The notes below the pieces were generated by a model that saw only the letters and a list, made by a program, of their open reading frames with translations, ran no database searches and was not told the DNA's origin. Below, one piece after another: positions 1 through 55,462 of a stretch of 55,462 bases of DNA. Source of the DNA: a virus; the IMG/VR virus record IMGVR_UViG_3300035182_000695, positions 90,755-146,216 of that record; one strand, given 5' to 3'. The position numbers and the translations under genes are program-made. The first letter of the stretch is position 1; each line of letters starts with the position of its first letter.

Positions 1-23
1 ATTACTTTCATTTTAAATATTTT

Positions 24-176
24 TTATTGTTTAACTCCTTTAATTTGATTGTCGTTATTATTAACGCCAGACGGATTGTGTGGCACATTCTTATTTTTTA
101 AATAATATAAATACGCAATAGATATTCCTATCCCTATAATTACGCCTAATCCTAATGATTTTTTGTCAACGTCCAT
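24..176 (-). CDS. small single-TM protein (50 aa)
   Basis: A 50-residue frame starting at ATG 176 and ending at TAA 24. A hydrophobic segment at about residues 7-26 (GVIIGIGISIAYLYYL) follows an acidic/basic N-terminus, and the tail is polar and Asn/Lys-rich. It lies 2 bases after the next gene, within a block of similar small membrane proteins, which suggests a minor virion membrane protein. No family recognised; the role is inferred from context only. Confidence 0.6.
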   Translation of the reverse strand: MDVDKKSLGLGVIIGIGISIAYLYYLKNKNVPHNPSGVNNNDNQIKGVKQ

Positions 177-178
177 GA

Positions 179-367
179 TTATTTTTTTATACTATCAGTT
201 ATTTTACTTCTTTTCAATAATTCTAACGCCCAACCTGCGCCAAATAATCCTAATGCTAAATAGCGTCTGTTTACAGCTCTGTTTGAATCTCTAACAAAGA
301 AACTACTTGCAAATACTGGTAAAGATATTGCGAATAATATTACACTTGCTTTATTTGCTTTTTCCAT
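179..367 (-). CDS. small two-TM protein (62 aa)
   Basis: Two hydrophobic segments are visible, about residues 8-25 (VILFAISLPVFASSFF) and 35-50 (LALGLFGAGWALELL), separated by a basic loop (RDSNRAVNRR). The tail is basic. It starts one base after the stop of the 173-aa gene and belongs to the same co-directional run. A virion membrane or holin-like role is possible, but nothing in the sequence decides between them. Confidence 0.65.
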   Translation of the reverse strand: MEKANKASVILFAISLPVFASSFFVRDSNRAVNRRYLALGLFGAGWALELLKRSKITDSIKK

Positions 368-368
368 T

Positions 369-890
369 TTATTTATTTTTAATTCTGTAAACTACATATA
401 AAGCAGCTAACGCTCCACCTACTGCGCCGTAAACTTTGTTCTTATTATCTACGCTCGTAATCCAATTTTGTTTCTCTGCAAGATAAACACCTGCAAATCC
501 AACGATACCACCAATAACAATAGCATCAATGTATTTAACTTTAGATGTTGCTGATGCGATAGTTATTTTACCTGATGTTTCTTTTCCGTCTTTCTTTACA
601 GCGTCCCCTTCTTTTTTAGGCGCACCTTCCGCTGAGCTAGTAACAGTTTCATCTACCGGATTTACAACATCTTTAGTTACAAGTTCTTTTATAACACTCA
701 AAGGAACAGCTAATGTGCCTTTAACTAATACGAAAGCAGGCTTGTTATTATCGTGCTTTAATTCGCCATTAATAACCTCTCCTTTTTTGAAGTTTTTAAA
801 ACAAATTTGTTGTGGCTTCTCAGGTCTGCCTGTAACTCTAACGTACGGTGATTTGAAGTCTTGAGTTAATATGTAACTTTTTAATGCCAT
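369..890 (-). CDS. putative virion protein with two C-terminal TM segments (173 aa)
   Basis: The N-terminal ~75 residues look like a small beta domain (YILTQDFKSPYVRVTG ... FVLVKGTLAVPLSVIKEL). A charged Lys/Glu/Ser linker (about 80-118) follows, then two membrane segments, about 121-138 (IDAIVIGGIVGFAGVYLA) and 153-169 (VYGAVGGALAALYVVY). The same architecture, and a similar N-terminal pattern, recurs in the 156-aa protein at 3898-4368, so the two are probably paralogues. Inferred to sit in a virion membrane; no named family recognised. Confidence 0.7.
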   Translation of the reverse strand: MALKSYILTQDFKSPYVRVTGRPEKPQQICFKNFKKGEVINGELKHDNNKPAFVLVKGTLAVPLSVIKELVTKDVVNPVDETVTSSAEGAPKKEGDAVKKDGKETSGKITIASATSKVKYIDAIVIGGIVGFAGVYLAEKQNWITSVDNKNKVYGAVGGALAALYVVYRIKNK

Positions 891-895
891 TGAAT

Positions 896-1000
896 TTATT
901 TTTTAATGTTTACAGTTTTGTTTTTTGTAGATTGCTTGTATTGAGAATAAAGTAAGGCTCCAATTCCAACAAGTGCTACTATTCCTAATATTTTTCTCAT
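896..1000 (-). CDS. tiny single-TM protein (34 aa)
   Basis: ATG at 1000, TAA at 896. The product is a short positive start (MRK), a hydrophobic stretch (ILGIVALVGIGALLYS) and a Lys-rich tail. It fills the gap between two convincing genes and matches the small-membrane-protein style of the block. It could be a minor capsid membrane peptide. Confidence 0.5.
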   Translation of the reverse strand: MRKILGIVALVGIGALLYSQYKQSTKNKTVNIKK

Positions 1001-1012
1001 TGTGAAATATTT

Positions 1013-1795
1013 TTATCTTGCTGGCGCAGCTCCAGGAGCGGCAGAACCAGCTTTTGATTTACTTGACTTATAAATTATAAAAGCTACAATCGCAACTCCA
1101 ATAACTATACCGCCAACAATAAGTGTTGTTTTCATTCCGCTACTCATTCCAGGCTTTTCAGCATCAACAGCATCTTTATCAATAACATCTTCTTTTTTGT
1201 AAACTACTGGCTCTCCACCGTTGTCGCCATCAATAGCTTCTGTTTGTTCAGGAGTGTATGTTTTAGATAAATCAACTTCTCCTGTTGTAGGATTTACTTG
1301 TTTTACAACTTCTCCTGATGTAGCTACATCTTTTTTATCATAAAGTGTTGGCTCAACGCCAGGTTTAGACGAAGGAACTGTATGAATTTGGTCTAAAGGA
1401 ATTTCTTTTTTAGAGCCATCAGGCATTGTTTTTTCTCCAACAGTTGTTCCGTCAGCTTTTTTCTTTTTTCTGATTTTCGGAAGAGCATCTTTAAATTTAT
1501 GCACTCCGTTTACAATCATTTTTTTCAATGGTCTTGCTCCGTATTTAGCTTTTCTTTCAGAGCGACGGGTTTCTCTTTTAGCTTTACGAGCATCCATTTT
1601 TTCTTTACTAAAAAATCCGTGATGTTCTTTTGGAGCTTTTGTATCTGTCGTAGCAGCCTTTACATCTTTACCTGTTTTAGGAGGCGTAGAAGTTGTTGAA
1701 TCTTTTTTAGATTTTGTGCTTCCTGATGCGTTTGAATATGATAATTGACCTGATTCGTTTTGAAACAAAATTGGTGCAGTTGTAGTTACTTTCAT
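1013..1795 (-). CDS. putative virion protein with C-terminal membrane anchor (260 aa)
   Basis: The N-terminus (MKVTTTAPILFQN) resembles that of the 156-aa protein at 3898-4368 (MKAITTSDAPILIPN). A very basic region (about 60-115, many RRSERK/KIRKKKK patches) is followed by a Thr/Pro/acid-rich region. One membrane segment (about 223-242, TTLIVGGIVIGVAIVAFIIY) and an Ala/Pro tail end the protein. The basic part could contact DNA inside the capsid while the tail sits in a membrane (inference). Its start overlaps the previous stop by 4 bases, so translation is probably coupled. Confidence 0.7.
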   Translation of the reverse strand: MKVTTTAPILFQNESGQLSYSNASGSTKSKKDSTTSTPPKTGKDVKAATTDTKAPKEHHGFFSKEKMDARKAKRETRRSERKAKYGARPLKKMIVNGVHKFKDALPKIRKKKKADGTTVGEKTMPDGSKKEIPLDQIHTVPSSKPGVEPTLYDKKDVATSGEVVKQVNPTTGEVDLSKTYTPEQTEAIDGDNGGEPVVYKKEDVIDKDAVDAEKPGMSSGMKTTLIVGGIVIGVAIVAFIIYKSSKSKAGSAAPGAAPAR

Positions 1796-2508
1796 TTTCC
1801 TTTAGATTTTTTAATTTTATAAACAACAAATCCTAATATCGCTAATCCTACAACAATTCCACTAACTATTAATACAGTTCTTGTTGTTTTTGCTGACGCT
1901 TCTTTATCTTTTGCTTGCGCTTCTTGTTTAGCTCTTTGTTGAGCAAGTAACGCTTGTTGCATTTGCGCTTTAGCTTCTTGTTTTTTCTGAGCCATGTTAG
2001 TAGCTCCGTTCTTTTTATTACTTTGATTATCCATTGCTTTTCCGGCAACGTCTCCTCCAGTTTTAATAATACCGCTAATAGCATTCATCATTCCGCCATT
2101 GCCGAACTCAGATTGCTCTTCATAATCTTCATCTCCTTCTGCATTTTCAAACTCTTCATCATCTCCTGAGAAATGACTTTCTAATATAGAGTATGAGCTT
2201 TTAACGCCCGCATCACTAATTTCATCTTCGCCATCAAAGCCGACAGATTTATTGTGCATATTAACTAATAGCGCACTACCTAAGCGTAGTTTTTCGTTAA
2301 TGTCAATATTATCTACAAATAAATTAACAAGCTCTTGATTGCTCATTTTTTCATTTGCATAAACACTTGATTCATTAAGCAAGTCAACGAAGTCTTGTTT
2401 CGACTTAGACAAAATAGTGCCTAATTCATACATCAATAATCTACTAGCATTTTTCGTGCTATTATCATTAACGAATGAAGCTAACTTATTATGAAAATCG
2501 TTATTCAT
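1792..2508 (-). CDS. putative virion protein with C-terminal membrane anchor (238 aa)
   Basis: An N-terminal helical domain (KLASFVNDNSTKNASRLLMY) resembles the start of the 194-aa protein at 4371-4955 (LLTLLANESTADSRKLLKKY). Then come an acidic stretch (about 110-135), a Gln/Ala/Lys coiled-coil-like region (about 170-207) and a membrane segment at about 211-231 (VLIVSGIVVGLAILGFVVY) with a basic tail. The shared N-terminal domain suggests a common docking module for a family of tail-anchored proteins. Function unknown; a structural role is inferred. Confidence 0.7.
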   Translation of the reverse strand: MNNDFHNKLASFVNDNSTKNASRLLMYELGTILSKSKQDFVDLLNESSVYANEKMSNQELVNLFVDNIDINEKLRLGSALLVNMHNKSVGFDGEDEISDAGVKSSYSILESHFSGDDEEFENAEGDEDYEEQSEFGNGGMMNAISGIIKTGGDVAGKAMDNQSNKKNGATNMAQKKQEAKAQMQQALLAQQRAKQEAQAKDKEASAKTTRTVLIVSGIVVGLAILGFVVYKIKKSKGK

Positions 2509-2634
2509 TTATTTCGTGCTTTTGTATAGATGATTGTACTTAAACAAAAATAAGATGGCGTATGCTACTGCGATGCCGCCGTATGCAATCATCACCATCT
2601 TATCTTCGTTTGATATTTTACTGTTTGAAGGCAT
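2509..2634 (-). CDS. tiny single-TM protein (41 aa)
   Basis: ATG at 2634 overlaps the TAA of the 413-aa gene by one base (TAATG), a typical translational-coupling arrangement. One membrane segment (MVMIAYGGIAVAYAILFLF) is preceded by a polar N-terminus and followed by a basic tail. Its stop abuts the next gene's start. A minor virion membrane protein is the likeliest role. Confidence 0.6.
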   Translation of the reverse strand: MPSNSKISNEDKMVMIAYGGIAVAYAILFLFKYNHLYKSTK

Positions 2635-3875
2635 TATTTCGCTTCAAAAACTTTGTATTTTTTTATTGCCCAAATAGCAACAGCAGCTACGCCTACACCG
2701 ATTGCAACAGCAGTCCAGTTGATTTTTTTACCAACTTTTGTAGAAGCAGCGCCGTCAGCGTTAGATGACAATTCAATTGTTCTTACAGCAGGAGCGTCAT
2801 AATCTTCAACTAAATCAAGACCGTTTAATCCTGTGCCTGTTGCATTTGAATTATCCTCTGCCGGAACTTCTATTCGTTGTTCTGACATTTGTGGATTTAA
2901 TTCATTTTCAACTGGAGTTTCAGAACCACCGTCTTCCGGATTTTTTCTTTCTTGACGATTTTCTTTTCTTAAAGAACGTCTTTCTTGACGAGCAGCACGC
3001 TTAGCTTTTCTAACTTCACGACGACGACCACCGCCTCCACCACCTCTGCGACCACCTCTGAATTCAGAGAACTCGCCGTCAGCGCCAGAAAATTCACCTT
3101 CAAAGTTAGCGTACTTTTCAAGTTGCCCTTCAAGTTCTTTAACTCTGTCGATTCGTTTATTTACTTGCGCTTTAATCTCAGCAACTTCACGCATCATTTG
3201 CGCCTTTGTTGTTTGATTAACTTCTGCTGCAATATTAGCTTCTCTTGCAATAACTTTTTGTTTCAATCTTGAAATCAATTCTTTATTCCATTCGATTTTT
3301 TTAGCAACGTCTTGTACCGCTGGCTGAACACGAACTTTACTTTCGTCATTCATTTCACTAAAGCGGTCTTCCGCTCCCATAACGCCATCAAAACCTGAAT
3401 CATCAGATTCTTGGTCATCAGAGCCTTGGTCGTCTTGAGATTGCTCGTCATAACCGCCTTGGTCATCAGAACCTTGCTCATCTTGCGACTGCTCATCATA
3501 ACCGCCTTGGTCTTGCGACTGGTCATCTCCTTGAGAAGATGCGTCATCAGAACCTTGGTCTTGAGATTGGTCGTCATCAGAACCATCATTACCCATTTCT
3601 TTTCTTGAAAGTCTGCGTCTCTTGCGGGTATCTTTTCTTGACTGTCTCGCTTCTTGCTGTTCAGAACGCATATCTTGACGAGATTTTTTTCTTGCTCTAC
3701 GTCTTGCGATTCTGTTTTGCTGACGTTCCATTCTTCTTTTGTGTCGTCTTGCACGACCACGACCTCTGAATTCAGAGAACTCGCCAAAAGCTTCCTCGAA
3801 AGTTGCTGATGAAACAGAAGTTATTCCCTTATCGCCATCCTTAATAGGAGAAAGCGTTATAATTGTTGCTTCCAT
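2634..3875 (-). CDS. low-complexity Arg-rich/acidic-repeat membrane-anchored protein (413 aa)
   Basis: Four regions are visible. (a) An N-terminus with GEFSEFRGRGRARRHKRR. (b) A strongly basic Arg-rich segment (about 37-95). (c) Acidic Asp/Gln/Ser tandem repeats (about 99-159). (d) A helical stretch (about 175-255), then a second GEFSEFRGG copy with an RGG-rich run and more Arg-rich sequence (about 265-305). One membrane segment lies near the C-terminus (about 387-404, AVAIGVGVAAVAIWAI). The two GEFSEFRG modules look like an internal duplication and possible processing sites. RGG and Arg clusters suggest nucleic-acid contact (inference). No homologous family recognised. Confidence 0.7.
   Translation of the reverse strand: MEATIITLSPIKDGDKGITSVSSATFEEAFGEFSEFRGRGRARRHKRRMERQQNRIARRRARKKSRQDMRSEQQEARQSRKDTRKRRRLSRKEMGNDGSDDDQSQDQGSDDASSQGDDQSQDQGGYDEQSQDEQGSDDQGGYDEQSQDDQGSDDQESDDSGFDGVMGAEDRFSEMNDESKVRVQPAVQDVAKKIEWNKELISRLKQKVIAREANIAAEVNQTTKAQMMREVAEIKAQVNKRIDRVKELEGQLEKYANFEGEFSGADGEFSEFRGGRRGGGGGGRRREVRKAKRAARQERRSLRKENRQERKNPEDGGSETPVENELNPQMSEQRIEVPAEDNSNATGTGLNGLDLVEDYDAPAVRTIELSSNADGAASTKVGKKINWTAVAIGVGVAAVAIWAIKKYKVFEAK
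3399..3581 (-). repeat. acidic tandem repeat inside the 413-aa gene
   Basis: This part of the gene encodes successive copies of short units such as DDQSQDQG, GGYDEQSQD and EQGSDDQG over about 60 residues. The DNA shows matching near-repeats with tcatcagaaccttgg-type words. Such tracts can expand or contract by slippage, so length may vary between isolates. Confidence 0.75.
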
Positions 3876-3897
3876 ATTTTTTCTTTTTTGAAATTAA

Positions 3898-4368
3898 TTA
3901 TTTACTTGCTTTGATTGTAACTTTTGAACGCTTGTCAATAAGCATTCCTGCTACATAACCTGCTACTGCACCAATTGCAATAAACATAGCTTGTTTTTTA
4001 ACATCGTGTTTTTTGTATTTAGCAAAAGCAAAACCTGCGATGCCACCTACAACTGTACCGATAAATTTATTTTTGTTTGAAATCTCGGCAGGTTTCATAT
4101 CTACTTTTGTAGCTGATACGTTTGCGTCTGCGCCTAATGTTACTTCTGTCGTTTCCATTGTTTTTATTTTATTTAGATGAATTAATTGATTTTTATCTGT
4201 AACGAAAAGTTTGTAGGTGAAAGGTTTCCCTTTTCTCAAACCCTCTATGTTTTTTGCATTTCCATTAACGATTGTGTTTTCTTCAATGACTTCTCCGCTG
4301 TCTGTAAAATTCTTATGCTCTAAGTTTGGAATAAGAATCGGTGCGTCTGATGTAGTTATCGCTTTCAT
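3898..4368 (-). CDS. putative virion protein with two C-terminal TM segments (156 aa)
   Basis: A small N-terminal beta-type region (about 1-68, ending FTYKLFVTDKNQLIHLNKIK) precedes a Thr/Ala linker. Two Gly-rich hydrophobic segments follow at about 102-117 (FIGTVVGGIAGFAFA) and 126-144 (AMFIAIGAVAGYVAGMLI), with a basic tail. The layout parallels the 173-aa protein at 369-890. Probably part of the virion membrane set. Confidence 0.7.
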   Translation of the reverse strand: MKAITTSDAPILIPNLEHKNFTDSGEVIEENTIVNGNAKNIEGLRKGKPFTYKLFVTDKNQLIHLNKIKTMETTEVTLGADANVSATKVDMKPAEISNKNKFIGTVVGGIAGFAFAKYKKHDVKKQAMFIAIGAVAGYVAGMLIDKRSKVTIKASK

Positions 4369-4370
4369 AT

Positions 4371-4955
4371 TTATTTATTTTGTTTATTCATTGTCATTGC
4401 TAAAACTGCTACTATTCCTAAAACGCCTAATACAGCAACTAGCGTATTAGAGTTTAATTGATGTTTCTCGCTAAAGCTGTTTAAGCTCGACTGAGCATCA
4501 AAAGAACTAGAGTCTGAACTCATTCTCATTCTTGCGTGTTCGTTCTCGTGATACGGGCAATTAGCGCCGTGTTGAGGGCAATCTCCGTGAGCGTTAGATT
4601 TAATTTCTGAAACTTTAACTGTCTCAGGAACTTTAATTTCTTCTACTGCTTTTACTTCAATTTTTGGTTCTTCCTTTTTTGTTTCCAATTTAGGAATTTC
4701 ATATTTTAATATCCAAGCTCTGTGAGGATGAATCTGAACCATTTCTTTTTCTAATTGTATTTTGTCAGGAGAACTGAAATACAAATCAGCTAATTTTTTT
4801 TCTAAATCAGCGTAATCCTTACTGTCTTCTTTGCCGTATTTTTTAAGTAATTTTCTTGAATCAGCGGTACTTTCATTAGCCAACAAAGTCAATAACGAAA
4901 TTTCTTGCTTCGTACTGACTTTTTTTTGATTTTTGCTTTGATTATTGTTGTTCAT
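4371..4955 (-). CDS. putative virion protein with C-terminal membrane anchor (194 aa)
   Basis: The N-terminal helical domain (about 15-85) contains SRKLLKKYG and an IHPHRAWILKYE segment. A Glu/Lys/Val linker follows, then a Cys/His cluster (CPQHGANCPYHENEH, about 124-138) that could bind a metal, and finally one membrane segment (about 171-189). The N-terminal domain resembles that of the 238-aa protein at 1792-2508. Inferred structural protein; the Cys/His cluster is unique in this block. Confidence 0.7.
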   Translation of the reverse strand: MNNNNQSKNQKKVSTKQEISLLTLLANESTADSRKLLKKYGKEDSKDYADLEKKLADLYFSSPDKIQLEKEMVQIHPHRAWILKYEIPKLETKKEEPKIEVKAVEEIKVPETVKVSEIKSNAHGDCPQHGANCPYHENEHARMRMSSDSSSFDAQSSLNSFSEKHQLNSNTLVAVLGVLGIVAVLAMTMNKQNK

Positions 4956-4967
4956 TACTTATTTTTT

Positions 4968-5498
4968 TTATACAGAAGCTCTGCTTAATTCTTGAAACGA
5001 TGGCATTGGAATCATTTTATTCAAAATAGGTATAATCACATTCGATAACCCATTTAATTTTCTTCTCATAACACTATGCGAAGCTGGAGCTATTCTTCCT
5101 TGTCCGCTGTGCCAATTAGCGCCATTTCCGAATCTATGATTTATATTTTCTGTTCCTGTACACCACTCTAAATTTTCAACCCTATTGTCAGCCCTATTTT
5201 TATTTATGTGATTTACTTCTTTTTTATTTTCAGGATTTTGTATGAACGCTTCTGCAACTAATCTATGCACTCTAAATCCAACTCTTTTTATGTTTTTTTC
5301 TTTATCTCCAAGTGGACAAACAACATAACCTGTATATTTATGCGCTTTAGAGCTTAGTATTCTCTTGCAAACTAAACTGTAAACCCTACCTAAATTTGAA
5401 ATTTTATAATTACCGTCAAAATTCGGCAAATCTTTCCAAATTTCATTTGGCAAAGTTATATCTGATAATTCAAATCTTTTTGGAATATACTTGCTCAT
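4968..5498 (-). CDS. NUMOD4-HNH homing endonuclease (176 aa)
   Basis: A NUMOD4 motif lies at about residues 21-42 (WKDLPNFDGNYKISNLGRVY). An HNH_3-type nuclease domain follows, with VHRLVAEAF (77-85) and VNHINKNRADNRVENLEWCT (95-114), including the catalytic His and the Asn/Glu pair. These free-standing endonucleases are selfish genes that spread by cutting alleles lacking them. It sits between the capsid-candidate gene and the membrane-protein block, behind a strong terminator, and so interrupts what would otherwise be a continuous structural cluster. The C-terminus contains a likely DNA-binding helix region. Confidence 0.9.
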   Translation of the reverse strand: MSKYIPKRFELSDITLPNEIWKDLPNFDGNYKISNLGRVYSLVCKRILSSKAHKYTGYVVCPLGDKEKNIKRVGFRVHRLVAEAFIQNPENKKEVNHINKNRADNRVENLEWCTGTENINHRFGNGANWHSGQGRIAPASHSVMRRKLNGLSNVIIPILNKMIPMPSFQELSRASV

Positions 5499-5514
5499 AC
5501 TTTCTAATTTTATT

Positions 5515-5554
5515 TAAAAAAGCCTATCTCATTTTATTGAGATAGGCTTTTTAA
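5515..5554. terminator. strong intrinsic terminator after the capsid-candidate gene
   Basis: A perfect 11-bp hairpin (AGCCTATCTCA at 5521-5531, TGAGATAGGCT at 5538-5548, 6-base loop) is flanked by A and T runs on both sides, so it can work in either direction. It lies 35 bases past the stop of the 252-aa gene and should isolate that transcript from the homing endonuclease gene. Confidence 0.9.
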
Positions 5555-5567
5555 TTTGAATAATTTC

Positions 5568-5575
5568 CAAATATA
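5568..5575 (-). promoter_or_regulatory. possible -7 box (TATATTTG)
   Basis: On the minus strand this reads TATATTTG, matching the Bacteroidota TAnnTTTG consensus. It lies between the capsid-candidate stop and the terminator hairpin, so any transcript from it would run straight into the hairpin before the endonuclease gene. No clear -33 TTTG is visible at the expected spacing, so this may be chance in AT-rich DNA. Confidence 0.3.
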
Positions 5576-5582
5576 TTAAAGA

Positions 5583-6341
5583 CTATCCTTTTGTGATACC
5601 TTTAACGTCCTGAGTCGTTTGGATTATAACCGGCGCCACGTTTTTACCAGATAAGCGAGGGGCTCTAGCTTGGTTAAGAGTGATACCACCGTTAAGTTTC
5701 GCTTTACCACTTAATACACTTGTAGGGAACATAGAGATAACTAAAGTAGCAGCACCTTTCAATATGAAATTGATATAAGTGTTACCATCAACAGTTACTG
5801 GTTTTGTTACGTCCAAGATGTCAGATTGTTGCTGATAAGCATCACGCATAATCGACAAGTTTAAAGGCGTAGTATAAGACTTACCGTTACCGTCAACGTG
5901 TACTAATTGCAATGTTTGTTGCAATTGAGACGAGTTGGCAGATTGGAAACGCCATTTACCAATTTTAAAGTTTTTGTTATTCGATTGAGCTAACAAACGA
6001 CCATAACCAGTACCAGGACCAGTATTAGCTTGTAAGTTAGTAATCTGAACACCAACAGGGTTACCGTAGTTAGTAGCTCCGTAGTAATCGTTATATCCGA
6101 ATAATACGGCTGTAACGTCACCTACGTTTGTGTTTTGGTATTCAATAACGTATGGGTCAGATACCGGAGAACTACCGTTAGGCGTTCCACCTGCGTAAGA
6201 CATTTCGTCATTATCGAAGTAAGACATTTGGTCACCGTCAAAGTAATCCATGTCTCCCTCAGCAGAATCGTATCCGTCATAACCTGACATACGCTCTGTT
6301 CCGGCAATGTAACCGTGAAGTTCTTTTTCAACTAAGTTCAT
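5583..6341 (-). CDS. putative major capsid protein, beta-rich (252 aa)
   Basis: Residues ~1-60 are acidic and Tyr/Met-rich with a repeated pattern (MDYFDGDQMSYFDNDEMSY). The remaining ~190 residues alternate short hydrophobic strands with Gly/Asn/Thr turns, as in jelly-roll proteins: VIEYQNTN, TAVLFGYN, GVQITNLQAN, QQTLQLVHVDGNGKSY, then YQQQSDILDV, TLVISMFP. Two diverged paralogues occur at 12819-13547 and 13559-14326. This copy alone is insulated, with a terminator upstream of its leader and a strong one after its stop, as expected for a highly expressed capsid gene. No HK97-type signature is visible. Capsid identity and fold are inferred, not proven; a spike or decoration protein is the main alternative. 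Confidence 0.65.
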   Translation of the reverse strand: MNLVEKELHGYIAGTERMSGYDGYDSAEGDMDYFDGDQMSYFDNDEMSYAGGTPNGSSPVSDPYVIEYQNTNVGDVTAVLFGYNDYYGATNYGNPVGVQITNLQANTGPGTGYGRLLAQSNNKNFKIGKWRFQSANSSQLQQTLQLVHVDGNGKSYTTPLNLSIMRDAYQQQSDILDVTKPVTVDGNTYINFILKGAATLVISMFPTSVLSGKAKLNGGITLNQARAPRLSGKNVAPVIIQTTQDVKGITKG

Positions 6342-6493
6342 TTTTTTTAGAGTTTAATTTGTTAATAATTTATTTAATTTTTTTCGAGTTTTAATAACTT
6401 TACACAGACATATCGTCAATGAAAATGTTAAATTTGATTTTCTTCTATTACTCCTTAGCGAGATTCACATTTAGCGAACAGCTTAGTTTCTGT
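6342..6493 (-). promoter_or_regulatory. leader/promoter region of the capsid-candidate gene
   Basis: About 150 bases without a gene, between the terminator at 6494-6528 and the ATG at 6341. The stretch next to the start is A/T-only (minus-strand TAAACTCTAAAAAAAATG), fitting SD-less flavobacterial translation. A promoter must lie here because the upstream unit is terminated, but I find no clean TAnnTTTG; TAAATGTG near 6470 is a one-mismatch candidate. A late-type promoter with another consensus is possible. Confidence 0.4.
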
Positions 6494-6528
6494 AAAAAAA
6501 AATCGCAAGGATATCGAATACCCCTACG
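6494..6528 (-). terminator. intrinsic terminator between the 38-aa gene and the capsid-candidate gene
   Basis: On the minus strand an 11-bp stem (CGTAGGGGTAT / ATATCCTTGCG, three G-T wobbles, TCG loop; plus-strand 6504-6528) is followed by a base and a run of nine T (plus-strand A run 6494-6502). It lies just past the stop of the 38-aa gene, so it ends that short transcript and separates it from the capsid-candidate gene. Confidence 0.8.
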
Positions 6529-6541
6529 CTTAAAAATTTAC

Positions 6542-6658
6542 TTACTTAACTTTCGGTGAAAGTCTTTTAGCAATGACAACTTGATGTAAAGCTAATGCAC
6601 CTAAAGAGATGCCAGCAATAATTAAGAAATCTGTTAAGTTCAAAGATGGCTTTTTCAT
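6542..6658 (-). CDS. tiny single-TM protein (38 aa), own transcription unit
   Basis: ATG 6658, TAA 6542. A short polar start is followed by one hydrophobic stretch (LTDFLIIAGISLGALAL) and a basic tail (AKRLSPKVK). It has a candidate promoter and repeated operator boxes upstream and an intrinsic terminator immediately downstream, so it appears to be separately controlled. A single-gene, operator-controlled membrane peptide could be a virion component, holin or anti-host factor; the sequence does not decide. Confidence 0.6.
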   Translation of the reverse strand: MKKPSLNLTDFLIIAGISLGALALHQVVIAKRLSPKVK

Positions 6659-6692
6659 TTTATAACTGTTTATGTTTGTTAATAATTGAAAA

Positions 6693-6700
6693 CAAATTTA
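6693..6700 (-). promoter_or_regulatory. candidate -7 box for the 38-aa gene
   Basis: Minus strand TAAATTTG matches TAnnTTTG and lies 35 bases upstream of the ATG at 6658. The -33 element is not obvious. The decamer at 6731-6740 lies ~30 bases upstream of the box, where a regulator could control it. Confidence 0.5.
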
Positions 6701-6730
6701 AACTAATTAACCTTTACCTTTTAATATTTA

Positions 6731-6740
6731 AGTTAAACAA
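6731..6740 (-). promoter_or_regulatory. operator decamer copy (TAAGTTAAAC)
   Basis: Plus strand TAAGTTAAAC is the exact reverse complement of the GTTTAACTTA boxes at 6788-6808 and is identical to the arms at 18257-18285. It lies upstream of the 38-aa gene's candidate promoter. Confidence 0.6.
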
Positions 6741-6787
6741 AAGGTGTTTTGTGAACGTCTAAACATTGATTTTATTGAGATATTTAT

Positions 6788-6808
6788 GTTTAACTTACGT
6801 TTAACTTA
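6788..6808 (+). promoter_or_regulatory. paired direct operator decamers (GTTTAACTTA x2, 11-bp period)
   Basis: Two exact copies of GTTTAACTTA start at 6788 and 6799, 11 bases apart, i.e. about one helical turn, so bound proteins would sit on the same face. Together with 6731-6740 they form three copies within 80 bases upstream of the 38-aa gene. Confidence 0.65.
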
Positions 6809-6825
6809 TTTATCCTAAAAAGCAT

Positions 6826-6865
6826 AAAAAAAGCCCACTAGATTAATTTTCTAGTAGGCTTTTTA
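6826..6865. terminator. intrinsic terminator after the 149-aa gene
   Basis: Hairpin AGCC-c-ACTAGA / TCTAGT-a-GGCT with one mismatch and a 7-base loop, flanked by A and T runs on either side, so it is bidirectional in appearance. It lies 18 bases after the stop at 6883 and ends the long minus-strand transcript before the regulated 38-aa unit. Confidence 0.85.
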
Positions 6866-6882
6866 AATTTAAAGTTTATTTT

Positions 6883-7332
6883 TTACTTCACTTCACTCTC
6901 CGAATCTGTTGATTTAACAGTATTCTCCGTTGATTCACTTTCGCTTTTAGAATCCGTTGCCGTTTCATTTACTGTTGTAGTTTCGCTTTCAGTTGCTCCG
7001 TTAGCAGTTGCTACATCTGTTGCCTCGTTTGAAACGCTAGTAGATTCTTCTTTTAAAATCTCATCTGCCGTTTCTACATAACCTTCTTCGCCTGGTTTTG
7101 GAGATTCCAATTTGATGTCTCCAATGTGCGTAGGAGTCTCAGTATCGCTTTCTCCTGCGATAGCTTTAGCAAGCGTTTCATTTGTATCAGGAGTGTGTTT
7201 ACTTTCTTCTGATTCTTCTACCGCTTCGATTGTTTTTCCTTGCTCATCTACTTTACCTGCGATTCTATCAGCTAAGTGTTGGTTTGCTACTGGAGCTTTG
7301 TTTTCTTCTGGTGTACTGTTTTCTGTTGACAT
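6883..7332 (-). CDS. acidic Ser/Thr/Glu-rich low-complexity protein (149 aa)
   Basis: No hydrophobic segment and no folded-domain pattern are visible. The N-terminal half has an imperfect repeat (LADRIAGKVDEQGKTIE / LAKAIAGESDTETPT). The C-terminal half is a run of SETTTVNETATDSKSE-type sequence. Probably intrinsically disordered, perhaps a scaffold-like or host-interacting protein (speculative). It is the last gene before a terminator. Confidence 0.65.
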   Translation of the reverse strand: MSTENSTPEENKAPVANQHLADRIAGKVDEQGKTIEAVEESEESKHTPDTNETLAKAIAGESDTETPTHIGDIKLESPKPGEEGYVETADEILKEESTSVSNEATDVATANGATESETTTVNETATDSKSESESTENTVKSTDSESEVK

Positions 7333-7362
7333 TTTGTTTTTGTTTTTATGGTTTATAATTAA

Positions 7363-7632
7363 TTATCCTATGTCGCTTCTTAAAGCGTTTGACTCAAGAA
7401 AAGAATAGTTGTCTATTGGTTGTGGGTTTTTTTCTATTTCAGTTAAGAAATCAAAAACATCTTTTAATGTCGCTTTAAAAAAAACATTCTCTCTTATAGG
7501 AATATAATTCCCTTTTTGAGGCGTTTTAGCTTTTTCAACATCGAAGTTGTTTTCTTCGTTTTCGTATGAAGGTACTATTACATTGTACCCGTTTGCAATT
7601 CGCTGAATAGCGATACTGTTTCCAAATCTCAT
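7363..7632 (-). CDS. hypothetical protein (89 aa)
   Basis: A soluble protein with an N-terminal beta-like stretch (SIAIQRIANGYNVIVPSYENE) and a helical C-terminal half (FKATLKDVFDFLTEIEKN). Phage proteins with this RIANGYxV...DVFxFLxEI layout are common as short uncharacterised genes, but I cannot name a family. Confidence 0.6.
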   Translation of the reverse strand: MRFGNSIAIQRIANGYNVIVPSYENEENNFDVEKAKTPQKGNYIPIRENVFFKATLKDVFDFLTEIEKNPQPIDNYSFLESNALRSDIG

Positions 7633-7657
7633 TTATTTTATTTTTTATGGGTTTATA

Positions 7658-7888
7658 CTAACTGGCTTGTTCCTCACTAGGCTGACTATTCTTAAACTCT
7701 ACAAGCGTAGCCATATCGCTTTCAGCTTGCGCAATATCTTCTTGAATATCTTTCTTCTCATCAAACAATTTCTGTCTCGCTGAGCTTTCTGTACAATCTT
7801 TAATGGAGTTGCAGCAATCTACAAGTTCTTTTTTTAAAGAGTCAATTTCTGTTTGTTGTTCTTTTATTTGGTCGTCTATCTGTGCCAT
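7658..7888 (-). CDS. short coiled-coil protein (76 aa)
   Basis: Almost entirely heptad-like helix (IDDQIKEQQTEIDSLKKELV ... DIQEDIAQAESDMATLVEF), with a pair of cysteines (DCCNS) in the middle. Likely an oligomeric structural or accessory protein. Function unknown. Confidence 0.6.
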   Translation of the reverse strand: MAQIDDQIKEQQTEIDSLKKELVDCCNSIKDCTESSARQKLFDEKKDIQEDIAQAESDMATLVEFKNSQPSEEQAS

Positions 7889-7892
7889 GGTT

Positions 7893-8273
7893 TTATTTTT
7901 TAAAAAATTTTACGAAAATTATTTGTTTTGCTTTTATTGTTATTGAGCATTCTGATATTTTACAATCTGTTGACATATCGAATATGTCTTTCTGATTTTG
8001 ATTTTGTGCGACTTCATCAAAATACGTTTTATTGTACTTAACATTGGCTTGTTTGATGTAAGCATCAACAGAAGACAAGCAATTTAAAATATCAACGGCT
8101 TGAACTCTTATTAAGATTATCTCAGAGTCTTCTAGCTTAGGCATAAACTCTTCTGCGTTGTTAACTATAAATTCGTCTTTCAACAATTCATCATCTTTAT
8201 CGAATAATCTTTTTAATTCAATGGTTGAATCAGAATCTTTTTTGTTTGTTATTGTTATTGTTTGTGTTTCCAT
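7893..8273 (-). CDS. hypothetical protein (126 aa)
   Basis: A mixed alpha/beta soluble protein with no recognised motif. The N-terminus is acidic and Thr/Lys-rich (METQTITITNKKDSDSTIEL); a helical middle (VDILNCLSSVDAYIKQ) and a short beta C-terminus (CSITIKAKQIIFVKFF) follow. It begins 4 bases after the zinc-finger gene's stop. Confidence 0.55.
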   Translation of the reverse strand: METQTITITNKKDSDSTIELKRLFDKDDELLKDEFIVNNAEEFMPKLEDSEIILIRVQAVDILNCLSSVDAYIKQANVKYNKTYFDEVAQNQNQKDIFDMSTDCKISECSITIKAKQIIFVKFFKK

Positions 8274-8277
8274 TTTT

Positions 8278-8679
8278 TTATTTATTATATTTTTTAGTTC
8301 TCCATTCTTGGAATTTTTTGTTGTTATCTTCGCTGTAAATCAAATCAAATCCAACATACTCAGAAAATTCAAACCAATCTTTTGATAAATCCAGCTGCCA
8401 CCAATTACTAGCTATTCTGTGCTTTTTACAAGTTGGAGTTGTTGTTGTTTTAGCAAAAGAATCAATGTCATCTTGAGCTAAATCACACTCGCATATTGCG
8501 CATTTTTTCCACTTGTCATTATATTCTTTAACAATTCCAAGTTCTATTTTACACAATTGTAAATTTGCGTAATCTCTATACTTATTATGCTCTTTACAAG
8601 TTAAAACTAAATCAGTTGCTTGAATCGAATTGATTTCTTCTAATGATAATTGCTTATTACAAATATGGCAGCCTTTCAT
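8278..8679 (-). CDS. protein with two tandem CxxC...CxxH zinc fingers (133 aa)
   Basis: Two copies of a short putative zinc-binding unit: CHICNKQLSLEEINSIQ...CKEH (residues ~4-31) and CAICECDLAQDDIDSF...CKKH (~59-85). Each is followed by a similar segment (YANLQLCKIELG / NWWQLDLSKDW), so the protein is an internal duplication. Such fingers could bind nucleic acid or protein; no specific family recognised. Confidence 0.65.
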   Translation of the reverse strand: MKGCHICNKQLSLEEINSIQATDLVLTCKEHNKYRDYANLQLCKIELGIVKEYNDKWKKCAICECDLAQDDIDSFAKTTTTPTCKKHRIASNWWQLDLSKDWFEFSEYVGFDLIYSEDNNKKFQEWRTKKYNK

Positions 8680-8684
8680 TTGTT

Positions 8685-8900
8685 TTATTTTTTACAAAGT
8701 AAGTTTAAAAAGTATTCTGCGGCGTTGTTAGCGATGATGTGTCTATCTTCTGCATTCATAACTTTTTTACCAGTCTTCTTAGCATACCAAGTCCAATTGT
8801 CTTTGTAAGCCATTGCGATATTTGCAGACCAAGCTTGTCTTAATTCTTTATCTTCTTCCAACTGTTTAAATAGTTCGCTGCTTTTTACATCTTTTGCCAT
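8685..8900 (-). CDS. hypothetical protein (71 aa)
   Basis: A small, mainly helical soluble protein (SSELFKQLEEDKELRQAW ... HIIANNAAEYFLNLL). No membrane segment and no recognisable motif. It lies 6 bases upstream of the zinc-finger gene's start. Confidence 0.55.
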   Translation of the reverse strand: MAKDVKSSELFKQLEEDKELRQAWSANIAMAYKDNWTWYAKKTGKKVMNAEDRHIIANNAAEYFLNLLCKK

Positions 8901-8917
8901 TTTATCAATTTTAAAAA

Positions 8918-9226
8918 TTAATGTTTGTTTTTTTTATTTTTCTTTTTCGATTTACGGAATTCAAATTCACATTTCTGTCTATCAAGTTTTCTCTTCATAG
9001 ATTTAATTTCAGTTTGCATTGCTCTAATCTTAGAATTGTTTTTAAAACGATTCTCTTCGAGATGTTCGATTCTCTCATTAAGCTGCTCATCTCTTGCAAT
9101 CTGCTTTCTTTTAAAGAATCTTAATAAATTGTGTAATTCATTTCTGAAAATTTTAATTAGAATTAAGATTATTGCTCCAATTATTGTATAACAAGTTAAT
9201 TGTCCAAGCGTAGTTATTTCTAGCAT
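8918..9226 (-). CDS. N-terminally anchored basic coiled-coil protein (102 aa)
   Basis: An N-terminal membrane segment (about 9-27, LTCYTIIGAIILILIKIF) is followed by a long positively charged helix with heptad character (about 38-90) and a Lys-rich end (FRKSKKKNKKNKH). The topology resembles an inner-membrane i-spanin or a virion membrane protein; no partner is adjacent, so neither is claimed. Confidence 0.6.
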   Translation of the reverse strand: MLEITTLGQLTCYTIIGAIILILIKIFRNELHNLLRFFKRKQIARDEQLNERIEHLEENRFKNNSKIRAMQTEIKSMKRKLDRQKCEFEFRKSKKKNKKNKH

Positions 9227-9229
9227 AGT

Positions 9230-9595
9230 TTATTTTTTATAGTGTTTGAAAACGAACATCAAAATAACATCAATAACATTTTTTGAAGTGTGTATTTCCG
9301 TATCGTATTTTATGGTGTAAAAACCATCGATTTCAGAAAGCTCAATATCTTTAAATTTATCGGGAGGTATATTTGTGTGTTCTAAATATCCCATTGCTAA
9401 CGGTAAACTAAATGCAGGATACATTTTTGCTCCTGTAATTTTCTCAAGCCATCCGCCATCTCCAAGCTCGCCTTGCTCATCGTAAGAGTAGAATGTGTTT
9501 TCGCAATTGAATCCATTAGCCTTCGCTTGCTTTGCAATTTCAAAAGAGCATACGCTTGATTTGAATAGTTCTTGTAAGTCAATAATTTTTTTCAT
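9230..9595 (-). CDS. hypothetical protein (121 aa)
   Basis: The opening (VCSFEIAKQAKANGFNCENTF) resembles that of short uncharacterised phage proteins in which a helix is followed by an aromatic segment. No catalytic motif is visible. Its start has the AAATAAGTATG context seen at several genes here. Confidence 0.55.
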   Translation of the reverse strand: MKKIIDLQELFKSSVCSFEIAKQAKANGFNCENTFYSYDEQGELGDGGWLEKITGAKMYPAFSLPLAMGYLEHTNIPPDKFKDIELSEIDGFYTIKYDTEIHTSKNVIDVILMFVFKHYKK

Positions 9596-9606
9596 ACTTA
9601 TTTATT

Positions 9607-10413
9607 TTACATTAATTGTTTTATGAATTTAGGTAACTTGTTTTTTGGTTTTTTGTTTTTTGCAATTGCTTTCGCTATATCTAATCTATATTGCGGGTGT
9701 TGAGCAATATCTTTTTTAGGATGAAATACATTTTCAGGCAGTAATAAAAATTCATCTATGTTCCATTCTCCCATCCAAACTATACTCTTCAACTCGAAAG
9801 GCTCGCATACAATTAAATCGCTTTGCATAGCAATTGTATTAAGCATAACTTCAACATAAAATAATTTCTTATGCTCGTTTGCGTATTTACTAATTGACTC
9901 AAGCATTTGTTTAGACATACCGATACCGCAAGCCATAGAGTAGTAGTAAGGTGCGCCTATCTTAGCTTCTTTGTAAACATTTCTCCAATGCCAATCTAAT
10001 AAGTCATCGTCCTTTAATGTATTGTTTGATGTTATTAAATCGTACTGAGAATATTTGTTATGTAAGTTTTTTATTACATCAATGTTTGGAATAAAAACAT
10101 CGTCCTCAAAAATCCAAACGAAATCGTATGATTTATCTACTTCGCAAAAGTGATGAAGCATTTTATCAAAAGCAATTGTGTCTTTTTTAATGTGCGTAGC
10201 ATCGCTATTAATGTTAGTGCCTGTATATCCTTTTGATGCGCACTCTTTATCATCTATTTGTATTAAAGATAAATTAGAGCTAACATTTGTTATTTTATCA
10301 TTTGAGTCAGCAACTATAAAAACATCGAACTCAGACTCACTTTTAAGCAAGCTGGCAAACGCAATCGTCTCATTGAATGGTTTTACCGTTAAGAATATTA
10401 CCGCTGTCTTCAT
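9607..10413 (-). CDS. glycosyltransferase-like protein, GT-A type (268 aa)
   Basis: A Rossmann-like start (MKTAVIFLTVKPFNETIAFA), a strand ending in an acidic metal-binding motif (VWIFEDDVFIP) and a following pocket helix are typical of GT-A nucleotide-sugar transferases. I chose the ATG at 10413, because the in-frame ATG at 10443 would overlap the 56-aa gene upstream and adds a non-conserved stretch. With the second transferase at 14337-15071 it could glycosylate capsid or surface proteins (inference). Donor and acceptor cannot be read from sequence. Confidence 0.75.
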   Translation of the reverse strand: MKTAVIFLTVKPFNETIAFASLLKSESEFDVFIVADSNDKITNVSSNLSLIQIDDKECASKGYTGTNINSDATHIKKDTIAFDKMLHHFCEVDKSYDFVWIFEDDVFIPNIDVIKNLHNKYSQYDLITSNNTLKDDDLLDWHWRNVYKEAKIGAPYYYSMACGIGMSKQMLESISKYANEHKKLFYVEVMLNTIAMQSDLIVCEPFELKSIVWMGEWNIDEFLLLPENVFHPKKDIAQHPQYRLDIAKAIAKNKKPKNKLPKFIKQLM

Positions 10414-10417
10414 TCGT

Positions 10418-10588
10418 CTATTTGTCTTTGATATAGAATTCAATATTTTTTCTGGCTTCGCTCACGTCAGCTAAATCTTTTTTCGCTTTTTGAGTTGGCC
10501 AAGCAATTGCGGCTTCTTGTAAATTTTTTTCGTATTTAAGAAGCTGCTTATTTGCTTTTTCTAATACTGATAGTGGAACTTTATACAT
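10418..10588 (-). CDS. small helical protein (56 aa)
   Basis: ATG 10588 in an AAATAAGTATG context, TAG at 10418, four bases before the glycosyltransferase ATG. The product is one or two charged helices (LEKANKQLLKYEKNLQEAA ... LADVSEARKNIEFYIKDK) with no membrane segment. Function unknown. Confidence 0.6.
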   Translation of the reverse strand: MYKVPLSVLEKANKQLLKYEKNLQEAAIAWPTQKAKKDLADVSEARKNIEFYIKDK

Positions 10589-10598
10589 ACTTATTTTT

Positions 10599-10757
10599 TT
10601 ATTTTGGTTTGACGAAAATTAACAACAGCATTATTAAAAATACAGATAGTGCTAAGAACACATACATTGATTTTTCTCTCATTGTAAATGCTGTTTTATA
10701 TCTCATAAAAGACGTGTATAAAAACACTAAGCATAATAATATCAAAGTTAATTTCAT
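10599..10757 (-). CDS. small two-TM protein (52 aa)
   Basis: ATG 10757 immediately follows the stop of the 156-aa gene. Two hydrophobic segments (LTLILLCLVFLYTSF and MYVFLALSVFLIMLLLIF) flank a short basic loop (MRYKTAFTMREK). Compact two-TM proteins of this size are often phage holins, but here the genome is full of small membrane proteins, so the role is open. Confidence 0.6.
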   Translation of the reverse strand: MKLTLILLCLVFLYTSFMRYKTAFTMREKSMYVFLALSVFLIMLLLIFVKPK

Positions 10758-11228
10758 TTACTTTTTAATTTGCTGTTTTTGTTTCTCGTACTCTTCGATA
10801 ACTAATTTACCGTATTCTAAGAACATAACAATTTTTGTTTGCTCTGATAGATTGGCATCAACAGCCATTAAGTCAACGCATCTGAACAAATGTTTATTAC
10901 TACTCATCTCACTAGCTCTGCCTAAATTTACATCTAACGCATCGCTCTCAAGCTTTTGATTTTCTGTTAACTGAAACTGCTTTGTGTTTAACTTCTCCAT
11001 ACCAAGAGATAGTTGACATTGCATATTAAATTCTCTTACGAATTCGTGCGGTTGTTTATTGAATAAACGAACAGTATCTACTTGAGCTGTTTCGACTCTA
11101 CCACTCTGGTATGTATCAATTAAGTTAACAATGTTGTCGCCAACTTTCTCTGCCGATTTTACGCAACCGTGAGTTTGGATTTGTATTCTTTTACCGAATA
11201 CGTTTATTGTTTTAATTTCTAATTCCAT
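10758..11228 (-). CDS. hypothetical protein (156 aa)
   Basis: A short beta N-terminus (IKTINVFGKRIQIQTHG), then a largely helical region with abundant Gln/Glu ending in EEYEKQKQQIKK. No recognised motif or membrane segment. First gene downstream of the tRNA. Confidence 0.55.
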   Translation of the reverse strand: MELEIKTINVFGKRIQIQTHGCVKSAEKVGDNIVNLIDTYQSGRVETAQVDTVRLFNKQPHEFVREFNMQCQLSLGMEKLNTKQFQLTENQKLESDALDVNLGRASEMSSNKHLFRCVDLMAVDANLSEQTKIVMFLEYGKLVIEEYEKQKQQIKK

Positions 11229-11248
11229 CCTTATTTGTTTTTTACAAG

Positions 11249-11320
11249 TTTTCTCTCAGAGACTCGAACTCCAATTTTGATAACCAAAATATCACGTCCT
11301 GCCAATTAGACGAAGAGAAA
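11249..11320 (-). tRNA. tRNA-Gln (anticodon UUG)
   Basis: The minus strand folds as a full cloverleaf. The acceptor TTTCTCT/AGAGAAA has discriminator A, and the D stem GTCT/GGAC has an AATTGGCA loop. The anticodon stem TGATA/TATCA carries the loop TTTTGGT with anticodon TTG. The variable loop is 4 bases, and the T arm TGGAG/CTCTG has loop TTCGAGT. The first pair is U-A, as in bacterial tRNA-Gln, and CCA is not encoded. The T stem has two G-U pairs, so it is somewhat weak. It may support translation of the CAA-rich (Gln) low-GC genes. Confidence 0.9.
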
Positions 11321-11328
11321 ATTTAATT

Positions 11329-11643
11329 TTAAAATCTTATCGTTTTGCAACTGCTAAACGTGTTTACGAAGATACTAATTATTGGAGTAATAATCAATAT
11401 CAAAATCTTCAACACAATACTGAACTTATCAACAAAATAGAATGGAACTCCTATCATAGTCGAAACTAATTCAAGCTTATCGTCATCTATTTTGTAAGTA
11501 GTAAAGTTATGATACATAAAATTGTTTATCAATGTGAAAACTCCAATTAGCGTGTACATAAGCAAACACATTGGGATTAAAATTATTGACGCAACAATAA
11601 ATGAAAGTGTTCTGAAAAAATATTGAATTACTATCATAATCAT
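11329..11643 (-). CDS. multi-TM membrane protein (104 aa)
   Basis: Three hydrophobic stretches are visible: FFRTLSFIVASIILIPMCLL, the linked LMYTLIGVFTLINNFM, and near the C-terminus FSIVLKILILIITPIISIFV. The tail is short and basic. No family recognised. It lies just upstream of the tRNA in the transcript. Confidence 0.6.
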   Translation of the reverse strand: MIMIVIQYFFRTLSFIVASIILIPMCLLMYTLIGVFTLINNFMYHNFTTYKIDDDKLELVSTMIGVPFYFVDKFSIVLKILILIITPIISIFVNTFSSCKTIRF

Positions 11644-11644
11644 T

Positions 11645-11875
11645 TTATCCTTTTGTTAATACTAAAATTGTTTTTCCGTCTTTCAGATAATTCTCTCTCA
11701 ATTCATAAATCATACGCTGAGCATTAATTAAATTGTCTCCAATACATTTTACTGAAATAAAAAAAGTGTCTTTAATTACTGAAATATCATCTTCATTAAA
11801 CATACGCAAAAGGTCCGACTTTAAATCGGACGCATTTGCATTTATGTTTTTTATATTGATTTTCATTACAGTCAT
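11645..11875 (-). CDS. hypothetical protein (76 aa)
   Basis: A small alpha/beta protein (MKINIKNINANASDLKSDLL ... TFFISVKCIGDNLI ... TILVLTKG). A second ATG three codons in (MKIN) is an equally good start. No motif recognised. Confidence 0.55.
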   Translation of the reverse strand: MTVMKINIKNINANASDLKSDLLRMFNEDDISVIKDTFFISVKCIGDNLINAQRMIYELRENYLKDGKTILVLTKG

Positions 11876-11877
11876 AA

Positions 11878-12438
11878 TTACTTCATTTGAATAATTTTAC
11901 CTTCCGATTGAACAACTTCTACTGCGTCTGTTGCTGATGCAGAAATAGCTTCGTCTTTAGTTTTCGGCTCGATTTTATTTTTGTTTACAAAAACTTTAGT
12001 AGTTTTTAGTTTAGCAACCGAATCTTCCACTTTTTTAATATCAATTAAAGTATCTCTGATGAAATTTTTATCAACGTGATATTTAGCGTTCTCTCCTACA
12101 AATACAATGTATTTTGATTTAGCTTTGTCTTTCAACCATTGAATTTTTTCCTCTTCTGTTTTACCGTCTGTGTCGATATAGTAAAGAATACGAACTCTAT
12201 GTTTAGCTGTTCTAATACTTAATTGCCCTTGTAAATCGACAAGCATTTTATTCATCTTAGCCTTGTCCTTTTCTACGCAATGAGTAAGTATCTCTAGCAG
12301 AACTCTCGGAACGCTTTTCTCTACTATTTTAACGCCGCTCATATCAGGCGCTTTTACTTCTGCGTTTACTGATACGGAATCTGTATTAGACATTCCGTCG
12401 TTTTCTTCTGTTGACATTCCGTCGTTTTCTGTTGTCAT
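11878..12438 (-). CDS. hypothetical protein (186 aa)
   Basis: The N-terminus contains two near-identical short repeats (TENDGMS / TEENDGMS). The central part looks folded (VPRVLLEILTHCVEKDKAKM ... RILYYIDTDGKTEEEKIQWL ... YIVFVGENAKYHV). The last ~35 residues are Thr/Ala/Glu-rich. No family recognised. Confidence 0.6.
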   Translation of the reverse strand: MTTENDGMSTEENDGMSNTDSVSVNAEVKAPDMSGVKIVEKSVPRVLLEILTHCVEKDKAKMNKMLVDLQGQLSIRTAKHRVRILYYIDTDGKTEEEKIQWLKDKAKSKYIVFVGENAKYHVDKNFIRDTLIDIKKVEDSVAKLKTTKVFVNKNKIEPKTKDEAISASATDAVEVVQSEGKIIQMK

Positions 12439-12462
12439 AAATCTATTTTTTTTAGTGTTTAA

Positions 12463-12801
12463 TTATTTGTTGTAAGTTCCTTGTACATCTCTTAATTTTC
12501 TGTCTTCTGAACGCTTATTCATCCACATTAAAGCTTCATCAAGCTTTGTGATTACCATTGATGTATCCCTTGATGCTAACGGACCAACATTTACGGTCTC
12601 AAGATATGTTTTAACTGATTGTATTAATGTTTCAGAGAAAACACCTTCTTGTCTAAGCATAGAAGCATCTTCTTTGTTTCCTTTACAGAATACAATTTCT
12701 ATTCCTTCTCCGTCTTCAATTCCTGCGTCTGTGATTTTGAAAGTTGGCACTTTATATGTAGCGCCTTCAATTACTGTTTCGATGATTTTTGGATTTTTCA
12801 T
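12463..12801 (-). CDS. hypothetical protein (112 aa)
   Basis: A soluble alpha/beta protein beginning with IIETVIEGATYKVPTFKITD and ending in a helical, charged segment. It lies 17 bases upstream of the region holding the two capsid-like paralogues. Function unknown. Confidence 0.55.
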   Translation of the reverse strand: MKNPKIIETVIEGATYKVPTFKITDAGIEDGEGIEIVFCKGNKEDASMLRQEGVFSETLIQSVKTYLETVNVGPLASRDTSMVITKLDEALMWMNKRSEDRKLRDVQGTYNK

Positions 12802-12818
12802 ATTTATTTTTTTAGTTG

Positions 12819-13547
12819 TTATTTGAATTCGTTATTTGTTCTTTTATGAAATCTATCTGATAGCATTCTCATTTTAAACAAATTAATTTTGTGTTTAAAA
12901 TAAAGTTTAAGTAGTTTAAATAATCCGCCATTGAATGTTTGTTCAATAACTACATATTTTCTAAGCTCTGATTTAGCCATCTCTCTTACAAAATCTTTAT
13001 ACGAAACCTTGTAATGTTTTATAGGAAATATAGTAATGAATAATGTAGATTTTGATTTTACGCTAAATGAAATATGTGTTCTTGAATTAACTTCTTTTGT
13101 ATTAAAAGTATTAATGTCTGCGATATTATTCTGTTGTTGATAACAATCAATAGCATTTAGTATTACAGTAGGTTGAGAAAATTCTTTTCCATTAGCATCA
13201 GCTTTATGAAACCTTAGTGAGCTTGGCATATATCTTTCTCTATCAATAGGGTTAAATGAAACCCTTAGGCCACCAATAATAATTTTTGACTCTAACGCAA
13301 TTCTACTATTTATCATTCTCATAGCGCCAAGTCCACCGCCAGGAATGTCTTGATTGTTTAGATAAGTGATTTTTAACCCTTCTTTTTCTTGAACAGATTC
13401 TAGCCCAAATATTGCGTGTTCAATATCTTTATCTGTTGTATTTTCATACATAAAAGCAATAGGCTCTTTTTCGTAAGCGTATAAGTCATACAACTTAAAG
13501 TACTTCGGAAATAAATATTCGAGTAATTTTTTAAATAATGTTTTCAT
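12819..13547 (-). CDS. capsid-like beta-rich protein, paralogue 2 (242 aa)
   Basis: It aligns by eye with the capsid candidate at 5583-6341 over about 130 residues. Shared features include FMYENTTDKDIEHAIFG versus IEYQNTNVGDVTAVLFG, a D-x-NGK turn (ADANGKEFSQP), a YQQQNNIADI segment like YQQQSDILDV, and a final strand TLFITIFP like TLVISMFP. A basic C-terminal extension (about 190-242) is unique to this copy. Likely a minor capsid, penton or spike-base protein (inference). Confidence 0.65.
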   Translation of the reverse strand: MKTLFKKLLEYLFPKYFKLYDLYAYEKEPIAFMYENTTDKDIEHAIFGLESVQEKEGLKITYLNNQDIPGGGLGAMRMINSRIALESKIIIGGLRVSFNPIDRERYMPSSLRFHKADANGKEFSQPTVILNAIDCYQQQNNIADINTFNTKEVNSRTHISFSVKSKSTLFITIFPIKHYKVSYKDFVREMAKSELRKYVVIEQTFNGGLFKLLKLYFKHKINLFKMRMLSDRFHKRTNNEFK

Positions 13548-13558
13548 ACTGTCTTTTT

Positions 13559-14326
13559 TTAGTTTGTTAAAAAATAAAGCTGCCCTCTTTGTTGAATTTT
13601 TTTTGCATTTTCTTCCGCTTCTTTGTAATCGTGTTCGGTGTGCAAGCTCTTAGGAGAATTATTTTTATCTAATTGGTCAGTATAGAATTCTTTTGTTTCG
13701 CTATTCCATATATGCACTAATCTATCAAAAGAAGTTCTCCAAATAATTAATCCTTGAATCATATCAGCACTTGAATCATCTATCGTAAATTTTATATTAG
13801 AATCATTTTCGCACTCAAGTAATGAGTTGTAATATTTATCAGGATATACTTGTACTGTTATTTTACTATTTGCTGGAATTTTAAATACCAAAAATGAGTT
13901 TGAACTTATTTTAAAACCCGCCAATGATTCTAATTCATAAACACTATTATTATTAGATTTTGCTTCGCTTATTTTAATTGGCGATACAATAACTTTACCG
14001 TCTGCATTTATACAACAAAAAGAAATATCTTCTGAAATCATTTTAGATTCTAAATTAGAAGCTTGAATTGCAACTAAGCCAATTCTAAAAGGCTTATGCG
14101 CAGATTGTCTTAGTATGTGACCGTAAGTTGTTTTTGCGCCGTAATTAATATTGCTTGCTTGCAAATTTGCAATTGATATACCAAGTTCGCTACCGTAATT
14201 TACTCTCTCCATAAATAGCGATTCTCCAAAAAGAATACAATCTTTTGTCTCATTGCATTCGTTTGTAATTTCTACAACAAAAGGGTCTTTCAAGTCTTTT
14301 TTATTTTCTAAATTTTCTGTTTTCAT
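13559..14326 (-). CDS. capsid-like beta-rich protein, paralogue 3 (255 aa)
   Basis: Residues ~14-170 match the capsid candidate: DPFVVEITNE versus DPYVIEYQNT, VNYGSELGISIANLQASN versus TNYGNPVGVQITNLQANT, YGHILRQSAHKPFRIG versus YGRLLAQSNNKNFKIG, and a final strand KITVQVYP. The C-terminal ~85 residues are different and include a polar helical tail (EAEENAKKIQQRGQLYFL). It is 11 bases upstream of paralogue 2 and 10 bases downstream of a glycosyltransferase. Probably a minor capsid or vertex protein (inference). Confidence 0.7.
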   Translation of the reverse strand: MKTENLENKKDLKDPFVVEITNECNETKDCILFGESLFMERVNYGSELGISIANLQASNINYGAKTTYGHILRQSAHKPFRIGLVAIQASNLESKMISEDISFCCINADGKVIVSPIKISEAKSNNNSVYELESLAGFKISSNSFLVFKIPANSKITVQVYPDKYYNSLLECENDSNIKFTIDDSSADMIQGLIIWRTSFDRLVHIWNSETKEFYTDQLDKNNSPKSLHTEHDYKEAEENAKKIQQRGQLYFLTN

Positions 14327-14336
14327 ACTGATTTGT

Positions 14337-15071
14337 TTATAGTTGTTTTCTGAATATTTTTGATTTCTGCATTTCTTTTATTGAGCTTTCATACATACTA
14401 AACCCATCATCTGTTTTAAAGTCTTCAAAGTTAGTTTCTATACAACTCTGATTTAAAATATATGCGTTGTGATAAGCGTTTGATTTATATCTTATACAAA
14501 GTTCGTCTTTCTCATAACCTGTTCCAAAAAGACTTCTATCGAATCCTCCAATAGTGTGAATTATTTTAGTTTCTATAAAATAGATTCCTTTAATAACATT
14601 ATTTTCAGGTTCGCAAATAGTTTGCATCTGCTCAGTATTGCCATTCAAGAAAGATGTAATTATTGTTTTATCAATTCCTGTTTTTATTGATAGCACGCCA
14701 GCCCAACCAAACATCTCATTATTTGATTTAAGTAAGTCTAAAGCCCAATTCTCATTTACGAAAATGCTAGTGGGGAAAACGCAAATAAAATCTTCTGTTA
14801 CTTCCTTAAACAATTTATTATATGCTTCGTAAATAGAAATTTCTTCGCTCTCTTCAAAGTAATGTTTTTTTACAATTGGATTAAATTGGCTTGGAGAAAA
14901 GCACTCTGTTATTTTTTTAGAGTAGTATTGAATCATTGAGTCTTTACTTGCATTGTTAAGTATGTACAGAACTATATTAGCGCCATTTGATGTAGCTATT
15001 AAGTTTTCTATACATAATCTCATTTGTTTGTAGTTATCTTTAACTACTATGCAAACTGCAATTGATTTCAT
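14337..15071 (-). CDS. family-2-type glycosyltransferase (244 aa)
   Basis: The GT-A start SIAVCIVVKDNYKQMRLCIENL with a following LYILNNASKD (nucleotide-binding D of GT2 families) and a later GGFDRSLFGTGYEKDELCIR segment, the usual acceptor-side GGFD...E.D motif, identify it as GT2-like. It lies beside the capsid-like paralogues, which makes capsid or spike glycosylation plausible (inference). The exact sugar is unknown. Confidence 0.8.
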   Translation of the reverse strand: MKSIAVCIVVKDNYKQMRLCIENLIATSNGANIVLYILNNASKDSMIQYYSKKITECFSPSQFNPIVKKHYFEESEEISIYEAYNKLFKEVTEDFICVFPTSIFVNENWALDLLKSNNEMFGWAGVLSIKTGIDKTIITSFLNGNTEQMQTICEPENNVIKGIYFIETKIIHTIGGFDRSLFGTGYEKDELCIRYKSNAYHNAYILNQSCIETNFEDFKTDDGFSMYESSIKEMQKSKIFRKQL

Positions 15072-15073
15072 AC

Positions 15074-15277
15074 CTATTTATTTTTTTCAACTAATTTGAC
15101 GCAGCTATTAAAGTCTTCGTACATTTTTTTACTCTCATTCATTCTTCTATCAAGCTCTCTCAGTACCTTACTCGCAACACCTAATTCGATTGATAATTTT
15201 TTTGCTCCTTTCAATCGCTTCACTTCATCGAAATATTTTTTTCTTTGTTTTCTTAAAAGTGCTAGCGATTTTTTCAT
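15074..15277 (-). CDS. small basic coiled-coil protein (67 aa)
   Basis: One Lys/Leu-rich helix with heptads (LALLRKQRKKYFDEVKRLKG ... VASKVLRELDRRMNESKKMY). No membrane segment. Two bases separate it from the next gene. Possibly a structural accessory protein; function unknown. Confidence 0.6.
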   Translation of the reverse strand: MKKSLALLRKQRKKYFDEVKRLKGAKKLSIELGVASKVLRELDRRMNESKKMYEDFNSCVKLVEKNK

Positions 15278-15279
15278 TG

Positions 15280-15507
15280 TTACTTATTTAGTACGCTGTA
15301 AAAAACTTTTATAAACTCATCTTCTAACTGATTAATTTTTTCAACTAAAATTCTTATCAATGATTGCGTTTGAAGCTTTACTATTTTTAATTCATTAATG
15401 TCGTACTCACTTTTATTTACTTTGTCCGTGTCAATTAAATGAAGTCTAATTTCGTAGCACTCAAGAAGTTTTTTTTTATCTTCAATCGCTACTTGTAAAA
15501 TTTTCAT
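15280..15507 (-). CDS. small coiled-coil protein (75 aa)
   Basis: I start it at ATG 15507, which has the recurrent AAATAAGTATG context; the in-frame ATG at 15531 lacks it. The product is helical (KILQVAIEDKKKLLECYEIRL ... SLIRILVEKINQLEDEFIKVFY in segments). Similar in style to its 67-aa neighbour. Function unknown. Confidence 0.6.
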   Translation of the reverse strand: MKILQVAIEDKKKLLECYEIRLHLIDTDKVNKSEYDINELKIVKLQTQSLIRILVEKINQLEDEFIKVFYSVLNK

Positions 15508-15537
15508 ACTTATTTTTGTGGCTCTATTCATTCAGTA

Positions 15538-16392
15538 TTATTGCAAATCGTTTCCGTAAAGCTCTCTGTAATATTGTTTAATTAATCCAAGTGTAGCTTC
15601 TTCCATTGTTACATTGTGCATCTCTTTGTAATCTTTAATATATTTTTTGTTTGCATTAACATACTTATCACAAGCGTCAAGAAATTCTTTTTTAGTAAAA
15701 TCTCCTTCTATCTTATTTAAGAAGTTATGTATGTAAACGTGAAACCTTTTATCGCCAGCAAAATATCTTGTATCTACTATTATTTGTGCTATTCTAAACA
15801 AAGCGATGTTTGGAATTTTTCCACGAATATCGTTCATGTGGTCAGTTTGACGGAATAATTTTATCCATCTACTGTTTTGAAATATACGAGGCTCAACTGG
15901 TCTCAACGATTGATAAGATATAAGTACATCAACTGCTCTATGTCTAAGATTAATAAGACCGCCAACAATTTCCTCCATGTGAGTTACAGATAAAATAAAG
16001 TTATTAATATCATCAACTGCAAGTCCTGAATTTCTAAGTACTTTAATTATATACTCAACACATTCTTTTTTCTCTTTTATAGAAAGATTTTTAGCGTCTA
16101 TTCTCCTACACTCAACAATTGATGACCTTCCCCACTCTGCAATATCTTTCATTGCAATTTTTCTAACAGGAAATCCAGGAATATCATTTTCTTCAAACTG
16201 TTCTTGAGTGTACTCTCCGTTTGTGTCAAAGATTAAAAATTTACGCCCTTTTACGCCATTGTGGAATTTATCTTTAACGTACTCTTTTATCATGTGCATA
16301 TTGCCATACGTTTTACCAACGCCCTGCAACCCTGCAATGGTCATCATCCCCGCTTCTCTTTCTTTTGACTTTATAGATTTTTTAACTTCCAT
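15538..16392 (-). CDS. HerA/FtsK-type DNA-packaging ATPase (284 aa)
   Basis: The Walker A motif is GLQGVGKT (residues 21-28). A strand KFLIFDTNGEY (51-61) follows, as in HerA/FtsK enzymes where D-x-N/K-x-E contacts nucleotide. A probable Walker B is LAVDD (124-128). A strand-Gln sensor region (VDVLISYQSLRPVEPRIFQN, 154-173) is followed by a WIKLFRQTD strand. Size and motif order fit the single-domain packaging ATPases of non-tailed, membrane-containing dsDNA viruses rather than the large terminase, which carries a nuclease domain. Zot-like and conjugation ATPases are related alternatives. Its presence without a terminase is central to the non-tailed interpretation. Confidence 0.8.
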   Translation of the reverse strand: MEVKKSIKSKEREAGMMTIAGLQGVGKTYGNMHMIKEYVKDKFHNGVKGRKFLIFDTNGEYTQEQFEENDIPGFPVRKIAMKDIAEWGRSSIVECRRIDAKNLSIKEKKECVEYIIKVLRNSGLAVDDINNFILSVTHMEEIVGGLINLRHRAVDVLISYQSLRPVEPRIFQNSRWIKLFRQTDHMNDIRGKIPNIALFRIAQIIVDTRYFAGDKRFHVYIHNFLNKIEGDFTKKEFLDACDKYVNANKKYIKDYKEMHNVTMEEATLGLIKQYYRELYGNDLQ

Positions 16393-16430
16393 TATATAAA
16401 CATTTTATTTTCAATTACGCTTTACAATTT

Positions 16431-17789
16431 TTATTCTTTTGTTTCTAAAGGCTCGTCTAATAAACTTTTTTCGTATTCACTCATTTCATCAGAGCCAGTT
16501 GTAGATTCTTCTTTTGTTTCAACTACCGGTTCTTCAACTTTAGCTTTTTCTACTGGAGCCGCATTTTGATTTGACTGACTTGTTTCTTGCCTTGTCGTTC
16601 TATCAGGCTCTCTGTTATCCATTGCTTGCTCACGAGTACGAGTTTGTTTTGCATTTTCATAGAACTCATTGTCGGCTTGCTTCATCGCTCTTAATTGGTC
16701 TAATAAACTATTTGTTTGTGATTTCAAAGCAATTAAATTCAATACTTGACCTCCAAATATTTTTAATCCGACCATCATTAATTCTTGACTTGGAGTAGGC
16801 GCAACACCTTTCTCTAAAAGAACGTCAGCTAATGCGTCAATTAAATCTTCTTTTTCAGATTGGTCAATTTTAGATAACTGCTCAGCTTTAAAACATTGTT
16901 GTTGAAAAAATGTTTTAACCGTTGCTTCTTGCCCGTCTTCTAAAGTAACTAATAATTGTAAATCGATTTCATCTTTTACTTCGTACTCAACTAATTTAGC
17001 TTCATTGATGTCTTTATTTGCATACCAAACAAATCCTTTCTCAGATAGCATACAAACAGTTTCCACGATGTATTTCGCAAACTTCTTAGTGCTTTTTCTT
17101 TTCTTAGCGCCAGTCATGTCATCAAAGTTCGGATTCAACGGTTGTTGACGTGCTTCTGATGAAGTAGAAGATTTGCCTTGTTGATTTTGAGAACCTTGAT
17201 TTAATTGTTTTTGTTTTCCGTCGCCTGAATTATCATCGTCATCACTAGGAATTGTAAAAGCTTCTCCAAAAGAAACAGGCTCATCAAAAGTAGTTCTCTC
17301 CGGACCACTTTTTAATGTCTCACGCTGAGAAGATTGGTCTGTATCTAATACATAACTTCTTACTTTTGGCTCTTCCCTGTTTAAAGGGTCTGTCATTTTT
17401 CGAGCTGTTTTACTTTCTTGAAATTCGGGGTCTTCTTGTATTTTAGCAGAGTTGCTATTGTCATCAGATTTTTTATCGTTCGGATTATCCGAGCCTTCTT
17501 CCTCTTCGTACTCTTCCTCTTCTTCCTCGTCTCCTAAATCAGAGTCATCGTTAACATCATCTTTACGTCCGCCTGAATTATCATTTGTTACTTCCTCAAA
17601 AGCAACGTCTTCAACACAATAAGTTTCGTGTAGTTTTTTCAACTCATCAAAATTTGTAGCTGGCTGAAATCTATTTTCTATTGAAGGGTCGTTCAACATT
17701 TTTTCGTTCATAACTGCCCGAATCTTATCTACCATTTTTCTTTCTTTGTAGTTTAGATTCCCTTTTTTAAGATAAATTTTAATTGCCAT
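16431..17789 (-). CDS. acidic linker-rich protein next to packaging ATPase (452 aa)
   Basis: The N-terminal ~75 residues look folded (IKIYLKKGNLNYKERKMVDK). A long acidic, low-complexity linker follows (about 80-225; GDEEEEEEYEEEEGS, then Ser/Gln-rich). A folded helical domain at about 230-375 includes FAKYIVETVCMLSEKGFVWY and LMMVGLKIFGGQVLNL, and the tail is disordered and Glu/Lys-rich. It sits 38 bases before the ATPase in the transcript, so it may be a packaging or capsid-assembly partner (inference). No family recognised. Confidence 0.65.
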   Translation of the reverse strand: MAIKIYLKKGNLNYKERKMVDKIRAVMNEKMLNDPSIENRFQPATNFDELKKLHETYCVEDVAFEEVTNDNSGGRKDDVNDDSDLGDEEEEEEYEEEEGSDNPNDKKSDDNSNSAKIQEDPEFQESKTARKMTDPLNREEPKVRSYVLDTDQSSQRETLKSGPERTTFDEPVSFGEAFTIPSDDDDNSGDGKQKQLNQGSQNQQGKSSTSSEARQQPLNPNFDDMTGAKKRKSTKKFAKYIVETVCMLSEKGFVWYANKDINEAKLVEYEVKDEIDLQLLVTLEDGQEATVKTFFQQQCFKAEQLSKIDQSEKEDLIDALADVLLEKGVAPTPSQELMMVGLKIFGGQVLNLIALKSQTNSLLDQLRAMKQADNEFYENAKQTRTREQAMDNREPDRTTRQETSQSNQNAAPVEKAKVEEPVVETKEESTTGSDEMSEYEKSLLDEPLETKE

Positions 17790-17790
17790 C

Positions 17791-18228
17791 CTATTTTATT
17801 TTTTTAATTATTACTTTTTCTATTTTATCAAACTTTTCTTTATACTCTCTGTCAAATTTAATTTCTTCGTTAAGCTCTCTGTGCTGCTTTATCGCTTTAG
17901 AAACAAACAACGTGTGAATTTTACCAAAAACATCAATAGATATTTTCCTTACAGGCATTTTTAAATTAAAATGAAGTAAACAAATTGTAATTCTTCTTGG
18001 TTCCTGTATAGCTTTACTTGTACTGTTTATCAATGAATTTTTAGTTATACTGTACTCTCTGCAAACTTCATCTACAATGTGTTGTGATTTTTTAAAGCAA
18101 TCGCTTTTTTTATTCATTGACTCGATAAGTGCTGCGTTCAAGTCTTTCACGCTATACAGTTTCAGATTTTTCTTTATGTTTTCAAGCATCTCGCTTAAAT
18201 CGTGATTATCTTCTCTGACTTTGCTCAT
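17791..18228 (-). CDS. DnaA domain IV-like DNA-binding protein (145 aa)
   Basis: Residues ~46-120 follow the DnaA C-terminal pattern: IVDEVCREYSITKNSL, then an Arg-Arg helix EPRRITICLLHFN, then VFGKIHTLFVSKAIKQH, which corresponds to the DnaA signature helix G-x-x-H-x-T-V-x-x-A. No AAA+ ATPase part is present. It could recognise origin-like repeats or act as a transcription factor. The inverted GTTTAACTTA boxes lie just upstream of its own start (18257-18285), making them a candidate target (inference). The start has the AAATAAGTATG context. Confidence 0.7.
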   Translation of the reverse strand: MSKVREDNHDLSEMLENIKKNLKLYSVKDLNAALIESMNKKSDCFKKSQHIVDEVCREYSITKNSLINSTSKAIQEPRRITICLLHFNLKMPVRKISIDVFGKIHTLFVSKAIKQHRELNEEIKFDREYKEKFDKIEKVIIKKIK

Positions 18229-18256
18229 ACTTATTTTTGAAATATTTATCGACGGC

Positions 18257-18285
18257 TAAGTTAAACAAAAAACCCGTTTAACTTA
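18257..18285. promoter_or_regulatory. perfect 10-bp inverted repeat, candidate operator
   Basis: TAAGTTAAAC (18257-18266) and GTTTAACTTA (18276-18285) are perfect reverse complements with a 9-base spacer. The same decamer occurs three times at 6731-6808. It lies between divergent genes (minus 18228, plus 18360) and partly overlaps the -33 region of the plus promoter. Confidence 0.75.
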
Positions 18286-18288
18286 TGA

Positions 18289-18321
18289 TTGTTAATTTCT
18301 TTTTAAAAAGATTTATATTTG
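18289..18321 (+). promoter_or_regulatory. plus-strand promoter (TTG ... TATATTTG)
   Basis: TTG at 18289-18291 and TATATTTG at 18314-18321 match the Bacteroidota -33/-7 consensus with a 22-base gap. The predicted transcript starts near 18328, which rules out an upstream ATG at 18285 and supports the ATG at 18360 for the first plus gene. Confidence 0.75.
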
Positions 18322-18333
18322 TAGGACGTCCTA
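18322..18333. promoter_or_regulatory. 12-bp palindrome at predicted transcription start
   Basis: TAGGACGTCCTA is a perfect palindrome immediately downstream of the -7 box. GC-containing palindromes stand out in this AT-rich DNA, and the position fits a repressor site. Confidence 0.5.
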
Positions 18334-18359
18334 ACTCGACGTTATTAAAAAATAATTTT

Positions 18360-18650
18360 ATGAATACAAACGATAACTTCAATAAGAATGATAAACAAAT
18401 ACACTTCAATCAAGTGAAAGGCGTGATATTTGAAATAAACAACGATACTGAATTTTGTAGCTTAACTCTTGAACTAGGTCACGAGAATACACGTTATGCA
18501 AATTTAGTTTGCAAGAAAGGACAATTCAATCCGATGATGGAAGGATTTAAAATCGGCGATAAAGTTTCTGTTCGATATTATATTACTAGCAGAAAAAAAT
18601 TAGATAGATGGTACACCGCAGCTAATATGCTATCTGTACACAAAGATTAA
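18360..18650 (+). CDS. OB-fold, SSB-like protein (96 aa)
   Basis: Residues ~17-93 show the strand order of a small OB fold: QVKGVIFEINND, FCSLTLELGH, ANLVCKKGQFN, FKIGDKVSVRYYITSRK and WYTAANMLSV. The Gly-Asp-x-Val-x-V element and Ser-Arg before an aromatic strand recall bacterial SSB-like or DUF3127-type proteins. Probably binds single-stranded DNA in replication or recombination (inference). Start chosen downstream of the promoter. It is one of only two plus-strand genes. Confidence 0.6.
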   Translation: MNTNDNFNKNDKQIHFNQVKGVIFEINNDTEFCSLTLELGHENTRYANLVCKKGQFNPMMEGFKIGDKVSVRYYITSRKKLDRWYTAANMLSVHKD

Positions 18651-18668
18651 TCATTTAAAAAACGCACA

Positions 18669-19175
18669 ATGGCAAAGAAAATATACGGCTTCGTTAAAAA
18701 CGAAATCAATCAACCAGTTGAGTTTGCAGTAGTTTACACGTCTGACAAAAACGGAAAGCCTGTTGGCGGTAAAAGCACTCAATCTGATGAGAAAGGAAGA
18801 TTTTCTATTGATGCGATAAATGATAGTGATTTTCTAACTGCAAGTATGACTGGCTTAAAACCTTCAACAGTTAAAGCGTCTAGTGCAATAAATGTACCGT
18901 CAACTATTGGAGTAATGCCTACTGTTTTGATTAAAATGAATCCGTCAGAGTTTGCGAGCTTGCCAGAAGTAAAAGTTACGCCAAAAGAAACCACTTCTAA
19001 TCCTACTAAACCTAAACAAGTAGCTTTCGCTAAGCCTAACGAACAACAAGCGAAAGAAGAGCCTAAAAAAGAAATGAATAAGTATTTAAAATATTCATTA
19101 ATTGGTGGCGGCATATTGTTAGCGATAATTATTACTGTTGCTGTTGCTAAGAAAATCAAAGAAAAAAATAAATAA
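18669..19175 (+). CDS. carboxypeptidase-regulatory-like domain protein with C-terminal TM (168 aa)
   Basis: Residues ~2-85 fit the CarboxypepD_reg fold: IYGFVKNEINQPVEFAVVYT, a TQSDEKGRFSIDAI turn, then TASMTGLKPSTV. A Pro/Lys/Gln linker and one membrane segment (about 138-160, YSLIGGGILLAIIITVAVA) with a basic tail follow. This tail-anchor style matches the virion block at 24-4955, yet the gene lies on the opposite strand with the OB-fold gene. Perhaps a membrane-anchored adhesin-like or virion protein (inference). Confidence 0.7.
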   Translation: MAKKIYGFVKNEINQPVEFAVVYTSDKNGKPVGGKSTQSDEKGRFSIDAINDSDFLTASMTGLKPSTVKASSAINVPSTIGVMPTVLIKMNPSEFASLPEVKVTPKETTSNPTKPKQVAFAKPNEQQAKEEPKKEMNKYLKYSLIGGGILLAIIITVAVAKKIKEKNK

Positions 19176-19177
19176 AA

Positions 19178-19229
19178 AAAGCGTGGTTTTTTTCACAACC
19201 AGTTGAGATTGCTACTTTAACCACACTTT
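19178..19229. terminator. possible terminator between convergent units
   Basis: AAAGcGTGGTT (19178-19188) pairs with AACCACaCTTT (19219-19229) with one mismatch and a long (~30-base) loop. It lies between the ends of the plus unit and the minus gene at 19276. The loop is longer than usual, so strength is uncertain. Confidence 0.45.
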
Positions 19230-19275
19230 GAAAACAGAATGTAAACTTTACAAAACATTCTTATTTTAAATTAAT

Positions 19276-19536
19276 CTACTCTCCCTCTTTTACGAAATCG
19301 TAGTAATCATCGCCTTCCGAATTTTCTTCGATATATTCAATTAATTTTCTTGTTTGCTTTTGACTAAGCTGAACATCTACTCCATTCTTTTTTATAGATA
19401 GTATTTCTATGCCGCTTTCTTCATCAAACTCAATTATACTGCTCTCTGTTGAGCGATATTTTGGTTTGTGATATTCTACATCAACTGTGTCGTCAACGCC
19501 TCTTAATCGTTCGTAGGTAAATTCTATTGTTCTCAA
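19276..19536 (-). CDS. hypothetical protein (86 aa), TTG start
   Basis: An acidic soluble protein (IEFTYERLRGVDDTVDVEY ... IEILSIKKNGVDVQLSQKQ). The first possible start is TTG (19536); no in-frame ATG follows, so a non-ATG start or a different boundary must be assumed. No motif recognised. Confidence 0.45.
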   Translation of the reverse strand: MRTIEFTYERLRGVDDTVDVEYHKPKYRSTESSIIEFDEESGIEILSIKKNGVDVQLSQKQTRKLIEYIEENSEGDDYYDFVKEGE

Positions 19537-19540
19537 TTTT

Positions 19541-19978
19541 TTATACTTTTATAGGTCTCTCGAATTGTTTTATTTTTTCCAATTCGATAAATATTTGTTT
19601 TTCAAATCCTCCGTTATTCTTAAAATGCAAAAAGGACCCATTCGTGAGAATGAAGTCCTTTGGTATTAAATACTCACACACGTCGTCTGATAAGCGTATA
19701 TTAGTGAATAGTTTTGCATCTGACAATAGTTTAAAATTAAATCCATAACTTTTGTTTGCTCGAAATAAATGTTTTGCTCTATTTCTTTTTACTTCAAAAA
19801 CTTTTTGTTCTAAGTTAACTATCCCTATTCTTCGTTTCTTTGTTTCAGCAATCAATTTAAGAGATAATAAAAGTCTTTTTCCGTTATTACTTATCGTTAA
19901 TAGATTACCTACTTCATCTGAAATTGTTTTGAATATCTCAGGTTGTTTAGCTTTTTTTACCGTTGCTTTCTTTGCCAT
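19541..19978 (-). CDS. basic hypothetical protein (145 aa)
   Basis: A Lys-rich N-terminus (MAKKATVKKAKQPEIF) precedes a folded, strongly basic domain (LLTISNNGKRLLLSLKLI ... RNRAKHLFRANKSYGFNF). Possibly nucleic-acid binding from its charge, but no family recognised. A TATATTTG box lies 23 bases upstream. Confidence 0.55.
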   Translation of the reverse strand: MAKKATVKKAKQPEIFKTISDEVGNLLTISNNGKRLLLSLKLIAETKKRRIGIVNLEQKVFEVKRNRAKHLFRANKSYGFNFKLLSDAKLFTNIRLSDDVCEYLIPKDFILTNGSFLHFKNNGGFEKQIFIELEKIKQFERPIKV

Positions 19979-20000
19979 TCTTATTTAATTTGATGTTACA

Positions 20001-20008
20001 CAAATATA
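20001..20008 (-). promoter_or_regulatory. candidate -7 box (TATATTTG)
   Basis: Minus strand TATATTTG, 23 bases upstream of the ATG at 19978, with no clear -33 TTTG. The same octamer occurs upstream of 20775, 30947 and 45165. Confidence 0.5.
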
Positions 20009-20072
20009 TAACAAGCGATGGTTAAATTAAAGCTACTGTTAATAAAGTTTTCAACAAAGCTATGTTTAAAAA

Positions 20073-20273
20073 TTATTCTTTATGTTCGCCGTGCGATTCT
20101 TGCTCTTTTTTCTTTTTATCCTGAGCCGGCTTAATCACGAACACATATACTAATCCTACCGCAACGGCAAGACCTAATATAACTACAATTGGACTGATTC
20201 CTCCTGATGCTGATTGACTGCTAGAGCTTCCTGTTGAAGGAGCTGCGCTTGCTGTATTGAATTTTGTTACCAT
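20073..20273 (-). CDS. small single-TM protein (66 aa)
   Basis: A Ser/Ala/Thr-rich N-terminus (TASAAPSTGSSSSQSASGG), one membrane segment (about 25-46, ISPIVVILGLAVAVGLVYVFVI) and a very basic/acidic tail (KDKKKKEQESHGEHKE). Architecture as in the virion membrane set. It follows the 166-aa gene by one base. Confidence 0.65.
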   Translation of the reverse strand: MVTKFNTASAAPSTGSSSSQSASGGISPIVVILGLAVAVGLVYVFVIKPAQDKKKKEQESHGEHKE

Positions 20274-20274
20274 T

Positions 20275-20775
20275 TTACTTTGTTTTAATTGTGAATGTTT
20301 CTGCTTCTGTTTCTCTTACTTCGTAGTATGTTGTATCAACACCATTTTCCCCACCGTCTTCGTAGTTTTGGAAAATTATCGAATAAGCCGTTGGCGCTTT
20401 TTCTTTAAGCTCGGCGGCTTTCAATTCTTTAATTCCTTTTTCAACTAAAGCTTTTAACTCTTCATCAATAGCTACTCCTTTTGGGTCAACAGCATCTTGC
20501 TCGATGTCTTTTTTAATCTCCTCTTCTGTGTGAGGAGCTTTTTCAGTTTGTTTGCTATCTTTGTTTTCTAAGAAATCTAAAATCTCTCTAGTAACCCATT
20601 TGTCGTTTGCTGCGATTTTTTTATGAACCTCAGGTCGTATTTTTTTACCTTTAGATTCAGTCAAAGCAATGACTCTGTTCATTTTAGCAATCGTTTCTAT
20701 ACCGATTCTTGCATCCTCAGGAAGCGCAGATAGCTCTAAGCCTTCTTGTTCCATTAATTTTTCGTAATTGTACAT
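20275..20775 (-). CDS. hypothetical protein (166 aa)
   Basis: Helical and acidic (YEKLMEQEGLELSALPEDAR ... VHKKIAANDKWVTREILDFL), with a Lys/Glu linker and a beta-like C-terminus (AYSIIFQNYEDGGENG). The EDGG element resembles the linker motif of the large proteins downstream. No family recognised. Confidence 0.55.
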   Translation of the reverse strand: MYNYEKLMEQEGLELSALPEDARIGIETIAKMNRVIALTESKGKKIRPEVHKKIAANDKWVTREILDFLENKDSKQTEKAPHTEEEIKKDIEQDAVDPKGVAIDEELKALVEKGIKELKAAELKEKAPTAYSIIFQNYEDGGENGVDTTYYEVRETEAETFTIKTK

Positions 20776-20809
20776 ATTGATTTATTTTTTTGGTTGGTTT
20801 TTACTTTTA

Positions 20810-20817
20810 CAAATATA
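20810..20817 (-). promoter_or_regulatory. candidate -7 box (TATATTTG)
   Basis: Minus strand TATATTTG 35 bases upstream of the ATG at 20775, in the short gap after the 782-aa gene. Supports a separate transcript for the 166-aa and 66-aa genes. Confidence 0.5.
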
Positions 20818-20821
20818 CTTA

Positions 20822-23170
20822 TTATTTCAACTTAGCCAATAAAGACGTTGCGATTTGTTTCCCGTTATCGTTAAACATATCTAAAGACTTCTCTACTGTG
20901 CTTTTAAGAACGTCTTTATTTCCGTATTTCAGATTACTCGCTTCAATCCAAGGTCCTGCCTTGATTACTTTATTGAACACAGAGCAAGCTAATTCAGTTT
21001 CTTCTTGATTCAATGATGAAGTCCAGTCAGAAGCGTCGCTGTTGCTTGACGTTGTGTGTCTCTTAACAAATTCAATAACTTGGTCGTTTACTTTTTTATG
21101 GTCAGGACTATTGTATGATTCGCTTTCTCTGTTTAATGTTTTAATAAACTCCTCTGCGTTAGTTCTAGTTAAAAGAACTCTATTTATAAATTCCCTAAAC
21201 TCATCTTCTCCTCCCGAATTTTCCATTTGCTCTTCAAACTCATCAGACGCACGTTTAACAACAAGCTCTCCGTTAACACTATTATAGCACATTTCGCCGT
21301 CTTTAGTTATCCAAAAATACCAATTACCAGCGTACCCTAAGTCTTCAAAGTAACCGCCTTCTGGCAATGTCATCTCACTAGATTCAACTGACTCTTCAAC
21401 TTCATTACACTCACAATGAAATACAACTTTCTTGATTGAATCATAAGGCACTTCCGGTATTTCGCTTGTATTCAAACGCTCGTTTACAGCTAGTGCTTTT
21501 AAAGTAACAACCATCTCAGCTTCGCCTTCAAAAATAAGTTTAGAGAATATTTTTTGTTCGCTAAAAACTTGCTGCTCATCTTTATTTTCTTTGAACGAAA
21601 CTATGTAAGCGAAATGCACTCCGTATATTGTTGCGCCGTTCTCATACTCCTCTCCTTTCAAGTCTTTTTTGAAATCGGAAATTCTCTCGTCAAATTGCTC
21701 TTCTGAATAATGAAAATTACCTTCGTCATCAATTACATTGAATTTAATTGCTTTCCCGTTTAGTATAGGATATGTAAAAATTCTTGGAGCTATGTAACTA
21801 TTAAGATGCTGTGGATTAAATTTCGCAACATATTTTTTCTCTAAATCTTTATACTCATTTATTTTTAACTGTATAGCATTTGCGTTAATTGTTGCCCCTT
21901 CTCCAAATGATGAAGTGCTGTGAATTACAGTATCATCGCCTTTAGCTAGTATTACTACTGTTACATCGTAAGATTTTTTAGCTTTAAAAAATACGGCCGC
22001 TTTTACTTGTGCGCTATAAGAACTGTCTGCTCTTAAATCAATTTCTTTTCCTTTATAAAATGCTTTATAAACATTTTTTCCTTCTCCTTGAATAGTCGCT
22101 CCGTGTTCGTATTTCATATTGTATGCGCCGTCAACAATCTCGTAACCTTTCGGCATTCTCCAACCTGCATCAACTTGAACGCCACGCTTGCCTTTAGAAT
22201 AAACTTTATTTTTGTCATTGCCTTTAACTACTTTGTATCCGTGAGGCATTCTATATCCTCTGATTATACGAACTCGCTTATGTGCGTTTCCACCTTTGGC
22301 ATAAGTGTCTTCTTTAATCGATATAGTTACAGTTTTTTCATTTTTTCTACTAAACTTATATCCGTCAATTGAATTTCTGTATTTTTTCTCAAAATCATCC
22401 GCAATTTTTCTTGACATAAAATTTAAGTTAATTACATTTACGCCATTACTATCGAATGTGTTTTCAATGTTTGAAAAACGAAATGAACCAAAATTACCAT
22501 GCTCTTCTTTGAACGAAAATTTAATTTTTGCTTTTGAGAAAAAATCATCAGTAGCTCCCATATTAAAAGAATGTACACCTCCACCTTTAGCATATTCATC
22601 CCAATTTGTAGAATTTTCTAACCAGTCTTCGTATGATTTAGAATTAACGAACTCTAACCAAGAATCAGAAATGTGTTCACTAGCAGCATCAGTAACATCT
22701 AAATCGTGTATGAATGCGTCTTTTTGTGATTGCGATAATTGACTCCAAATTCTAGTTGCTTCGCTATGGTCATCAGGAAAGTTTGCGTAAAGCTCTTCAA
22801 AGTCATCTTGTGAACCCCAACTAGAATCAATAACTCCGCCTTTAGCGAGCTTTACAGTTTCTTTAGCTTGAGCATTTTTGAAAAACAATGGCCATAATTT
22901 TTTAGATAACTTACTTCTCTCTTCGCTAAGTTTGTCAGATAAATATTCTTCTGCTCTGTGCTGTTCAAAAATTTCAATAGCTTTCGCAACGTCTTCTTTA
23001 GAGCCTACTGTTGAAGCATACAATACAACTAACTCAGAATTATAATTATCGTCTTCGTACTCTTCGTAAAGCTCCCAAGTTTTATTTTCTTTTATAGCTT
23101 GTTTTATTTCTGCTAAAACTCGCTTCGAGTGAGAATCTGTTTTTTTAGATGTTCTTTTTTTATTAGGCAT
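20822..23170 (-). CDS. large modular 'polyvalent'-type protein (782 aa)
   Basis: A chain of small domains separated by short Gly-rich linkers of the form (Y/L)-A/E-K/H/N-G-G/A: LAKGGVI (~111), YAKGGGV (~194), YAKGGNA (~290), YEHGATI (~355), YENGATI (~509). The region about 296-358 (RGYRMPHGYKVVKGNDKNK ... AGWRMPKGYE) is an internally repeated module that also occurs in the 530-aa neighbour. A WSQLSQSQKDAFIHDL unit near 165 matches WDSWTIRQKNHFLNDH at the start of that neighbour. The C-terminal domains are acidic and unrecognised. Polyvalent proteins of phages are thought to be delivered into the host with the DNA (established proposal); membership here is inferred from architecture. Confidence 0.7.
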   Translation of the reverse strand: MPNKKRTSKKTDSHSKRVLAEIKQAIKENKTWELYEEYEDDNYNSELVVLYASTVGSKEDVAKAIEIFEQHRAEEYLSDKLSEERSKLSKKLWPLFFKNAQAKETVKLAKGGVIDSSWGSQDDFEELYANFPDDHSEATRIWSQLSQSQKDAFIHDLDVTDAASEHISDSWLEFVNSKSYEDWLENSTNWDEYAKGGGVHSFNMGATDDFFSKAKIKFSFKEEHGNFGSFRFSNIENTFDSNGVNVINLNFMSRKIADDFEKKYRNSIDGYKFSRKNEKTVTISIKEDTYAKGGNAHKRVRIIRGYRMPHGYKVVKGNDKNKVYSKGKRGVQVDAGWRMPKGYEIVDGAYNMKYEHGATIQGEGKNVYKAFYKGKEIDLRADSSYSAQVKAAVFFKAKKSYDVTVVILAKGDDTVIHSTSSFGEGATINANAIQLKINEYKDLEKKYVAKFNPQHLNSYIAPRIFTYPILNGKAIKFNVIDDEGNFHYSEEQFDERISDFKKDLKGEEYENGATIYGVHFAYIVSFKENKDEQQVFSEQKIFSKLIFEGEAEMVVTLKALAVNERLNTSEIPEVPYDSIKKVVFHCECNEVEESVESSEMTLPEGGYFEDLGYAGNWYFWITKDGEMCYNSVNGELVVKRASDEFEEQMENSGGEDEFREFINRVLLTRTNAEEFIKTLNRESESYNSPDHKKVNDQVIEFVKRHTTSSNSDASDWTSSLNQEETELACSVFNKVIKAGPWIEASNLKYGNKDVLKSTVEKSLDMFNDNGKQIATSLLAKLK

Positions 23171-23189
23171 TGTCTTGTTTTTTAAATTA

Positions 23190-24782
23190 TTATACCGCTG
23201 TTAATTCTTGTGCAATAGTTCTCATTTCGTCTGGATGACTCTGACCTGCTGCGTAAGTAGCTCTGTCTCCATCGAATGAAAATCTTTTTGCAAACCAAGC
23301 GTTTTTATATTTTTGTAACCCGTAATTGATAACAGATTTTAAACTTCTTAATTTTTTCTCACTACGAAGTCCTTTAGATAGCATTGCATACATTGAATCT
23401 CTTTGCTCTTTAGTCAATTCATCTTTTTCTAAAAGTGCGTGTAATGTTCTTTCGTTTATCGGTGTATGTGATTTTTTCTTAATAGCTTCGATAGCGTTAT
23501 TTGCTTTTTGCCAAGGCGCTGTTCCTTTTTCAAAAACATCTCTTTCTTTTTCTAAAGATTCAATTGTAGCTCCTTTAGCGTATTTTTGAATGTACGCAGC
23601 TTCTACTGTTTCGTAACCGTGAGGCAATCTCCAACCAGCATCAACTTTAACTTTCGGTTTTCCTTTCGAGTAGTTTTTATTTTTGTCATCTCCCTTAATC
23701 GCTTTATATCCTTTCGGTAAACGATGTCCTTTAGTTACAGAGACGTGTTTTTGCCCTTGAACATTGGCGCCACGCTTGTACTCTTCTGGCTCTTCATAAT
23801 CATTTATATCAAGACCTATTTGTTCGTAAGCCCACGCTTTGTTTTCGTGAGTAGTTGATGTACCCATAATGTCATCAGCTCCGAAATAAGTAAATATTTC
23901 GCCTAACTTATTAACGAAAGATTTTTTCAACCACTCTTCTTTTGAGCAACCACAAGAATCTAAAAATCCTTTGATGTCTTCTTCTTTAGCCCATTCTTCT
24001 CCGTTAATTAGTTTATCCAAAGATGATTCAAGAACGTAACCATAATTATAAGATTGCTCTCCAACTTTACTAATTACAAAGTGTTCGCCTTCTTCTGTAC
24101 AGTTTTCGTTTACAGTTGCAACAAATCCATACTCTTCAAGCGATGTCATTAGATTTACATCAGTACCCTCCCAATCGCTTTCTATTGTAGCTCCTTTAGC
24201 ATATTGCTCATAGTGATAGGCTTGTAAATATAAATCGAATAAAGAACTAGCTTGGCTCACTTTGCCGCCGCTTCCTGCGTTTCCGCCATAAGTAAATCTA
24301 AATAAGTTTTTAAAGCGATTGCTTTTTATGGCATCACACATTTCAACTAAATACTCTTTAATGAATTTATTTGATATTGTGTTTACTAATGCACAAAACT
24401 TTTCAAAGTTTGCTTTTGAAGCTTCTTTGTGTGCGATTTTTTCCATTTCAACAAATGGTTTTTCGTCAACAACTTCAACACTATTTTCAATTATTCTATC
24501 TAAAATTCCATCACGAATTAAATCGAAATCTTTTTGAGTATTCTTAGGCTCTTGCTTAGCTGTTTTCACAACGGCTCCTTTAGCATACTTTCCTGTTGCT
24601 ATATGTTTTTCAATTGCCGATTTTATATCGCTAGACAATTCATCAAAATCTTTACTTATTGCGCTTGCAATAGCAGATGTTTTTACTTCTGACTTATGGT
24701 CATTTAAAAAATGATTTTTTTGTCTGATTGTCCAAGAATCCCAAATTTCAGATGCCGAACCAGTGTATTTTTCTGTACTCAT
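23190..24782 (-). CDS. large modular 'polyvalent'-type protein (530 aa)
   Basis: Linker motifs KYAKGAVV (~68), YAKGATI (~195), YKRGANV (~340) and YAKGATI (~400) divide it into modules. Residues ~343-402 (KGHRLPKGYKAIKGDDKNK ... AGWRLPHGYETVEAAY) duplicate the module in the 782-aa protein. The N-terminus carries a WDSWTIRQKNHFLNDH unit, and the C-terminal module (about 404-530, HTPINERTLHALLEKDEL ...) is helical. No enzyme motif is visible. It probably acts with its neighbours as an injected or replication-associated protein (inference). Confidence 0.7.
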   Translation of the reverse strand: MSTEKYTGSASEIWDSWTIRQKNHFLNDHKSEVKTSAIASAISKDFDELSSDIKSAIEKHIATGKYAKGAVVKTAKQEPKNTQKDFDLIRDGILDRIIENSVEVVDEKPFVEMEKIAHKEASKANFEKFCALVNTISNKFIKEYLVEMCDAIKSNRFKNLFRFTYGGNAGSGGKVSQASSLFDLYLQAYHYEQYAKGATIESDWEGTDVNLMTSLEEYGFVATVNENCTEEGEHFVISKVGEQSYNYGYVLESSLDKLINGEEWAKEEDIKGFLDSCGCSKEEWLKKSFVNKLGEIFTYFGADDIMGTSTTHENKAWAYEQIGLDINDYEEPEEYKRGANVQGQKHVSVTKGHRLPKGYKAIKGDDKNKNYSKGKPKVKVDAGWRLPHGYETVEAAYIQKYAKGATIESLEKERDVFEKGTAPWQKANNAIEAIKKKSHTPINERTLHALLEKDELTKEQRDSMYAMLSKGLRSEKKLRSLKSVINYGLQKYKNAWFAKRFSFDGDRATYAAGQSHPDEMRTIAQELTAV

Positions 24783-24812
24783 TTTATTTAATTTTAGTTG
24801 TTTATTTTTAAT

Positions 24813-25448
24813 TTACGATAACATAATCTCAGCCATATCAAAAGTGTCCTGCCACTCTTGTCTTTCTTCACTAGACAAGTCATCTGAATCTAGCATAATA
24901 GTTGCCATATCCAATTGGTCTTGCCACTCTTGTCTTTCTTGCTCAGGCGTAGCGTCTTCTACTTTGAATTTATTTGTTACTGCATCAATAACAAATTTAG
25001 GAACTTCATTTTTTAATCCGCCTAACTTAATAGCATTTTCCCATAAAATATCCGCAAGCTCATTGAACTTTTTTGTAGCATTTTCGTCTTTATGAGCGTC
25101 TGAAAAATTGTACCCTATGTACATATCAACCCACTCGAATAAAGTTGTTCCTGCGATTGTTTTCTTGTCTGCGTACAATTCTAAATAGCGTCTAACAATC
25201 CACCATTCTCTTAACTGAGCATCTACAATTATGTCTTTACATAATGCTTTAAATATTGATAAAACTAATCTATCATCTGATAGAGTTACTTTATCTTCTG
25301 CTCCGTTTTCTTTAATGAATTCGTTTAGCTTATTCATTTTAACAAGCCAAGGCTCGCCAAAATACTTTGATGTTATGTTAGGTTGTATCGCATCAACAAT
25401 TTGTGAAAATTTGAAGTCTGCTGAGTTTATTACAATTGCGTTGTTCAT
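24813..25448 (-). CDS. helical protein with C-terminal W-x-MLDSD repeats (211 aa)
   Basis: A mostly helical domain (about 15-160) is followed by two tandem ~24-residue repeats, EWQDQLDMATIMLDSD and EWQDTFDMAEIMLS. The same repeat pair ends the 837-aa protein at 31693-34206. It lies between the 530-aa protein and the SBNO helicase in the polyvalent cluster. The repeats could be a common targeting or docking tag (inference). Confidence 0.65.
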   Translation of the reverse strand: MNNAIVINSADFKFSQIVDAIQPNITSKYFGEPWLVKMNKLNEFIKENGAEDKVTLSDDRLVLSIFKALCKDIIVDAQLREWWIVRRYLELYADKKTIAGTTLFEWVDMYIGYNFSDAHKDENATKKFNELADILWENAIKLGGLKNEVPKFVIDAVTNKFKVEDATPEQERQEWQDQLDMATIMLDSDDLSSEERQEWQDTFDMAEIMLS

Positions 25449-25463
25449 CGTTTTTATATTTTG

Positions 25464-28400
25464 TTATGCTAATAATTTTACTAATTCGTCAATTTTAGAA
25501 TCTAACATTTTTTCTAATTCGCCTTCAATAGATGAATCAAATGTTACTTCCTCTCCTTGTACTTGAGCAACTTCCATTTCGTCAATAAATTGTTCTAACA
25601 CATACATACTAGAAGCTTTAGAGAAGAATTCGCTACCTATCGCAAAAGACGGTCTTGATTTTCTCGCATCAAGGTCTTTGATTATAAGTATGAACTCATC
25701 AAATGTCATAATTACTCTGTTAGTCCATTCAATTGAACTGTTTCTTCCGCTTTGTAAGTCAACTACATTTGTAGGAAATATTTGTTTGAATAATAATCCA
25801 TTTCCAATATAGTATTGTTTTTTGCGGCCGTCGTTTTCAATATTCGGGAATAAATTACTCTTATTTCCTGGTTTGTAATTTTCACTATTTATGTTAACTC
25901 CTTGTTGCTGTAATAGCATTGCGAAGCCATCAGAATAATTAATACTTGTTGTAATCAACTCTACTGTTAAGTTAGAGCAGAATGTGTCGAAATCAATTTC
26001 TTCTAAATGTTTAATTCTCTTCTCGCTAGTAACAATATCTAATGTTTTGTCAAACTCTTCGATTAAATAAGAACTCGGTTTTATAATAACGCCTGAGAAT
26101 CCTATTTGACTAGATATTTGGAATAAGAATTCTATACCGCCATTACTTCTTTGAAGTCTGTGTTCCCACTTATCAACTTCTGTTGAATTTTTATGCAAGT
26201 CGTAAAGCTTGCCAAACATAAACCAATAAACATACTTAGTAATTAAGTTGTTTACATTGTTAGGGTTACCGTCAAAGTAAACAGGATATTGTAATGAGTT
26301 GTTAACAGAATAACGCTCTTCTAAAGAAGTGTAAGTTCCTTTAGTTGGATTGTTAGGGTCTATTTTATTTGTTATCTCAATTCCAATTCTTCCCTTATTG
26401 TCAGATGTAGTGTACTTAGTTATTGTTCCATTAAGTCCATTTTGTTTAGACATAATGAATGTTTTAAGTAATGTACCTGCTATGAACCATTTAGTCTCTT
26501 TGTATGAGTTGTCTTGTTTACCAGCAATATCATTCCAAACATCTTTGTAGTTAGGCGCAAAGTTTGTTAAGCTAATTGTATTTTTATAACCAAGTGCTTT
26601 TTGCTCTTCTCTTATTTTTTTATGCAATTTCGATAAAGGCAATTTGTCTTTTCTTGAAACGAATGTAAAATAAACATCAAAACTAGAAGGGGTTAAATCA
26701 TCTCCATCGTAAGGGAAAGTAACACCAGTTATAACACAAGGCTCGGAAACAACTTCTTGATAAGAAACTTTCTGAACATCAACTTGAAGCTCTCCTGTTT
26801 CGTTTTCATAATGTTTCGTTTCTTTTAATTCAGAATACATAACAACAGAACCAATTCTATTTACATAGTCTTTACAAGTTGCGTTTAGCTCGTTCCATTC
26901 TTGCATAGCTTGAGTGTAAGAAACTATTTTTGTTTTAGCTCTCTCAATATCACTCTCGATTGCTTTTATCGCTCTCGTTGTTAATCTGTGTTTTGTTTTC
27001 TCTTCTGAAATATCGCCGAATGATTCCATTTTTTTCAACAACCCTACTTGCGTTTGTTTCAATGGAGCCATTTCAGTACCGTATTTAATTAATCCGTCTG
27101 TATCTCCCGATGTTGCGCATTCGGTAATTTTATTGTTGATTTCTCTGATTTTCTCAGCGTTCTCATCCATTTGTTTTTCAATTTCAATAGCTTCTAAAAG
27201 ACTACCAAAACCAACAAGTTTTTTTCTCTCTACTGCTAACTCAGCTTCTGATTCCGCAATATCATCATTAACTTTTTTAACTGTTTCAAGTTGAGTTTTT
27301 TGTTTCGCTAAATGTTGTGCATCTAACGCTCTGTTTGCTTCTGCTTGAAACAAAGGAATAGAACTAAAGAATCTTAAATCAGATTTCTTTTTATGGTCTT
27401 CTCCATCATTTTCAGTTGAATCGCTAGCATAATCAGTTAACTTCAAATACAATCTTTCATCTATCGCTTGAGCAATTTGCTTATCGATATTTTTACTTCT
27501 GTATTGAGTTACAATTGACTCTTCAATAAATCCGTGTCTTCCAAATGAAGTTCTAGCATTTTCATCACCAATAAAGAAAGGGTATTTATTAACTAACTCA
27601 GCTTTGTAATCTTTCGATGACATTTTACCGTTATAAAGTCCTTGAGCTGTTAATCGAATAATCTCTGCGTTTAATCGCTTAGAGAATGTTTCGTAAAAAT
27701 TCTTTTGGAAATCAAAATCAGAGAAATACAATCCTTTTGTGTACTCTTTAATGTCGTTAGGATTATCTTTACCGGCTCTATCTCTTTGATTTAAGTCTTT
27801 CATTGTTTCATTGAATGGCTCTATTGCTACTGTGCTATAAAAGTCATCTGATGTAAACATATAAGAAGATTGCGTTTGCTCTGCGCTCACGTTTGCAGAT
27901 AAAGAACGAAGTTTACGTTCCATTAATGCTGTTAATCTAGCTTCTGACGGAATTGCAGATATAATGTAAAAGAACTCAGGTTGATAAACTTGTCCTGTTC
28001 TATTGATACGACCTAATTTTTGAACTTCTTTGCTAATATCCAACTCCATTTGAGTAATAATCATAGCACGCTTTTTAACTTCTGATTTATCTTTCAGAGT
28101 CAATGGCGCATTTTCGATTGTTACTTCTTTTCCGTTTTCATCAACAACTGTTGTAGGCTCGTAAACTTTATGTGCAATAGCGTTCGGTACTGCGTGCATG
28201 GAAATACCAACAGCTCCACTTTGATTGATTAATAAACAATCAATTTTGTTTTCGTTAAACTCCCTTACTAATGTTGTTGTTGGTTTAATATCTCTTTTAG
28301 CAATAACACCTTTAGAGAAATCGTTTCCTGAGAACTCAACACATAACTGTCTTCCAGTAATTTCATTTACGGAATAACCAGCGTCTTTTATTTTACGCTT

Positions 28401-30947
28401 AATCTCATCGATAGGCGCAATAGAAACTCCGGTTGTTGTATCTAATATTTCAGTAAGCAATGCTTTGTATCTAACAAGTAAAGCATCTCTTATTTCTTCC
28501 GATAATGGGTGTTTGTCGCCAAGAACAAAAATTGTTTTTTCAACTTCTGTTTTAGTTCCATCAGATTCTACTTGCTCAACAACTCTGTTCCATCTTAACG
28601 TATAATTTAATAAGTAAGCTATGTATAATTTGAAATCGTTTTCAATTTCATCTCCAACTCTATACTTATCAGTATCATCTTTACCATCACTTAAAAATGT
28701 TTTTGACATATTGTTAAGCGCCGACTCCATTGTATTAGCGACAGTAATAACAGTTTTTTTACCGCTATTCAATTTGTCAAGTGAGAAGCCAACTGTTTGT
28801 TGAACTTTTAAACCAAGTAAGAAAAAGTTGAACATTTGGAATGTCAGAGCTTTAATAGTTCTTGACTTATTAATCTCATCTTTCGAGCCTTCTAATTTAT
28901 CTCCGTTTTCAGCTCTTGTTGGTAAATCTTCTTTATATTCTTTAACAATATCGTGAACAGAAACTTGAAAATCTCTTATTTTAGAAAATAAATCAGCAAC
29001 TTTATTCATTCTTAATCGTTGTTGAACACCAACAGGGTCAGACTCTTCATCTTTAGCATAATAGTACTCAGATTTACCTTCAATTTTTTTCTCACGTCTT
29101 AACAACTGTCCGTTTCTTGTTAATTCAACAGATACAGCTTCTTGTAACGCCGTCTCTCCTTCTAAGAAAGCCATAATCATTTCAACATCAGATAAGCCAG
29201 ACTCACGCATACTCGTTTTCATTGCGTATAAAGGCATATTAGATGCTCTCTTAGCATAAGTAGCTGACAAGTAAGTAGTCATTGCACTACTCTTGATTAT
29301 TTGAGATAAAATGAAGAATGTATTTGATGGTTTTCCAGGTTCGCCGCCACTAGCAGTATGACTTTCATCAAGTATAACAACGCTATTGTTTGCGTATTTT
29401 AAATACAATTTAATTCCTGGTTTCAAGAATTGTTTTCCAGCTTTTTTTGAAGAGTATGGTGATTTTGTTTGACTATAAGGAATAGTAAACAACTTGTATT
29501 TGCTAGGTAAATTTAATGCAGACGGAGAAACTTCCCAATCCGGCTCAAGCTTCATTCCAACTTTTTTGTACGCTAAAATAGTTTTCATTTCAGCGTCAGT
29601 CATTCTACCGTAAAGAATATTACCGTTTATATCAACGATGTCGCCTCTGTTAGGGAAATAAGGCTCGACAATTATTTTACCTTCTGTTTGTGCGTGTAAA
29701 ACTTGCTCAGCGTAATTCATATTTTTCTCGAAAGAATCTTTTGAATAACCCTCTTCTGTAAATTTCATTCTGTACAATTCAATTAACTCATCCATTACGG
29801 TCAAAATTTGCTCGTAATTTTTATCAGCTTCATTGTGTACGTTTCTAAGCCACTCAATCTCGAAGTTATCAGCGAAGTCATACTCCACACGAACATCTCC
29901 GTCGTCTTTGATGTCTTTCAAAATAATTTTCACTAACTCTTCGTCAGTAAATTCAGTTTTGGTTGAAGTTACATTTTTCTTGAATTCTTGAGGAATACCC
30001 GCATCAAATCCAATTGCAATTAAATCTCTGTAAATATCGTTTATTAAATGTTTCTTCTCTGTGAAAAAGAATGGAATAACATTTAATTCTAAATACGCAT
30101 ATCTTATTAATCCGGCTGCTTGTCTACCTTTACCAACGCCTGTTTGGTCAGCAATGATAATCGCATCTCCTTTTTCTTCGTAGTTAAATATGGCCGTTGC
30201 AATTGCATCAATTTGTTCTTGAGCAAAACGAACAATTTGCTTTCTATCTTTTAATAAATTTCTCCAATCTGGACTAGAGTAGTCAACGGTTTCAGGACCG
30301 TAGCATAAATCATCAACTGATTTGTAGTGTAGTTTTTTTGCTACATACTGTTCAACAGTCATTCCGTATTTATCTAATAAGAATGATTTTAAATTTTGAT
30401 TGAATCGTCTTTGCTCATTAGCCATTGAAGACGGAACGTGAGTGTCAAGCGATATGCAAATATCAGAAGATGCTGGATAATATTTCGTTTGGATTTCGCC
30501 ATCCGTATTACCGCCGTCTTCAAATTTCTCAGGCTCGTTAAGATACATATTTAATTTATCAATAACAGCGTCTTGAGTTTTAGCTTTAAAGCGTCTTAAC
30601 TTAGGCAAAGAACCTGCAATTTTTTCAACAGTACCGTTTTTATATAAGCTAATCTTAGCATATCTCGAATTGTTAACGATTCCGTTTTTCCACTCATCTG
30701 GTTTATCCATAGATAAAGTAATAGACACAGAAACATTTTCATTTCCACCTAAAGTAGAAAAGCTACACGAAACATACGGTGCTTTTATTTCAGATTTTAT
30801 TTTTTCAACGAAATCTTTAACGCTATCTATATTGAAAACCTCGCCTACATTTCCGCCGGTCTCTTGTTTATCAATACAGCCACCACCGCAAAACAATTCC
30901 GGTTGTTCTTTGTAAAATTTAGAATCACTATTCTCCATTTTTTTCAT
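25464..30947 (-). CDS. strawberry-notch (SBNO) type helicase, very large (1827 aa)
   Basis: Superfamily-2 motifs are clear. Walker A DQTGVGKGRQ (267-276) has the GVGKGRQ form typical of strawberry-notch proteins. DESH (527-530) serves as motif II, motif III resembles TYLSATYAKRAS, and SGAVGISMHA (~909) and KLGRINRTGQVYQPEF (~980) form the C-terminal RecA-fold motifs with an arginine finger. An N-terminal ~150-residue module ends in a FEDGGNT linker, and a long C-terminal half (about 1150-1827) is unrecognised. SBNO helicases are frequent in phage polyvalent proteins. Likely remodels or protects phage DNA after entry (inference). A TATATTTG box lies 16 bases upstream. Confidence 0.9.
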   Translation of the reverse strand: MKKMENSDSKFYKEQPELFCGGGCIDKQETGGNVGEVFNIDSVKDFVEKIKSEIKAPYVSCSFSTLGGNENVSVSITLSMDKPDEWKNGIVNNSRYAKISLYKNGTVEKIAGSLPKLRRFKAKTQDAVIDKLNMYLNEPEKFEDGGNTDGEIQTKYYPASSDICISLDTHVPSSMANEQRRFNQNLKSFLLDKYGMTVEQYVAKKLHYKSVDDLCYGPETVDYSSPDWRNLLKDRKQIVRFAQEQIDAIATAIFNYEEKGDAIIIADQTGVGKGRQAAGLIRYAYLELNVIPFFFTEKKHLINDIYRDLIAIGFDAGIPQEFKKNVTSTKTEFTDEELVKIILKDIKDDGDVRVEYDFADNFEIEWLRNVHNEADKNYEQILTVMDELIELYRMKFTEEGYSKDSFEKNMNYAEQVLHAQTEGKIIVEPYFPNRGDIVDINGNILYGRMTDAEMKTILAYKKVGMKLEPDWEVSPSALNLPSKYKLFTIPYSQTKSPYSSKKAGKQFLKPGIKLYLKYANNSVVILDESHTASGGEPGKPSNTFFILSQIIKSSAMTTYLSATYAKRASNMPLYAMKTSMRESGLSDVEMIMAFLEGETALQEAVSVELTRNGQLLRREKKIEGKSEYYYAKDEESDPVGVQQRLRMNKVADLFSKIRDFQVSVHDIVKEYKEDLPTRAENGDKLEGSKDEINKSRTIKALTFQMFNFFLLGLKVQQTVGFSLDKLNSGKKTVITVANTMESALNNMSKTFLSDGKDDTDKYRVGDEIENDFKLYIAYLLNYTLRWNRVVEQVESDGTKTEVEKTIFVLGDKHPLSEEIRDALLVRYKALLTEILDTTTGVSIAPIDEIKRKIKDAGYSVNEITGRQLCVEFSGNDFSKGVIAKRDIKPTTTLVREFNENKIDCLLINQSGAVGISMHAVPNAIAHKVYEPTTVVDENGKEVTIENAPLTLKDKSEVKKRAMIITQMELDISKEVQKLGRINRTGQVYQPEFFYIISAIPSEARLTALMERKLRSLSANVSAEQTQSSYMFTSDDFYSTVAIEPFNETMKDLNQRDRAGKDNPNDIKEYTKGLYFSDFDFQKNFYETFSKRLNAEIIRLTAQGLYNGKMSSKDYKAELVNKYPFFIGDENARTSFGRHGFIEESIVTQYRSKNIDKQIAQAIDERLYLKLTDYASDSTENDGEDHKKKSDLRFFSSIPLFQAEANRALDAQHLAKQKTQLETVKKVNDDIAESEAELAVERKKLVGFGSLLEAIEIEKQMDENAEKIREINNKITECATSGDTDGLIKYGTEMAPLKQTQVGLLKKMESFGDISEEKTKHRLTTRAIKAIESDIERAKTKIVSYTQAMQEWNELNATCKDYVNRIGSVVMYSELKETKHYENETGELQVDVQKVSYQEVVSEPCVITGVTFPYDGDDLTPSSFDVYFTFVSRKDKLPLSKLHKKIREEQKALGYKNTISLTNFAPNYKDVWNDIAGKQDNSYKETKWFIAGTLLKTFIMSKQNGLNGTITKYTTSDNKGRIGIEITNKIDPNNPTKGTYTSLEERYSVNNSLQYPVYFDGNPNNVNNLITKYVYWFMFGKLYDLHKNSTEVDKWEHRLQRSNGGIEFLFQISSQIGFSGVIIKPSSYLIEEFDKTLDIVTSEKRIKHLEEIDFDTFCSNLTVELITTSINYSDGFAMLLQQQGVNINSENYKPGNKSNLFPNIENDGRKKQYYIGNGLLFKQIFPTNVVDLQSGRNSSIEWTNRVIMTFDEFILIIKDLDARKSRPSFAIGSEFFSKASSMYVLEQFIDEMEVAQVQGEEVTFDSSIEGELEKMLDSKIDELVKLLA

Positions 30948-30962
30948 TTTTAAATTATCCTA

Positions 30963-30970
30963 CAAATATA
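30963..30970 (-). promoter_or_regulatory. candidate -7 box for the SBNO helicase gene
   Basis: Minus strand TATATTTG, 16 bases upstream of the ATG at 30947, in a 72-base gap after the protease gene. The short leader fits a promoter that starts very near the gene. No clear -33 element. Confidence 0.5.
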
Positions 30971-31019
30971 ACATAATTACTTTTAATAAATCACTAAAGT
31001 TGAACTTCATCGATTTTTT

Positions 31020-31682
31020 TTATAAGGTGTTTTCAACAATTACGGGTTTATCACATTTCACACATTTTACTGCAAAATTCATAAAATTACCATAGGCTTT
31101 GTGTCCGCAATTAAAGCACTCGTATCTATAATTCTTGAAAGATTCTTTATAATTCGCTCCTTCATAGTATCTTGAGCAACCGCCGGCACTACCTCTGATT
31201 GCTGAGCAAACTAAACCCCAAACTTTACCGTGTCCTTGAGTTGAAAAATGCTCAGAATCTACTGCTTTCAAATCTCTTTGCGAAAACGAATTGCTAGGAC
31301 TAAATATCTCGAAAACTATTGCGTGCGCTATCTCGTGTAGAATAACACCATCCATTTGTTTTTTCCAGTTCTCATCGTGTTTAACAAAATCGATAGATAT
31401 GAATATGTTTTTAGTCTTCGATAGTGCCACTTGGTCTAGCGATGCGTTGCAAAGTCCAGCCCACTCCTTAGAAGTTCCAAATTGAAATCTCCATCCTCGA
31501 TTGTAAAGATTCATTTCTTTTATGTTCTGAATATAAGGCTGTAACGCTTTAATATCTTTTATGCTATCGTAGTAATCAACAGCGATAAGTTTGTGTCCCG
31601 CATCAAATGTTTCTTCGACGTTCTCGGAATCTATTTTTTGTTTTGGCAGCTGAAAGCTTCCCATTAAATCATCAAAACTCAT
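31020..31682 (-). CDS. SprT-like zinc metalloprotease (220 aa)
   Basis: The catalytic motif HEIAH lies at 116-120 and the third ligand in GHGKVW at 150-155, as in SprT/SPRTN enzymes. A C-terminal zinc ribbon follows with Cys189, Cys192, Cys207 and Cys210. Bacterial and eukaryotic relatives act at DNA or on DNA-bound proteins. Here the gene lies inside the polyvalent cluster, so candidate substrates are the linker-punctuated giant proteins or host DNA-binding proteins (inference). Confidence 0.85.
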   Translation of the reverse strand: MSFDDLMGSFQLPKQKIDSENVEETFDAGHKLIAVDYYDSIKDIKALQPYIQNIKEMNLYNRGWRFQFGTSKEWAGLCNASLDQVALSKTKNIFISIDFVKHDENWKKQMDGVILHEIAHAIVFEIFSPSNSFSQRDLKAVDSEHFSTQGHGKVWGLVCSAIRGSAGGCSRYYEGANYKESFKNYRYECFNCGHKAYGNFMNFAVKCVKCDKPVIVENTL

Positions 31683-31692
31683 TTTTTTTATT

Positions 31693-34206
31693 TTAAATTT
31701 CTAACATCATCTTCGCTGTTTCTAACTGCGACAGCCATTCGCTTTTTTCTTCTGCTGAAATATCTGAATCAAGCATCATTTGCGCCGTTTCAAGAACTTC
31801 TTGCCATTCTTTATTTATTTCTTCTTGAGTTGTTTCTTTTTTCACCTGTGCAACAATTTTGTTTTTTCTAACAACTTGTTTGCTTTCTGATAAAGGAATC
31901 CAAAACTCATTATGCTTTCTTTCATAGCTAACATATATGTCAACTGTATTAGAATTCAATTTGCTTAATCTCTGCTTTAACTTAGTTGCACTTCCGATAT
32001 ATATACCTCTAGTTGTATCAAGTTGCTTAGGCTCGCTTAAATCGTGTATTTTATACATTCCTTTAAGCACTTCTCCGCCTATCATAATTTGATTTCCAAC
32101 TATGTGTATTGTCTTGTTTCCTTTTTTATCAATATTTGTCAAATCGGATAAATAAAACTCGATTATTTTACTTGACATTTTAGGAAGTGTTCCTTCAATG
32201 AATGGATATTTAGATGAAGACTTTGTTACAATCATATCAAACTCGTACCCGCTAATTGAACACATTTCGTTATCTGATTTTATAACTAATGGCTGCTCGT
32301 CAAAAGCTGCTAGAATTTTCGCAACAACTTTAGGACTTTCCATTGTTATAACATATCTCTCAACACTCGACTCTACTGTTATTTCATTCTTATACAAGCA
32401 TTGTGCATCTGTGCCTATAACTTGCATTTTATTTTCGGTAAATGTAAAGTTTGCGCAATTAAACGCAGGTCTGAAATCATCTCTTTCAATGAATAGGTTT
32501 GCATAATTCAATTGATATAAGAAGCTCCCCGAATCTACTACTGCAATTGATTTAGATTCTTTTGATAACGGTTTTATTCTCGGATAGCTATCTACATCAA
32601 CATCTGATTTTCTTAAATAGCCATCTAAATAAAAATAAGTTCCGTTTTCTATTTGTTTTGAAACTGGCATTGATACTTGAACATTATTATCTGTAATGTA
32701 TAAATTACCGTCCTCAATTAATGCGCAGTCTAGTATATAAGAGCCTGTATTTTTCTCAGTAAATATTTTAACTACGCTGATTGTTTTTTCGTTTATGTAC
32801 TCTGGATAAAAATCTTTCGGTTGATATTCTTTAACTATCGAATCATCTGCATTATGTATCTCACTATCTTTTAAATCAAAGTAACAAGAATTACTAACAG
32901 AACCGTCAATCTCTCTAGCGCCAACGAAATCGTCGTATGCCATAACAGGCATTTGAAGAATTAATATGGAATCTTTTTTGTTAAATGCCGTGTGCGGCTT
33001 ATCTGCCACAGCGGCATCAGGCGAAATTATAACCGCTCTGCTTGCGCTATCAGAAAGACCGAAGTAAGCAACAGTTTCATTTAAAGATATTAGCGTCTCG
33101 CAAATGTCAATTAAAAATAATGAATTGAATGCGTAAATTTTATCTCTACCGTATGCTAACTGAACGTGAAAGTTACTTTTATTTACATAGTTTTGACAAG
33201 CTGCTAAATAAGTGTATAGCTTGTTTATGTCTATCTCGCAAACAATATCAGACTTAGTTGGAACGACAGCTTGATAGTTTGGATAATTTCCGTCAATCAA
33301 TCCTTTTTTTGTCTTCTTAATCTCTTCTGTTCTTGCGTGTTTTGACAATGGATAAATACCTCTAATAGAATGCTTGCCTTGCTTAAAAAATAATCTATGA
33401 GCGTCAGTTGCAGTAATACCAAACTCATCAAAATAAGTGCCCGACATTACAGGTCTAAGAGAATCTCCGCCTGTGAATATGTCAGATATTTTTTGAATTG
33501 CTTTGTCTTGCGGATTTAATGAGTGAATTTTTATAGTAGAAATGTTTTTTGTTTTTTTCCATATCTCAGGAATCTCGCTCCACTTTGTAACTATTGCGTT
33601 ATCTAAGTTTGTAGATTTTAATTCTTGCGTTTTAAAATCCCCTCCTTTTGAAAACTGAGGAGTGAACTCATTTAGTTGGCATTTACCTTGAGATAGCTCA
33701 GAATGAGCGGCGCCGTTTAAAAGCCAATTACACTTGCCTTGTTCGTTTTTAGTCCCCCAATGATTCGCTTGTCTTATAACAGAATCGCTTTCATACCAAT
33801 ACTTACTACCTGATTCAGAAACATAGTCAGGCTTCTTTTCAGGAACATTATCAATTGATTTAAAGTTTGCAGATGTGTTTACATGAAAATTATCAAAACT
33901 AATTTTGTCTATCGTTGCACCCTTTTCAAATTGAGGCTCGTGAATGGGCGCTCCGCCGCCAGCACTTTGGTTTATTTCATTTAATTTTCGCCAATGTTTC
34001 TTTGCTGCGTGTTTATTTATAATCACCTCCCCGTTTTCCACTAAAATCGGTCTTTTATCTTCAATCACAATAGCTTTAATTCCACCGCCTTCGTCTGAAT
34101 GAGCTTTTCCAATTAATAACCCGCCGCTACTAGCATCTTTACTAATTTTTAATTGGCTTCCGTTTTTAGATGTGTCTATAACACCATCAGTTTTATAATT
34201 TTCCAT
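31693..34206 (-). CDS. polyvalent protein with two sliding-clamp-like modules (837 aa)
   Basis: The N-terminus (LLIGKAHSDEGGGIKAIVIE ... ENGEVIINKHAAKKH) is a module seen at the start of phage polyvalent proteins, and linkers FEKGATI and FSKGGDF follow. Two regions then resemble DNA polymerase III beta-clamp segments. Module 1 has RPVMSGTYFDEFGITATDAHRL (247-272, TDxHR motif) and YPNYQAVVP (308-316). Module 2 has RPAFNCANFTFTEN ... GTDAQCLY (598-605) and YPFIEGTLP (667-675). The C-terminus carries two EWQ..L..A.MML-type repeats. A phage-encoded clamp fused to a delivery module would be unusual; the clamp assignment is by motif only. Confidence 0.7.
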   Translation of the reverse strand: MENYKTDGVIDTSKNGSQLKISKDASSGGLLIGKAHSDEGGGIKAIVIEDKRPILVENGEVIINKHAAKKHWRKLNEINQSAGGGAPIHEPQFEKGATIDKISFDNFHVNTSANFKSIDNVPEKKPDYVSESGSKYWYESDSVIRQANHWGTKNEQGKCNWLLNGAAHSELSQGKCQLNEFTPQFSKGGDFKTQELKSTNLDNAIVTKWSEIPEIWKKTKNISTIKIHSLNPQDKAIQKISDIFTGGDSLRPVMSGTYFDEFGITATDAHRLFFKQGKHSIRGIYPLSKHARTEEIKKTKKGLIDGNYPNYQAVVPTKSDIVCEIDINKLYTYLAACQNYVNKSNFHVQLAYGRDKIYAFNSLFLIDICETLISLNETVAYFGLSDSASRAVIISPDAAVADKPHTAFNKKDSILILQMPVMAYDDFVGAREIDGSVSNSCYFDLKDSEIHNADDSIVKEYQPKDFYPEYINEKTISVVKIFTEKNTGSYILDCALIEDGNLYITDNNVQVSMPVSKQIENGTYFYLDGYLRKSDVDVDSYPRIKPLSKESKSIAVVDSGSFLYQLNYANLFIERDDFRPAFNCANFTFTENKMQVIGTDAQCLYKNEITVESSVERYVITMESPKVVAKILAAFDEQPLVIKSDNEMCSISGYEFDMIVTKSSSKYPFIEGTLPKMSSKIIEFYLSDLTNIDKKGNKTIHIVGNQIMIGGEVLKGMYKIHDLSEPKQLDTTRGIYIGSATKLKQRLSKLNSNTVDIYVSYERKHNEFWIPLSESKQVVRKNKIVAQVKKETTQEEINKEWQEVLETAQMMLDSDISAEEKSEWLSQLETAKMMLEI

Positions 34207-35053
34207 AAATTTCCTTTTCTGTTACTATTCTAAAATCAATCTCCTTATTTTCATAGAATGAATTTGCAGCTTTTGCTTTTATCGGGTTGTTTATTTTTGG
34301 AATCATACAAAAAGGTTTTATTTCTTCAACAACAACAGAACTGTCAAAAAAATCAATTCGCAAATCCGGATTATAATTTCTTAATTTTCCAAATAAATCA
34401 ACGTAAGGAATCATATCCCTGCATCTTGATACCATAAAAATATTTTCATCCTTTTCTAATTGAATTATTCTGTCTCTTTCGTAAGAACTATCATAACTTA
34501 TTCTACCAAATCTACTATCTTCTATCCAACCATAAATACCTTTTGTAAAAGAGCCGTACTTTAAATTATTCATTATTTTTGTAACAGACCTATCTCTCAT
34601 TAAATCTTTTCCAACCCACGCTCCGACAGAATGACTGCTTACATTAAGCGACTTGGATATTTCAACGCAATTTAACTCACCTTTTACATACATATCAACT
34701 GCTTTTTTTCTTAAAGCGTCATCTATACCTAATATAATTAACTGAGTTCTAGGCTCTACTCCAAAACTTTTAGCCCAATCTAAAATAGTTCTTCTATTCA
34801 CATTATATATTTTCGCTAATTCCCTAACATTAAATAACCCTGATTTATAAAATTCAGTAGATTGAATTGCGGTTTCCTTGCAATATTTATGCTCGCCATT
34901 GGTTCTTGGCTTCAAGCCTTTTTTTATAATATAATATCTAATGCTTCCTCCTGATAAATTGTATTTTTTACCAATTTCAATGAGTGATTTCTTTGAAGAG
35001 AAATATTCTCTAACAGCTTCATTAACTATATTAACAGGCACATTTTTTTTCAT
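34193..35053 (-). CDS. multi-HTH protein with PD-(D/E)XK-type nuclease domain (286 aa)
   Basis: Three helix-turn-helix-like units are visible, at about 17-50 (SLIEIGKKYNLSGGSIRYYI), 70-95 (FNVRELAKIYNVNRRTILDW) and 115-150 (LNCVEISKSLNVSSHSVGAW). The C-terminal ~100 residues follow a TnsA/PD-(D/E)XK pattern: SSYERDRIIQLEKD, then YNPDLRIDFF, then VVVEEIKPF (E-x-K). Such free-standing proteins are probably sequence-specific endonucleases that spread as selfish elements (inference). The stop overlaps the clamp-like gene's start by 14 bases. A promoter and an inverted repeat lie just upstream. Confidence 0.75.
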   Translation of the reverse strand: MKKNVPVNIVNEAVREYFSSKKSLIEIGKKYNLSGGSIRYYIIKKGLKPRTNGEHKYCKETAIQSTEFYKSGLFNVRELAKIYNVNRRTILDWAKSFGVEPRTQLIILGIDDALRKKAVDMYVKGELNCVEISKSLNVSSHSVGAWVGKDLMRDRSVTKIMNNLKYGSFTKGIYGWIEDSRFGRISYDSSYERDRIIQLEKDENIFMVSRCRDMIPYVDLFGKLRNYNPDLRIDFFDSSVVVEEIKPFCMIPKINNPIKAKAANSFYENKEIDFRIVTEKEIYGKL

Positions 35054-35098
35054 TACATTTTAGCCGAAATTATTTAATTCCAGTAAATTATTCAATAT

Positions 35099-35106
35099 CA
35101 AATGTA
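35099..35106 (-). promoter_or_regulatory. candidate -7 box for the HTH/nuclease gene
   Basis: Minus strand TACATTTG matches TAnnTTTG, 46 bases upstream of the ATG at 35053. Confidence 0.55.
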
Positions 35107-35120
35107 AGAAATATAACCTG

Positions 35121-35137
35121 ATGTAAAAAATTTACAT
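35121..35137. promoter_or_regulatory. 7-bp perfect inverted repeat, candidate operator
   Basis: ATGTAAA-aaa-TTTACAT occupies the position of the -33 region of the preceding box and touches the stop codon of the RusA gene. It may be bound by the HTH/nuclease protein itself or by the XRE repressor (inference). Confidence 0.5.
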
Positions 35138-35619
35138 TATTCGTAAATAAGTATAGAGCCTTTATAAGCATATCTTTTTTGTGCATTTACACTCCAAACC
35201 ATGCCATCTTCTTTCAATAAAGAATCCATTAAAAATTTTAAACAATTATCGACATCCGGGCGACTTTTGTTTGGCATTCCATTCATACGTTCTTTTTTCT
35301 TAGACGACCAACTGTCAGGCATAGGCATAAAGAACACGACCTCTAAATGATTGCCTATTTTAAATCCAGTCTTGTTACAAGTTTCTACAACTTTATTCTT
35401 GGCTTCAAAGTACCTGCGCACACTATCTCGTTGGCGCTTTTTTGGGTCTTTGTGGTTTGGGTTTGTTTTCCACTTATCGCTTTGCGTCATTCTTACCGCA
35501 CCCATAGGTACAACATCAATTAGATGATACTTTCTTGAATAATCAACTACATACTTAGATTCATCTAAAATAGTCGTTGTGCCTTCGTTTAATTCGCTAA
35601 CGCCGATACTTTTACTCAT
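35137..35619 (-). CDS. rusA: RusA-like Holliday-junction resolvase (160 aa)
   Basis: The RusA pattern is present: a beta start (HLEVVFFMPMPDSW), then SRPDVDNCLKFLMDSLLKED with the catalytic Asp pair (PD-x-DN) and Lys, then a strand ending in an aromatic/Lys segment (NAQKRYAYKGSILIY). RusA cuts four-way DNA junctions during recombination and packaging. Its start codon shares one base with the preceding stop (TAATG), so translation is coupled to the 72-aa gene. Confidence 0.85.
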   Translation of the reverse strand: MSKSIGVSELNEGTTTILDESKYVVDYSRKYHLIDVVPMGAVRMTQSDKWKTNPNHKDPKKRQRDSVRRYFEAKNKVVETCNKTGFKIGNHLEVVFFMPMPDSWSSKKKERMNGMPNKSRPDVDNCLKFLMDSLLKEDGMVWSVNAQKRYAYKGSILIYE

Positions 35620-35837
35620 TATTTTCTATTGGAAATTTCCGTTAATAAGTCGTTAATAACTTTATTGTTTTCGGACTCACTTTCATCTAAATTGTGCTTT
35701 AGCATTTCAGAGAAAAAAGCAGAGTAAATTTTATCAGTTAATATGCTTTCGTTATCAACTTTTGAATATCCGTATTCTTTTAGGTTTCTTACGCCTGCTT
35801 GTATTAGTTTGTTTTTTATTGCAACAGAATTACTCAT
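35619..35837 (-). CDS. small hypothetical protein (72 aa)
   Basis: A helical acidic protein (AIKNKLIQAGVRNLKEYGY ... DKIYSAFFSEMLKHNL). This size and GVRNLKEYGYS pattern, next to a RusA gene, is a common arrangement in phages. The stop overlaps the RusA start by one base. Function unknown. Confidence 0.6.
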   Translation of the reverse strand: MSNSVAIKNKLIQAGVRNLKEYGYSKVDNESILTDKIYSAFFSEMLKHNLDESESENNKVINDLLTEISNRK

Positions 35838-36091
35838 CGTTTTCTTTTATTGTGATGTTGTAGTATGAAAAATATAGCACCTAGTGCAACAACTGCGACT
35901 CCACAATAAATAATTTTCTTAGTTAAATCTTTTCTTTTATCAATCTTAATCTGTCTCTTCTCAATAGAGTCATTAGGATTTTCTTTGAAAATATTTTTTA
36001 GTTTAATTATTTTATGTCTGAGCAACCAAAATATTGGCACTAGAACTAATACAATTATAATAAAAATTAACTTGAGTTTTAAATCTTCCAT
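35834..36091 (-). CDS. two-TM membrane protein (85 aa)
   Basis: An N-terminal membrane segment (LKLIFIIIVLVLVPIFWLL) and a second one near the C-terminus (IIYCGVAVVALGAIFFIL) flank a charged loop (about 25-60). The stop overlaps the next start by 4 bases. Candidate membrane or holin protein; no family recognised. Confidence 0.6.
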   Translation of the reverse strand: MEDLKLKLIFIIIVLVLVPIFWLLRHKIIKLKNIFKENPNDSIEKRQIKIDKRKDLTKKIIYCGVAVVALGAIFFILQHHNKRKR

Positions 36092-36111
36092 TGTTTGATT
36101 TTAAGAGTTTA

Positions 36112-36309
36112 TTAACTTTGACTGAGTTGATTCACTTTAGCGTGAATGCCGATAATATCTCCGGCCGTTGCCCCTTCCGGAATATCTTTTTTAGACTGTA
36201 CTACTATATCCAACTCTTCTAGTAGCGCAAATCCTTTTGCGCTCAAATGTTCGTGAATTATTTTTCTGACATCGCTTTCAGATAAAAATATTTTAGTTGT
36301 TATTTCCAT
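36112..36309 (-). CDS. hypothetical protein (65 aa)
   Basis: A short alpha/beta protein (ITTKIFLSESDVRKIIHEHL ... LEELDIVVQSKKDIPEGA). This start (helix after LSESDVR) recurs in small phage proteins, but I know no function. The ATG is 3 bases before the stop of the broken gene upstream in the alternate frame. Confidence 0.6.
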   Translation of the reverse strand: MEITTKIFLSESDVRKIIHEHLSAKGFALLEELDIVVQSKKDIPEGATAGDIIGIHAKVNQLSQS

Positions 36310-36312
36310 TTT

Positions 36313-36515
36313 TTAATCGTTATCTTTTTTTAATATTATTGTTGCTGATAAAAGTGTTGCTGTTGCTTCTTTAGGTCCGTAATCATCTCTATAATAACTA
36401 ACACTATTCTAGTCTCAACCACTTGAACAATATCGTATCCGTCTTCAATTAAAGTGTTTAAATAGTTGGCTAGCGAACTTGATTCGTTTTGAGTGTACTG
36501 TTTTATGAATTGCAT
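36313..36515 (-). pseudogene. small gene broken by an apparent -1 frameshift
   Basis: From ATG 36515 the zero frame gives 59 residues ending in an implausible Gln-rich tail (LKKQQQHFYQQQ). If one base is restored near 36405 (minus strand ATAGTG read as ATAAGTG), translation continues as ETRISVSYYRDDYGPKEATA, then TLLSATIILKKDND, and ends at TAA 36313, just 4 bases before the next gene. The shifted frame is far more protein-like and fills the gap, so a one-base deletion (natural or sequencing) is likely. Zero-frame coordinates are 36336-36515. Confidence 0.6.
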
Positions 36516-36516
36516 A

Positions 36517-37347
36517 CTATGTTTTTTTTGCCTTATATTTTATTATTTTGCCGTTATTTATTTCCTTTGAGTTCATAAATCCAATTTCTCTTGTCTGAGT
36601 AATCGTAATCTCGTAATGTTCATCATCAAAAGATATTTGACTTGTTTGATAAAGATGCAAACAAAACATTGATAGAATTTTTTGGTTTTCATCATTGCTC
36701 AAAACATCAGTTGGTTTTATTTTATTAAGTATAGAAATCCCTTTATTTGTTTTTTCTAAGTACTTAGATTCTGAATTCCTATAATCTCGTAACGTATCCT
36801 CACACTCTTTTATTAATTGTTTAGTTTCTGCATTGAATTGAAGTGAGTGAAGAGGGCAAGTAATTACTCCATCAACAGGCTCAACTTGAGACAAATCCAT
36901 TCCTCTGTGTGGACACTTTCCTTTGTGAATACATTTATGTTTTAGTTTTGAATTTCTTACAAAAATCGTCATCGCTCTACCAATACCAGAAATCTCATTT
37001 AAAACTTCAAGTTCCATATATTCTAGCCTTGAATTAGATAATAATTCTATTCTAAATTTATCTTCTCTGTTTAGAAAAAATTTTCTTGAATCCGTTATTT
37101 TAAAACCACTTGACTCTTCATTTGATTCTTCAATTTTAATAAATCTAAAATCAGTATGATAATGTATCTCATCTTGACCATTTTCCTTATCAGAATGTTT
37201 TGATTCAAGAACAGGAGTTATAGACGTAATATTGCCATCAAAATCTCTTTCTACAACGCAACACACTAAAAATATTTCACCTAATTTAATAGGCCGAGAA
37301 ACATCTTTCAAATAATTATTGGAATGACCCATTGTCTTGTCGCTCAT
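36517..37347 (-). CDS. Rieske [2Fe-2S] domain protein (276 aa)
   Basis: The Rieske signature C-x-H-x16-C-x2-H is present: CPH (Cys145, His147) and CPLH (Cys164, His167), with RGMDLSQVEPVDGVIT between. These residues ligate a [2Fe-2S] cluster. The ~130-residue N-terminal part is beta-rich and unrecognised; the C-terminal ~95 residues are mixed. I start at ATG 37347, because the upstream in-frame codon is GTG; ATG 37332 is also possible. The gene overlaps its upstream neighbour by about 30 bases. Rieske domains usually serve oxygenases or electron transfer, so DNA or nucleotide modification is one idea (inference). Confidence 0.75.
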   Translation of the reverse strand: MSDKTMGHSNNYLKDVSRPIKLGEIFLVCCVVERDFDGNITSITPVLESKHSDKENGQDEIHYHTDFRFIKIEESNEESSGFKITDSRKFFLNREDKFRIELLSNSRLEYMELEVLNEISGIGRAMTIFVRNSKLKHKCIHKGKCPHRGMDLSQVEPVDGVITCPLHSLQFNAETKQLIKECEDTLRDYRNSESKYLEKTNKGISILNKIKPTDVLSNDENQKILSMFCLHLYQTSQISFDDEHYEITITQTREIGFMNSKEINNGKIIKYKAKKT

Positions 37348-37609
37348 CTGATTCACTTTTATTTACTACCGAATAACCATTGCTTTTATTTTTCATTCCC
37401 AAATCCGCAATTATTTCAAGTGAAACAAGCGTTACGTCTTCTTTTATTTTAAATCTAGCGAGCGCATACTCATCATCTTTCTTTGTATAGACTGTTTTAA
37501 GCGGCTTATCGTACTCTCTAGCTATTACTTGTTGCTTAGCTACTAATGTACCGCCTTTCTTAGTTCTAAACGTGAGATTAGCGTAAACTATTTGTCCAGG
37601 TTTAATCAT
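37316..37609 (-). CDS. hypothetical protein (97 aa)
   Basis: A basic beta-like N-terminus (GQIVYANLTFRTKKGGTLVA) and a helical/beta middle (YALARFKIKEDVTLVSLEII), with a disordered tail that overlaps the Rieske gene's start. No motif recognised. Confidence 0.55.
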   Translation of the reverse strand: MIKPGQIVYANLTFRTKKGGTLVAKQQVIAREYDKPLKTVYTKKDDEYALARFKIKEDVTLVSLEIIADLGMKNKSNGYSVVNKSESDERQDNGSFQ

Positions 37610-37610
37610 T

Positions 37611-37922
37611 TTATTTGAATGCGTTAGGAAACATAGGAAACATATTGTTTCTGTTTTTAATTAAAGATAGAAGGGTTATTTTACCCATAACGATTTGTCT
37701 TGCGTGTTCTTTACAAGGAATGAATCCTGTAAACTCACCATTAATGCAGCCAGCTGTATACCTTCGCTTATCTTCTTTACTCATCCTTCCTTTCATCTGT
37801 TTGAGAACTATTGGCGGCTGGTCACAAAATTCTTTGATGCAACATTCTGGATAACCTAAATCATTTCCTAAAGGGGCATTTTCATCGAACCAAGCTTTTT
37901 TGTGTTCTTCTATTGTGGCCAT
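37611..37922 (-). CDS. Cys-rich conserved protein with GYPECC motif (103 aa)
   Basis: The order GYPECCIKEFC ... GFIPCKEHARQI ... LLSLIKNR is seen in a small family of bacterial and phage proteins that begin with a G-Y/F-P-x-C-C motif, where the cysteines may bind a metal or cluster. No function is established. It is adjacent to the Rieske gene, another likely metalloprotein. Confidence 0.6.
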   Translation of the reverse strand: MATIEEHKKAWFDENAPLGNDLGYPECCIKEFCDQPPIVLKQMKGRMSKEDKRRYTAGCINGEFTGFIPCKEHARQIVMGKITLLSLIKNRNNMFPMFPNAFK

Positions 37923-37941
37923 AATTTTTTATTTTTATTTT

Positions 37942-38535
37942 TTACATTGCTATTAATCTAGGGTCAACATCTTCATCAATTGAATTTAAAATTTCAATCG
38001 ACTTTCGTGTGTCATCTTTTGTTAGTCCAATCATTCCGTCTGTGTGTACGAATGATTTAGATTGACATAAAAGAAAGTCTGTGTCATCATCTAAAATACA
38101 ATACGCATAGTCTTTGAAGTTTTCATTGCTACGCATCTTTTTAAAAGAGCCGTCTTCCCCATACTCTTTATATTGCTCATCCATCTCAGGATTAGCGTGC
38201 CAAGGATATTTTAGATTTCTATCAACCCAAGTTCCAACTTCATTACCTCTTACTATTTTCATTGAAGAGCCGTCTGCTACATAGTGATAACCTCGAATTG
38301 TCTCTCCAACAATTTCATTCATCAAGTCATCAGGAAAACCTCCTTTAGCTAGTGATTCCTTAGTCAGCTCCATACTTCCGGCACGCCAAGAAGATGAGAC
38401 AACAATCTTTGCTTTTGTCTCTTTTATTATTGTGCGTAGATTTTCTAAGCAATCTAAATCGAATGATTCATAGTTATTCTTCGGAATGCAGATTACGCCA
38501 TCGACATCAAGAAATATTATTTTATTATGTTTCAT
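37942..38535 (-). CDS. HAD-superfamily phosphatase, SAK-like (197 aa)
   Basis: Motif I is IIFLDVDGVICI (nucleophile Asp10, Asp12). Motif II is the IVVSSSWRAG strand. A GNEVGTWVD segment and motif III/IV YCILDDDTDF follow, then HTDGMIGLT. This matches the HAD domain found in phage and 'Swiss-army-knife' RNA/DNA-repair proteins. A nucleotide 3'- or 5'-phosphatase role in end repair is plausible (inference); no kinase or ligase partner is seen nearby. Confidence 0.8.
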   Translation of the reverse strand: MKHNKIIFLDVDGVICIPKNNYESFDLDCLENLRTIIKETKAKIVVSSSWRAGSMELTKESLAKGGFPDDLMNEIVGETIRGYHYVADGSSMKIVRGNEVGTWVDRNLKYPWHANPEMDEQYKEYGEDGSFKKMRSNENFKDYAYCILDDDTDFLLCQSKSFVHTDGMIGLTKDDTRKSIEILNSIDEDVDPRLIAM

Positions 38536-38536
38536 T

Positions 38537-38623
38537 TTAAATAGACATTAAAATCATTACAATTATTGCTATTACAACTACTGCAACAAATTGATATTGT
38601 TTGTTTTGAAGTATTCTTTTCAT
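38537..38623 (-). CDS. tiny single-TM peptide (28 aa)
   Basis: ATG 38623, TAA 38537. A basic start (MKRILQNKQYQ) is followed by a hydrophobic run (FVAVVVIAIIVMILMS). It fills the gap between two genes. Very short, so only moderate support. Confidence 0.4.
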   Translation of the reverse strand: MKRILQNKQYQFVAVVVIAIIVMILMSI

Positions 38624-38624
38624 C

Positions 38625-38993
38625 CTATCTCTTTGTTTTAACAACAGTATATTCTTCCTCTGTTGAGCCAATCATTTGAATACAAATTCTCGCATACAAC
38701 TCATTCATAAATGCAATTGCTTCGTTTTCAGCATCACAAAATTTAGCGTCTTCTGGCTTAACTAAATAACTTTGTAAGTATTTTTTAGTTTGTATGTTTT
38801 GTAAAACAAAAGCGTCTTTAGGCTCTTGCTTAGCGACGAACTTTTCATCATCACGCAAATATATAGTTTGAATGAATGCGCCGTTGACGTGCAAGATACC
38901 GCCTTTAGGATAGTATCCGTGTTCTATTGCTTCATTTACTAATTCAATTAACTCAGGAAGAGTTGGCTTAATTACTACATCGTATTTTTTCAT
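38625..38993 (-). CDS. DUF1737-like protein (122 aa)
   Basis: The N-terminal pattern ELIELVNEAIEHGYYPKGGI followed by GAFIQTIYL resembles the DUF1737 signature (helix, G-W/Y-x-P-x-GG, then a Gln-containing strand). The C-terminal half (KDAFVLQNIQTKKYLQSYLV ...) is a separate small alpha/beta part. Function unknown. Confidence 0.6.
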   Translation of the reverse strand: MKKYDVVIKPTLPELIELVNEAIEHGYYPKGGILHVNGAFIQTIYLRDDEKFVAKQEPKDAFVLQNIQTKKYLQSYLVKPEDAKFCDAENEAIAFMNELYARICIQMIGSTEEEYTVVKTKR

Positions 38994-38997
38994 AGTG

Positions 38998-39273
38998 TTA
39001 TGCAGGTTGAGGTCCTGTGTCTCTTATTGGTTTTTCAATTAATCTTTCGCATTGTTTTCCTATTTCATAGAAAACTAATGCAGGTTGTTCTTTTGCCGTT
39101 ATTGTAAATCTGTGAATGTTTCCATTTTTAACACCGTTGCTTAATGTCTTTACTTCATAGCTTGTAATGTTCGTGTATGAAGTTTTTGTTATTTGATTGA
39201 ATACAATTAAATTGTCTAAAATCTCACACATTTTGTTTTTATCGTATTGATAAATAACTAAAGTTCCTTGCAT
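38998..39273 (-). CDS. hypothetical protein (91 aa)
   Basis: A beta-rich small protein (TLVIYQYDKNKMCEILDNLI ... YTNITSYEVKTLSNG). No motif recognised. Four bases separate it from the next gene. Confidence 0.55.
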   Translation of the reverse strand: MQGTLVIYQYDKNKMCEILDNLIVFNQITKTSYTNITSYEVKTLSNGVKNGNIHRFTITAKEQPALVFYEIGKQCERLIEKPIRDTGPQPA

Positions 39274-39284
39274 AATAATTATTT

Positions 39285-39467
39285 TTAATTTGCGTATCTA
39301 GCTCTTATGCCTTCAACTTTTGACTCACAATCTGTATAAACAGAAAAGCCTTTTCTGATTACAACTTTTATTTTTTTCTCAGGCATTTTCATTTCTTTTT
39401 TAGGAATTACTTGATGCTGTTTTAGATTTCTCCAAGTTTGCAAGTTGTTTTTTTTCGGACTAGGCAT
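39285..39467 (-). CDS. small basic protein (60 aa)
   Basis: A Lys/Pro-rich N-terminal half (PSPKKNNLQTWRNLKQHQV) with a short beta-like C-terminus (KVVIRKGFSVYTDC). No motif recognised. It starts two bases after the 84-aa gene's stop. Confidence 0.5.
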   Translation of the reverse strand: MPSPKKNNLQTWRNLKQHQVIPKKEMKMPEKKIKVVIRKGFSVYTDCESKVEGIRARYAN

Positions 39468-39469
39468 AA

Positions 39470-39724
39470 CTATCTGTTTTTTAAAAATTGTTCGTACATA
39501 TACTGTGCCTGCTCAGGAGTTAAGTTTGGCGGCAAATCAATTGTGTGGTCAACTCCCCAATTGTAATTTACGAAAATTTTAAATGTGTTGCTGCTCGTGC
39601 TATATTCTAATTGAGAATAATTATAAACAGGCTTTTCAACAATTGCAACCTGTATTAATGAAACAATACAGATTGCAACTATTGCACAAACACCTATTAG
39701 TATGTTTTTTAATGTGTAGCTCAT
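39470..39724 (-). CDS. N-terminally anchored protein (84 aa)
   Basis: An N-terminal membrane segment (NILIGVCAIVAICIVSLIQV) is followed by a small exposed domain (YNSQLEYS-type Tyr-rich sequence, DLPPNLTPEQAQYMYEQFL). Located beside thymidylate synthase, but no functional link is visible. Confidence 0.6.
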   Translation of the reverse strand: MSYTLKNILIGVCAIVAICIVSLIQVAIVEKPVYNYSQLEYSTSSNTFKIFVNYNWGVDHTIDLPPNLTPEQAQYMYEQFLKNR

Positions 39725-39728
39725 AGTT

Positions 39729-40661
39729 TTAGATTTCTTTAGGTGCTAACATATCAACTTTTATATGTTCGTCAGATGTGTAGCCAATTAATTTAAAGTC
39801 TTTTATTTGGTATGCGTTAAATATTAAATCAATATCTAATTCATCAATACTAACACCTCCAGCTAAATTATTAAAGTCAGGCATTTCAACCTCGCAATTA
39901 CTATGAGTGTCAGGATTTCTTGATAATAATTCTTGAACTGCTTCATACTGGTTATCGTAAAAATGTACGCATTTCAAAGTACCTTCTATTCCCAAAGCCT
40001 TAAAGCCAGTTATCTGTTCAAGCACTTTTGCAAGCAATGCGTATGACGCTATATTTATTGGAACGCCTAAGAATGTGTCTACCGACCTTTGATTCCAATG
40101 AAGTTCAAAACCAAATTTATCATCCTCCAAAGGGACACCTATAATCTGAAATTCTGAATGGCAAGGAGGTAGCGCAGTCATATCAATTTCTGACGGGTTC
40201 CATGCGTTAACCTTTAATCTACTTGACATAATGTCCTTTCGCATCATATCAACTAAATCTTTTATTTGGTCTGTTTTTCCGTTGAAATTTCTCCATTGAA
40301 CAGAATAATTTTGTCCAACAGAACCAATTCCTATTTCATTAAATTGTTGCTCTGAATAAGCATTTTCTCCGTGCGTTTTTTTATGCCAATTATATGCGTC
40401 TTTGTTCCAAAAATTTATTCCATTCTTATTAAGAAACGCAACATCATTATCGCCTCTTAAAAACCAAATCAATTCCCCAACAACACCTTTCCAAAAAATC
40501 TTTTTATTTGTTATTGCAGGAAATCCATCTTCAAAACTATGTCTGAATGTATAACTAGGAATCTGCAAGCGTTTAACGCCACGGTTTTTGTTCTCGTACT
40601 CTTTACCTTCTTTAAGGATTTTATTACAAAGTTCTGCGAACTCAATATCTATTTTTGCCAT
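39729..40661 (-). CDS. thyA: thymidylate synthase, ThyA type (310 aa)
   Basis: The catalytic cysteine lies in LPPCH (Cys167), with downstream QRSVDTFLGVPINIASYALL (Arg192 and Asn203) and a C-terminal fold typical of ThyA. The Asn in NIASYA is the dUMP-selecting residue; in dCMP hydroxymethylases it is Asp, so dUMP is the likely substrate. Methylation of dUMP to dTMP by methylene-tetrahydrofolate would supply thymidine for this AT-rich genome. A dUMP hydroxymethylase cannot be excluded from the sequence alone. The protein is somewhat longer than the E. coli enzyme (264 aa). Confidence 0.9.
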   Translation of the reverse strand: MAKIDIEFAELCNKILKEGKEYENKNRGVKRLQIPSYTFRHSFEDGFPAITNKKIFWKGVVGELIWFLRGDNDVAFLNKNGINFWNKDAYNWHKKTHGENAYSEQQFNEIGIGSVGQNYSVQWRNFNGKTDQIKDLVDMMRKDIMSSRLKVNAWNPSEIDMTALPPCHSEFQIIGVPLEDDKFGFELHWNQRSVDTFLGVPINIASYALLAKVLEQITGFKALGIEGTLKCVHFYDNQYEAVQELLSRNPDTHSNCEVEMPDFNNLAGGVSIDELDIDLIFNAYQIKDFKLIGYTSDEHIKVDMLAPKEI

Positions 40662-40670
40662 ATTTATTTT

Positions 40671-40946
40671 TTAGTTTTTGTTTCTTCTGTTTAATCTTTC
40701 TTGTTTTCGCTCCATTCTCCTTTCTTCCCTTGCGAGTTTAGATAAGGAGAATTTCTTAATAACGGGTTGGTCGTATTCATCTGTATCATCTGCGCAAAAA
40801 TAACTATAACCGTCAGCCGCTTCAAATGTATCGAAAGAACAATCTGCGTTAGACTCTTCCTGGTTCATAACGCCAGAAATTATTTTATGCAGACTGTTGT
40901 TTGCGATTTCAATAGCCTTTTGCTTTATGTAATTTACATCAGACAA
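40671..40946 (-). CDS. hypothetical protein (91 aa), start uncertain
   Basis: The first start codon is TTG (40946); the first ATG is at 40868. The N-terminus is helical, the middle acidic (SFDTFEAADGYSYFCADDTD) and the C-terminus very basic (REERRMERKQERLNRRN). Possibly nucleic-acid binding from charge. No motif recognised. Confidence 0.5.
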   Translation of the reverse strand: MSDVNYIKQKAIEIANNSLHKIISGVMNQEESNADCSFDTFEAADGYSYFCADDTDEYDQPVIKKFSLSKLAREERRMERKQERLNRRNKN

Positions 40947-40955
40947 TTTTTACAT

Positions 40956-41330
40956 TTAGTGTTTATGATATACTTCACGCATAACTTCATCTAATTTTTC
41001 AAACACTTCTTCATTATTGTCTTTTAAAGCGTTATCAGAAGCGTCATAAACTTTAGCGATAGATTCTTTTAATTCTTTGATTTCATTAAATCTTTTCTCA
41101 GAGTAAGATTCTTGTTTAGCTCCTGCTTTATCGTAGGTAACAACGTCAGCAACTTCTAATCTTGCTAATTTCTGTTCAAATTTTTCAATTAATTTTACAG
41201 ATTCCGTTACCATATTTGTTCGTCTTGCGATTTCAATGTTCGCAATTTCATCGATAACAGAGTTTGATACTTGTTCCGATGAGCTGGAGATTCTCTCAGC
41301 AATTTTTGATTTGATGTCTGTTGTTTTCAT
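40956..41330 (-). CDS. coiled-coil protein (124 aa)
   Basis: Almost all helix (IKSKIAERISSSSEQVSNSV ... LIEKFEQKLARLEVA ... KRFNEIKELKESIAKVY). The start has the AAATAAGTATG context. Function unknown. Confidence 0.6.
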   Translation of the reverse strand: MKTTDIKSKIAERISSSSEQVSNSVIDEIANIEIARRTNMVTESVKLIEKFEQKLARLEVADVVTYDKAGAKQESYSEKRFNEIKELKESIAKVYDASDNALKDNNEEVFEKLDEVMREVYHKH

Positions 41331-41347
41331 ACTTATTTATTTGGTTT

Positions 41348-41629
41348 TTAGATTAAATTTCCTTTGTAATATTCGTTCATTATAGAAACGCCTTGTTGTT
41401 CAGAAACTTTGTTGAATAGAATGTTTTTTATTCTATCTGTTATTCCAGTTTTCTTTTCAGCAAGCTCTTGTTTAAGCTCTCTGTAATTGTCTAATAGACT
41501 ATGCTGATGCAATACATCTAAAAGCTTTTCTGCTTCCGTTACAATTAAAGTATCGGTGTCGTATGCGTGAACGAAATCCGCAATTACAACTTGTTGTTCT
41601 TTTGTGAAATCTATGAAATTTTGCGCCAT
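41348..41629 (-). CDS. hypothetical helical protein (93 aa)
   Basis: Predominantly helical (DFTKEQQVVIADFVHAYD ... LDVLHQHSLLDNYRELKQEL), ending in a small basic region. No motif recognised. Confidence 0.55.
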   Translation of the reverse strand: MAQNFIDFTKEQQVVIADFVHAYDTDTLIVTEAEKLLDVLHQHSLLDNYRELKQELAEKKTGITDRIKNILFNKVSEQQGVSIMNEYYKGNLI

Positions 41630-41640
41630 GGTTTTTTGTT

Positions 41641-41811
41641 TTACATTTTTTGAAACTTCTCTTGTTGTTTTTCTAATATCTCGTCGAATGTTTTTTTAAC
41701 TAGCTCACGCTCTTCGCCTTTTAAAACTTCAAGGTTAGCTTGCTTTAATTTTTCGATGTCTTCAATGTATTTTCGCTGGTCATTCAGCTCTTGTAATTTT
41801 TCTACTTCCAT
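41641..41811 (-). CDS. short coiled-coil protein (56 aa)
   Basis: ATG 41811, TAA 41641. A highly charged helix (EVEKLQELNDQRKYIEDIEK ... VKKTFDEILEKQQEKFQKM). It fills the gap between the 93-aa and 95-aa genes. Function unknown. Confidence 0.55.
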   Translation of the reverse strand: MEVEKLQELNDQRKYIEDIEKLKQANLEVLKGEERELVKKTFDEILEKQQEKFQKM

Positions 41812-41812
41812 T

Positions 41813-42100
41813 TTATGTGTTTTGTTTTTTAACTATTTCGTAACCAACTTCTGACAATCCTTTGTTCCACATTTCTAAAGACAGCTCACCTATTATTGGC
41901 GCTGCGTGATTTCTTGGGTCAATCATTGTTATAGCAAAAGAAGGTTTGTCGCCTTTAGCTCCATCTTCTTTAAGATACAATTCAATAGGTCTTAACTCGA
42001 ACATAGCTGAATAGTTTATATCAGAGTAATGCCCAACGTCTATTCTGTTTTTTCCAACATTGAATCCTGTAAAAGTGTTTATGTCTTTATTTCTTGCCAT
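41813..42100 (-). CDS. hypothetical protein (95 aa)
   Basis: A soluble beta/alpha protein (FTGFNVGKNRIDVGHYSDIN ... IELYLKEDG ... FAITMIDPRN). No motif recognised. Six bases upstream lies an HNH endonuclease gene. Confidence 0.55.
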   Translation of the reverse strand: MARNKDINTFTGFNVGKNRIDVGHYSDINYSAMFELRPIELYLKEDGAKGDKPSFAITMIDPRNHAAPIIGELSLEMWNKGLSEVGYEIVKKQNT

Positions 42101-42105
42101 TGCTT

Positions 42106-42582
42106 TTATTTATTTAAAACATCATTTCCGAATAACTCATTTAATTTTCTTTGCTCTACTAATTCATTTCTACCGCCTTTATTCTTATGGAATTCGTTGT
42201 GGCACGGTATGCAAACTTTTATTAAATTTATTTCGTCGTGTAAATGTATATGATTAGGTTTTTCGCTTCTAAAAATTATGTGGTGTGTTTCTAGTGCTAC
42301 ATCTGATGCGCCACAGTTTTCGCAACAAATGTCTCCGTTAATGTCTTTAAGAGATTCATTCAAGTTATTTCTACTCTTGTTATACTTTTGTGTCTCTATT
42401 TTGTTTTTTGCTGATTGCTTATTGATTGGAGTTCTCTTAGCAAACGAATTTCCGTTTTTAGCTTTCTTAAATGTGATTTCACACAATGGGCTACAAAACT
42501 TTTCAAGCGTACTTCTACGAGGCATAAATGGTTTTTTGCAAGACTCTAAACCACACTTTTTTTCTTTTATCTTACCTATCAT
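42106..42582 (-). CDS. HNH endonuclease with N-terminal zinc ribbon (158 aa)
   Basis: N-terminal Cys10, Cys15, Cys30 and Cys34 resemble a zinc ribbon. A linker with RTPINKQSAK follows. The HNH core has CENC (87-90), HH at 100-101, Asn119, CIPCH (124-128) and His132. This order matches phage HNH nucleases and NinG-like recombination proteins. It could act in packaging-type nicking, recombination or homing; I cannot choose. Confidence 0.8.
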   Translation of the reverse strand: MIGKIKEKKCGLESCKKPFMPRRSTLEKFCSPLCEITFKKAKNGNSFAKRTPINKQSAKNKIETQKYNKSRNNLNESLKDINGDICCENCGASDVALETHHIIFRSEKPNHIHLHDEINLIKVCIPCHNEFHKNKGGRNELVEQRKLNELFGNDVLNK

Positions 42583-42641
42583 TTATGTAGTTTTTAAAAT
42601 CAGAAACAAAACCGAATTGAATTGTTTCTGATTTAGTTTAC

Positions 42642-43325
42642 TTAGATTGTTTTTTTTCTGAATTTTAAGTTATTCATTCGCTCGCTAATGGCGTTTTGGT
42701 CTGCTAACTGGTCTTTCTCCACTTTAGTAATTAAAGCGTTTCTAACAAGCTCTAATGCGTCAATAACTTCAATTGCATCGCACTCGCAGTTCATATAATC
42801 ATCAACGCAGTTTCCGATTACTTCTGTCGCTGTTTTTTTAGGCTCTTCAAATTTTGTTTGATTTACGCTTTGTTCAATAACTGGTTGATTATCGCTTTCA
42901 TTCATAGTTCTGTCGCTCATAGCGGCTACTTTTAAATGAGGGTGATTTTTTTCAACAACTTCGGTAATGGCATCTCTGAACTCTTTGCTATTAAAACCGA
43001 ATTTATCTTTTACTTCATTTAACTTTTCGGCGTCGGCTCCTACAACCTCAATTGATTTGAAGCCCGACTCAGCTAACATATTTTTGATAGCTTCTCTTTG
43101 TTTTGTTTTTGCTGACTCAGCGTTTGATTTTAATGGAAATGATTTTTTAACTAAATCCTTTTGCTTAGCAATAGTTTTTTTAACAGCTGGCTGTTTTTTT
43201 ACTGGTGCTTTTTTTGCAGGTTGTTTTTTCGTAACAACTTTTTTAGCTGCTACTTTTTTAGGAGCTGCTTTTTTTGTTGGAGCTTTTTTGGAAGTAGCTT
43301 TCTTCGTTGTTGCTTTACTAGCCAT
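42642..43325 (-). CDS. histone-H1-like Lys/Ala-rich protein (227 aa)
   Basis: The first ~60 residues are repeats of KKA/KKAP/KKV type (APTKKAAPKKVAAKKVVTKK), as in bacterial H1-like and phage DNA-condensing proteins. A folded helical region follows (about 70-130, AIKNMLAESGFKSIEVVGAD) and then an acidic C-terminus with a coiled coil. Likely binds DNA electrostatically, perhaps for condensation or protection (inference). Confidence 0.65.
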   Translation of the reverse strand: MASKATTKKATSKKAPTKKAAPKKVAAKKVVTKKQPAKKAPVKKQPAVKKTIAKQKDLVKKSFPLKSNAESAKTKQREAIKNMLAESGFKSIEVVGADAEKLNEVKDKFGFNSKEFRDAITEVVEKNHPHLKVAAMSDRTMNESDNQPVIEQSVNQTKFEEPKKTATEVIGNCVDDYMNCECDAIEVIDALELVRNALITKVEKDQLADQNAISERMNNLKFRKKTI

Positions 43326-43370
43326 CTTTATTTGTTTTTATTGTTTGTTTTTATTTTATCTCTTTAAATA

Positions 43371-43492
43371 AGTGTACGTTTTCTCGTTGGTAGGAAAGTA
43401 TTAAAACCATCCAAGTCTATGAAACTACAACCCCTAATTATGCTGACATACTTCTTCTTCGCTTTTTTTATAGTTAGGCATTGATACACTCA
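43371..43492 (-). other. unexplained intergenic stretch (~120 nt)
   Basis: No gene with ATG fits. Read on minus, GTTGTAG can pair with CTA-c-CAAC across a ~30-base loop, giving a weak hairpin. A 41-codon frame with a GTG start also spans it (encoding YVSIIRGCSFIDLDG ... PTRKRTLI). I cannot decide between a small RNA, a micro-protein and nothing. Confidence 0.25.
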
Positions 43493-43816
43493 CTATTTTT
43501 TTTCGTTTTTGGTTATGTCTTCGCTATCAATGTGAGACTTGCATTTATTGCAGTAAAAGAATTCAACTTCATTTCCATTCATCTTTGCTCTTATTGAATC
43601 TCCGCAGCAATCGCTTTTCATTGTCTTCGCTCCTGTGTTATCGTTTTCGACAACTAAATATTCTGTTTTTCTTTTACCATAAAGGTCATCCATCATTTTA
43701 TCTGAAAAATATAATGAGTGATGTAATATAGCCCTAACCGCTAGAGTTAATGGCGCTAAGCAGAATCCAATAGCTACAAATATATGCTGAATTATAAATC
43801 TAATAATCAAAATCAT
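43493..43816 (-). CDS. membrane protein with zinc-ribbon-like tail (107 aa)
   Basis: An N-terminal hydrophobic region (about 1-30, LIIRFIIQHIFVAIGFCLAP) is followed by a charged region and a C-terminal zinc-ribbon-like pattern with CC (about 70) and CNKC. The start overlaps the RecE-like stop by 4 bases (coupled translation). Function unknown. Confidence 0.6.
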   Translation of the reverse strand: MILIIRFIIQHIFVAIGFCLAPLTLAVRAILHHSLYFSDKMMDDLYGKRKTEYLVVENDNTGAKTMKSDCCGDSIRAKMNGNEVEFFYCNKCKSHIDSEDITKNEKK

Positions 43817-44682
43817 TTTAATAGTGTTATGTGTGGAGAATTATCTTTAATGTTAAAGAAATTATTTAATTGCTCAAGCTCGTAGCATTCTTTTAAAAGC
43901 TCGAATTCATTATAGTTGCACCAGTATTCGTTTTCATAAGACCACTTTAATAAATCTAAAGCCATTCTAAATGTTCTTTTGCCAATTTCGCACATTGCAT
44001 CATCTATTCTGTATAAACTGATTTGATGAGGTTCTGTTTTTTCAACTGCGCAAAAAATATAATCTTCCCTATTCGCAAAGTGTTTATAAAAAGCGTCTGT
44101 GATAGGATAGCCATAAGTAATTGCATCTCGCTTGAATCCTTTAGGGCTTCCGTCTTTCGCTGTCTTGATGTCAATTATTGTTGTTTCATCATCACACATA
44201 ACATCAGGACGAAGTTTTATTTTCAATCCAGTCGGTTCATCAATTGTGTATATGCTCACTTCTCTTGCGCTGTTTTGCATCAAATCGATAAGAGTTTTAT
44301 TTTTGAGCGCAGACTCACACATCTTAACGAGCGAATCCATTTCACTATCCAAAATTATACTCTTGTCTTTGTTTTTGCTATTAAACTCAGCGAACTCAGC
44401 CTTTCCGTCTTTTGTTCTTCTGTTCATTTCTGGAGCAACAACGTAATTTTTAAAGAACTCGTGAGGCTCTAATATACATTCGTGTAACGCTGAACCTAAA
44501 ACAAAATGTCTGCCTACAACTTCTTTTTTTGTTGAAGTTGTTTTTTTAGCAACCTTTCCATACTTCTTATAGTAGTAATACATAGGGCTTCTTGCGAAGT
44601 TCTTAGCATCAGAAGCACTAATGAAGTCTTTCTTACCTAAATAGGTACTGAAACTATCCTTTGTATATTCGATTTCTTGCAT
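43813..44682 (-). CDS. RecE-like exonuclease, PD-(D/E)XK fold (289 aa)
   Basis: The pattern fits exodeoxyribonuclease VIII: GSALHECILEP (His67), a mid helical part, TGLKIKLRPD (Asp160), then TTIIDIKTAKD (Asp171-x-Lys173) and a YGYPITDAFY helix with VEKTEPHQISLY. These residues form the metal-binding PD-(D/E)XK site that degrades the 5' strand of dsDNA ends. No RecT/Erf-type annealing protein is recognised beside it. Likely used in recombination or replication-coupled repair. Confidence 0.8.
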   Translation of the reverse strand: MQEIEYTKDSFSTYLGKKDFISASDAKNFARSPMYYYYKKYGKVAKKTTSTKKEVVGRHFVLGSALHECILEPHEFFKNYVVAPEMNRRTKDGKAEFAEFNSKNKDKSIILDSEMDSLVKMCESALKNKTLIDLMQNSAREVSIYTIDEPTGLKIKLRPDVMCDDETTIIDIKTAKDGSPKGFKRDAITYGYPITDAFYKHFANREDYIFCAVEKTEPHQISLYRIDDAMCEIGKRTFRMALDLLKWSYENEYWCNYNEFELLKECYELEQLNNFFNIKDNSPHITLLK

Positions 44683-44688
44683 TTAGTG

Positions 44689-44898
44689 CTATGTGAATTT
44701 TATTTTAAAATTTTTATCGTTCTCTAAATTTACAACTGTTATATATTCATCTTTAATGCTTTCAACCCTTATAATGAAAGAGTTTCTGCTTGAGTGAACT
44801 GAATTTATAATTTTATACTTGTCTCCGTGTTTTTCTATGAAGTCTTTACCAAGCGAATCTTTGCCTTCAAGAATAGCATTGTGCGTTTTGTTACTCAT
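44689..44898 (-). CDS. small hypothetical protein (69 aa)
   Basis: A mixed, Lys/Ser-rich soluble protein (NSVHSSRNSFIIRVESIKD). No recognised motif. Three bases precede the next gene. Confidence 0.5.
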   Translation of the reverse strand: MSNKTHNAILEGKDSLGKDFIEKHGDKYKIINSVHSSRNSFIIRVESIKDEYITVVNLENDKNFKIKFT

Positions 44899-44901
44899 AT
44901 A

Positions 44902-45165
44902 TTAATCAGCGTCCTCTTCCACTTTCTTAAAAACCAAATCCCTTTTTAATAACTTGACATACGTTTCTGTGCCAGGATTAAATTGTCTGTGCGTATCGTA
45001 ATGAGATTTATCACACGGTACTATTAAAATTACTGATATTGATTGGTATTTTGTTTTATTCCTTTCAATGAAATTTTCAAAAGGCTCAGAGATTGTTGCT
45101 GTATATGTTATAGCAGAACAACCAAAAGGAATTATATTAAATGCGATTCTGTAATGTGATTTCAT
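44902..45165 (-). CDS. small hypothetical protein (87 aa)
   Basis: I start at ATG 45165 (AAATAAGTATG context), not the upstream TTG at 45186, which overlaps the -7 box. The product is beta-rich (YRIAFNIIPFGCSAITYTAT ... YQSISVILIVPCDKS). First gene after an operator-containing promoter; function unknown. Confidence 0.6.
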   Translation of the reverse strand: MKSHYRIAFNIIPFGCSAITYTATISEPFENFIERNKTKYQSISVILIVPCDKSHYDTHRQFNPGTETYVKLLKRDLVFKKVEEDAD

Positions 45166-45183
45166 ACTTATTTTTGTGTCTTG

Positions 45184-45191
45184 CAAATATA
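45184..45191 (-). promoter_or_regulatory. candidate -7 box (TATATTTG)
   Basis: Minus strand TATATTTG, 18 bases upstream of the ATG at 45165, with the inverted repeat at 45195-45218 directly upstream. No clear -33 TTTG; the operator may replace or cover it. Confidence 0.6.
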
Positions 45192-45194
45192 CTA

Positions 45195-45218
45195 AATGTT
45201 ACACATACTTGTAACATT
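45195..45218. promoter_or_regulatory. 8-bp inverted repeat, candidate repressor operator
   Basis: AATGTTAC-acatactt-GTAACATT is a perfect two-fold repeat lying just upstream of the -7 box in the position of the -33 region, and 53 bases downstream of the XRE-repressor gene. It is a natural target for a dimeric HTH repressor (inference). Confidence 0.65.
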
Positions 45219-45270
45219 ATTTTCAAGTTTATTCATTTAGTTATTAACATTCATTCGTTAATAAATACGG

Positions 45271-45528
45271 CTAAACATTATCTTTATTCTCATCCATTTC
45301 AAAAAGCTTTTCAACCGTAGTTCCTAGAACTTCCGCTATTTTCATAGCGATAGGCAAACTTACTGATGGACTCTTTTGATTTGCTATTTTAGAGATGTGC
45401 GCTCTGTTTGAGCCAATTCTGTCAGCTAACTCTTGTTGAGTCATTTCAGCCTTGTCTAAAAATGATTGCACGTTATTTAATTTAATTGTTGCTTTTGGTT
45501 TTTTAACCTTTTTTGCTTTCGTCGCCAT
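45271..45528 (-). CDS. XRE-family HTH transcriptional regulator (85 aa)
   Basis: A helix-turn-helix of the Cro/C1 type is clear: MTQQELADRIGSNRAHISKI (about 29-48), then a third-helix region with SLPIAMKIAEVLGTTVEKLF. The short Lys-rich N-terminus may add DNA affinity. It probably controls the phage transcript with the operator at 45195-45218 (inference). Starts 26 bases inside the preceding gene. Confidence 0.85.
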   Translation of the reverse strand: MATKAKKVKKPKATIKLNNVQSFLDKAEMTQQELADRIGSNRAHISKIANQKSPSVSLPIAMKIAEVLGTTVEKLFEMDENKDNV

Positions 45529-45793
45529 TATGTGTTTCTTTTTTTATTTTTAAATAACTCTGTGATTTCAAATACTCTTCATTCGCCACATATACAACTC
45601 CTTCTTTAAGATGCCATTCAACCGCTTTAACAATTGCTGTATCTATAATGTTGAATCTAATATTTCTCTGCGCTCGCTTTATAGATAAAGGTTCGTTTTC
45701 AAACAATTCTATCTCTATATCTGAGTCGTATGCTCTTACGAATGCTTTTGTTCTTATTTTACCATCAAGATTTGTTTCCAGTACTACTACCAT
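45503..45793 (-). CDS. hypothetical protein (96 aa)
   Basis: I start at ATG 45793; an upstream TTG would extend it by 7 residues. Beta-rich N-terminus (VVVLETNLDGKIRTKAFVRA) and helical C-terminal half. Overlaps the regulator by 26 bases, so translation is probably coupled. Function unknown. Confidence 0.55.
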   Translation of the reverse strand: MVVVLETNLDGKIRTKAFVRAYDSDIEIELFENEPLSIKRAQRNIRFNIIDTAIVKAVEWHLKEGVVYVANEEYLKSQSYLKIKKETHNGDESKKG

Positions 45794-46343
45794 TTGCTTG
45801 CTTTCTTGTTTCAAAAATGTATAACCCTGTTGATTTATGCTCTACTTCACTCGTTTGTATTCTGTTATTAAACATAAATTCATCAGTTTCTTCTTTTGTG
45901 AAGCCTGACAAAATTACGAATTTTTTTTCATTTATTTTAAAAGATGACACATTATCTAAGTCGAGATAGTAATAATCCTCGCTAGATATTTTTTGATTAA
46001 GTTCAATTGATTTATGTTTTATAATAGCTTGAATCTCAGAGAACTCTTTTATTAAGTCATCATCCCACTCCAAATAACCGGATAGTTTTTTTAATATGTG
46101 TATTACGTTTGCATGATTGTAGCCGAAAAAATTACCAAGCTCAGTTGAGCCTGTTTTAATATTTTTGTTACAGAAATGTACGCAGTAGTGTTTTATTCTC
46201 ATTATCTCTGGCTTTCTAGTTTTAATTTCAAAACTAGATTTGTCAGTCTTGTAATAAGCACATACAACGTCGATAATGAAATTAAACATTCTCTCTCTGT
46301 AAGGCTCATCTCCTGTTAGTTTATTAGTACTTGTCTTTGTCAT
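45765..46343 (-). CDS. DnaA domain IV-like protein (192 aa)
   Basis: The region about 20-100 follows a DnaA C-terminal pattern: FIIDVVCAYYKTDKSSFEIK, RKPEIMRIKHYCVHFC, then GNFFGYNHANVIHILKKL, where NHANVIHI parallels the DHTTV signature of DnaA. A C-terminal ~90-residue part is unrecognised. Start chosen at ATG 46343, which removes a long overlap with dnaB. Adjacent to the replicative helicase, so a role in origin recognition or helicase recruitment is plausible. Confidence 0.7.
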   Translation of the reverse strand: MTKTSTNKLTGDEPYRERMFNFIIDVVCAYYKTDKSSFEIKTRKPEIMRIKHYCVHFCNKNIKTGSTELGNFFGYNHANVIHILKKLSGYLEWDDDLIKEFSEIQAIIKHKSIELNQKISSEDYYYLDLDNVSSFKINEKKFVILSGFTKEETDEFMFNNRIQTSEVEHKSTGLYIFETRKQANGSSTGNKS

Positions 46344-46353
46344 TCTGTCTTGT

Positions 46354-47925
46354 TTAAAATATAGGGCTTCCGTCAGCATTAGAATTGCTATTTCCAACTA
46401 TTGGCGCATTTGTTGTTTCTGCTATTACAGATTCTGATTTGTCAGTTAAAAAACTTTCGTTATTCTGTATTGATTTTGTTTGAGAAGTAGGAATATCTTC
46501 TGTGTTTTTTCCGCCAGTTGACTCAGCGCCATCCCAATTACTTATTGAAGTTGTAGAACCGTGCCATCTTACAAGTAAATCGCCTATTGAGCCACCTCTC
46601 ATTTTTGCTATCATTTTAACAAGTAATCCGTCGCTAGGAATTTCTGCGCCCTTATGCTCGAATGTTGGAATCTCATAGTATTGCGGTCTATATAAAAATA
46701 TAACCATATCAGCATCTTGCTCAATCGAGCCTGACTCTCTCAAATCGCTTAATTGAGGTATCTTTAATCCAGGTCTTGTTTCTACACTTCTACTCAATTG
46801 TGATAGTGCAATGATTGGTATATCAAGCTCTTTTGATAATTTTTTAATACCCCTAGTTATCTTTGATATTTCTTGTTCTCGATTAGTAAACTCACTTTCT
46901 ACGCCGTCCATTAGCTGCAAGTAATCAATTATGATTAACTTAATACCTTTTTCACGTTTTGCTTTATGCGCCTTACTTCTTAATCTTCCTATTGATAGCG
47001 ATGCTGTATCGTCAATGTGTAACGGTATCTTATCAAAATCAATTGTTTCTTTTTTAACGGTAGATAATTCGTAAGTATCTACTGTATTGTTATGTATTTT
47101 CTGAGAGCTTACGCCGCTGTATTTCGACATTACACGAGCAACAAGTTCCGTTCTTGACATCTCTAAAGAAAAAAACATTACCGGTATGCCTAATGAAGCT
47201 GGATAAACTGCGTAATCTAATGCTACTGCTGTTTTACCCATTCCAGGACGTGCTGCGAGAACAATCATACCTGCCCTCCATCCGTTCGTATGTTTATGTA
47301 ACGAATTAATTGAAATGGGAACTCCTGTGACCGTTCCATTCATTAAAACGTCCATGTTTTGTTCGATAACTTCGTCTTTTATTTCGCCTAGAGTCAAGCA
47401 CTCGTTACTCTCAACTCCATTTTCTAAATTTGAAATACTGCTTGCTGTTGATTCTATCAAGTCAAAACAATCTGTACTATCTTCGTATGCGTCTTTTATA
47501 GCGTGAGTTGAAATACGAATAACTTCCCTCGCAAGAAATTTCTGTATAACAATTCGTGCGTGATATTCAATATTGGCCGTTGATGCAATTCTATTTGTTA
47601 ATGATGACACATAAAACGAACCGCCAACAATTTCTAAATCGCCACTTCTTTTTAACTCTTGCGTTATTGTTAGAATATCAATTGGCTTACCTAATGTTGC
47701 CGTTCTTATTACCGCCGCATATATAATTTGATTTTGCTCCTTATAAAAATGCTCTTCTTTTAAAAATGTTCCAACTGTATCATAAGCTTCTTTCTCTAAA
47801 AGAATGGCGCCTAATACAGCTTCTTCGAGTTCAACGGCCTGTGGCTGCAATTTACCAATCTCGTTTGTTACAAGTGGCTGATACAACTTCTTTCTTGTTT
47901 TATTATTTCCTTCCGCTTTCATCAT
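46354..47925 (-). CDS. dnaB: replicative DNA helicase DnaB (523 aa)
   Basis: The N-terminal domain starts with LEEAVLGAILLEKEAY. Walker A is ARPGMGKT (226-232) within GWRAGMIVLAARPGMG. Walker B is LIIIDYLQLM, and H4 and Arg-finger-type motifs follow (ALSQLSRSVETRPGLKIPQL, LRESGSIEQDADMVIF). Full length for a bacterial-type DnaB, with a short disordered C-terminal tail. Hexameric helicase that unwinds DNA ahead of the replication fork. Located next to DnaA-like and loader-like genes. Confidence 0.95.
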   Translation of the reverse strand: MMKAEGNNKTRKKLYQPLVTNEIGKLQPQAVELEEAVLGAILLEKEAYDTVGTFLKEEHFYKEQNQIIYAAVIRTATLGKPIDILTITQELKRSGDLEIVGGSFYVSSLTNRIASTANIEYHARIVIQKFLAREVIRISTHAIKDAYEDSTDCFDLIESTASSISNLENGVESNECLTLGEIKDEVIEQNMDVLMNGTVTGVPISINSLHKHTNGWRAGMIVLAARPGMGKTAVALDYAVYPASLGIPVMFFSLEMSRTELVARVMSKYSGVSSQKIHNNTVDTYELSTVKKETIDFDKIPLHIDDTASLSIGRLRSKAHKAKREKGIKLIIIDYLQLMDGVESEFTNREQEISKITRGIKKLSKELDIPIIALSQLSRSVETRPGLKIPQLSDLRESGSIEQDADMVIFLYRPQYYEIPTFEHKGAEIPSDGLLVKMIAKMRGGSIGDLLVRWHGSTTSISNWDGAESTGGKNTEDIPTSQTKSIQNNESFLTDKSESVIAETTNAPIVGNSNSNADGSPIF

Positions 47926-47932
47926 GTTTTTT

Positions 47933-48538
47933 TTAATCTATTGCCGCTCTTTTAGTTCCGCTAGATATTGAAGGGTTTACTTTTGCCGCTTTTCCAATCC
48001 AATTTATACAATGTTTTGCGCACTCTTGTTCGTTAGGATATGTCTTGTTAATTGCTGACTGTTCTTTTACAAAAAGATTAATCAGCTCTTTTACTTTAGA
48101 TATGCTTTTTGCTTTATCAACATCGAACTTGTTTTTCATAGCACAAAGGTCAATTAAAGTTTCATTTGCAAGAAGTTTGTCCTTCAAATCTTTAACCGGA
48201 ATAAAACTATACGTCGTACCTGTGTACGACTCTTTTTCGTCTTTATCAAGTTTTGATTTATCAATGTATTTGCCCCAAGTATTATTAAACAATAATTTAT
48301 TTCCGTTAACACTTATTAAACAAGCTTCTTCGAGTTCTTTTATTTGTTTCTTAAAGCCAGTGAAGTCAATTTCTTCGCTAGTAAACTCGAACGCTACGGA
48401 ATTTACAATTGTAGCTTTCTTGTCTTTAAAATAATACATTAAGCAATTTATGTAAAAGCTTTTTGATGACGAAGACATATCTAAGCCAGTACTTTCAAAT
48501 ATTTTTTGTATTGCTGCTAAGCTAATTAGTTCGAGCAT
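47933..48538 (-). CDS. putative replication initiator or helicase loader (201 aa)
   Basis: An N-terminal winged-helix-like region (about 5-95, SFYINCLMYYFKDKKATIVN, FKKQIKELEEACLISVNGN) and a C-terminal helical part with NEQECAKHCINWIGK. Phage DnaD/helicase-loader proteins have this layout and usually lie directly before dnaB, as here (7 bases away). Assignment rests on context. Confidence 0.5.
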   Translation of the reverse strand: MLELISLAAIQKIFESTGLDMSSSSKSFYINCLMYYFKDKKATIVNSVAFEFTSEEIDFTGFKKQIKELEEACLISVNGNKLLFNNTWGKYIDKSKLDKDEKESYTGTTYSFIPVKDLKDKLLANETLIDLCAMKNKFDVDKAKSISKVKELINLFVKEQSAINKTYPNEQECAKHCINWIGKAAKVNPSISSGTKRAAID

Positions 48539-48547
48539 TTTTTATTT

Positions 48548-49333
48548 TTAAGGTGCGACATTCCAAAACAAAATATTACCTTCTCTTTCTTTTATATATT
48601 CCCACGCCTTTGCGTCGTATGTTTTTGCACTTTTAAACGGTGGAAGTATTTTCGTTTCTTTTCCAAAATCTAATTTGTGATAAAATACAGTTGCTCTTCC
48701 TAGTTCTCTTTCAGATAATTTATGGCCGACTCCTACTGTAAAAACCTTAGAGTCAGGAAACGACATCTGTAAACATCTCGACAATGTTCCCGAACCTGCA
48801 ACAGACCAAACCTCATCAGGAGTTTCTATTTTAAGTGACTCAATTGTTTTTATTGCGCAAGCAACGATGATTTCATTATCGAATCCAAATGGCGCAAGAA
48901 CAGCTTGTTTGTTTTGTAACACATACTTACTCGACTTTGATTTTAAAACATTACTCATCCCCATTGTAACCCAATGAATAGTCGCTCCAAGCTCTAATGC
49001 TTTTTTTTGATATGCGTGCAATTTATCCATACTTCGTTCCGGCTCGAACAAAACACACTTCTTATTGTATTTAGCACAAGTATAAGCTAACGATATTTGA
49101 GCAAAGCCAGTTGTAGGAGATGCGTAAACTATCTCTTCGTAAGGACACTCTTTAATGTATTTATCGACAAACCTAGCTTTAGAGCCAAAATCAAACAACC
49201 CGTCGTTTACGACTGTAATGTTGTTATATTTTTCAATTACAGGTTTCTCGTTAGGGTCAAACCAATCGTTCACTAATAATGACAACTCATCTTTAGTGAA
49301 CGATTTATTTTCAGGAGATATGTATGTAAGCAT
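48548..49333 (-). CDS. PLP-dependent-enzyme-like protein, fold type II (261 aa)
   Basis: The pattern resembles ACC deaminase/D-cysteine desulfhydrase folds: GSKARFVDKYI (possible PLP Lys52), then IVYASPTTGFAQISLAYTCA and a Gly-rich phosphate-binding loop AGSGTLSRCLQMSF (179-192). In some phages PLP enzymes complete DNA hypermodification, and the SPPY methylase lies two genes away. Catalysis is not proven: the motifs are somewhat diverged. Confidence 0.65.
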   Translation of the reverse strand: MLTYISPENKSFTKDELSLLVNDWFDPNEKPVIEKYNNITVVNDGLFDFGSKARFVDKYIKECPYEEIVYASPTTGFAQISLAYTCAKYNKKCVLFEPERSMDKLHAYQKKALELGATIHWVTMGMSNVLKSKSSKYVLQNKQAVLAPFGFDNEIIVACAIKTIESLKIETPDEVWSVAGSGTLSRCLQMSFPDSKVFTVGVGHKLSERELGRATVFYHKLDFGKETKILPPFKSAKTYDAKAWEYIKEREGNILFWNVAP

Positions 49334-49334
49334 A

Positions 49335-50168
49335 CTATTTAGCAGGAGCTAATTCTACAATCTCAACTTTTGGATAGTAAAGAACGCCAGCTTTTTCTAC
49401 TGTGAATGTTCCTTTTGTTTTGTGTCTTGATATAACAACACCTGTGATAGTCTTGTTTAATCGTTTGCTATGAAATTGAACTTTAGCTCCAATACTAACA
49501 ACTGCACCAGATTTTGTTTTAACATCAGGTAATGCAGTTTTTTCTTTTTTAGCTGGCGCTGCTTTTTTCACAACTTCTTTTTTCGATGGCGCTGCTTTTT
49601 TAGCCGCAGGAACATCTTTCTTAACAGCAAGTGGCTTTTTAACGGCAGCTGCTTTTTCCGGCTTGTGGTCAGCGATTTCTTTTTTCAAATCAACAATCTT
49701 TTTCTCAAGAGATTTTAATAAGATTGGATTGTTTTTTACGTTGTCTTTTACAACTTGACTCTCAGCTAATGCTAAGTTTTTCTTTAATTCTTCGATTGTT
49801 TTCATTGGTTCTTCTGTTTTTAAATTGTTTGTACTTTCCTCCGTTTTTGGATTATTTGTACTTTCTTCTGTTTTTGGATTGTTTGTTGTTTCTTCTTTTG
49901 TTGTTGTTTCTTCTTTTTTTGGAGCGCTTGTTGTTTCTTCTTTTGACTCTTTAATTTTACTGTTGTTAAATTTACGGTTTAATTCTTTTACTGCATCGTC
50001 TATCGATGGAAATCCGTTCGCAGTAATTCCATCCTTTTCAGCAGAATACTTTCTTGTTATTTTAGCGTCATCTTTGTCTGAATCTGCATACGAATCAATT
50101 TTAATATTAATCGTTTCGTCTTTGCTGTATTTTTCTTCTACAAGCCCTTTGTGAATTTGTTTTGCCAT
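49335..50168 (-). CDS. Lys/Ala-rich, repeat-containing DNA-binding-like protein (277 aa)
   Basis: An N-terminal domain (about 1-75) is followed by ~10-residue repeats (TNNPKTEES, about 90-120). A coiled-coil-like region and a histone-like KKAAPSKKEVVKKAAPAKKE tract (about 170-215) come next. The C-terminal ~55 residues resemble an SH3-like/KOW-like barrel (VSIGAKVQFHSKRLNKTITG). It probably binds nucleic acid. It resembles the other Lys/Ala protein at 42642-43325. Confidence 0.6.
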   Translation of the reverse strand: MAKQIHKGLVEEKYSKDETINIKIDSYADSDKDDAKITRKYSAEKDGITANGFPSIDDAVKELNRKFNNSKIKESKEETTSAPKKEETTTKEETTNNPKTEESTNNPKTEESTNNLKTEEPMKTIEELKKNLALAESQVVKDNVKNNPILLKSLEKKIVDLKKEIADHKPEKAAAVKKPLAVKKDVPAAKKAAPSKKEVVKKAAPAKKEKTALPDVKTKSGAVVSIGAKVQFHSKRLNKTITGVVISRHKTKGTFTVEKAGVLYYPKVEIVELAPAK

Positions 50169-50176
50169 TTGTTTTT

Positions 50177-51229
50177 TTATTTGATTAGTGATTTATCTTT
50201 TCGTAATACGATTACAGTTTCTGTTGCGTGTTCAATTATTTTAACTCCATCAACCATTTTAGTTCTTGCTTGCATAGGAAATATGTCGTTCTCTATGTGA
50301 ACAAATCCATTCTCGCAGGCAACGTCTATTGTAGGTTGCACTAAAGGAAATGTTTTCGAGTTAATCTTTACATCTTCAATGTTTATAATGCAGGTAGCGC
50401 CATCCTTTAGTACTTTAAATTGCGTGCGAATCATTGGTTTTAAGAAGCCTTCAATCCAAGCATCATAATCACTATATCTGTTACAGGATTGTGTATCTTC
50501 TTTCGAGTAAATTTCTTTTTTGAAGTAAGGCGGCGAAGTAAATGAGAAGTCGCAGGTTTCGAGAATATTATCAACATTTAAGTCTTCTATTGGAGAGTTA
50601 AATAACGTAACTTCTTTATTATTCTTTAAGTCGTTTGCTAATCGAACATTTGCTGCGTATGTCAATGTATTAGGGTCTGTTCCGAAATAAGCTTTACAAT
50701 GGCTTGCTAAAAAGCCTACAAGTCTTCCTCCGTAGCCAGTTGATGAATCAAATACAACTCCGTATTTTGGTGCATATTTGTTATAAAGCATTCTAGCAAA
50801 TCCTGGTCTGAAATTTGAACACGCCTGAGTGCCGTTAACTAAAGACATAAATCCTAAATATCCATATTCAAATGTTTCACTCGACGCATATTGTTTACTC
50901 AACACTTTTTTTAATCTGTCATCGTTGTTAAATGAATCAAAAGGACTATTCATATTTATTGCAGACGAATGAAAACGATGTCTGTTATATGTGTCTGCTA
51001 TTCTATACCCTACACGAGTGTTTAAGCAATCTTTTTGAGATAAGTTCGTTAACTTATTTAATTCCATTTTACATTTGAATAGTGGAAGGTGAGGATAAGG
51101 GAAACCTCTCTCTCTAAAATCGTGAAATGCTGTTTCGAGAATTTCTTCCGGAGAAAATAATTCTTGCTTTACGCCATCTTGCACGATATATGTCTCTCCA
51201 AATAAATCTTCGTTTAAGTGTTCTGCCAT
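50177..51229 (-). CDS. DNA methyltransferase-like protein with SPPY motif (350 aa)
   Basis: SAM-binding motif I is VFDSSTGYGGRLVGFLAS (159-176), and the catalytic motif IV is SPPYF (232-236), as in amino-methyltransferases (N6-adenine or N4-cytosine). A long N-terminal region (about 1-130) of unknown fold precedes it. Such enzymes may protect phage DNA from restriction. Its position near a PLP-enzyme-like gene and a deoxyribosyltransferase-like gene suggests a wider DNA-base-modification module (inference). Confidence 0.75.
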   Translation of the reverse strand: MAEHLNEDLFGETYIVQDGVKQELFSPEEILETAFHDFRERGFPYPHLPLFKCKMELNKLTNLSQKDCLNTRVGYRIADTYNRHRFHSSAINMNSPFDSFNNDDRLKKVLSKQYASSETFEYGYLGFMSLVNGTQACSNFRPGFARMLYNKYAPKYGVVFDSSTGYGGRLVGFLASHCKAYFGTDPNTLTYAANVRLANDLKNNKEVTLFNSPIEDLNVDNILETCDFSFTSPPYFKKEIYSKEDTQSCNRYSDYDAWIEGFLKPMIRTQFKVLKDGATCIINIEDVKINSKTFPLVQPTIDVACENGFVHIENDIFPMQARTKMVDGVKIIEHATETVIVLRKDKSLIK

Positions 51230-51230
51230 A

Positions 51231-51623
51231 CTATTTACTGTTTAAAAAATTAGCAACTTCGTCTAAGTTTGATAAAAAAGTTGCGCCGTTAGATTCAACA
51301 ATACCACAAACTTGTTTTAAACTCTTCAATTGATGTTCTGTGAACTTTTCTTTTCCGTCTTTCTCAAGAACACAAAGAATTGTTTTCTTAGGTCTTTTAT
51401 TACTGTCATCAACAACTTCCGCTATTGAAAAAACGCCTGTCATTTTCGGCGTGATTACATACAAACAAAAATCACAAGATTTTCTTTGTTTAACTTCCTG
51501 TTTCATACACTCAGGAGTCCAGTCTTTTACGACAGGATTAAAGAAGTCAATTTTTAATTTAGCAATCAACTTGTCTCTCCACGTTGATTCATTACAGGTA
51601 CCACCCAAAAACACTCGTTTCAT
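51231..51623 (-). CDS. nucleoside 2-deoxyribosyltransferase-like protein (130 aa)
   Basis: The start VFLGGTCNESTWRDKLI, then FFNPVVKDW, and CDFCLYVITPKMTGVFSIAE match the Nuc_deoxyri_tr2-type nucleoside-deoxyribosyltransferase-like family. These proteins handle nucleosides or related small molecules; the specific substrate here is unknown. Two bases precede the methyltransferase gene. Confidence 0.75.
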   Translation of the reverse strand: MKRVFLGGTCNESTWRDKLIAKLKIDFFNPVVKDWTPECMKQEVKQRKSCDFCLYVITPKMTGVFSIAEVVDDSNKRPKKTILCVLEKDGKEKFTEHQLKSLKQVCGIVESNGATFLSNLDEVANFLNSK

Positions 51624-51645
51624 AATTTATTTTTTTTAACTTATT

Positions 51646-52155
51646 TTACATTGTTAACTCAGAATATAAAAACAACTGAGGATTTTTTGATTTGCCATTG
51701 TACATCATAGCTAAAGGATGATACGGCGTCTTATTATTGTTTACGCCAAAGCATTTTGCGTTTGGATAATTAGGTAACACATCTTTAATTCTTTCTCCGG
51801 CTTGTTTGAAACTTCCCCAACAAACTATAACATCGTCGCAAATTGACTCAACTTCTTTTAATTTATTTTCATTGTCACCTAGTGCATCTACGCAAGTTAG
51901 TAAGTCTTCTGGACTTGATGAAATGAATGCGAATAAATTTGTCATATAAAACCCGCCATACCCTAATTTTGAAAGCATCATTCGTAAATAATTTATTGTA
52001 GGGTCGTTCTTGTTTGAATTTGCGGTTGAAGGATTTAATCCTATACACATAGCTTTAGGCAATTCATCGTTCCACACTCTCCATAATTTATAGCGATACT
52101 TGCCACAATTAGAGAACTCAGCGCCATTATTGTTATTATCAAATAAATCAGTCAT
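51646..52155 (-). CDS. DUF1643 protein (169 aa)
   Basis: The signature order YRYKLWRVWNDELPKAMCIGLNPSTAN (motif split as seen), then NDPTINYLRMMLSKLGYGGF, NLFAFISSSPEDL and a DDVIVCWGSF strand matches DUF1643. The family is widespread in phages and bacteria but of unknown function; the fold resembles uracil-DNA-glycosylase-like proteins in places, which I treat as speculation. The start codon overlaps the lipoprotein gene's stop by one base. Confidence 0.75.
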   Translation of the reverse strand: MTDLFDNNNNGAEFSNCGKYRYKLWRVWNDELPKAMCIGLNPSTANSNKNDPTINYLRMMLSKLGYGGFYMTNLFAFISSSPEDLLTCVDALGDNENKLKEVESICDDVIVCWGSFKQAGERIKDVLPNYPNAKCFGVNNNKTPYHPLAMMYNGKSKNPQLFLYSELTM

Positions 52156-52436
52156 TAGTGATTTTTACAATTTTGTTTGTGAATTATTCCGTATGTATTA
52201 TAAAGTAAATATTCGCAACCCTCAACTTCAACAACTTGTATACCTTCATTATAATTCCTTGCCGATGATACTTCCATTTCTTTTGTTGTTGTTTCTGTAC
52301 CTAAAACCGATTCCAATTTAGCAACAATAGAGTCTGCGCCTCTTCGAGCCTTCTCATTTCTCTCACGAACTTCTTCTAAGCTAGGTCCACAAGATAATAG
52401 CGTTGATATTGATATTGAAATTAATATTTTTTTCAT
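52155..52436 (-). CDS. small lipoprotein (93 aa)
   Basis: I start at ATG 52436, giving a classical lipoprotein signal (KKILISISISTLLSCG; lipobox LLSC with the lipidated Cys about 17). The mature part has a coiled-coil-like RERNEKARRGADSI stretch and ends with a GCEY...HKQNC motif. Phage-encoded lipoproteins may exclude superinfecting phages or act in lysis; neither is proven. Confidence 0.65.
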   Translation of the reverse strand: MKKILISISISTLLSCGPSLEEVRERNEKARRGADSIVAKLESVLGTETTTKEMEVSSARNYNEGIQVVEVEGCEYLLYNTYGIIHKQNCKNH

Positions 52437-52438
52437 AC

Positions 52439-52906
52439 TTAGTCGTTTAAAAAAAATGGAACTTCTCTGTTTTTCCATTTGTGTAGATGAGATTTATGTT
52501 TTTTATAATATAATCGATAGCACTCTACCGCATCATCACTTATTCTGCAATCATCTGGCATTGCTAGTGCGTGCTTTGTTATTCCGATTGATTCAATAAA
52601 AGGCAAATCGATATAACACGATTCAATTACTTTTTCGCAAGCGTGCTGCTTACCATATCTAAAAGTATATTCTTTACATAACGATAATCCTAATTCACAC
52701 AACCACATATAATTATCAATCGACTCAAGTAACCACTTTACGCAAGGATGATTTTGATAACAAGGTTTATATTTAGCTTCGCCGCCAGTCATCCAAATAA
52801 CAGTACAAAGCATTTGAGCAGTTTCTACTGGCATTTTTACAATATGACTGTTTGTATGAAAGACGCTAATCTTATCGATGTCGTTATCTAGGACGAAAAT
52901 ATTCAT
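52439..52906 (-). CDS. conserved phage protein of unknown function (155 aa)
   Basis: The motif chain NIFVLDND, HIVKMPVETAQMLCTVIWM, YKPCYQNHPCVKWLLES, YTFRYGKQHACEKV is a conserved pattern I know from several phages and bacteria without an experimentally defined function. The H-x-VKM and NHP-C motifs suggest an active site. A -7 box lies ~18 bases upstream. Confidence 0.7.
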   Translation of the reverse strand: MNIFVLDNDIDKISVFHTNSHIVKMPVETAQMLCTVIWMTGGEAKYKPCYQNHPCVKWLLESIDNYMWLCELGLSLCKEYTFRYGKQHACEKVIESCYIDLPFIESIGITKHALAMPDDCRISDDAVECYRLYYKKHKSHLHKWKNREVPFFLND

Positions 52907-52923
52907 TGAAAATCTATGTTATA

Positions 52924-52931
52924 CAAATGTA
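52924..52931 (-). promoter_or_regulatory. candidate -7 box (TACATTTG)
   Basis: Minus strand TACATTTG, 18 bases upstream of the ATG at 52906, in a 116-base gap. AACCTA (52977-52982) and TAGGTT (53011-53016) could form a weak hairpin ending the upstream gene, followed by T5. Confidence 0.5.
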
Positions 52932-53022
52932 CGACATTCTTTTTTAATAAAAAAATAAATTGTTTAAAAATATTGTAACCTATTGAAAATCAGTTATTGA
53001 ATTTAAACATTAGGTTTTTGAA

Positions 53023-53472
53023 TTATTGTTCAGATTTAGGCTCTTCCTTATTTAAGTCGTCCTTTAGCTTCGACATTCTATCGTAAATTGGAACTGCGAT
53101 TTCTATTAAATCGTCTGATAACTTACCGACTTTTGATGTACAAAGTCCTGCGTCTATTGCAGCAACTAATATATCTTTTGCGTAACTAAATGCTAACCCG
53201 ATAATGTCGGATTGTTTTGTTTGATATACTTTTTTTGTCATCGATTCATTTATTGGTTCAACTTGCTTAACTATCGTTAACTTTAATTTATCATTCATCG
53301 TGTAAGTAAGTTCTTTACCTACCGCAACTTCTGTTGGCATTTTTCTGATGTGATAATAATTTCCTTCCTCGTTATTCTCAAATACTACTTTGTGAATGTA
53401 GAGCGTTGCGTTTTGAGGAGTAACCCACTCTTTCGTGAATTCGCAACTTTTTACTTTACTTGTCTTTTCCAT
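53023..53472 (-). CDS. possible OB-fold protein with helical C-terminus (149 aa)
   Basis: The N-terminal ~70 residues are beta-rich (YIHKVVFENNEEGNYYHIRK, AVGKELTYTMNDKLKLTIVK), suggestive of an OB fold. The helical C-terminal half ends in an acidic/polar tail (NKEEPKSEQ), as in single-strand-binding proteins. Assignment is weak. The start has the AAATAAGTATG context. Confidence 0.45.
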   Translation of the reverse strand: MEKTSKVKSCEFTKEWVTPQNATLYIHKVVFENNEEGNYYHIRKMPTEVAVGKELTYTMNDKLKLTIVKQVEPINESMTKKVYQTKQSDIIGLAFSYAKDILVAAIDAGLCTSKVGKLSDDLIEIAVPIYDRMSKLKDDLNKEEPKSEQ

Positions 53473-53484
53473 ACTTATTTATTT

Positions 53485-54204
53485 TTATTTTATTACTTTT
53501 TTAAATGTTACGTTTTCGTCAGTCAGCATTTTTTCAACTAATTTACAATTTTCAGAGCCAACGAAAGATATACAATCAACATTATAATCTACAAAGTCAT
53601 CGCCTAACTTAAATGCTATTTTATCCATTATCTCATAAGTTCTGTTTCTTATATCGTTATAAATAGATTTATGCACTTGATTTCCAACAATAACTAGCTT
53701 TTTACCTGTTTTTTTTGTCCCGATATATCCATCCAACGTCTTACTATTTCCACGAACACTTAATGCCATGCAATAAAGCTGTTTTAAAGCGTCGTTTTTA
53801 TTTTTAAGCTCTAAACCCTTATTGTATGTATTTTCGCTTATATAGCCGCTTATAAATGCTATTCTCCAGTATGCGTGATTGATGTCGTATGAGTATTTTT
53901 TCTTTTTTGAATCTTTTAGAGTTTTATTTGCCCAATAAGGTCTACATTGTTCTATAAATGTTGGATTTTTATTCTCACTAATCCATTTATCGAAATCTTT
54001 TTTAACCATTCCGAATAAAAACAATCCTTTTTGAAAATCACCTTGCTGTGAAAACGACATAGACTCTCCGCTATAATAAACGTAAGTCGTATTTTCAAGC
54101 TTTTTAAAAAAATATTCTTGATTGTACGTTGATAACTTATTTAAAATCAATTTTGAATCGCTACCGCTGTAATTGAATTTCATTTCTTCGCTCTTGAGTA
54201 TCAT
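53485..54204 (-). CDS. small PolB-palm-like protein (239 aa)
   Basis: The segment YDINHAYWRIAFISGYISEN resembles DNA polymerase family-B motif A (D-x-N-S/H-x-Y), with a helical region containing ALKQLYCMALSVRGN in the motif-B position, and YNVDCISFVG in the motif-C position (D-C/T-D usually; here VDC). Too short for a complete polymerase, with no visible exonuclease domain. It may be a polymerase relic, a minimal polymerase-like protein, or a coincidental match. Directly follows the 286-aa gene. Confidence 0.45.
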   Translation of the reverse strand: MILKSEEMKFNYSGSDSKLILNKLSTYNQEYFFKKLENTTYVYYSGESMSFSQQGDFQKGLFLFGMVKKDFDKWISENKNPTFIEQCRPYWANKTLKDSKKKKYSYDINHAYWRIAFISGYISENTYNKGLELKNKNDALKQLYCMALSVRGNSKTLDGYIGTKKTGKKLVIVGNQVHKSIYNDIRNRTYEIMDKIAFKLGDDFVDYNVDCISFVGSENCKLVEKMLTDENVTFKKVIK

Positions 54205-54207
54205 ATC

Positions 54208-55068
54208 CTATTTTATTCCTAAAAGTTTATTTATTTCTTTTTTCGTGTACCCTAGTTTCACTAAATCAGATACCATTTGAATTGTTTCTTTTTTCGCTTT
54301 AATTTCTTCTTGTATCGTTTTCTGTTTTTGTTTCTCTATTTCTATTAATTCCTTTGCGCTATACTTTACGTCTTTTTTTATTTCTGCTCCTTTTGTGTTA
54401 GAAGTAGCCTTTAATTTTTTTTTCTTTTTTCGTGTTTTTATGTTAAAAGAATATTCTTCTTTTGTTATAGCTTTAGGCGGAATACTTCCTGATACGTCTT
54501 TAGCATATTCTCCATCGATATAAAGAACCCAATCAATATAGTAGTCGTTTGGGTCATTAGATTCATACTTTACTTTACCTTTTTTTACTTGTCTAATAAA
54601 CCCACTAAATTGCGGATGCTCACTTGATGGTTTCTCAAAATAATCTTTTCTTATTTCTTCAACTATGTCTCTAACTCCTGAGCTTCCGTAGTCGTAATCT
54701 TTAGTATTAAAATTAACCGTTCCGTATTCGGCAGCACTAATAACAATATTTATTCCTTTTGGCATATCGTTTGTTATTATACCATCAATCATGTAATATG
54801 CTCTTGGTAATAATTGAGTAAACGATACGTTTAATGGATTGCTATAAAAATCAACGACTTCCTTTGTTAGAAATAAATCAAGGTCTTTTGAATCCCAAGA
54901 CGTGCCGTAGCTATGTAATAAAAAACTTTTAGTTAAGTCGTTCAACTCAACTCCGTTGTATTTTCCGCCTTGTTTTTTATTTTCCTTTGAGATGTAGCTA
55001 CGAGCGTCGTTCCACGCCTTTAAAGCCGAATTCAGCTTTCGCTTTTTATTGGTTTTTTTAACAGCCAC
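54208..55068 (-). CDS. hypothetical protein, GTG start (286 aa)
   Basis: Begins at GTG 55068; no ATG occurs until about residue 92. Basic N-terminus (KKTNKKRKLNSALKAWNDAR), a central beta-like region (IVISAAEYGTVNFNTKDYDY, WVLYIDGEY) and a Lys-rich, helical C-terminus. Probably nucleic-acid binding from charge. Possible partner of the PolB-like gene 3 bases downstream. Confidence 0.55.
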   Translation of the reverse strand: MAVKKTNKKRKLNSALKAWNDARSYISKENKKQGGKYNGVELNDLTKSFLLHSYGTSWDSKDLDLFLTKEVVDFYSNPLNVSFTQLLPRAYYMIDGIITNDMPKGINIVISAAEYGTVNFNTKDYDYGSSGVRDIVEEIRKDYFEKPSSEHPQFSGFIRQVKKGKVKYESNDPNDYYIDWVLYIDGEYAKDVSGSIPPKAITKEEYSFNIKTRKKKKKLKATSNTKGAEIKKDVKYSAKELIEIEKQKQKTIQEEIKAKKETIQMVSDLVKLGYTKKEINKLLGIK

Positions 55069-55266
55069 AACCTACTTCTCAATAAATTATTGAAGAATAT
55101 CGCTCAAGATACCAAAACCAAATAAAAAACTACTGCTAATGAAAAAGTAGATTGATTTTCGGATGCGGGTGTTAAAATATTTTTTAGTGTTATAATTTAT
55201 AAAAAGGTCTTTTTTCATTTTATTCGATTTTTTTCGGTTAATATAATTTTTAATCTTGAGCTGTTA

Positions 55267-55299
55267 CAAAATTAAACTATTTTTCAAAGCGAAGTCAAA
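55267..55299 (-). promoter_or_regulatory. candidate promoter for the 286-aa gene
   Basis: -33 TTTG (plus 55296-55299 CAAA) and -7 TAATTTTG (55267-55274) on the minus strand with 21 bases between, close to the Bacteroidota spacing. It leaves a leader of about 190 bases before the GTG at 55068. Confidence 0.5.
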
Positions 55300-55414
55300 A
55301 CACCGAGGTATTTAGTTATTCACACGACTTGTTAATAAAAAGTTAAAATTGTTAAAAGTCTTGGAATTGTCGGTTTTTTTAATTAGACGTGCTTCTTACT
55401 AACGCTCTACTAAC

Positions 55415-55462
55415 TAAGTAAGATAAATAAAATAAATAAATAAGATAAATAAATAATTTATT
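55415..55462. repeat. short AT tandem tract at the window end
   Basis: A run built from AAATAAAT/AATA units with occasional G (aagataaataaaataaat...). Low complexity; may mark an assembly end or an AT-rich unwinding element. Confidence 0.55.

Follow-up and report, generated by a model that had tools for sequence, protein, structure and literature searches.

Domain-level mosaicism is well documented in phages, and its joints are usually invisible. Among the closest described systems are the polyvalent proteins, which carry many unrelated enzymatic and adaptor domains on one polypeptide (Iyer et al. 2017, PMC5512222); the word 'linker' is absent from the main text of that study, and no joint motif was found described there. 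Short conserved boundary sequences, proposed for the junctions of phage mosaics, represent a further parallel, and most such junctions are noted to have none that can be recognised (PMC3029335). Recombinases of the RecT/Redbeta type carry out relaxed recombination and tolerate diverged sequence (PMC3945230). Shuffling of domains within genes has been described for phage proteins, those of the tape measure and of DNA metabolism among them, in a main text without mention of linkers (Smug et al. 2023, PMC10684548).

The window, meaning the whole stretch of DNA analysed here, comprises the last 55.5 kb (90755–146216) of a 146,216-bp virus record. Within a neighbourhood of replication and recombination genes, it encodes a cluster of modular proteins (Table 1). 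Like polyvalent proteins, these combine unrelated domains, most clearly in their relatives, which have modules of polyvalent type, namely ART-PolyVal, GNAT, Strawberry-notch helicase and adenine methylase. As with boundary sequences, a short repeated sequence lies at the joints of exchanged modules, but here the boundary is intragenic, translated, conserved as a peptide, and joins domains rather than genes. RecT is likewise found in several of the linker-bearing phages, and, in contrast to the shuffling described previously, the breakpoints have one consensus. Since this consensus is translated and shared, the joints can be read directly, which makes exchange measurable and open to laboratory testing. 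Judged from sequence comparison, the linkers are probably the joints of a domain-exchange system in mosaic phage proteins, as homology breakpoints coincide with them.

Table 1. Features of the modular cluster and of the surrounding genome (positions are those of the window unless another record is named)
Feature	Position	Strand	Remarks
782-aa modular protein, six linkers	20822..23170	-	C-terminal module common to L008 685 aa and L061 564 aa
Linker YENGATI@509, 782 aa	21626..21646	-	
Linker FGEGATI@422, 782 aa	21887..21907	-	
Linker YEHGATI@354, 782 aa	22091..22111	-	
Shared module KRVRIIRGYRMPHGYK..NMK, 782 aa, linker each side	22112..22282	-	also in 530-aa protein and L008/L061
Linker YAKGGNA@290, 782 aa	22283..22303	-	start of homology to 530-aa protein
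Linker YAKGGGV@193, 782 aa	22574..22594	-	
Linker LAKGGVI@108, 782 aa	22829..22849	-	
530-aa modular protein, four linkers	23190..24782	-	
Linker YAKGATI@401 (TACGCTAAAGGAGCTACAATT), 530 aa	23562..23582	-	
Shared module KHVSVTKGHRLPKGYK..IQK, 530 aa, linker each side	23583..23759	-	
Linker YKRGANV@335, 530 aa	23760..23780	-	homology breakpoint
Linker YAKGATI@194 (TATGCTAAAGGAGCTACAATA), 530 aa	24183..24203	-	
Linker YAKGAVV@66, 530 aa	24567..24587	-	
211-aa protein	24813..25448	-	homology to C-terminal portion of the L008 717-aa and L061 409-aa proteins
1827-aa Strawberry-notch-type SF2 helicase, one linker	25464..30947	-	AAA_34 E 1.1e-11, Helicase_C_4 E 1.8e-10
Linker FEDGGNT@142, 1827 aa	30504..30524	-	
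SprT-like metallopeptidase, 220 aa, intact	31020..31682	-	PF10263 E 1.6e-6
837-aa protein: EGGEV-type module, linkers, beta-clamp-like region, EWQ tail	31693..34206	-	
Sliding-clamp-like region, 837 aa	32176..33480	-	phrog_947 E 4.8e-11, phrog_6615 E 2.7e-7, PDB 8dt6 (beta clamp) E 2.3e-6
Linker FSKGGDF@185, 837 aa	33634..33654	-	
Linker FEKGATI@93, 837 aa	33910..33930	-	
EGGEV/GEVIINK module, 837 aa	33931..34128	-	also C-terminus of tape-measure proteins, unrelated phages
RusA-type Holliday junction resolvase	35137..35619	-	adjoins cluster
PDDEXK (DUF3799) nuclease	43813..44682	-	in 9/15 linker contigs; near RecT in L008
SYA[SG]G proteins	1-14, 1013-1795, 5583-6341 (genome 90352-90765, 91767-92549, 96337-97095); genome 82195-82734; L035 18595-19164		

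The preliminary description of this DNA had listed five open reading frames, all of which are present on the minus strand, and had noted short recurring motifs in four of their products. The motif observation is real: the pattern [YF][AEKS]xG[GA] occurs 12 times in seven cluster proteins, against 0.90 in shuffled sequences (2000 shuffles; largest count 6), and is at background in the remaining ORFs of the 146-kb genome (5, with 5.8 expected). Two proteins, of 782 and 530 aa, account for the enrichment and are the only ones with a significant excess when tested singly with a looser pattern (p 0.001 and p <0.001, respectively). The linkers of the 1827- and 837-aa proteins, one and two in number and near the N-termini, are not significant alone (p 0.25 and 0.17).

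The 782- and 530-aa proteins have in common a module flanked by linkers on both sides. Neither of these proteins, nor the 211-aa protein, gave any Pfam match at E ≤0.1, so that the known LPD and polyvalent Pfam domains were not encountered in these three. No viral relative was found with the 530-aa protein as scan query, module A2 matched sister phages only, and module A7 had no relative among the genome contigs. AlphaFold models of the 530-aa protein and of a 717-aa protein from the relative L008 (mean pLDDT 34 and 38, respectively; shallow alignments) were set aside. A tandem tail of the form EWQ..L..A..ML was observed at the C-termini of the window proteins at 24813–25448 and 31693–34206, as well as in L008 (15310–17463) and L061 (13756–14985), and is possibly a sorting or binding tail.

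In contig L008 the helicase is 49% identical to that of the window, the gene order around the SprT-like gene is kept, and the linkers read YAKGSTI. Further linker-bearing contigs were obtained from scans with the EGGEV module, the SprT-like protein, the helicase and a DUF3140-like module, and the later tests were performed on 15 such contigs, window included, all metagenome assemblies and mostly fragments. Over 132 linkers in these 15 contigs the consensus is [KER][YFM][AEK][KDQ]G[GAS][NET][IVL][EKD], with the core form [KER][YFM][AEK][KDQ]G[GAS]x[IVL], upholding the earlier claim that a single linker consensus recurs across otherwise unrelated modules at domain borders. At the alignment position of FEDGGNT, helicase relatives have MAEGANI, YDLGSNV or YEDGGNI. 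Some proteins end precisely at a linker (DIRMKKGGKL, DIRFKKGGKL).

The label of polyvalent proteins, also given in the preliminary description, fits the relatives well and the window proteins less directly. Several disparate domains are combined in the 717-aa protein of L008 (ART-PolyVal and DUF3140), in a linker-carrying 988-aa protein of L084 (clamp-like, ART and GNAT modules) and in L094 (DUF3140 and an N6 methylase), the extreme being a 2180-aa protein of L092, in which the motif is matched 13 times and modules of DUF3140, DUF5824, ART-type and GNAT character occur. Among the window proteins, that of 837 aa is alone in combining a recognised module with a recognised fold, those of 782 and 530 aa being modular but without an assigned fold. 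The linker as a general feature of polyvalent proteins was rejected, as no excess of the strict motif was found in L064–L083, L085–L088 or the Bacteroides and crAss-like proteins tested; L084, from the same scan, has linkers. The giant helicase-containing polyvalent proteins of L064–L083 and L085–L088 had no linker enrichment (0.2–1.6x), indicating that the joints characterise a single virus group rather than polyvalent proteins as a whole. Near the C-terminus of tape-measure-type proteins of other phages (L022, L024–L026, L029, L031–L033 and L038), the EGGEV module also occurs, with an F/Y-x-x-GG peptide after it.

The position of the linkers relative to homology breakpoints provides the main evidence that they are module joints. 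At ≥45% identity, 24 of 53 collapsed breakpoints fell in a 14-aa linker window, with 5.2 expected (maximum 13 in 2000 draws), and at ≥55% identity 21 of 37 did so, with 3.9 expected (maximum 12), although related contigs were counted separately in these tests and exact probabilities are not to be over-read. With the addition of five later contigs, 35 of 102 breakpoints lay in the 14-aa window (8.9 expected; maximum 20). The five later contigs alone gave 12 of 40 at ≥40% identity (3.5 expected; maximum 10) and 9 of 34 at ≥45% (2.9 expected; maximum 9), and both these contigs and the nucleotide-level comparison below agree with the first result. BLAST with masked linkers was not counted, because alignments are broken by the masking as such; from it, the control motif alone was used, which, at equal frequency, coincided with 4 breakpoints (7.1 expected) and showed no association. 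Many breakpoints lie away from linkers.

Domain assignments are consistent with this placement, linkers bracketing several Pfam domains, such as DUF3140, DUF5824, ART and GNAT, at about 1–30 aa. Inside Pfam domain envelopes there were 4 of 46 motif matches against 7.6 expected, by itself a weak test. Linker-bounded modules recur in different genes and orders, and the N-terminal module of the 1827-aa helicase is exchangeable when compared with relatives. The location at domain borders, which had been read from the window alone, therefore holds when relatives are considered, through both the breakpoints and the bracketed domains.

At the nucleotide level, the clearest exchanges are found among relatives rather than in the window, which is only ~50% identical to its closest kin. 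Between L008 and L061, the closest sister pair, the aligned blocks have 12 ends within modular genes, 10 of them ≤12 nt from a linker, against 1.1 for random placement (maximum 6 of 5000) and 1.8 for placement restricted to the modular genes (maximum 7). Two L008 segments, 17525–17791 and 18146–18706, are each 96.6% identical to the adjoining L061 segments 15222–15488 and 15465–16025, which overlap only in a single L061 linker. The extra 355 bp in L008 correspond to two modules and are delimited exactly by identical 21-nt linker copies, TACGCTAAAGGCTCTACTATT. In the helicase N-terminal modules the difference between the two phages lies precisely between linkers (L008 9383–10016), and a third module difference of the same form is found at L008 18915–19303. 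A module of an L008 311-aa gene is found in an L061 409-aa gene (83.9%), and comparison of L009 with L013 revealed a second module switch at a linker. While short repeats can mislead the assembly of metagenomes, swaps between diverged phages are not so explained.

The same short DNA thus recurs at joints with unrelated flanks, both at the L008/L061 junctions and within L008, where two genes contain between them five 21-nt copies of TACGCTAAAGGCTCTACTAT(T/A) that encode YAKGSTI and are identical over 20 nt. The exact 20-mer was also observed in the unrelated contigs L040 (336–355) and L042 (164–183), encoding YAKGSTIG in a probable virion protein; this match is perhaps due to chance. For the window, purely DNA-level copying of linkers was rejected: synonymous codon agreement was 169 against 178 expected, with no concordance beyond codon usage. 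A modest excess was confined to L008 (p 0.011), L061 (p 0.04) and L009 (p 0.04), and within-phage likeness of linkers was weak overall (2.11 against 1.92 of 8). In L092 the GG pairs are written with many codons. That the window and L092 keep the peptide while codons vary shows that it also has some role at the protein level; recent exchange copies DNA, and over longer times selection keeps the peptide. An internal ribosome-binding site, suggested by AAAGGAG in a window linker, was rejected because the L008 form of the linker lacks AAAGGAG.

In the mechanism proposed for these joints, each module of a mosaic protein would end in a glycine-centred connector of the core form given above, and the connectors would be the sites of in-frame insertion, loss, swapping and movement of domains between genes of related phages. 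Exchange of modules by recombination at the linkers has the best support. Recent exchanges may run by annealing at the short linker repeats, and the connector peptide probably acts as a flexible, universally compatible tether that would make any in-frame exchange tolerable. RecT was identified in 6 of the 15 linker contigs, the DUF3799 PDDEXK nuclease in 9, and RusA in the window and L008, and in several of the phages these genes are close at hand. RecT-type recombinases may act at these linkers; RecT was not found in the window's own genome. A hydrophobic-xxGGx-hydrophobic pattern would be unnecessary in a hinge that is simply flexible, which counts against the tether, and conservation of the peptide is not wholly accounted for by a hinge of this kind.

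This tighter pattern is among the points in favour of cleavage, in which the linkers would be sites for a second zincin, or for a capsid protease, and precursors would be cut into their modules. The zincin in question is a 265-aa protein with an HEFSH site, encoded just left of the window (genome 89551–90330; L007:13536–14333, minus strand), for which there was no Pfam or PHROG match. Each of the seven linker contigs of ≥48 kb has it, and it was found in 0 of 8 contigs that lack linker enrichment, among them contigs of 119, 158 and 251 kb. The proteins ending at a linker are as expected from cleavage, and several probable virion proteins have, after acidic stretches, an N-terminal SYA[SG]G that resembles YAKGG and is possibly a propeptide site (Table 1). 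Against this, the residue preceding GG is not fixed (K, D, Q, E or N), and all seven contigs apparently belong to one virus group, with a DUF87/HerA-like ATPase in common (window 15538–16392), so the zincin may be just a core gene of the lineage. Cleavage as the explanation of the linkers is considered unlikely, although, if they are cut, the second zincin would be a better candidate than the SprT-like protein.

The seven contigs possibly represent an undescribed virus group. A tblastn comparison of their ATPase with 50,697 phage records gave no match, and Terminase_6N, the one terminase model used, was detected in a tailed-phage control and in none of the seven contigs; a PHROG match to the terminase large subunit (E 4e-6) points against absence of a terminase. 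In L096 the ATPase homologue has a TAG stop within an otherwise conserved 655-aa frame, which may be recoding or a sequencing or assembly error.

It is also doubtful, and somewhat less probable than cleavage, that the motif is a docking peptide, a short linear motif that would bind a putative shared partner (the clamp or helicase, for example) and be located at borders through a need for exposure. The hydrophobic anchors flanking the glycines, and a peptide kept while codons change, would suit docking, which alone does not explain the exact breakpoints or the identical 21-nt copies. A combination of roles appears similarly improbable: the linker DNA would serve as exchange joint and the linker peptide as a cleavage site for the second zincin, and not for the SprT-like protein, with the delivered precursor falling into single effectors. 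If this were true, a newly acquired domain would automatically bring its own release site.

The SprT-like gene of the cluster had been proposed to encode the processing enzyme. Its assignment was confirmed (PF10263, 28.4 bits with a cut-off of 25.6), and the protein has the HEIAH zinc site, later His and C-terminal Cys4 typical of SprT/Spartan metalloproteases; H116, E117, H120, H151, C189, C192, C207 and C210 are invariant in six relatives, a point in favour of processing. It differs in forming a phage-lineage subfamily, whose profile had no sequence match in the PDB at E ≤0.01. The gene lies between those of motif-bearing proteins, in an order conserved in L008, L009, L010/L061, L014 and L015, the linker peptide is conserved beyond its DNA, and processing of polyvalent proteins by zincins has been proposed (Iyer et al., PMC5512222), all of which speak for processing.

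Co-occurrence of protease and sites was, however, not found. Close SprT relatives, in a conserved position beside the helicase, are present in 6 of the 15 linker contigs (window, L008, L061, L009, L014 and L015) and in one of the seven of ≥48 kb, with none above cut-off in the other nine (L013, L018, L020, L021, L084, L092, L094, L095 and L096), all of which are fragments and cannot prove absence; sub-threshold hits in L084 and L094 correspond to the second zincin. Linker density does not follow the gene, being ~2x in L014 and L015, which have it, and ~6x in L092, which does not. Distant SprT relatives occur in other phages without linkers (L049–L059), and a linker homologous to FEKGATI follows the same EGGEV module in the tape-measure proteins of unrelated phages. 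SprT-type proteases such as SPRTN are described as DNA-dependent proteases of DNA-protein crosslinks (PMC5127644, PMC5128726). Such a role accords better with the neighbours of the gene, which encode a helicase, a clamp-like protein and RusA, and it is more likely, by analogy, that the SprT-like enzyme is a DNA-repair protease of this type than a linker processor. That the linkers are protease sites of a delivered multi-domain precursor cut by this protein is thus highly improbable.

As joints of domain exchange, the linkers offer a simple way to divide large uncharacterised phage proteins into modules for annotation. They also separate two questions that had been merged, one about the evolutionary assembly of such proteins, the other about their possible cleavage in the cell. 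Elsewhere in the genome, three ORFs (332–1594, 25755–26873 and 61419–62660) have N-termini resembling TnpB/IS605 OrfB, and a tRNA-Gln (TTG) gene is located at 11248–11320 of the window.
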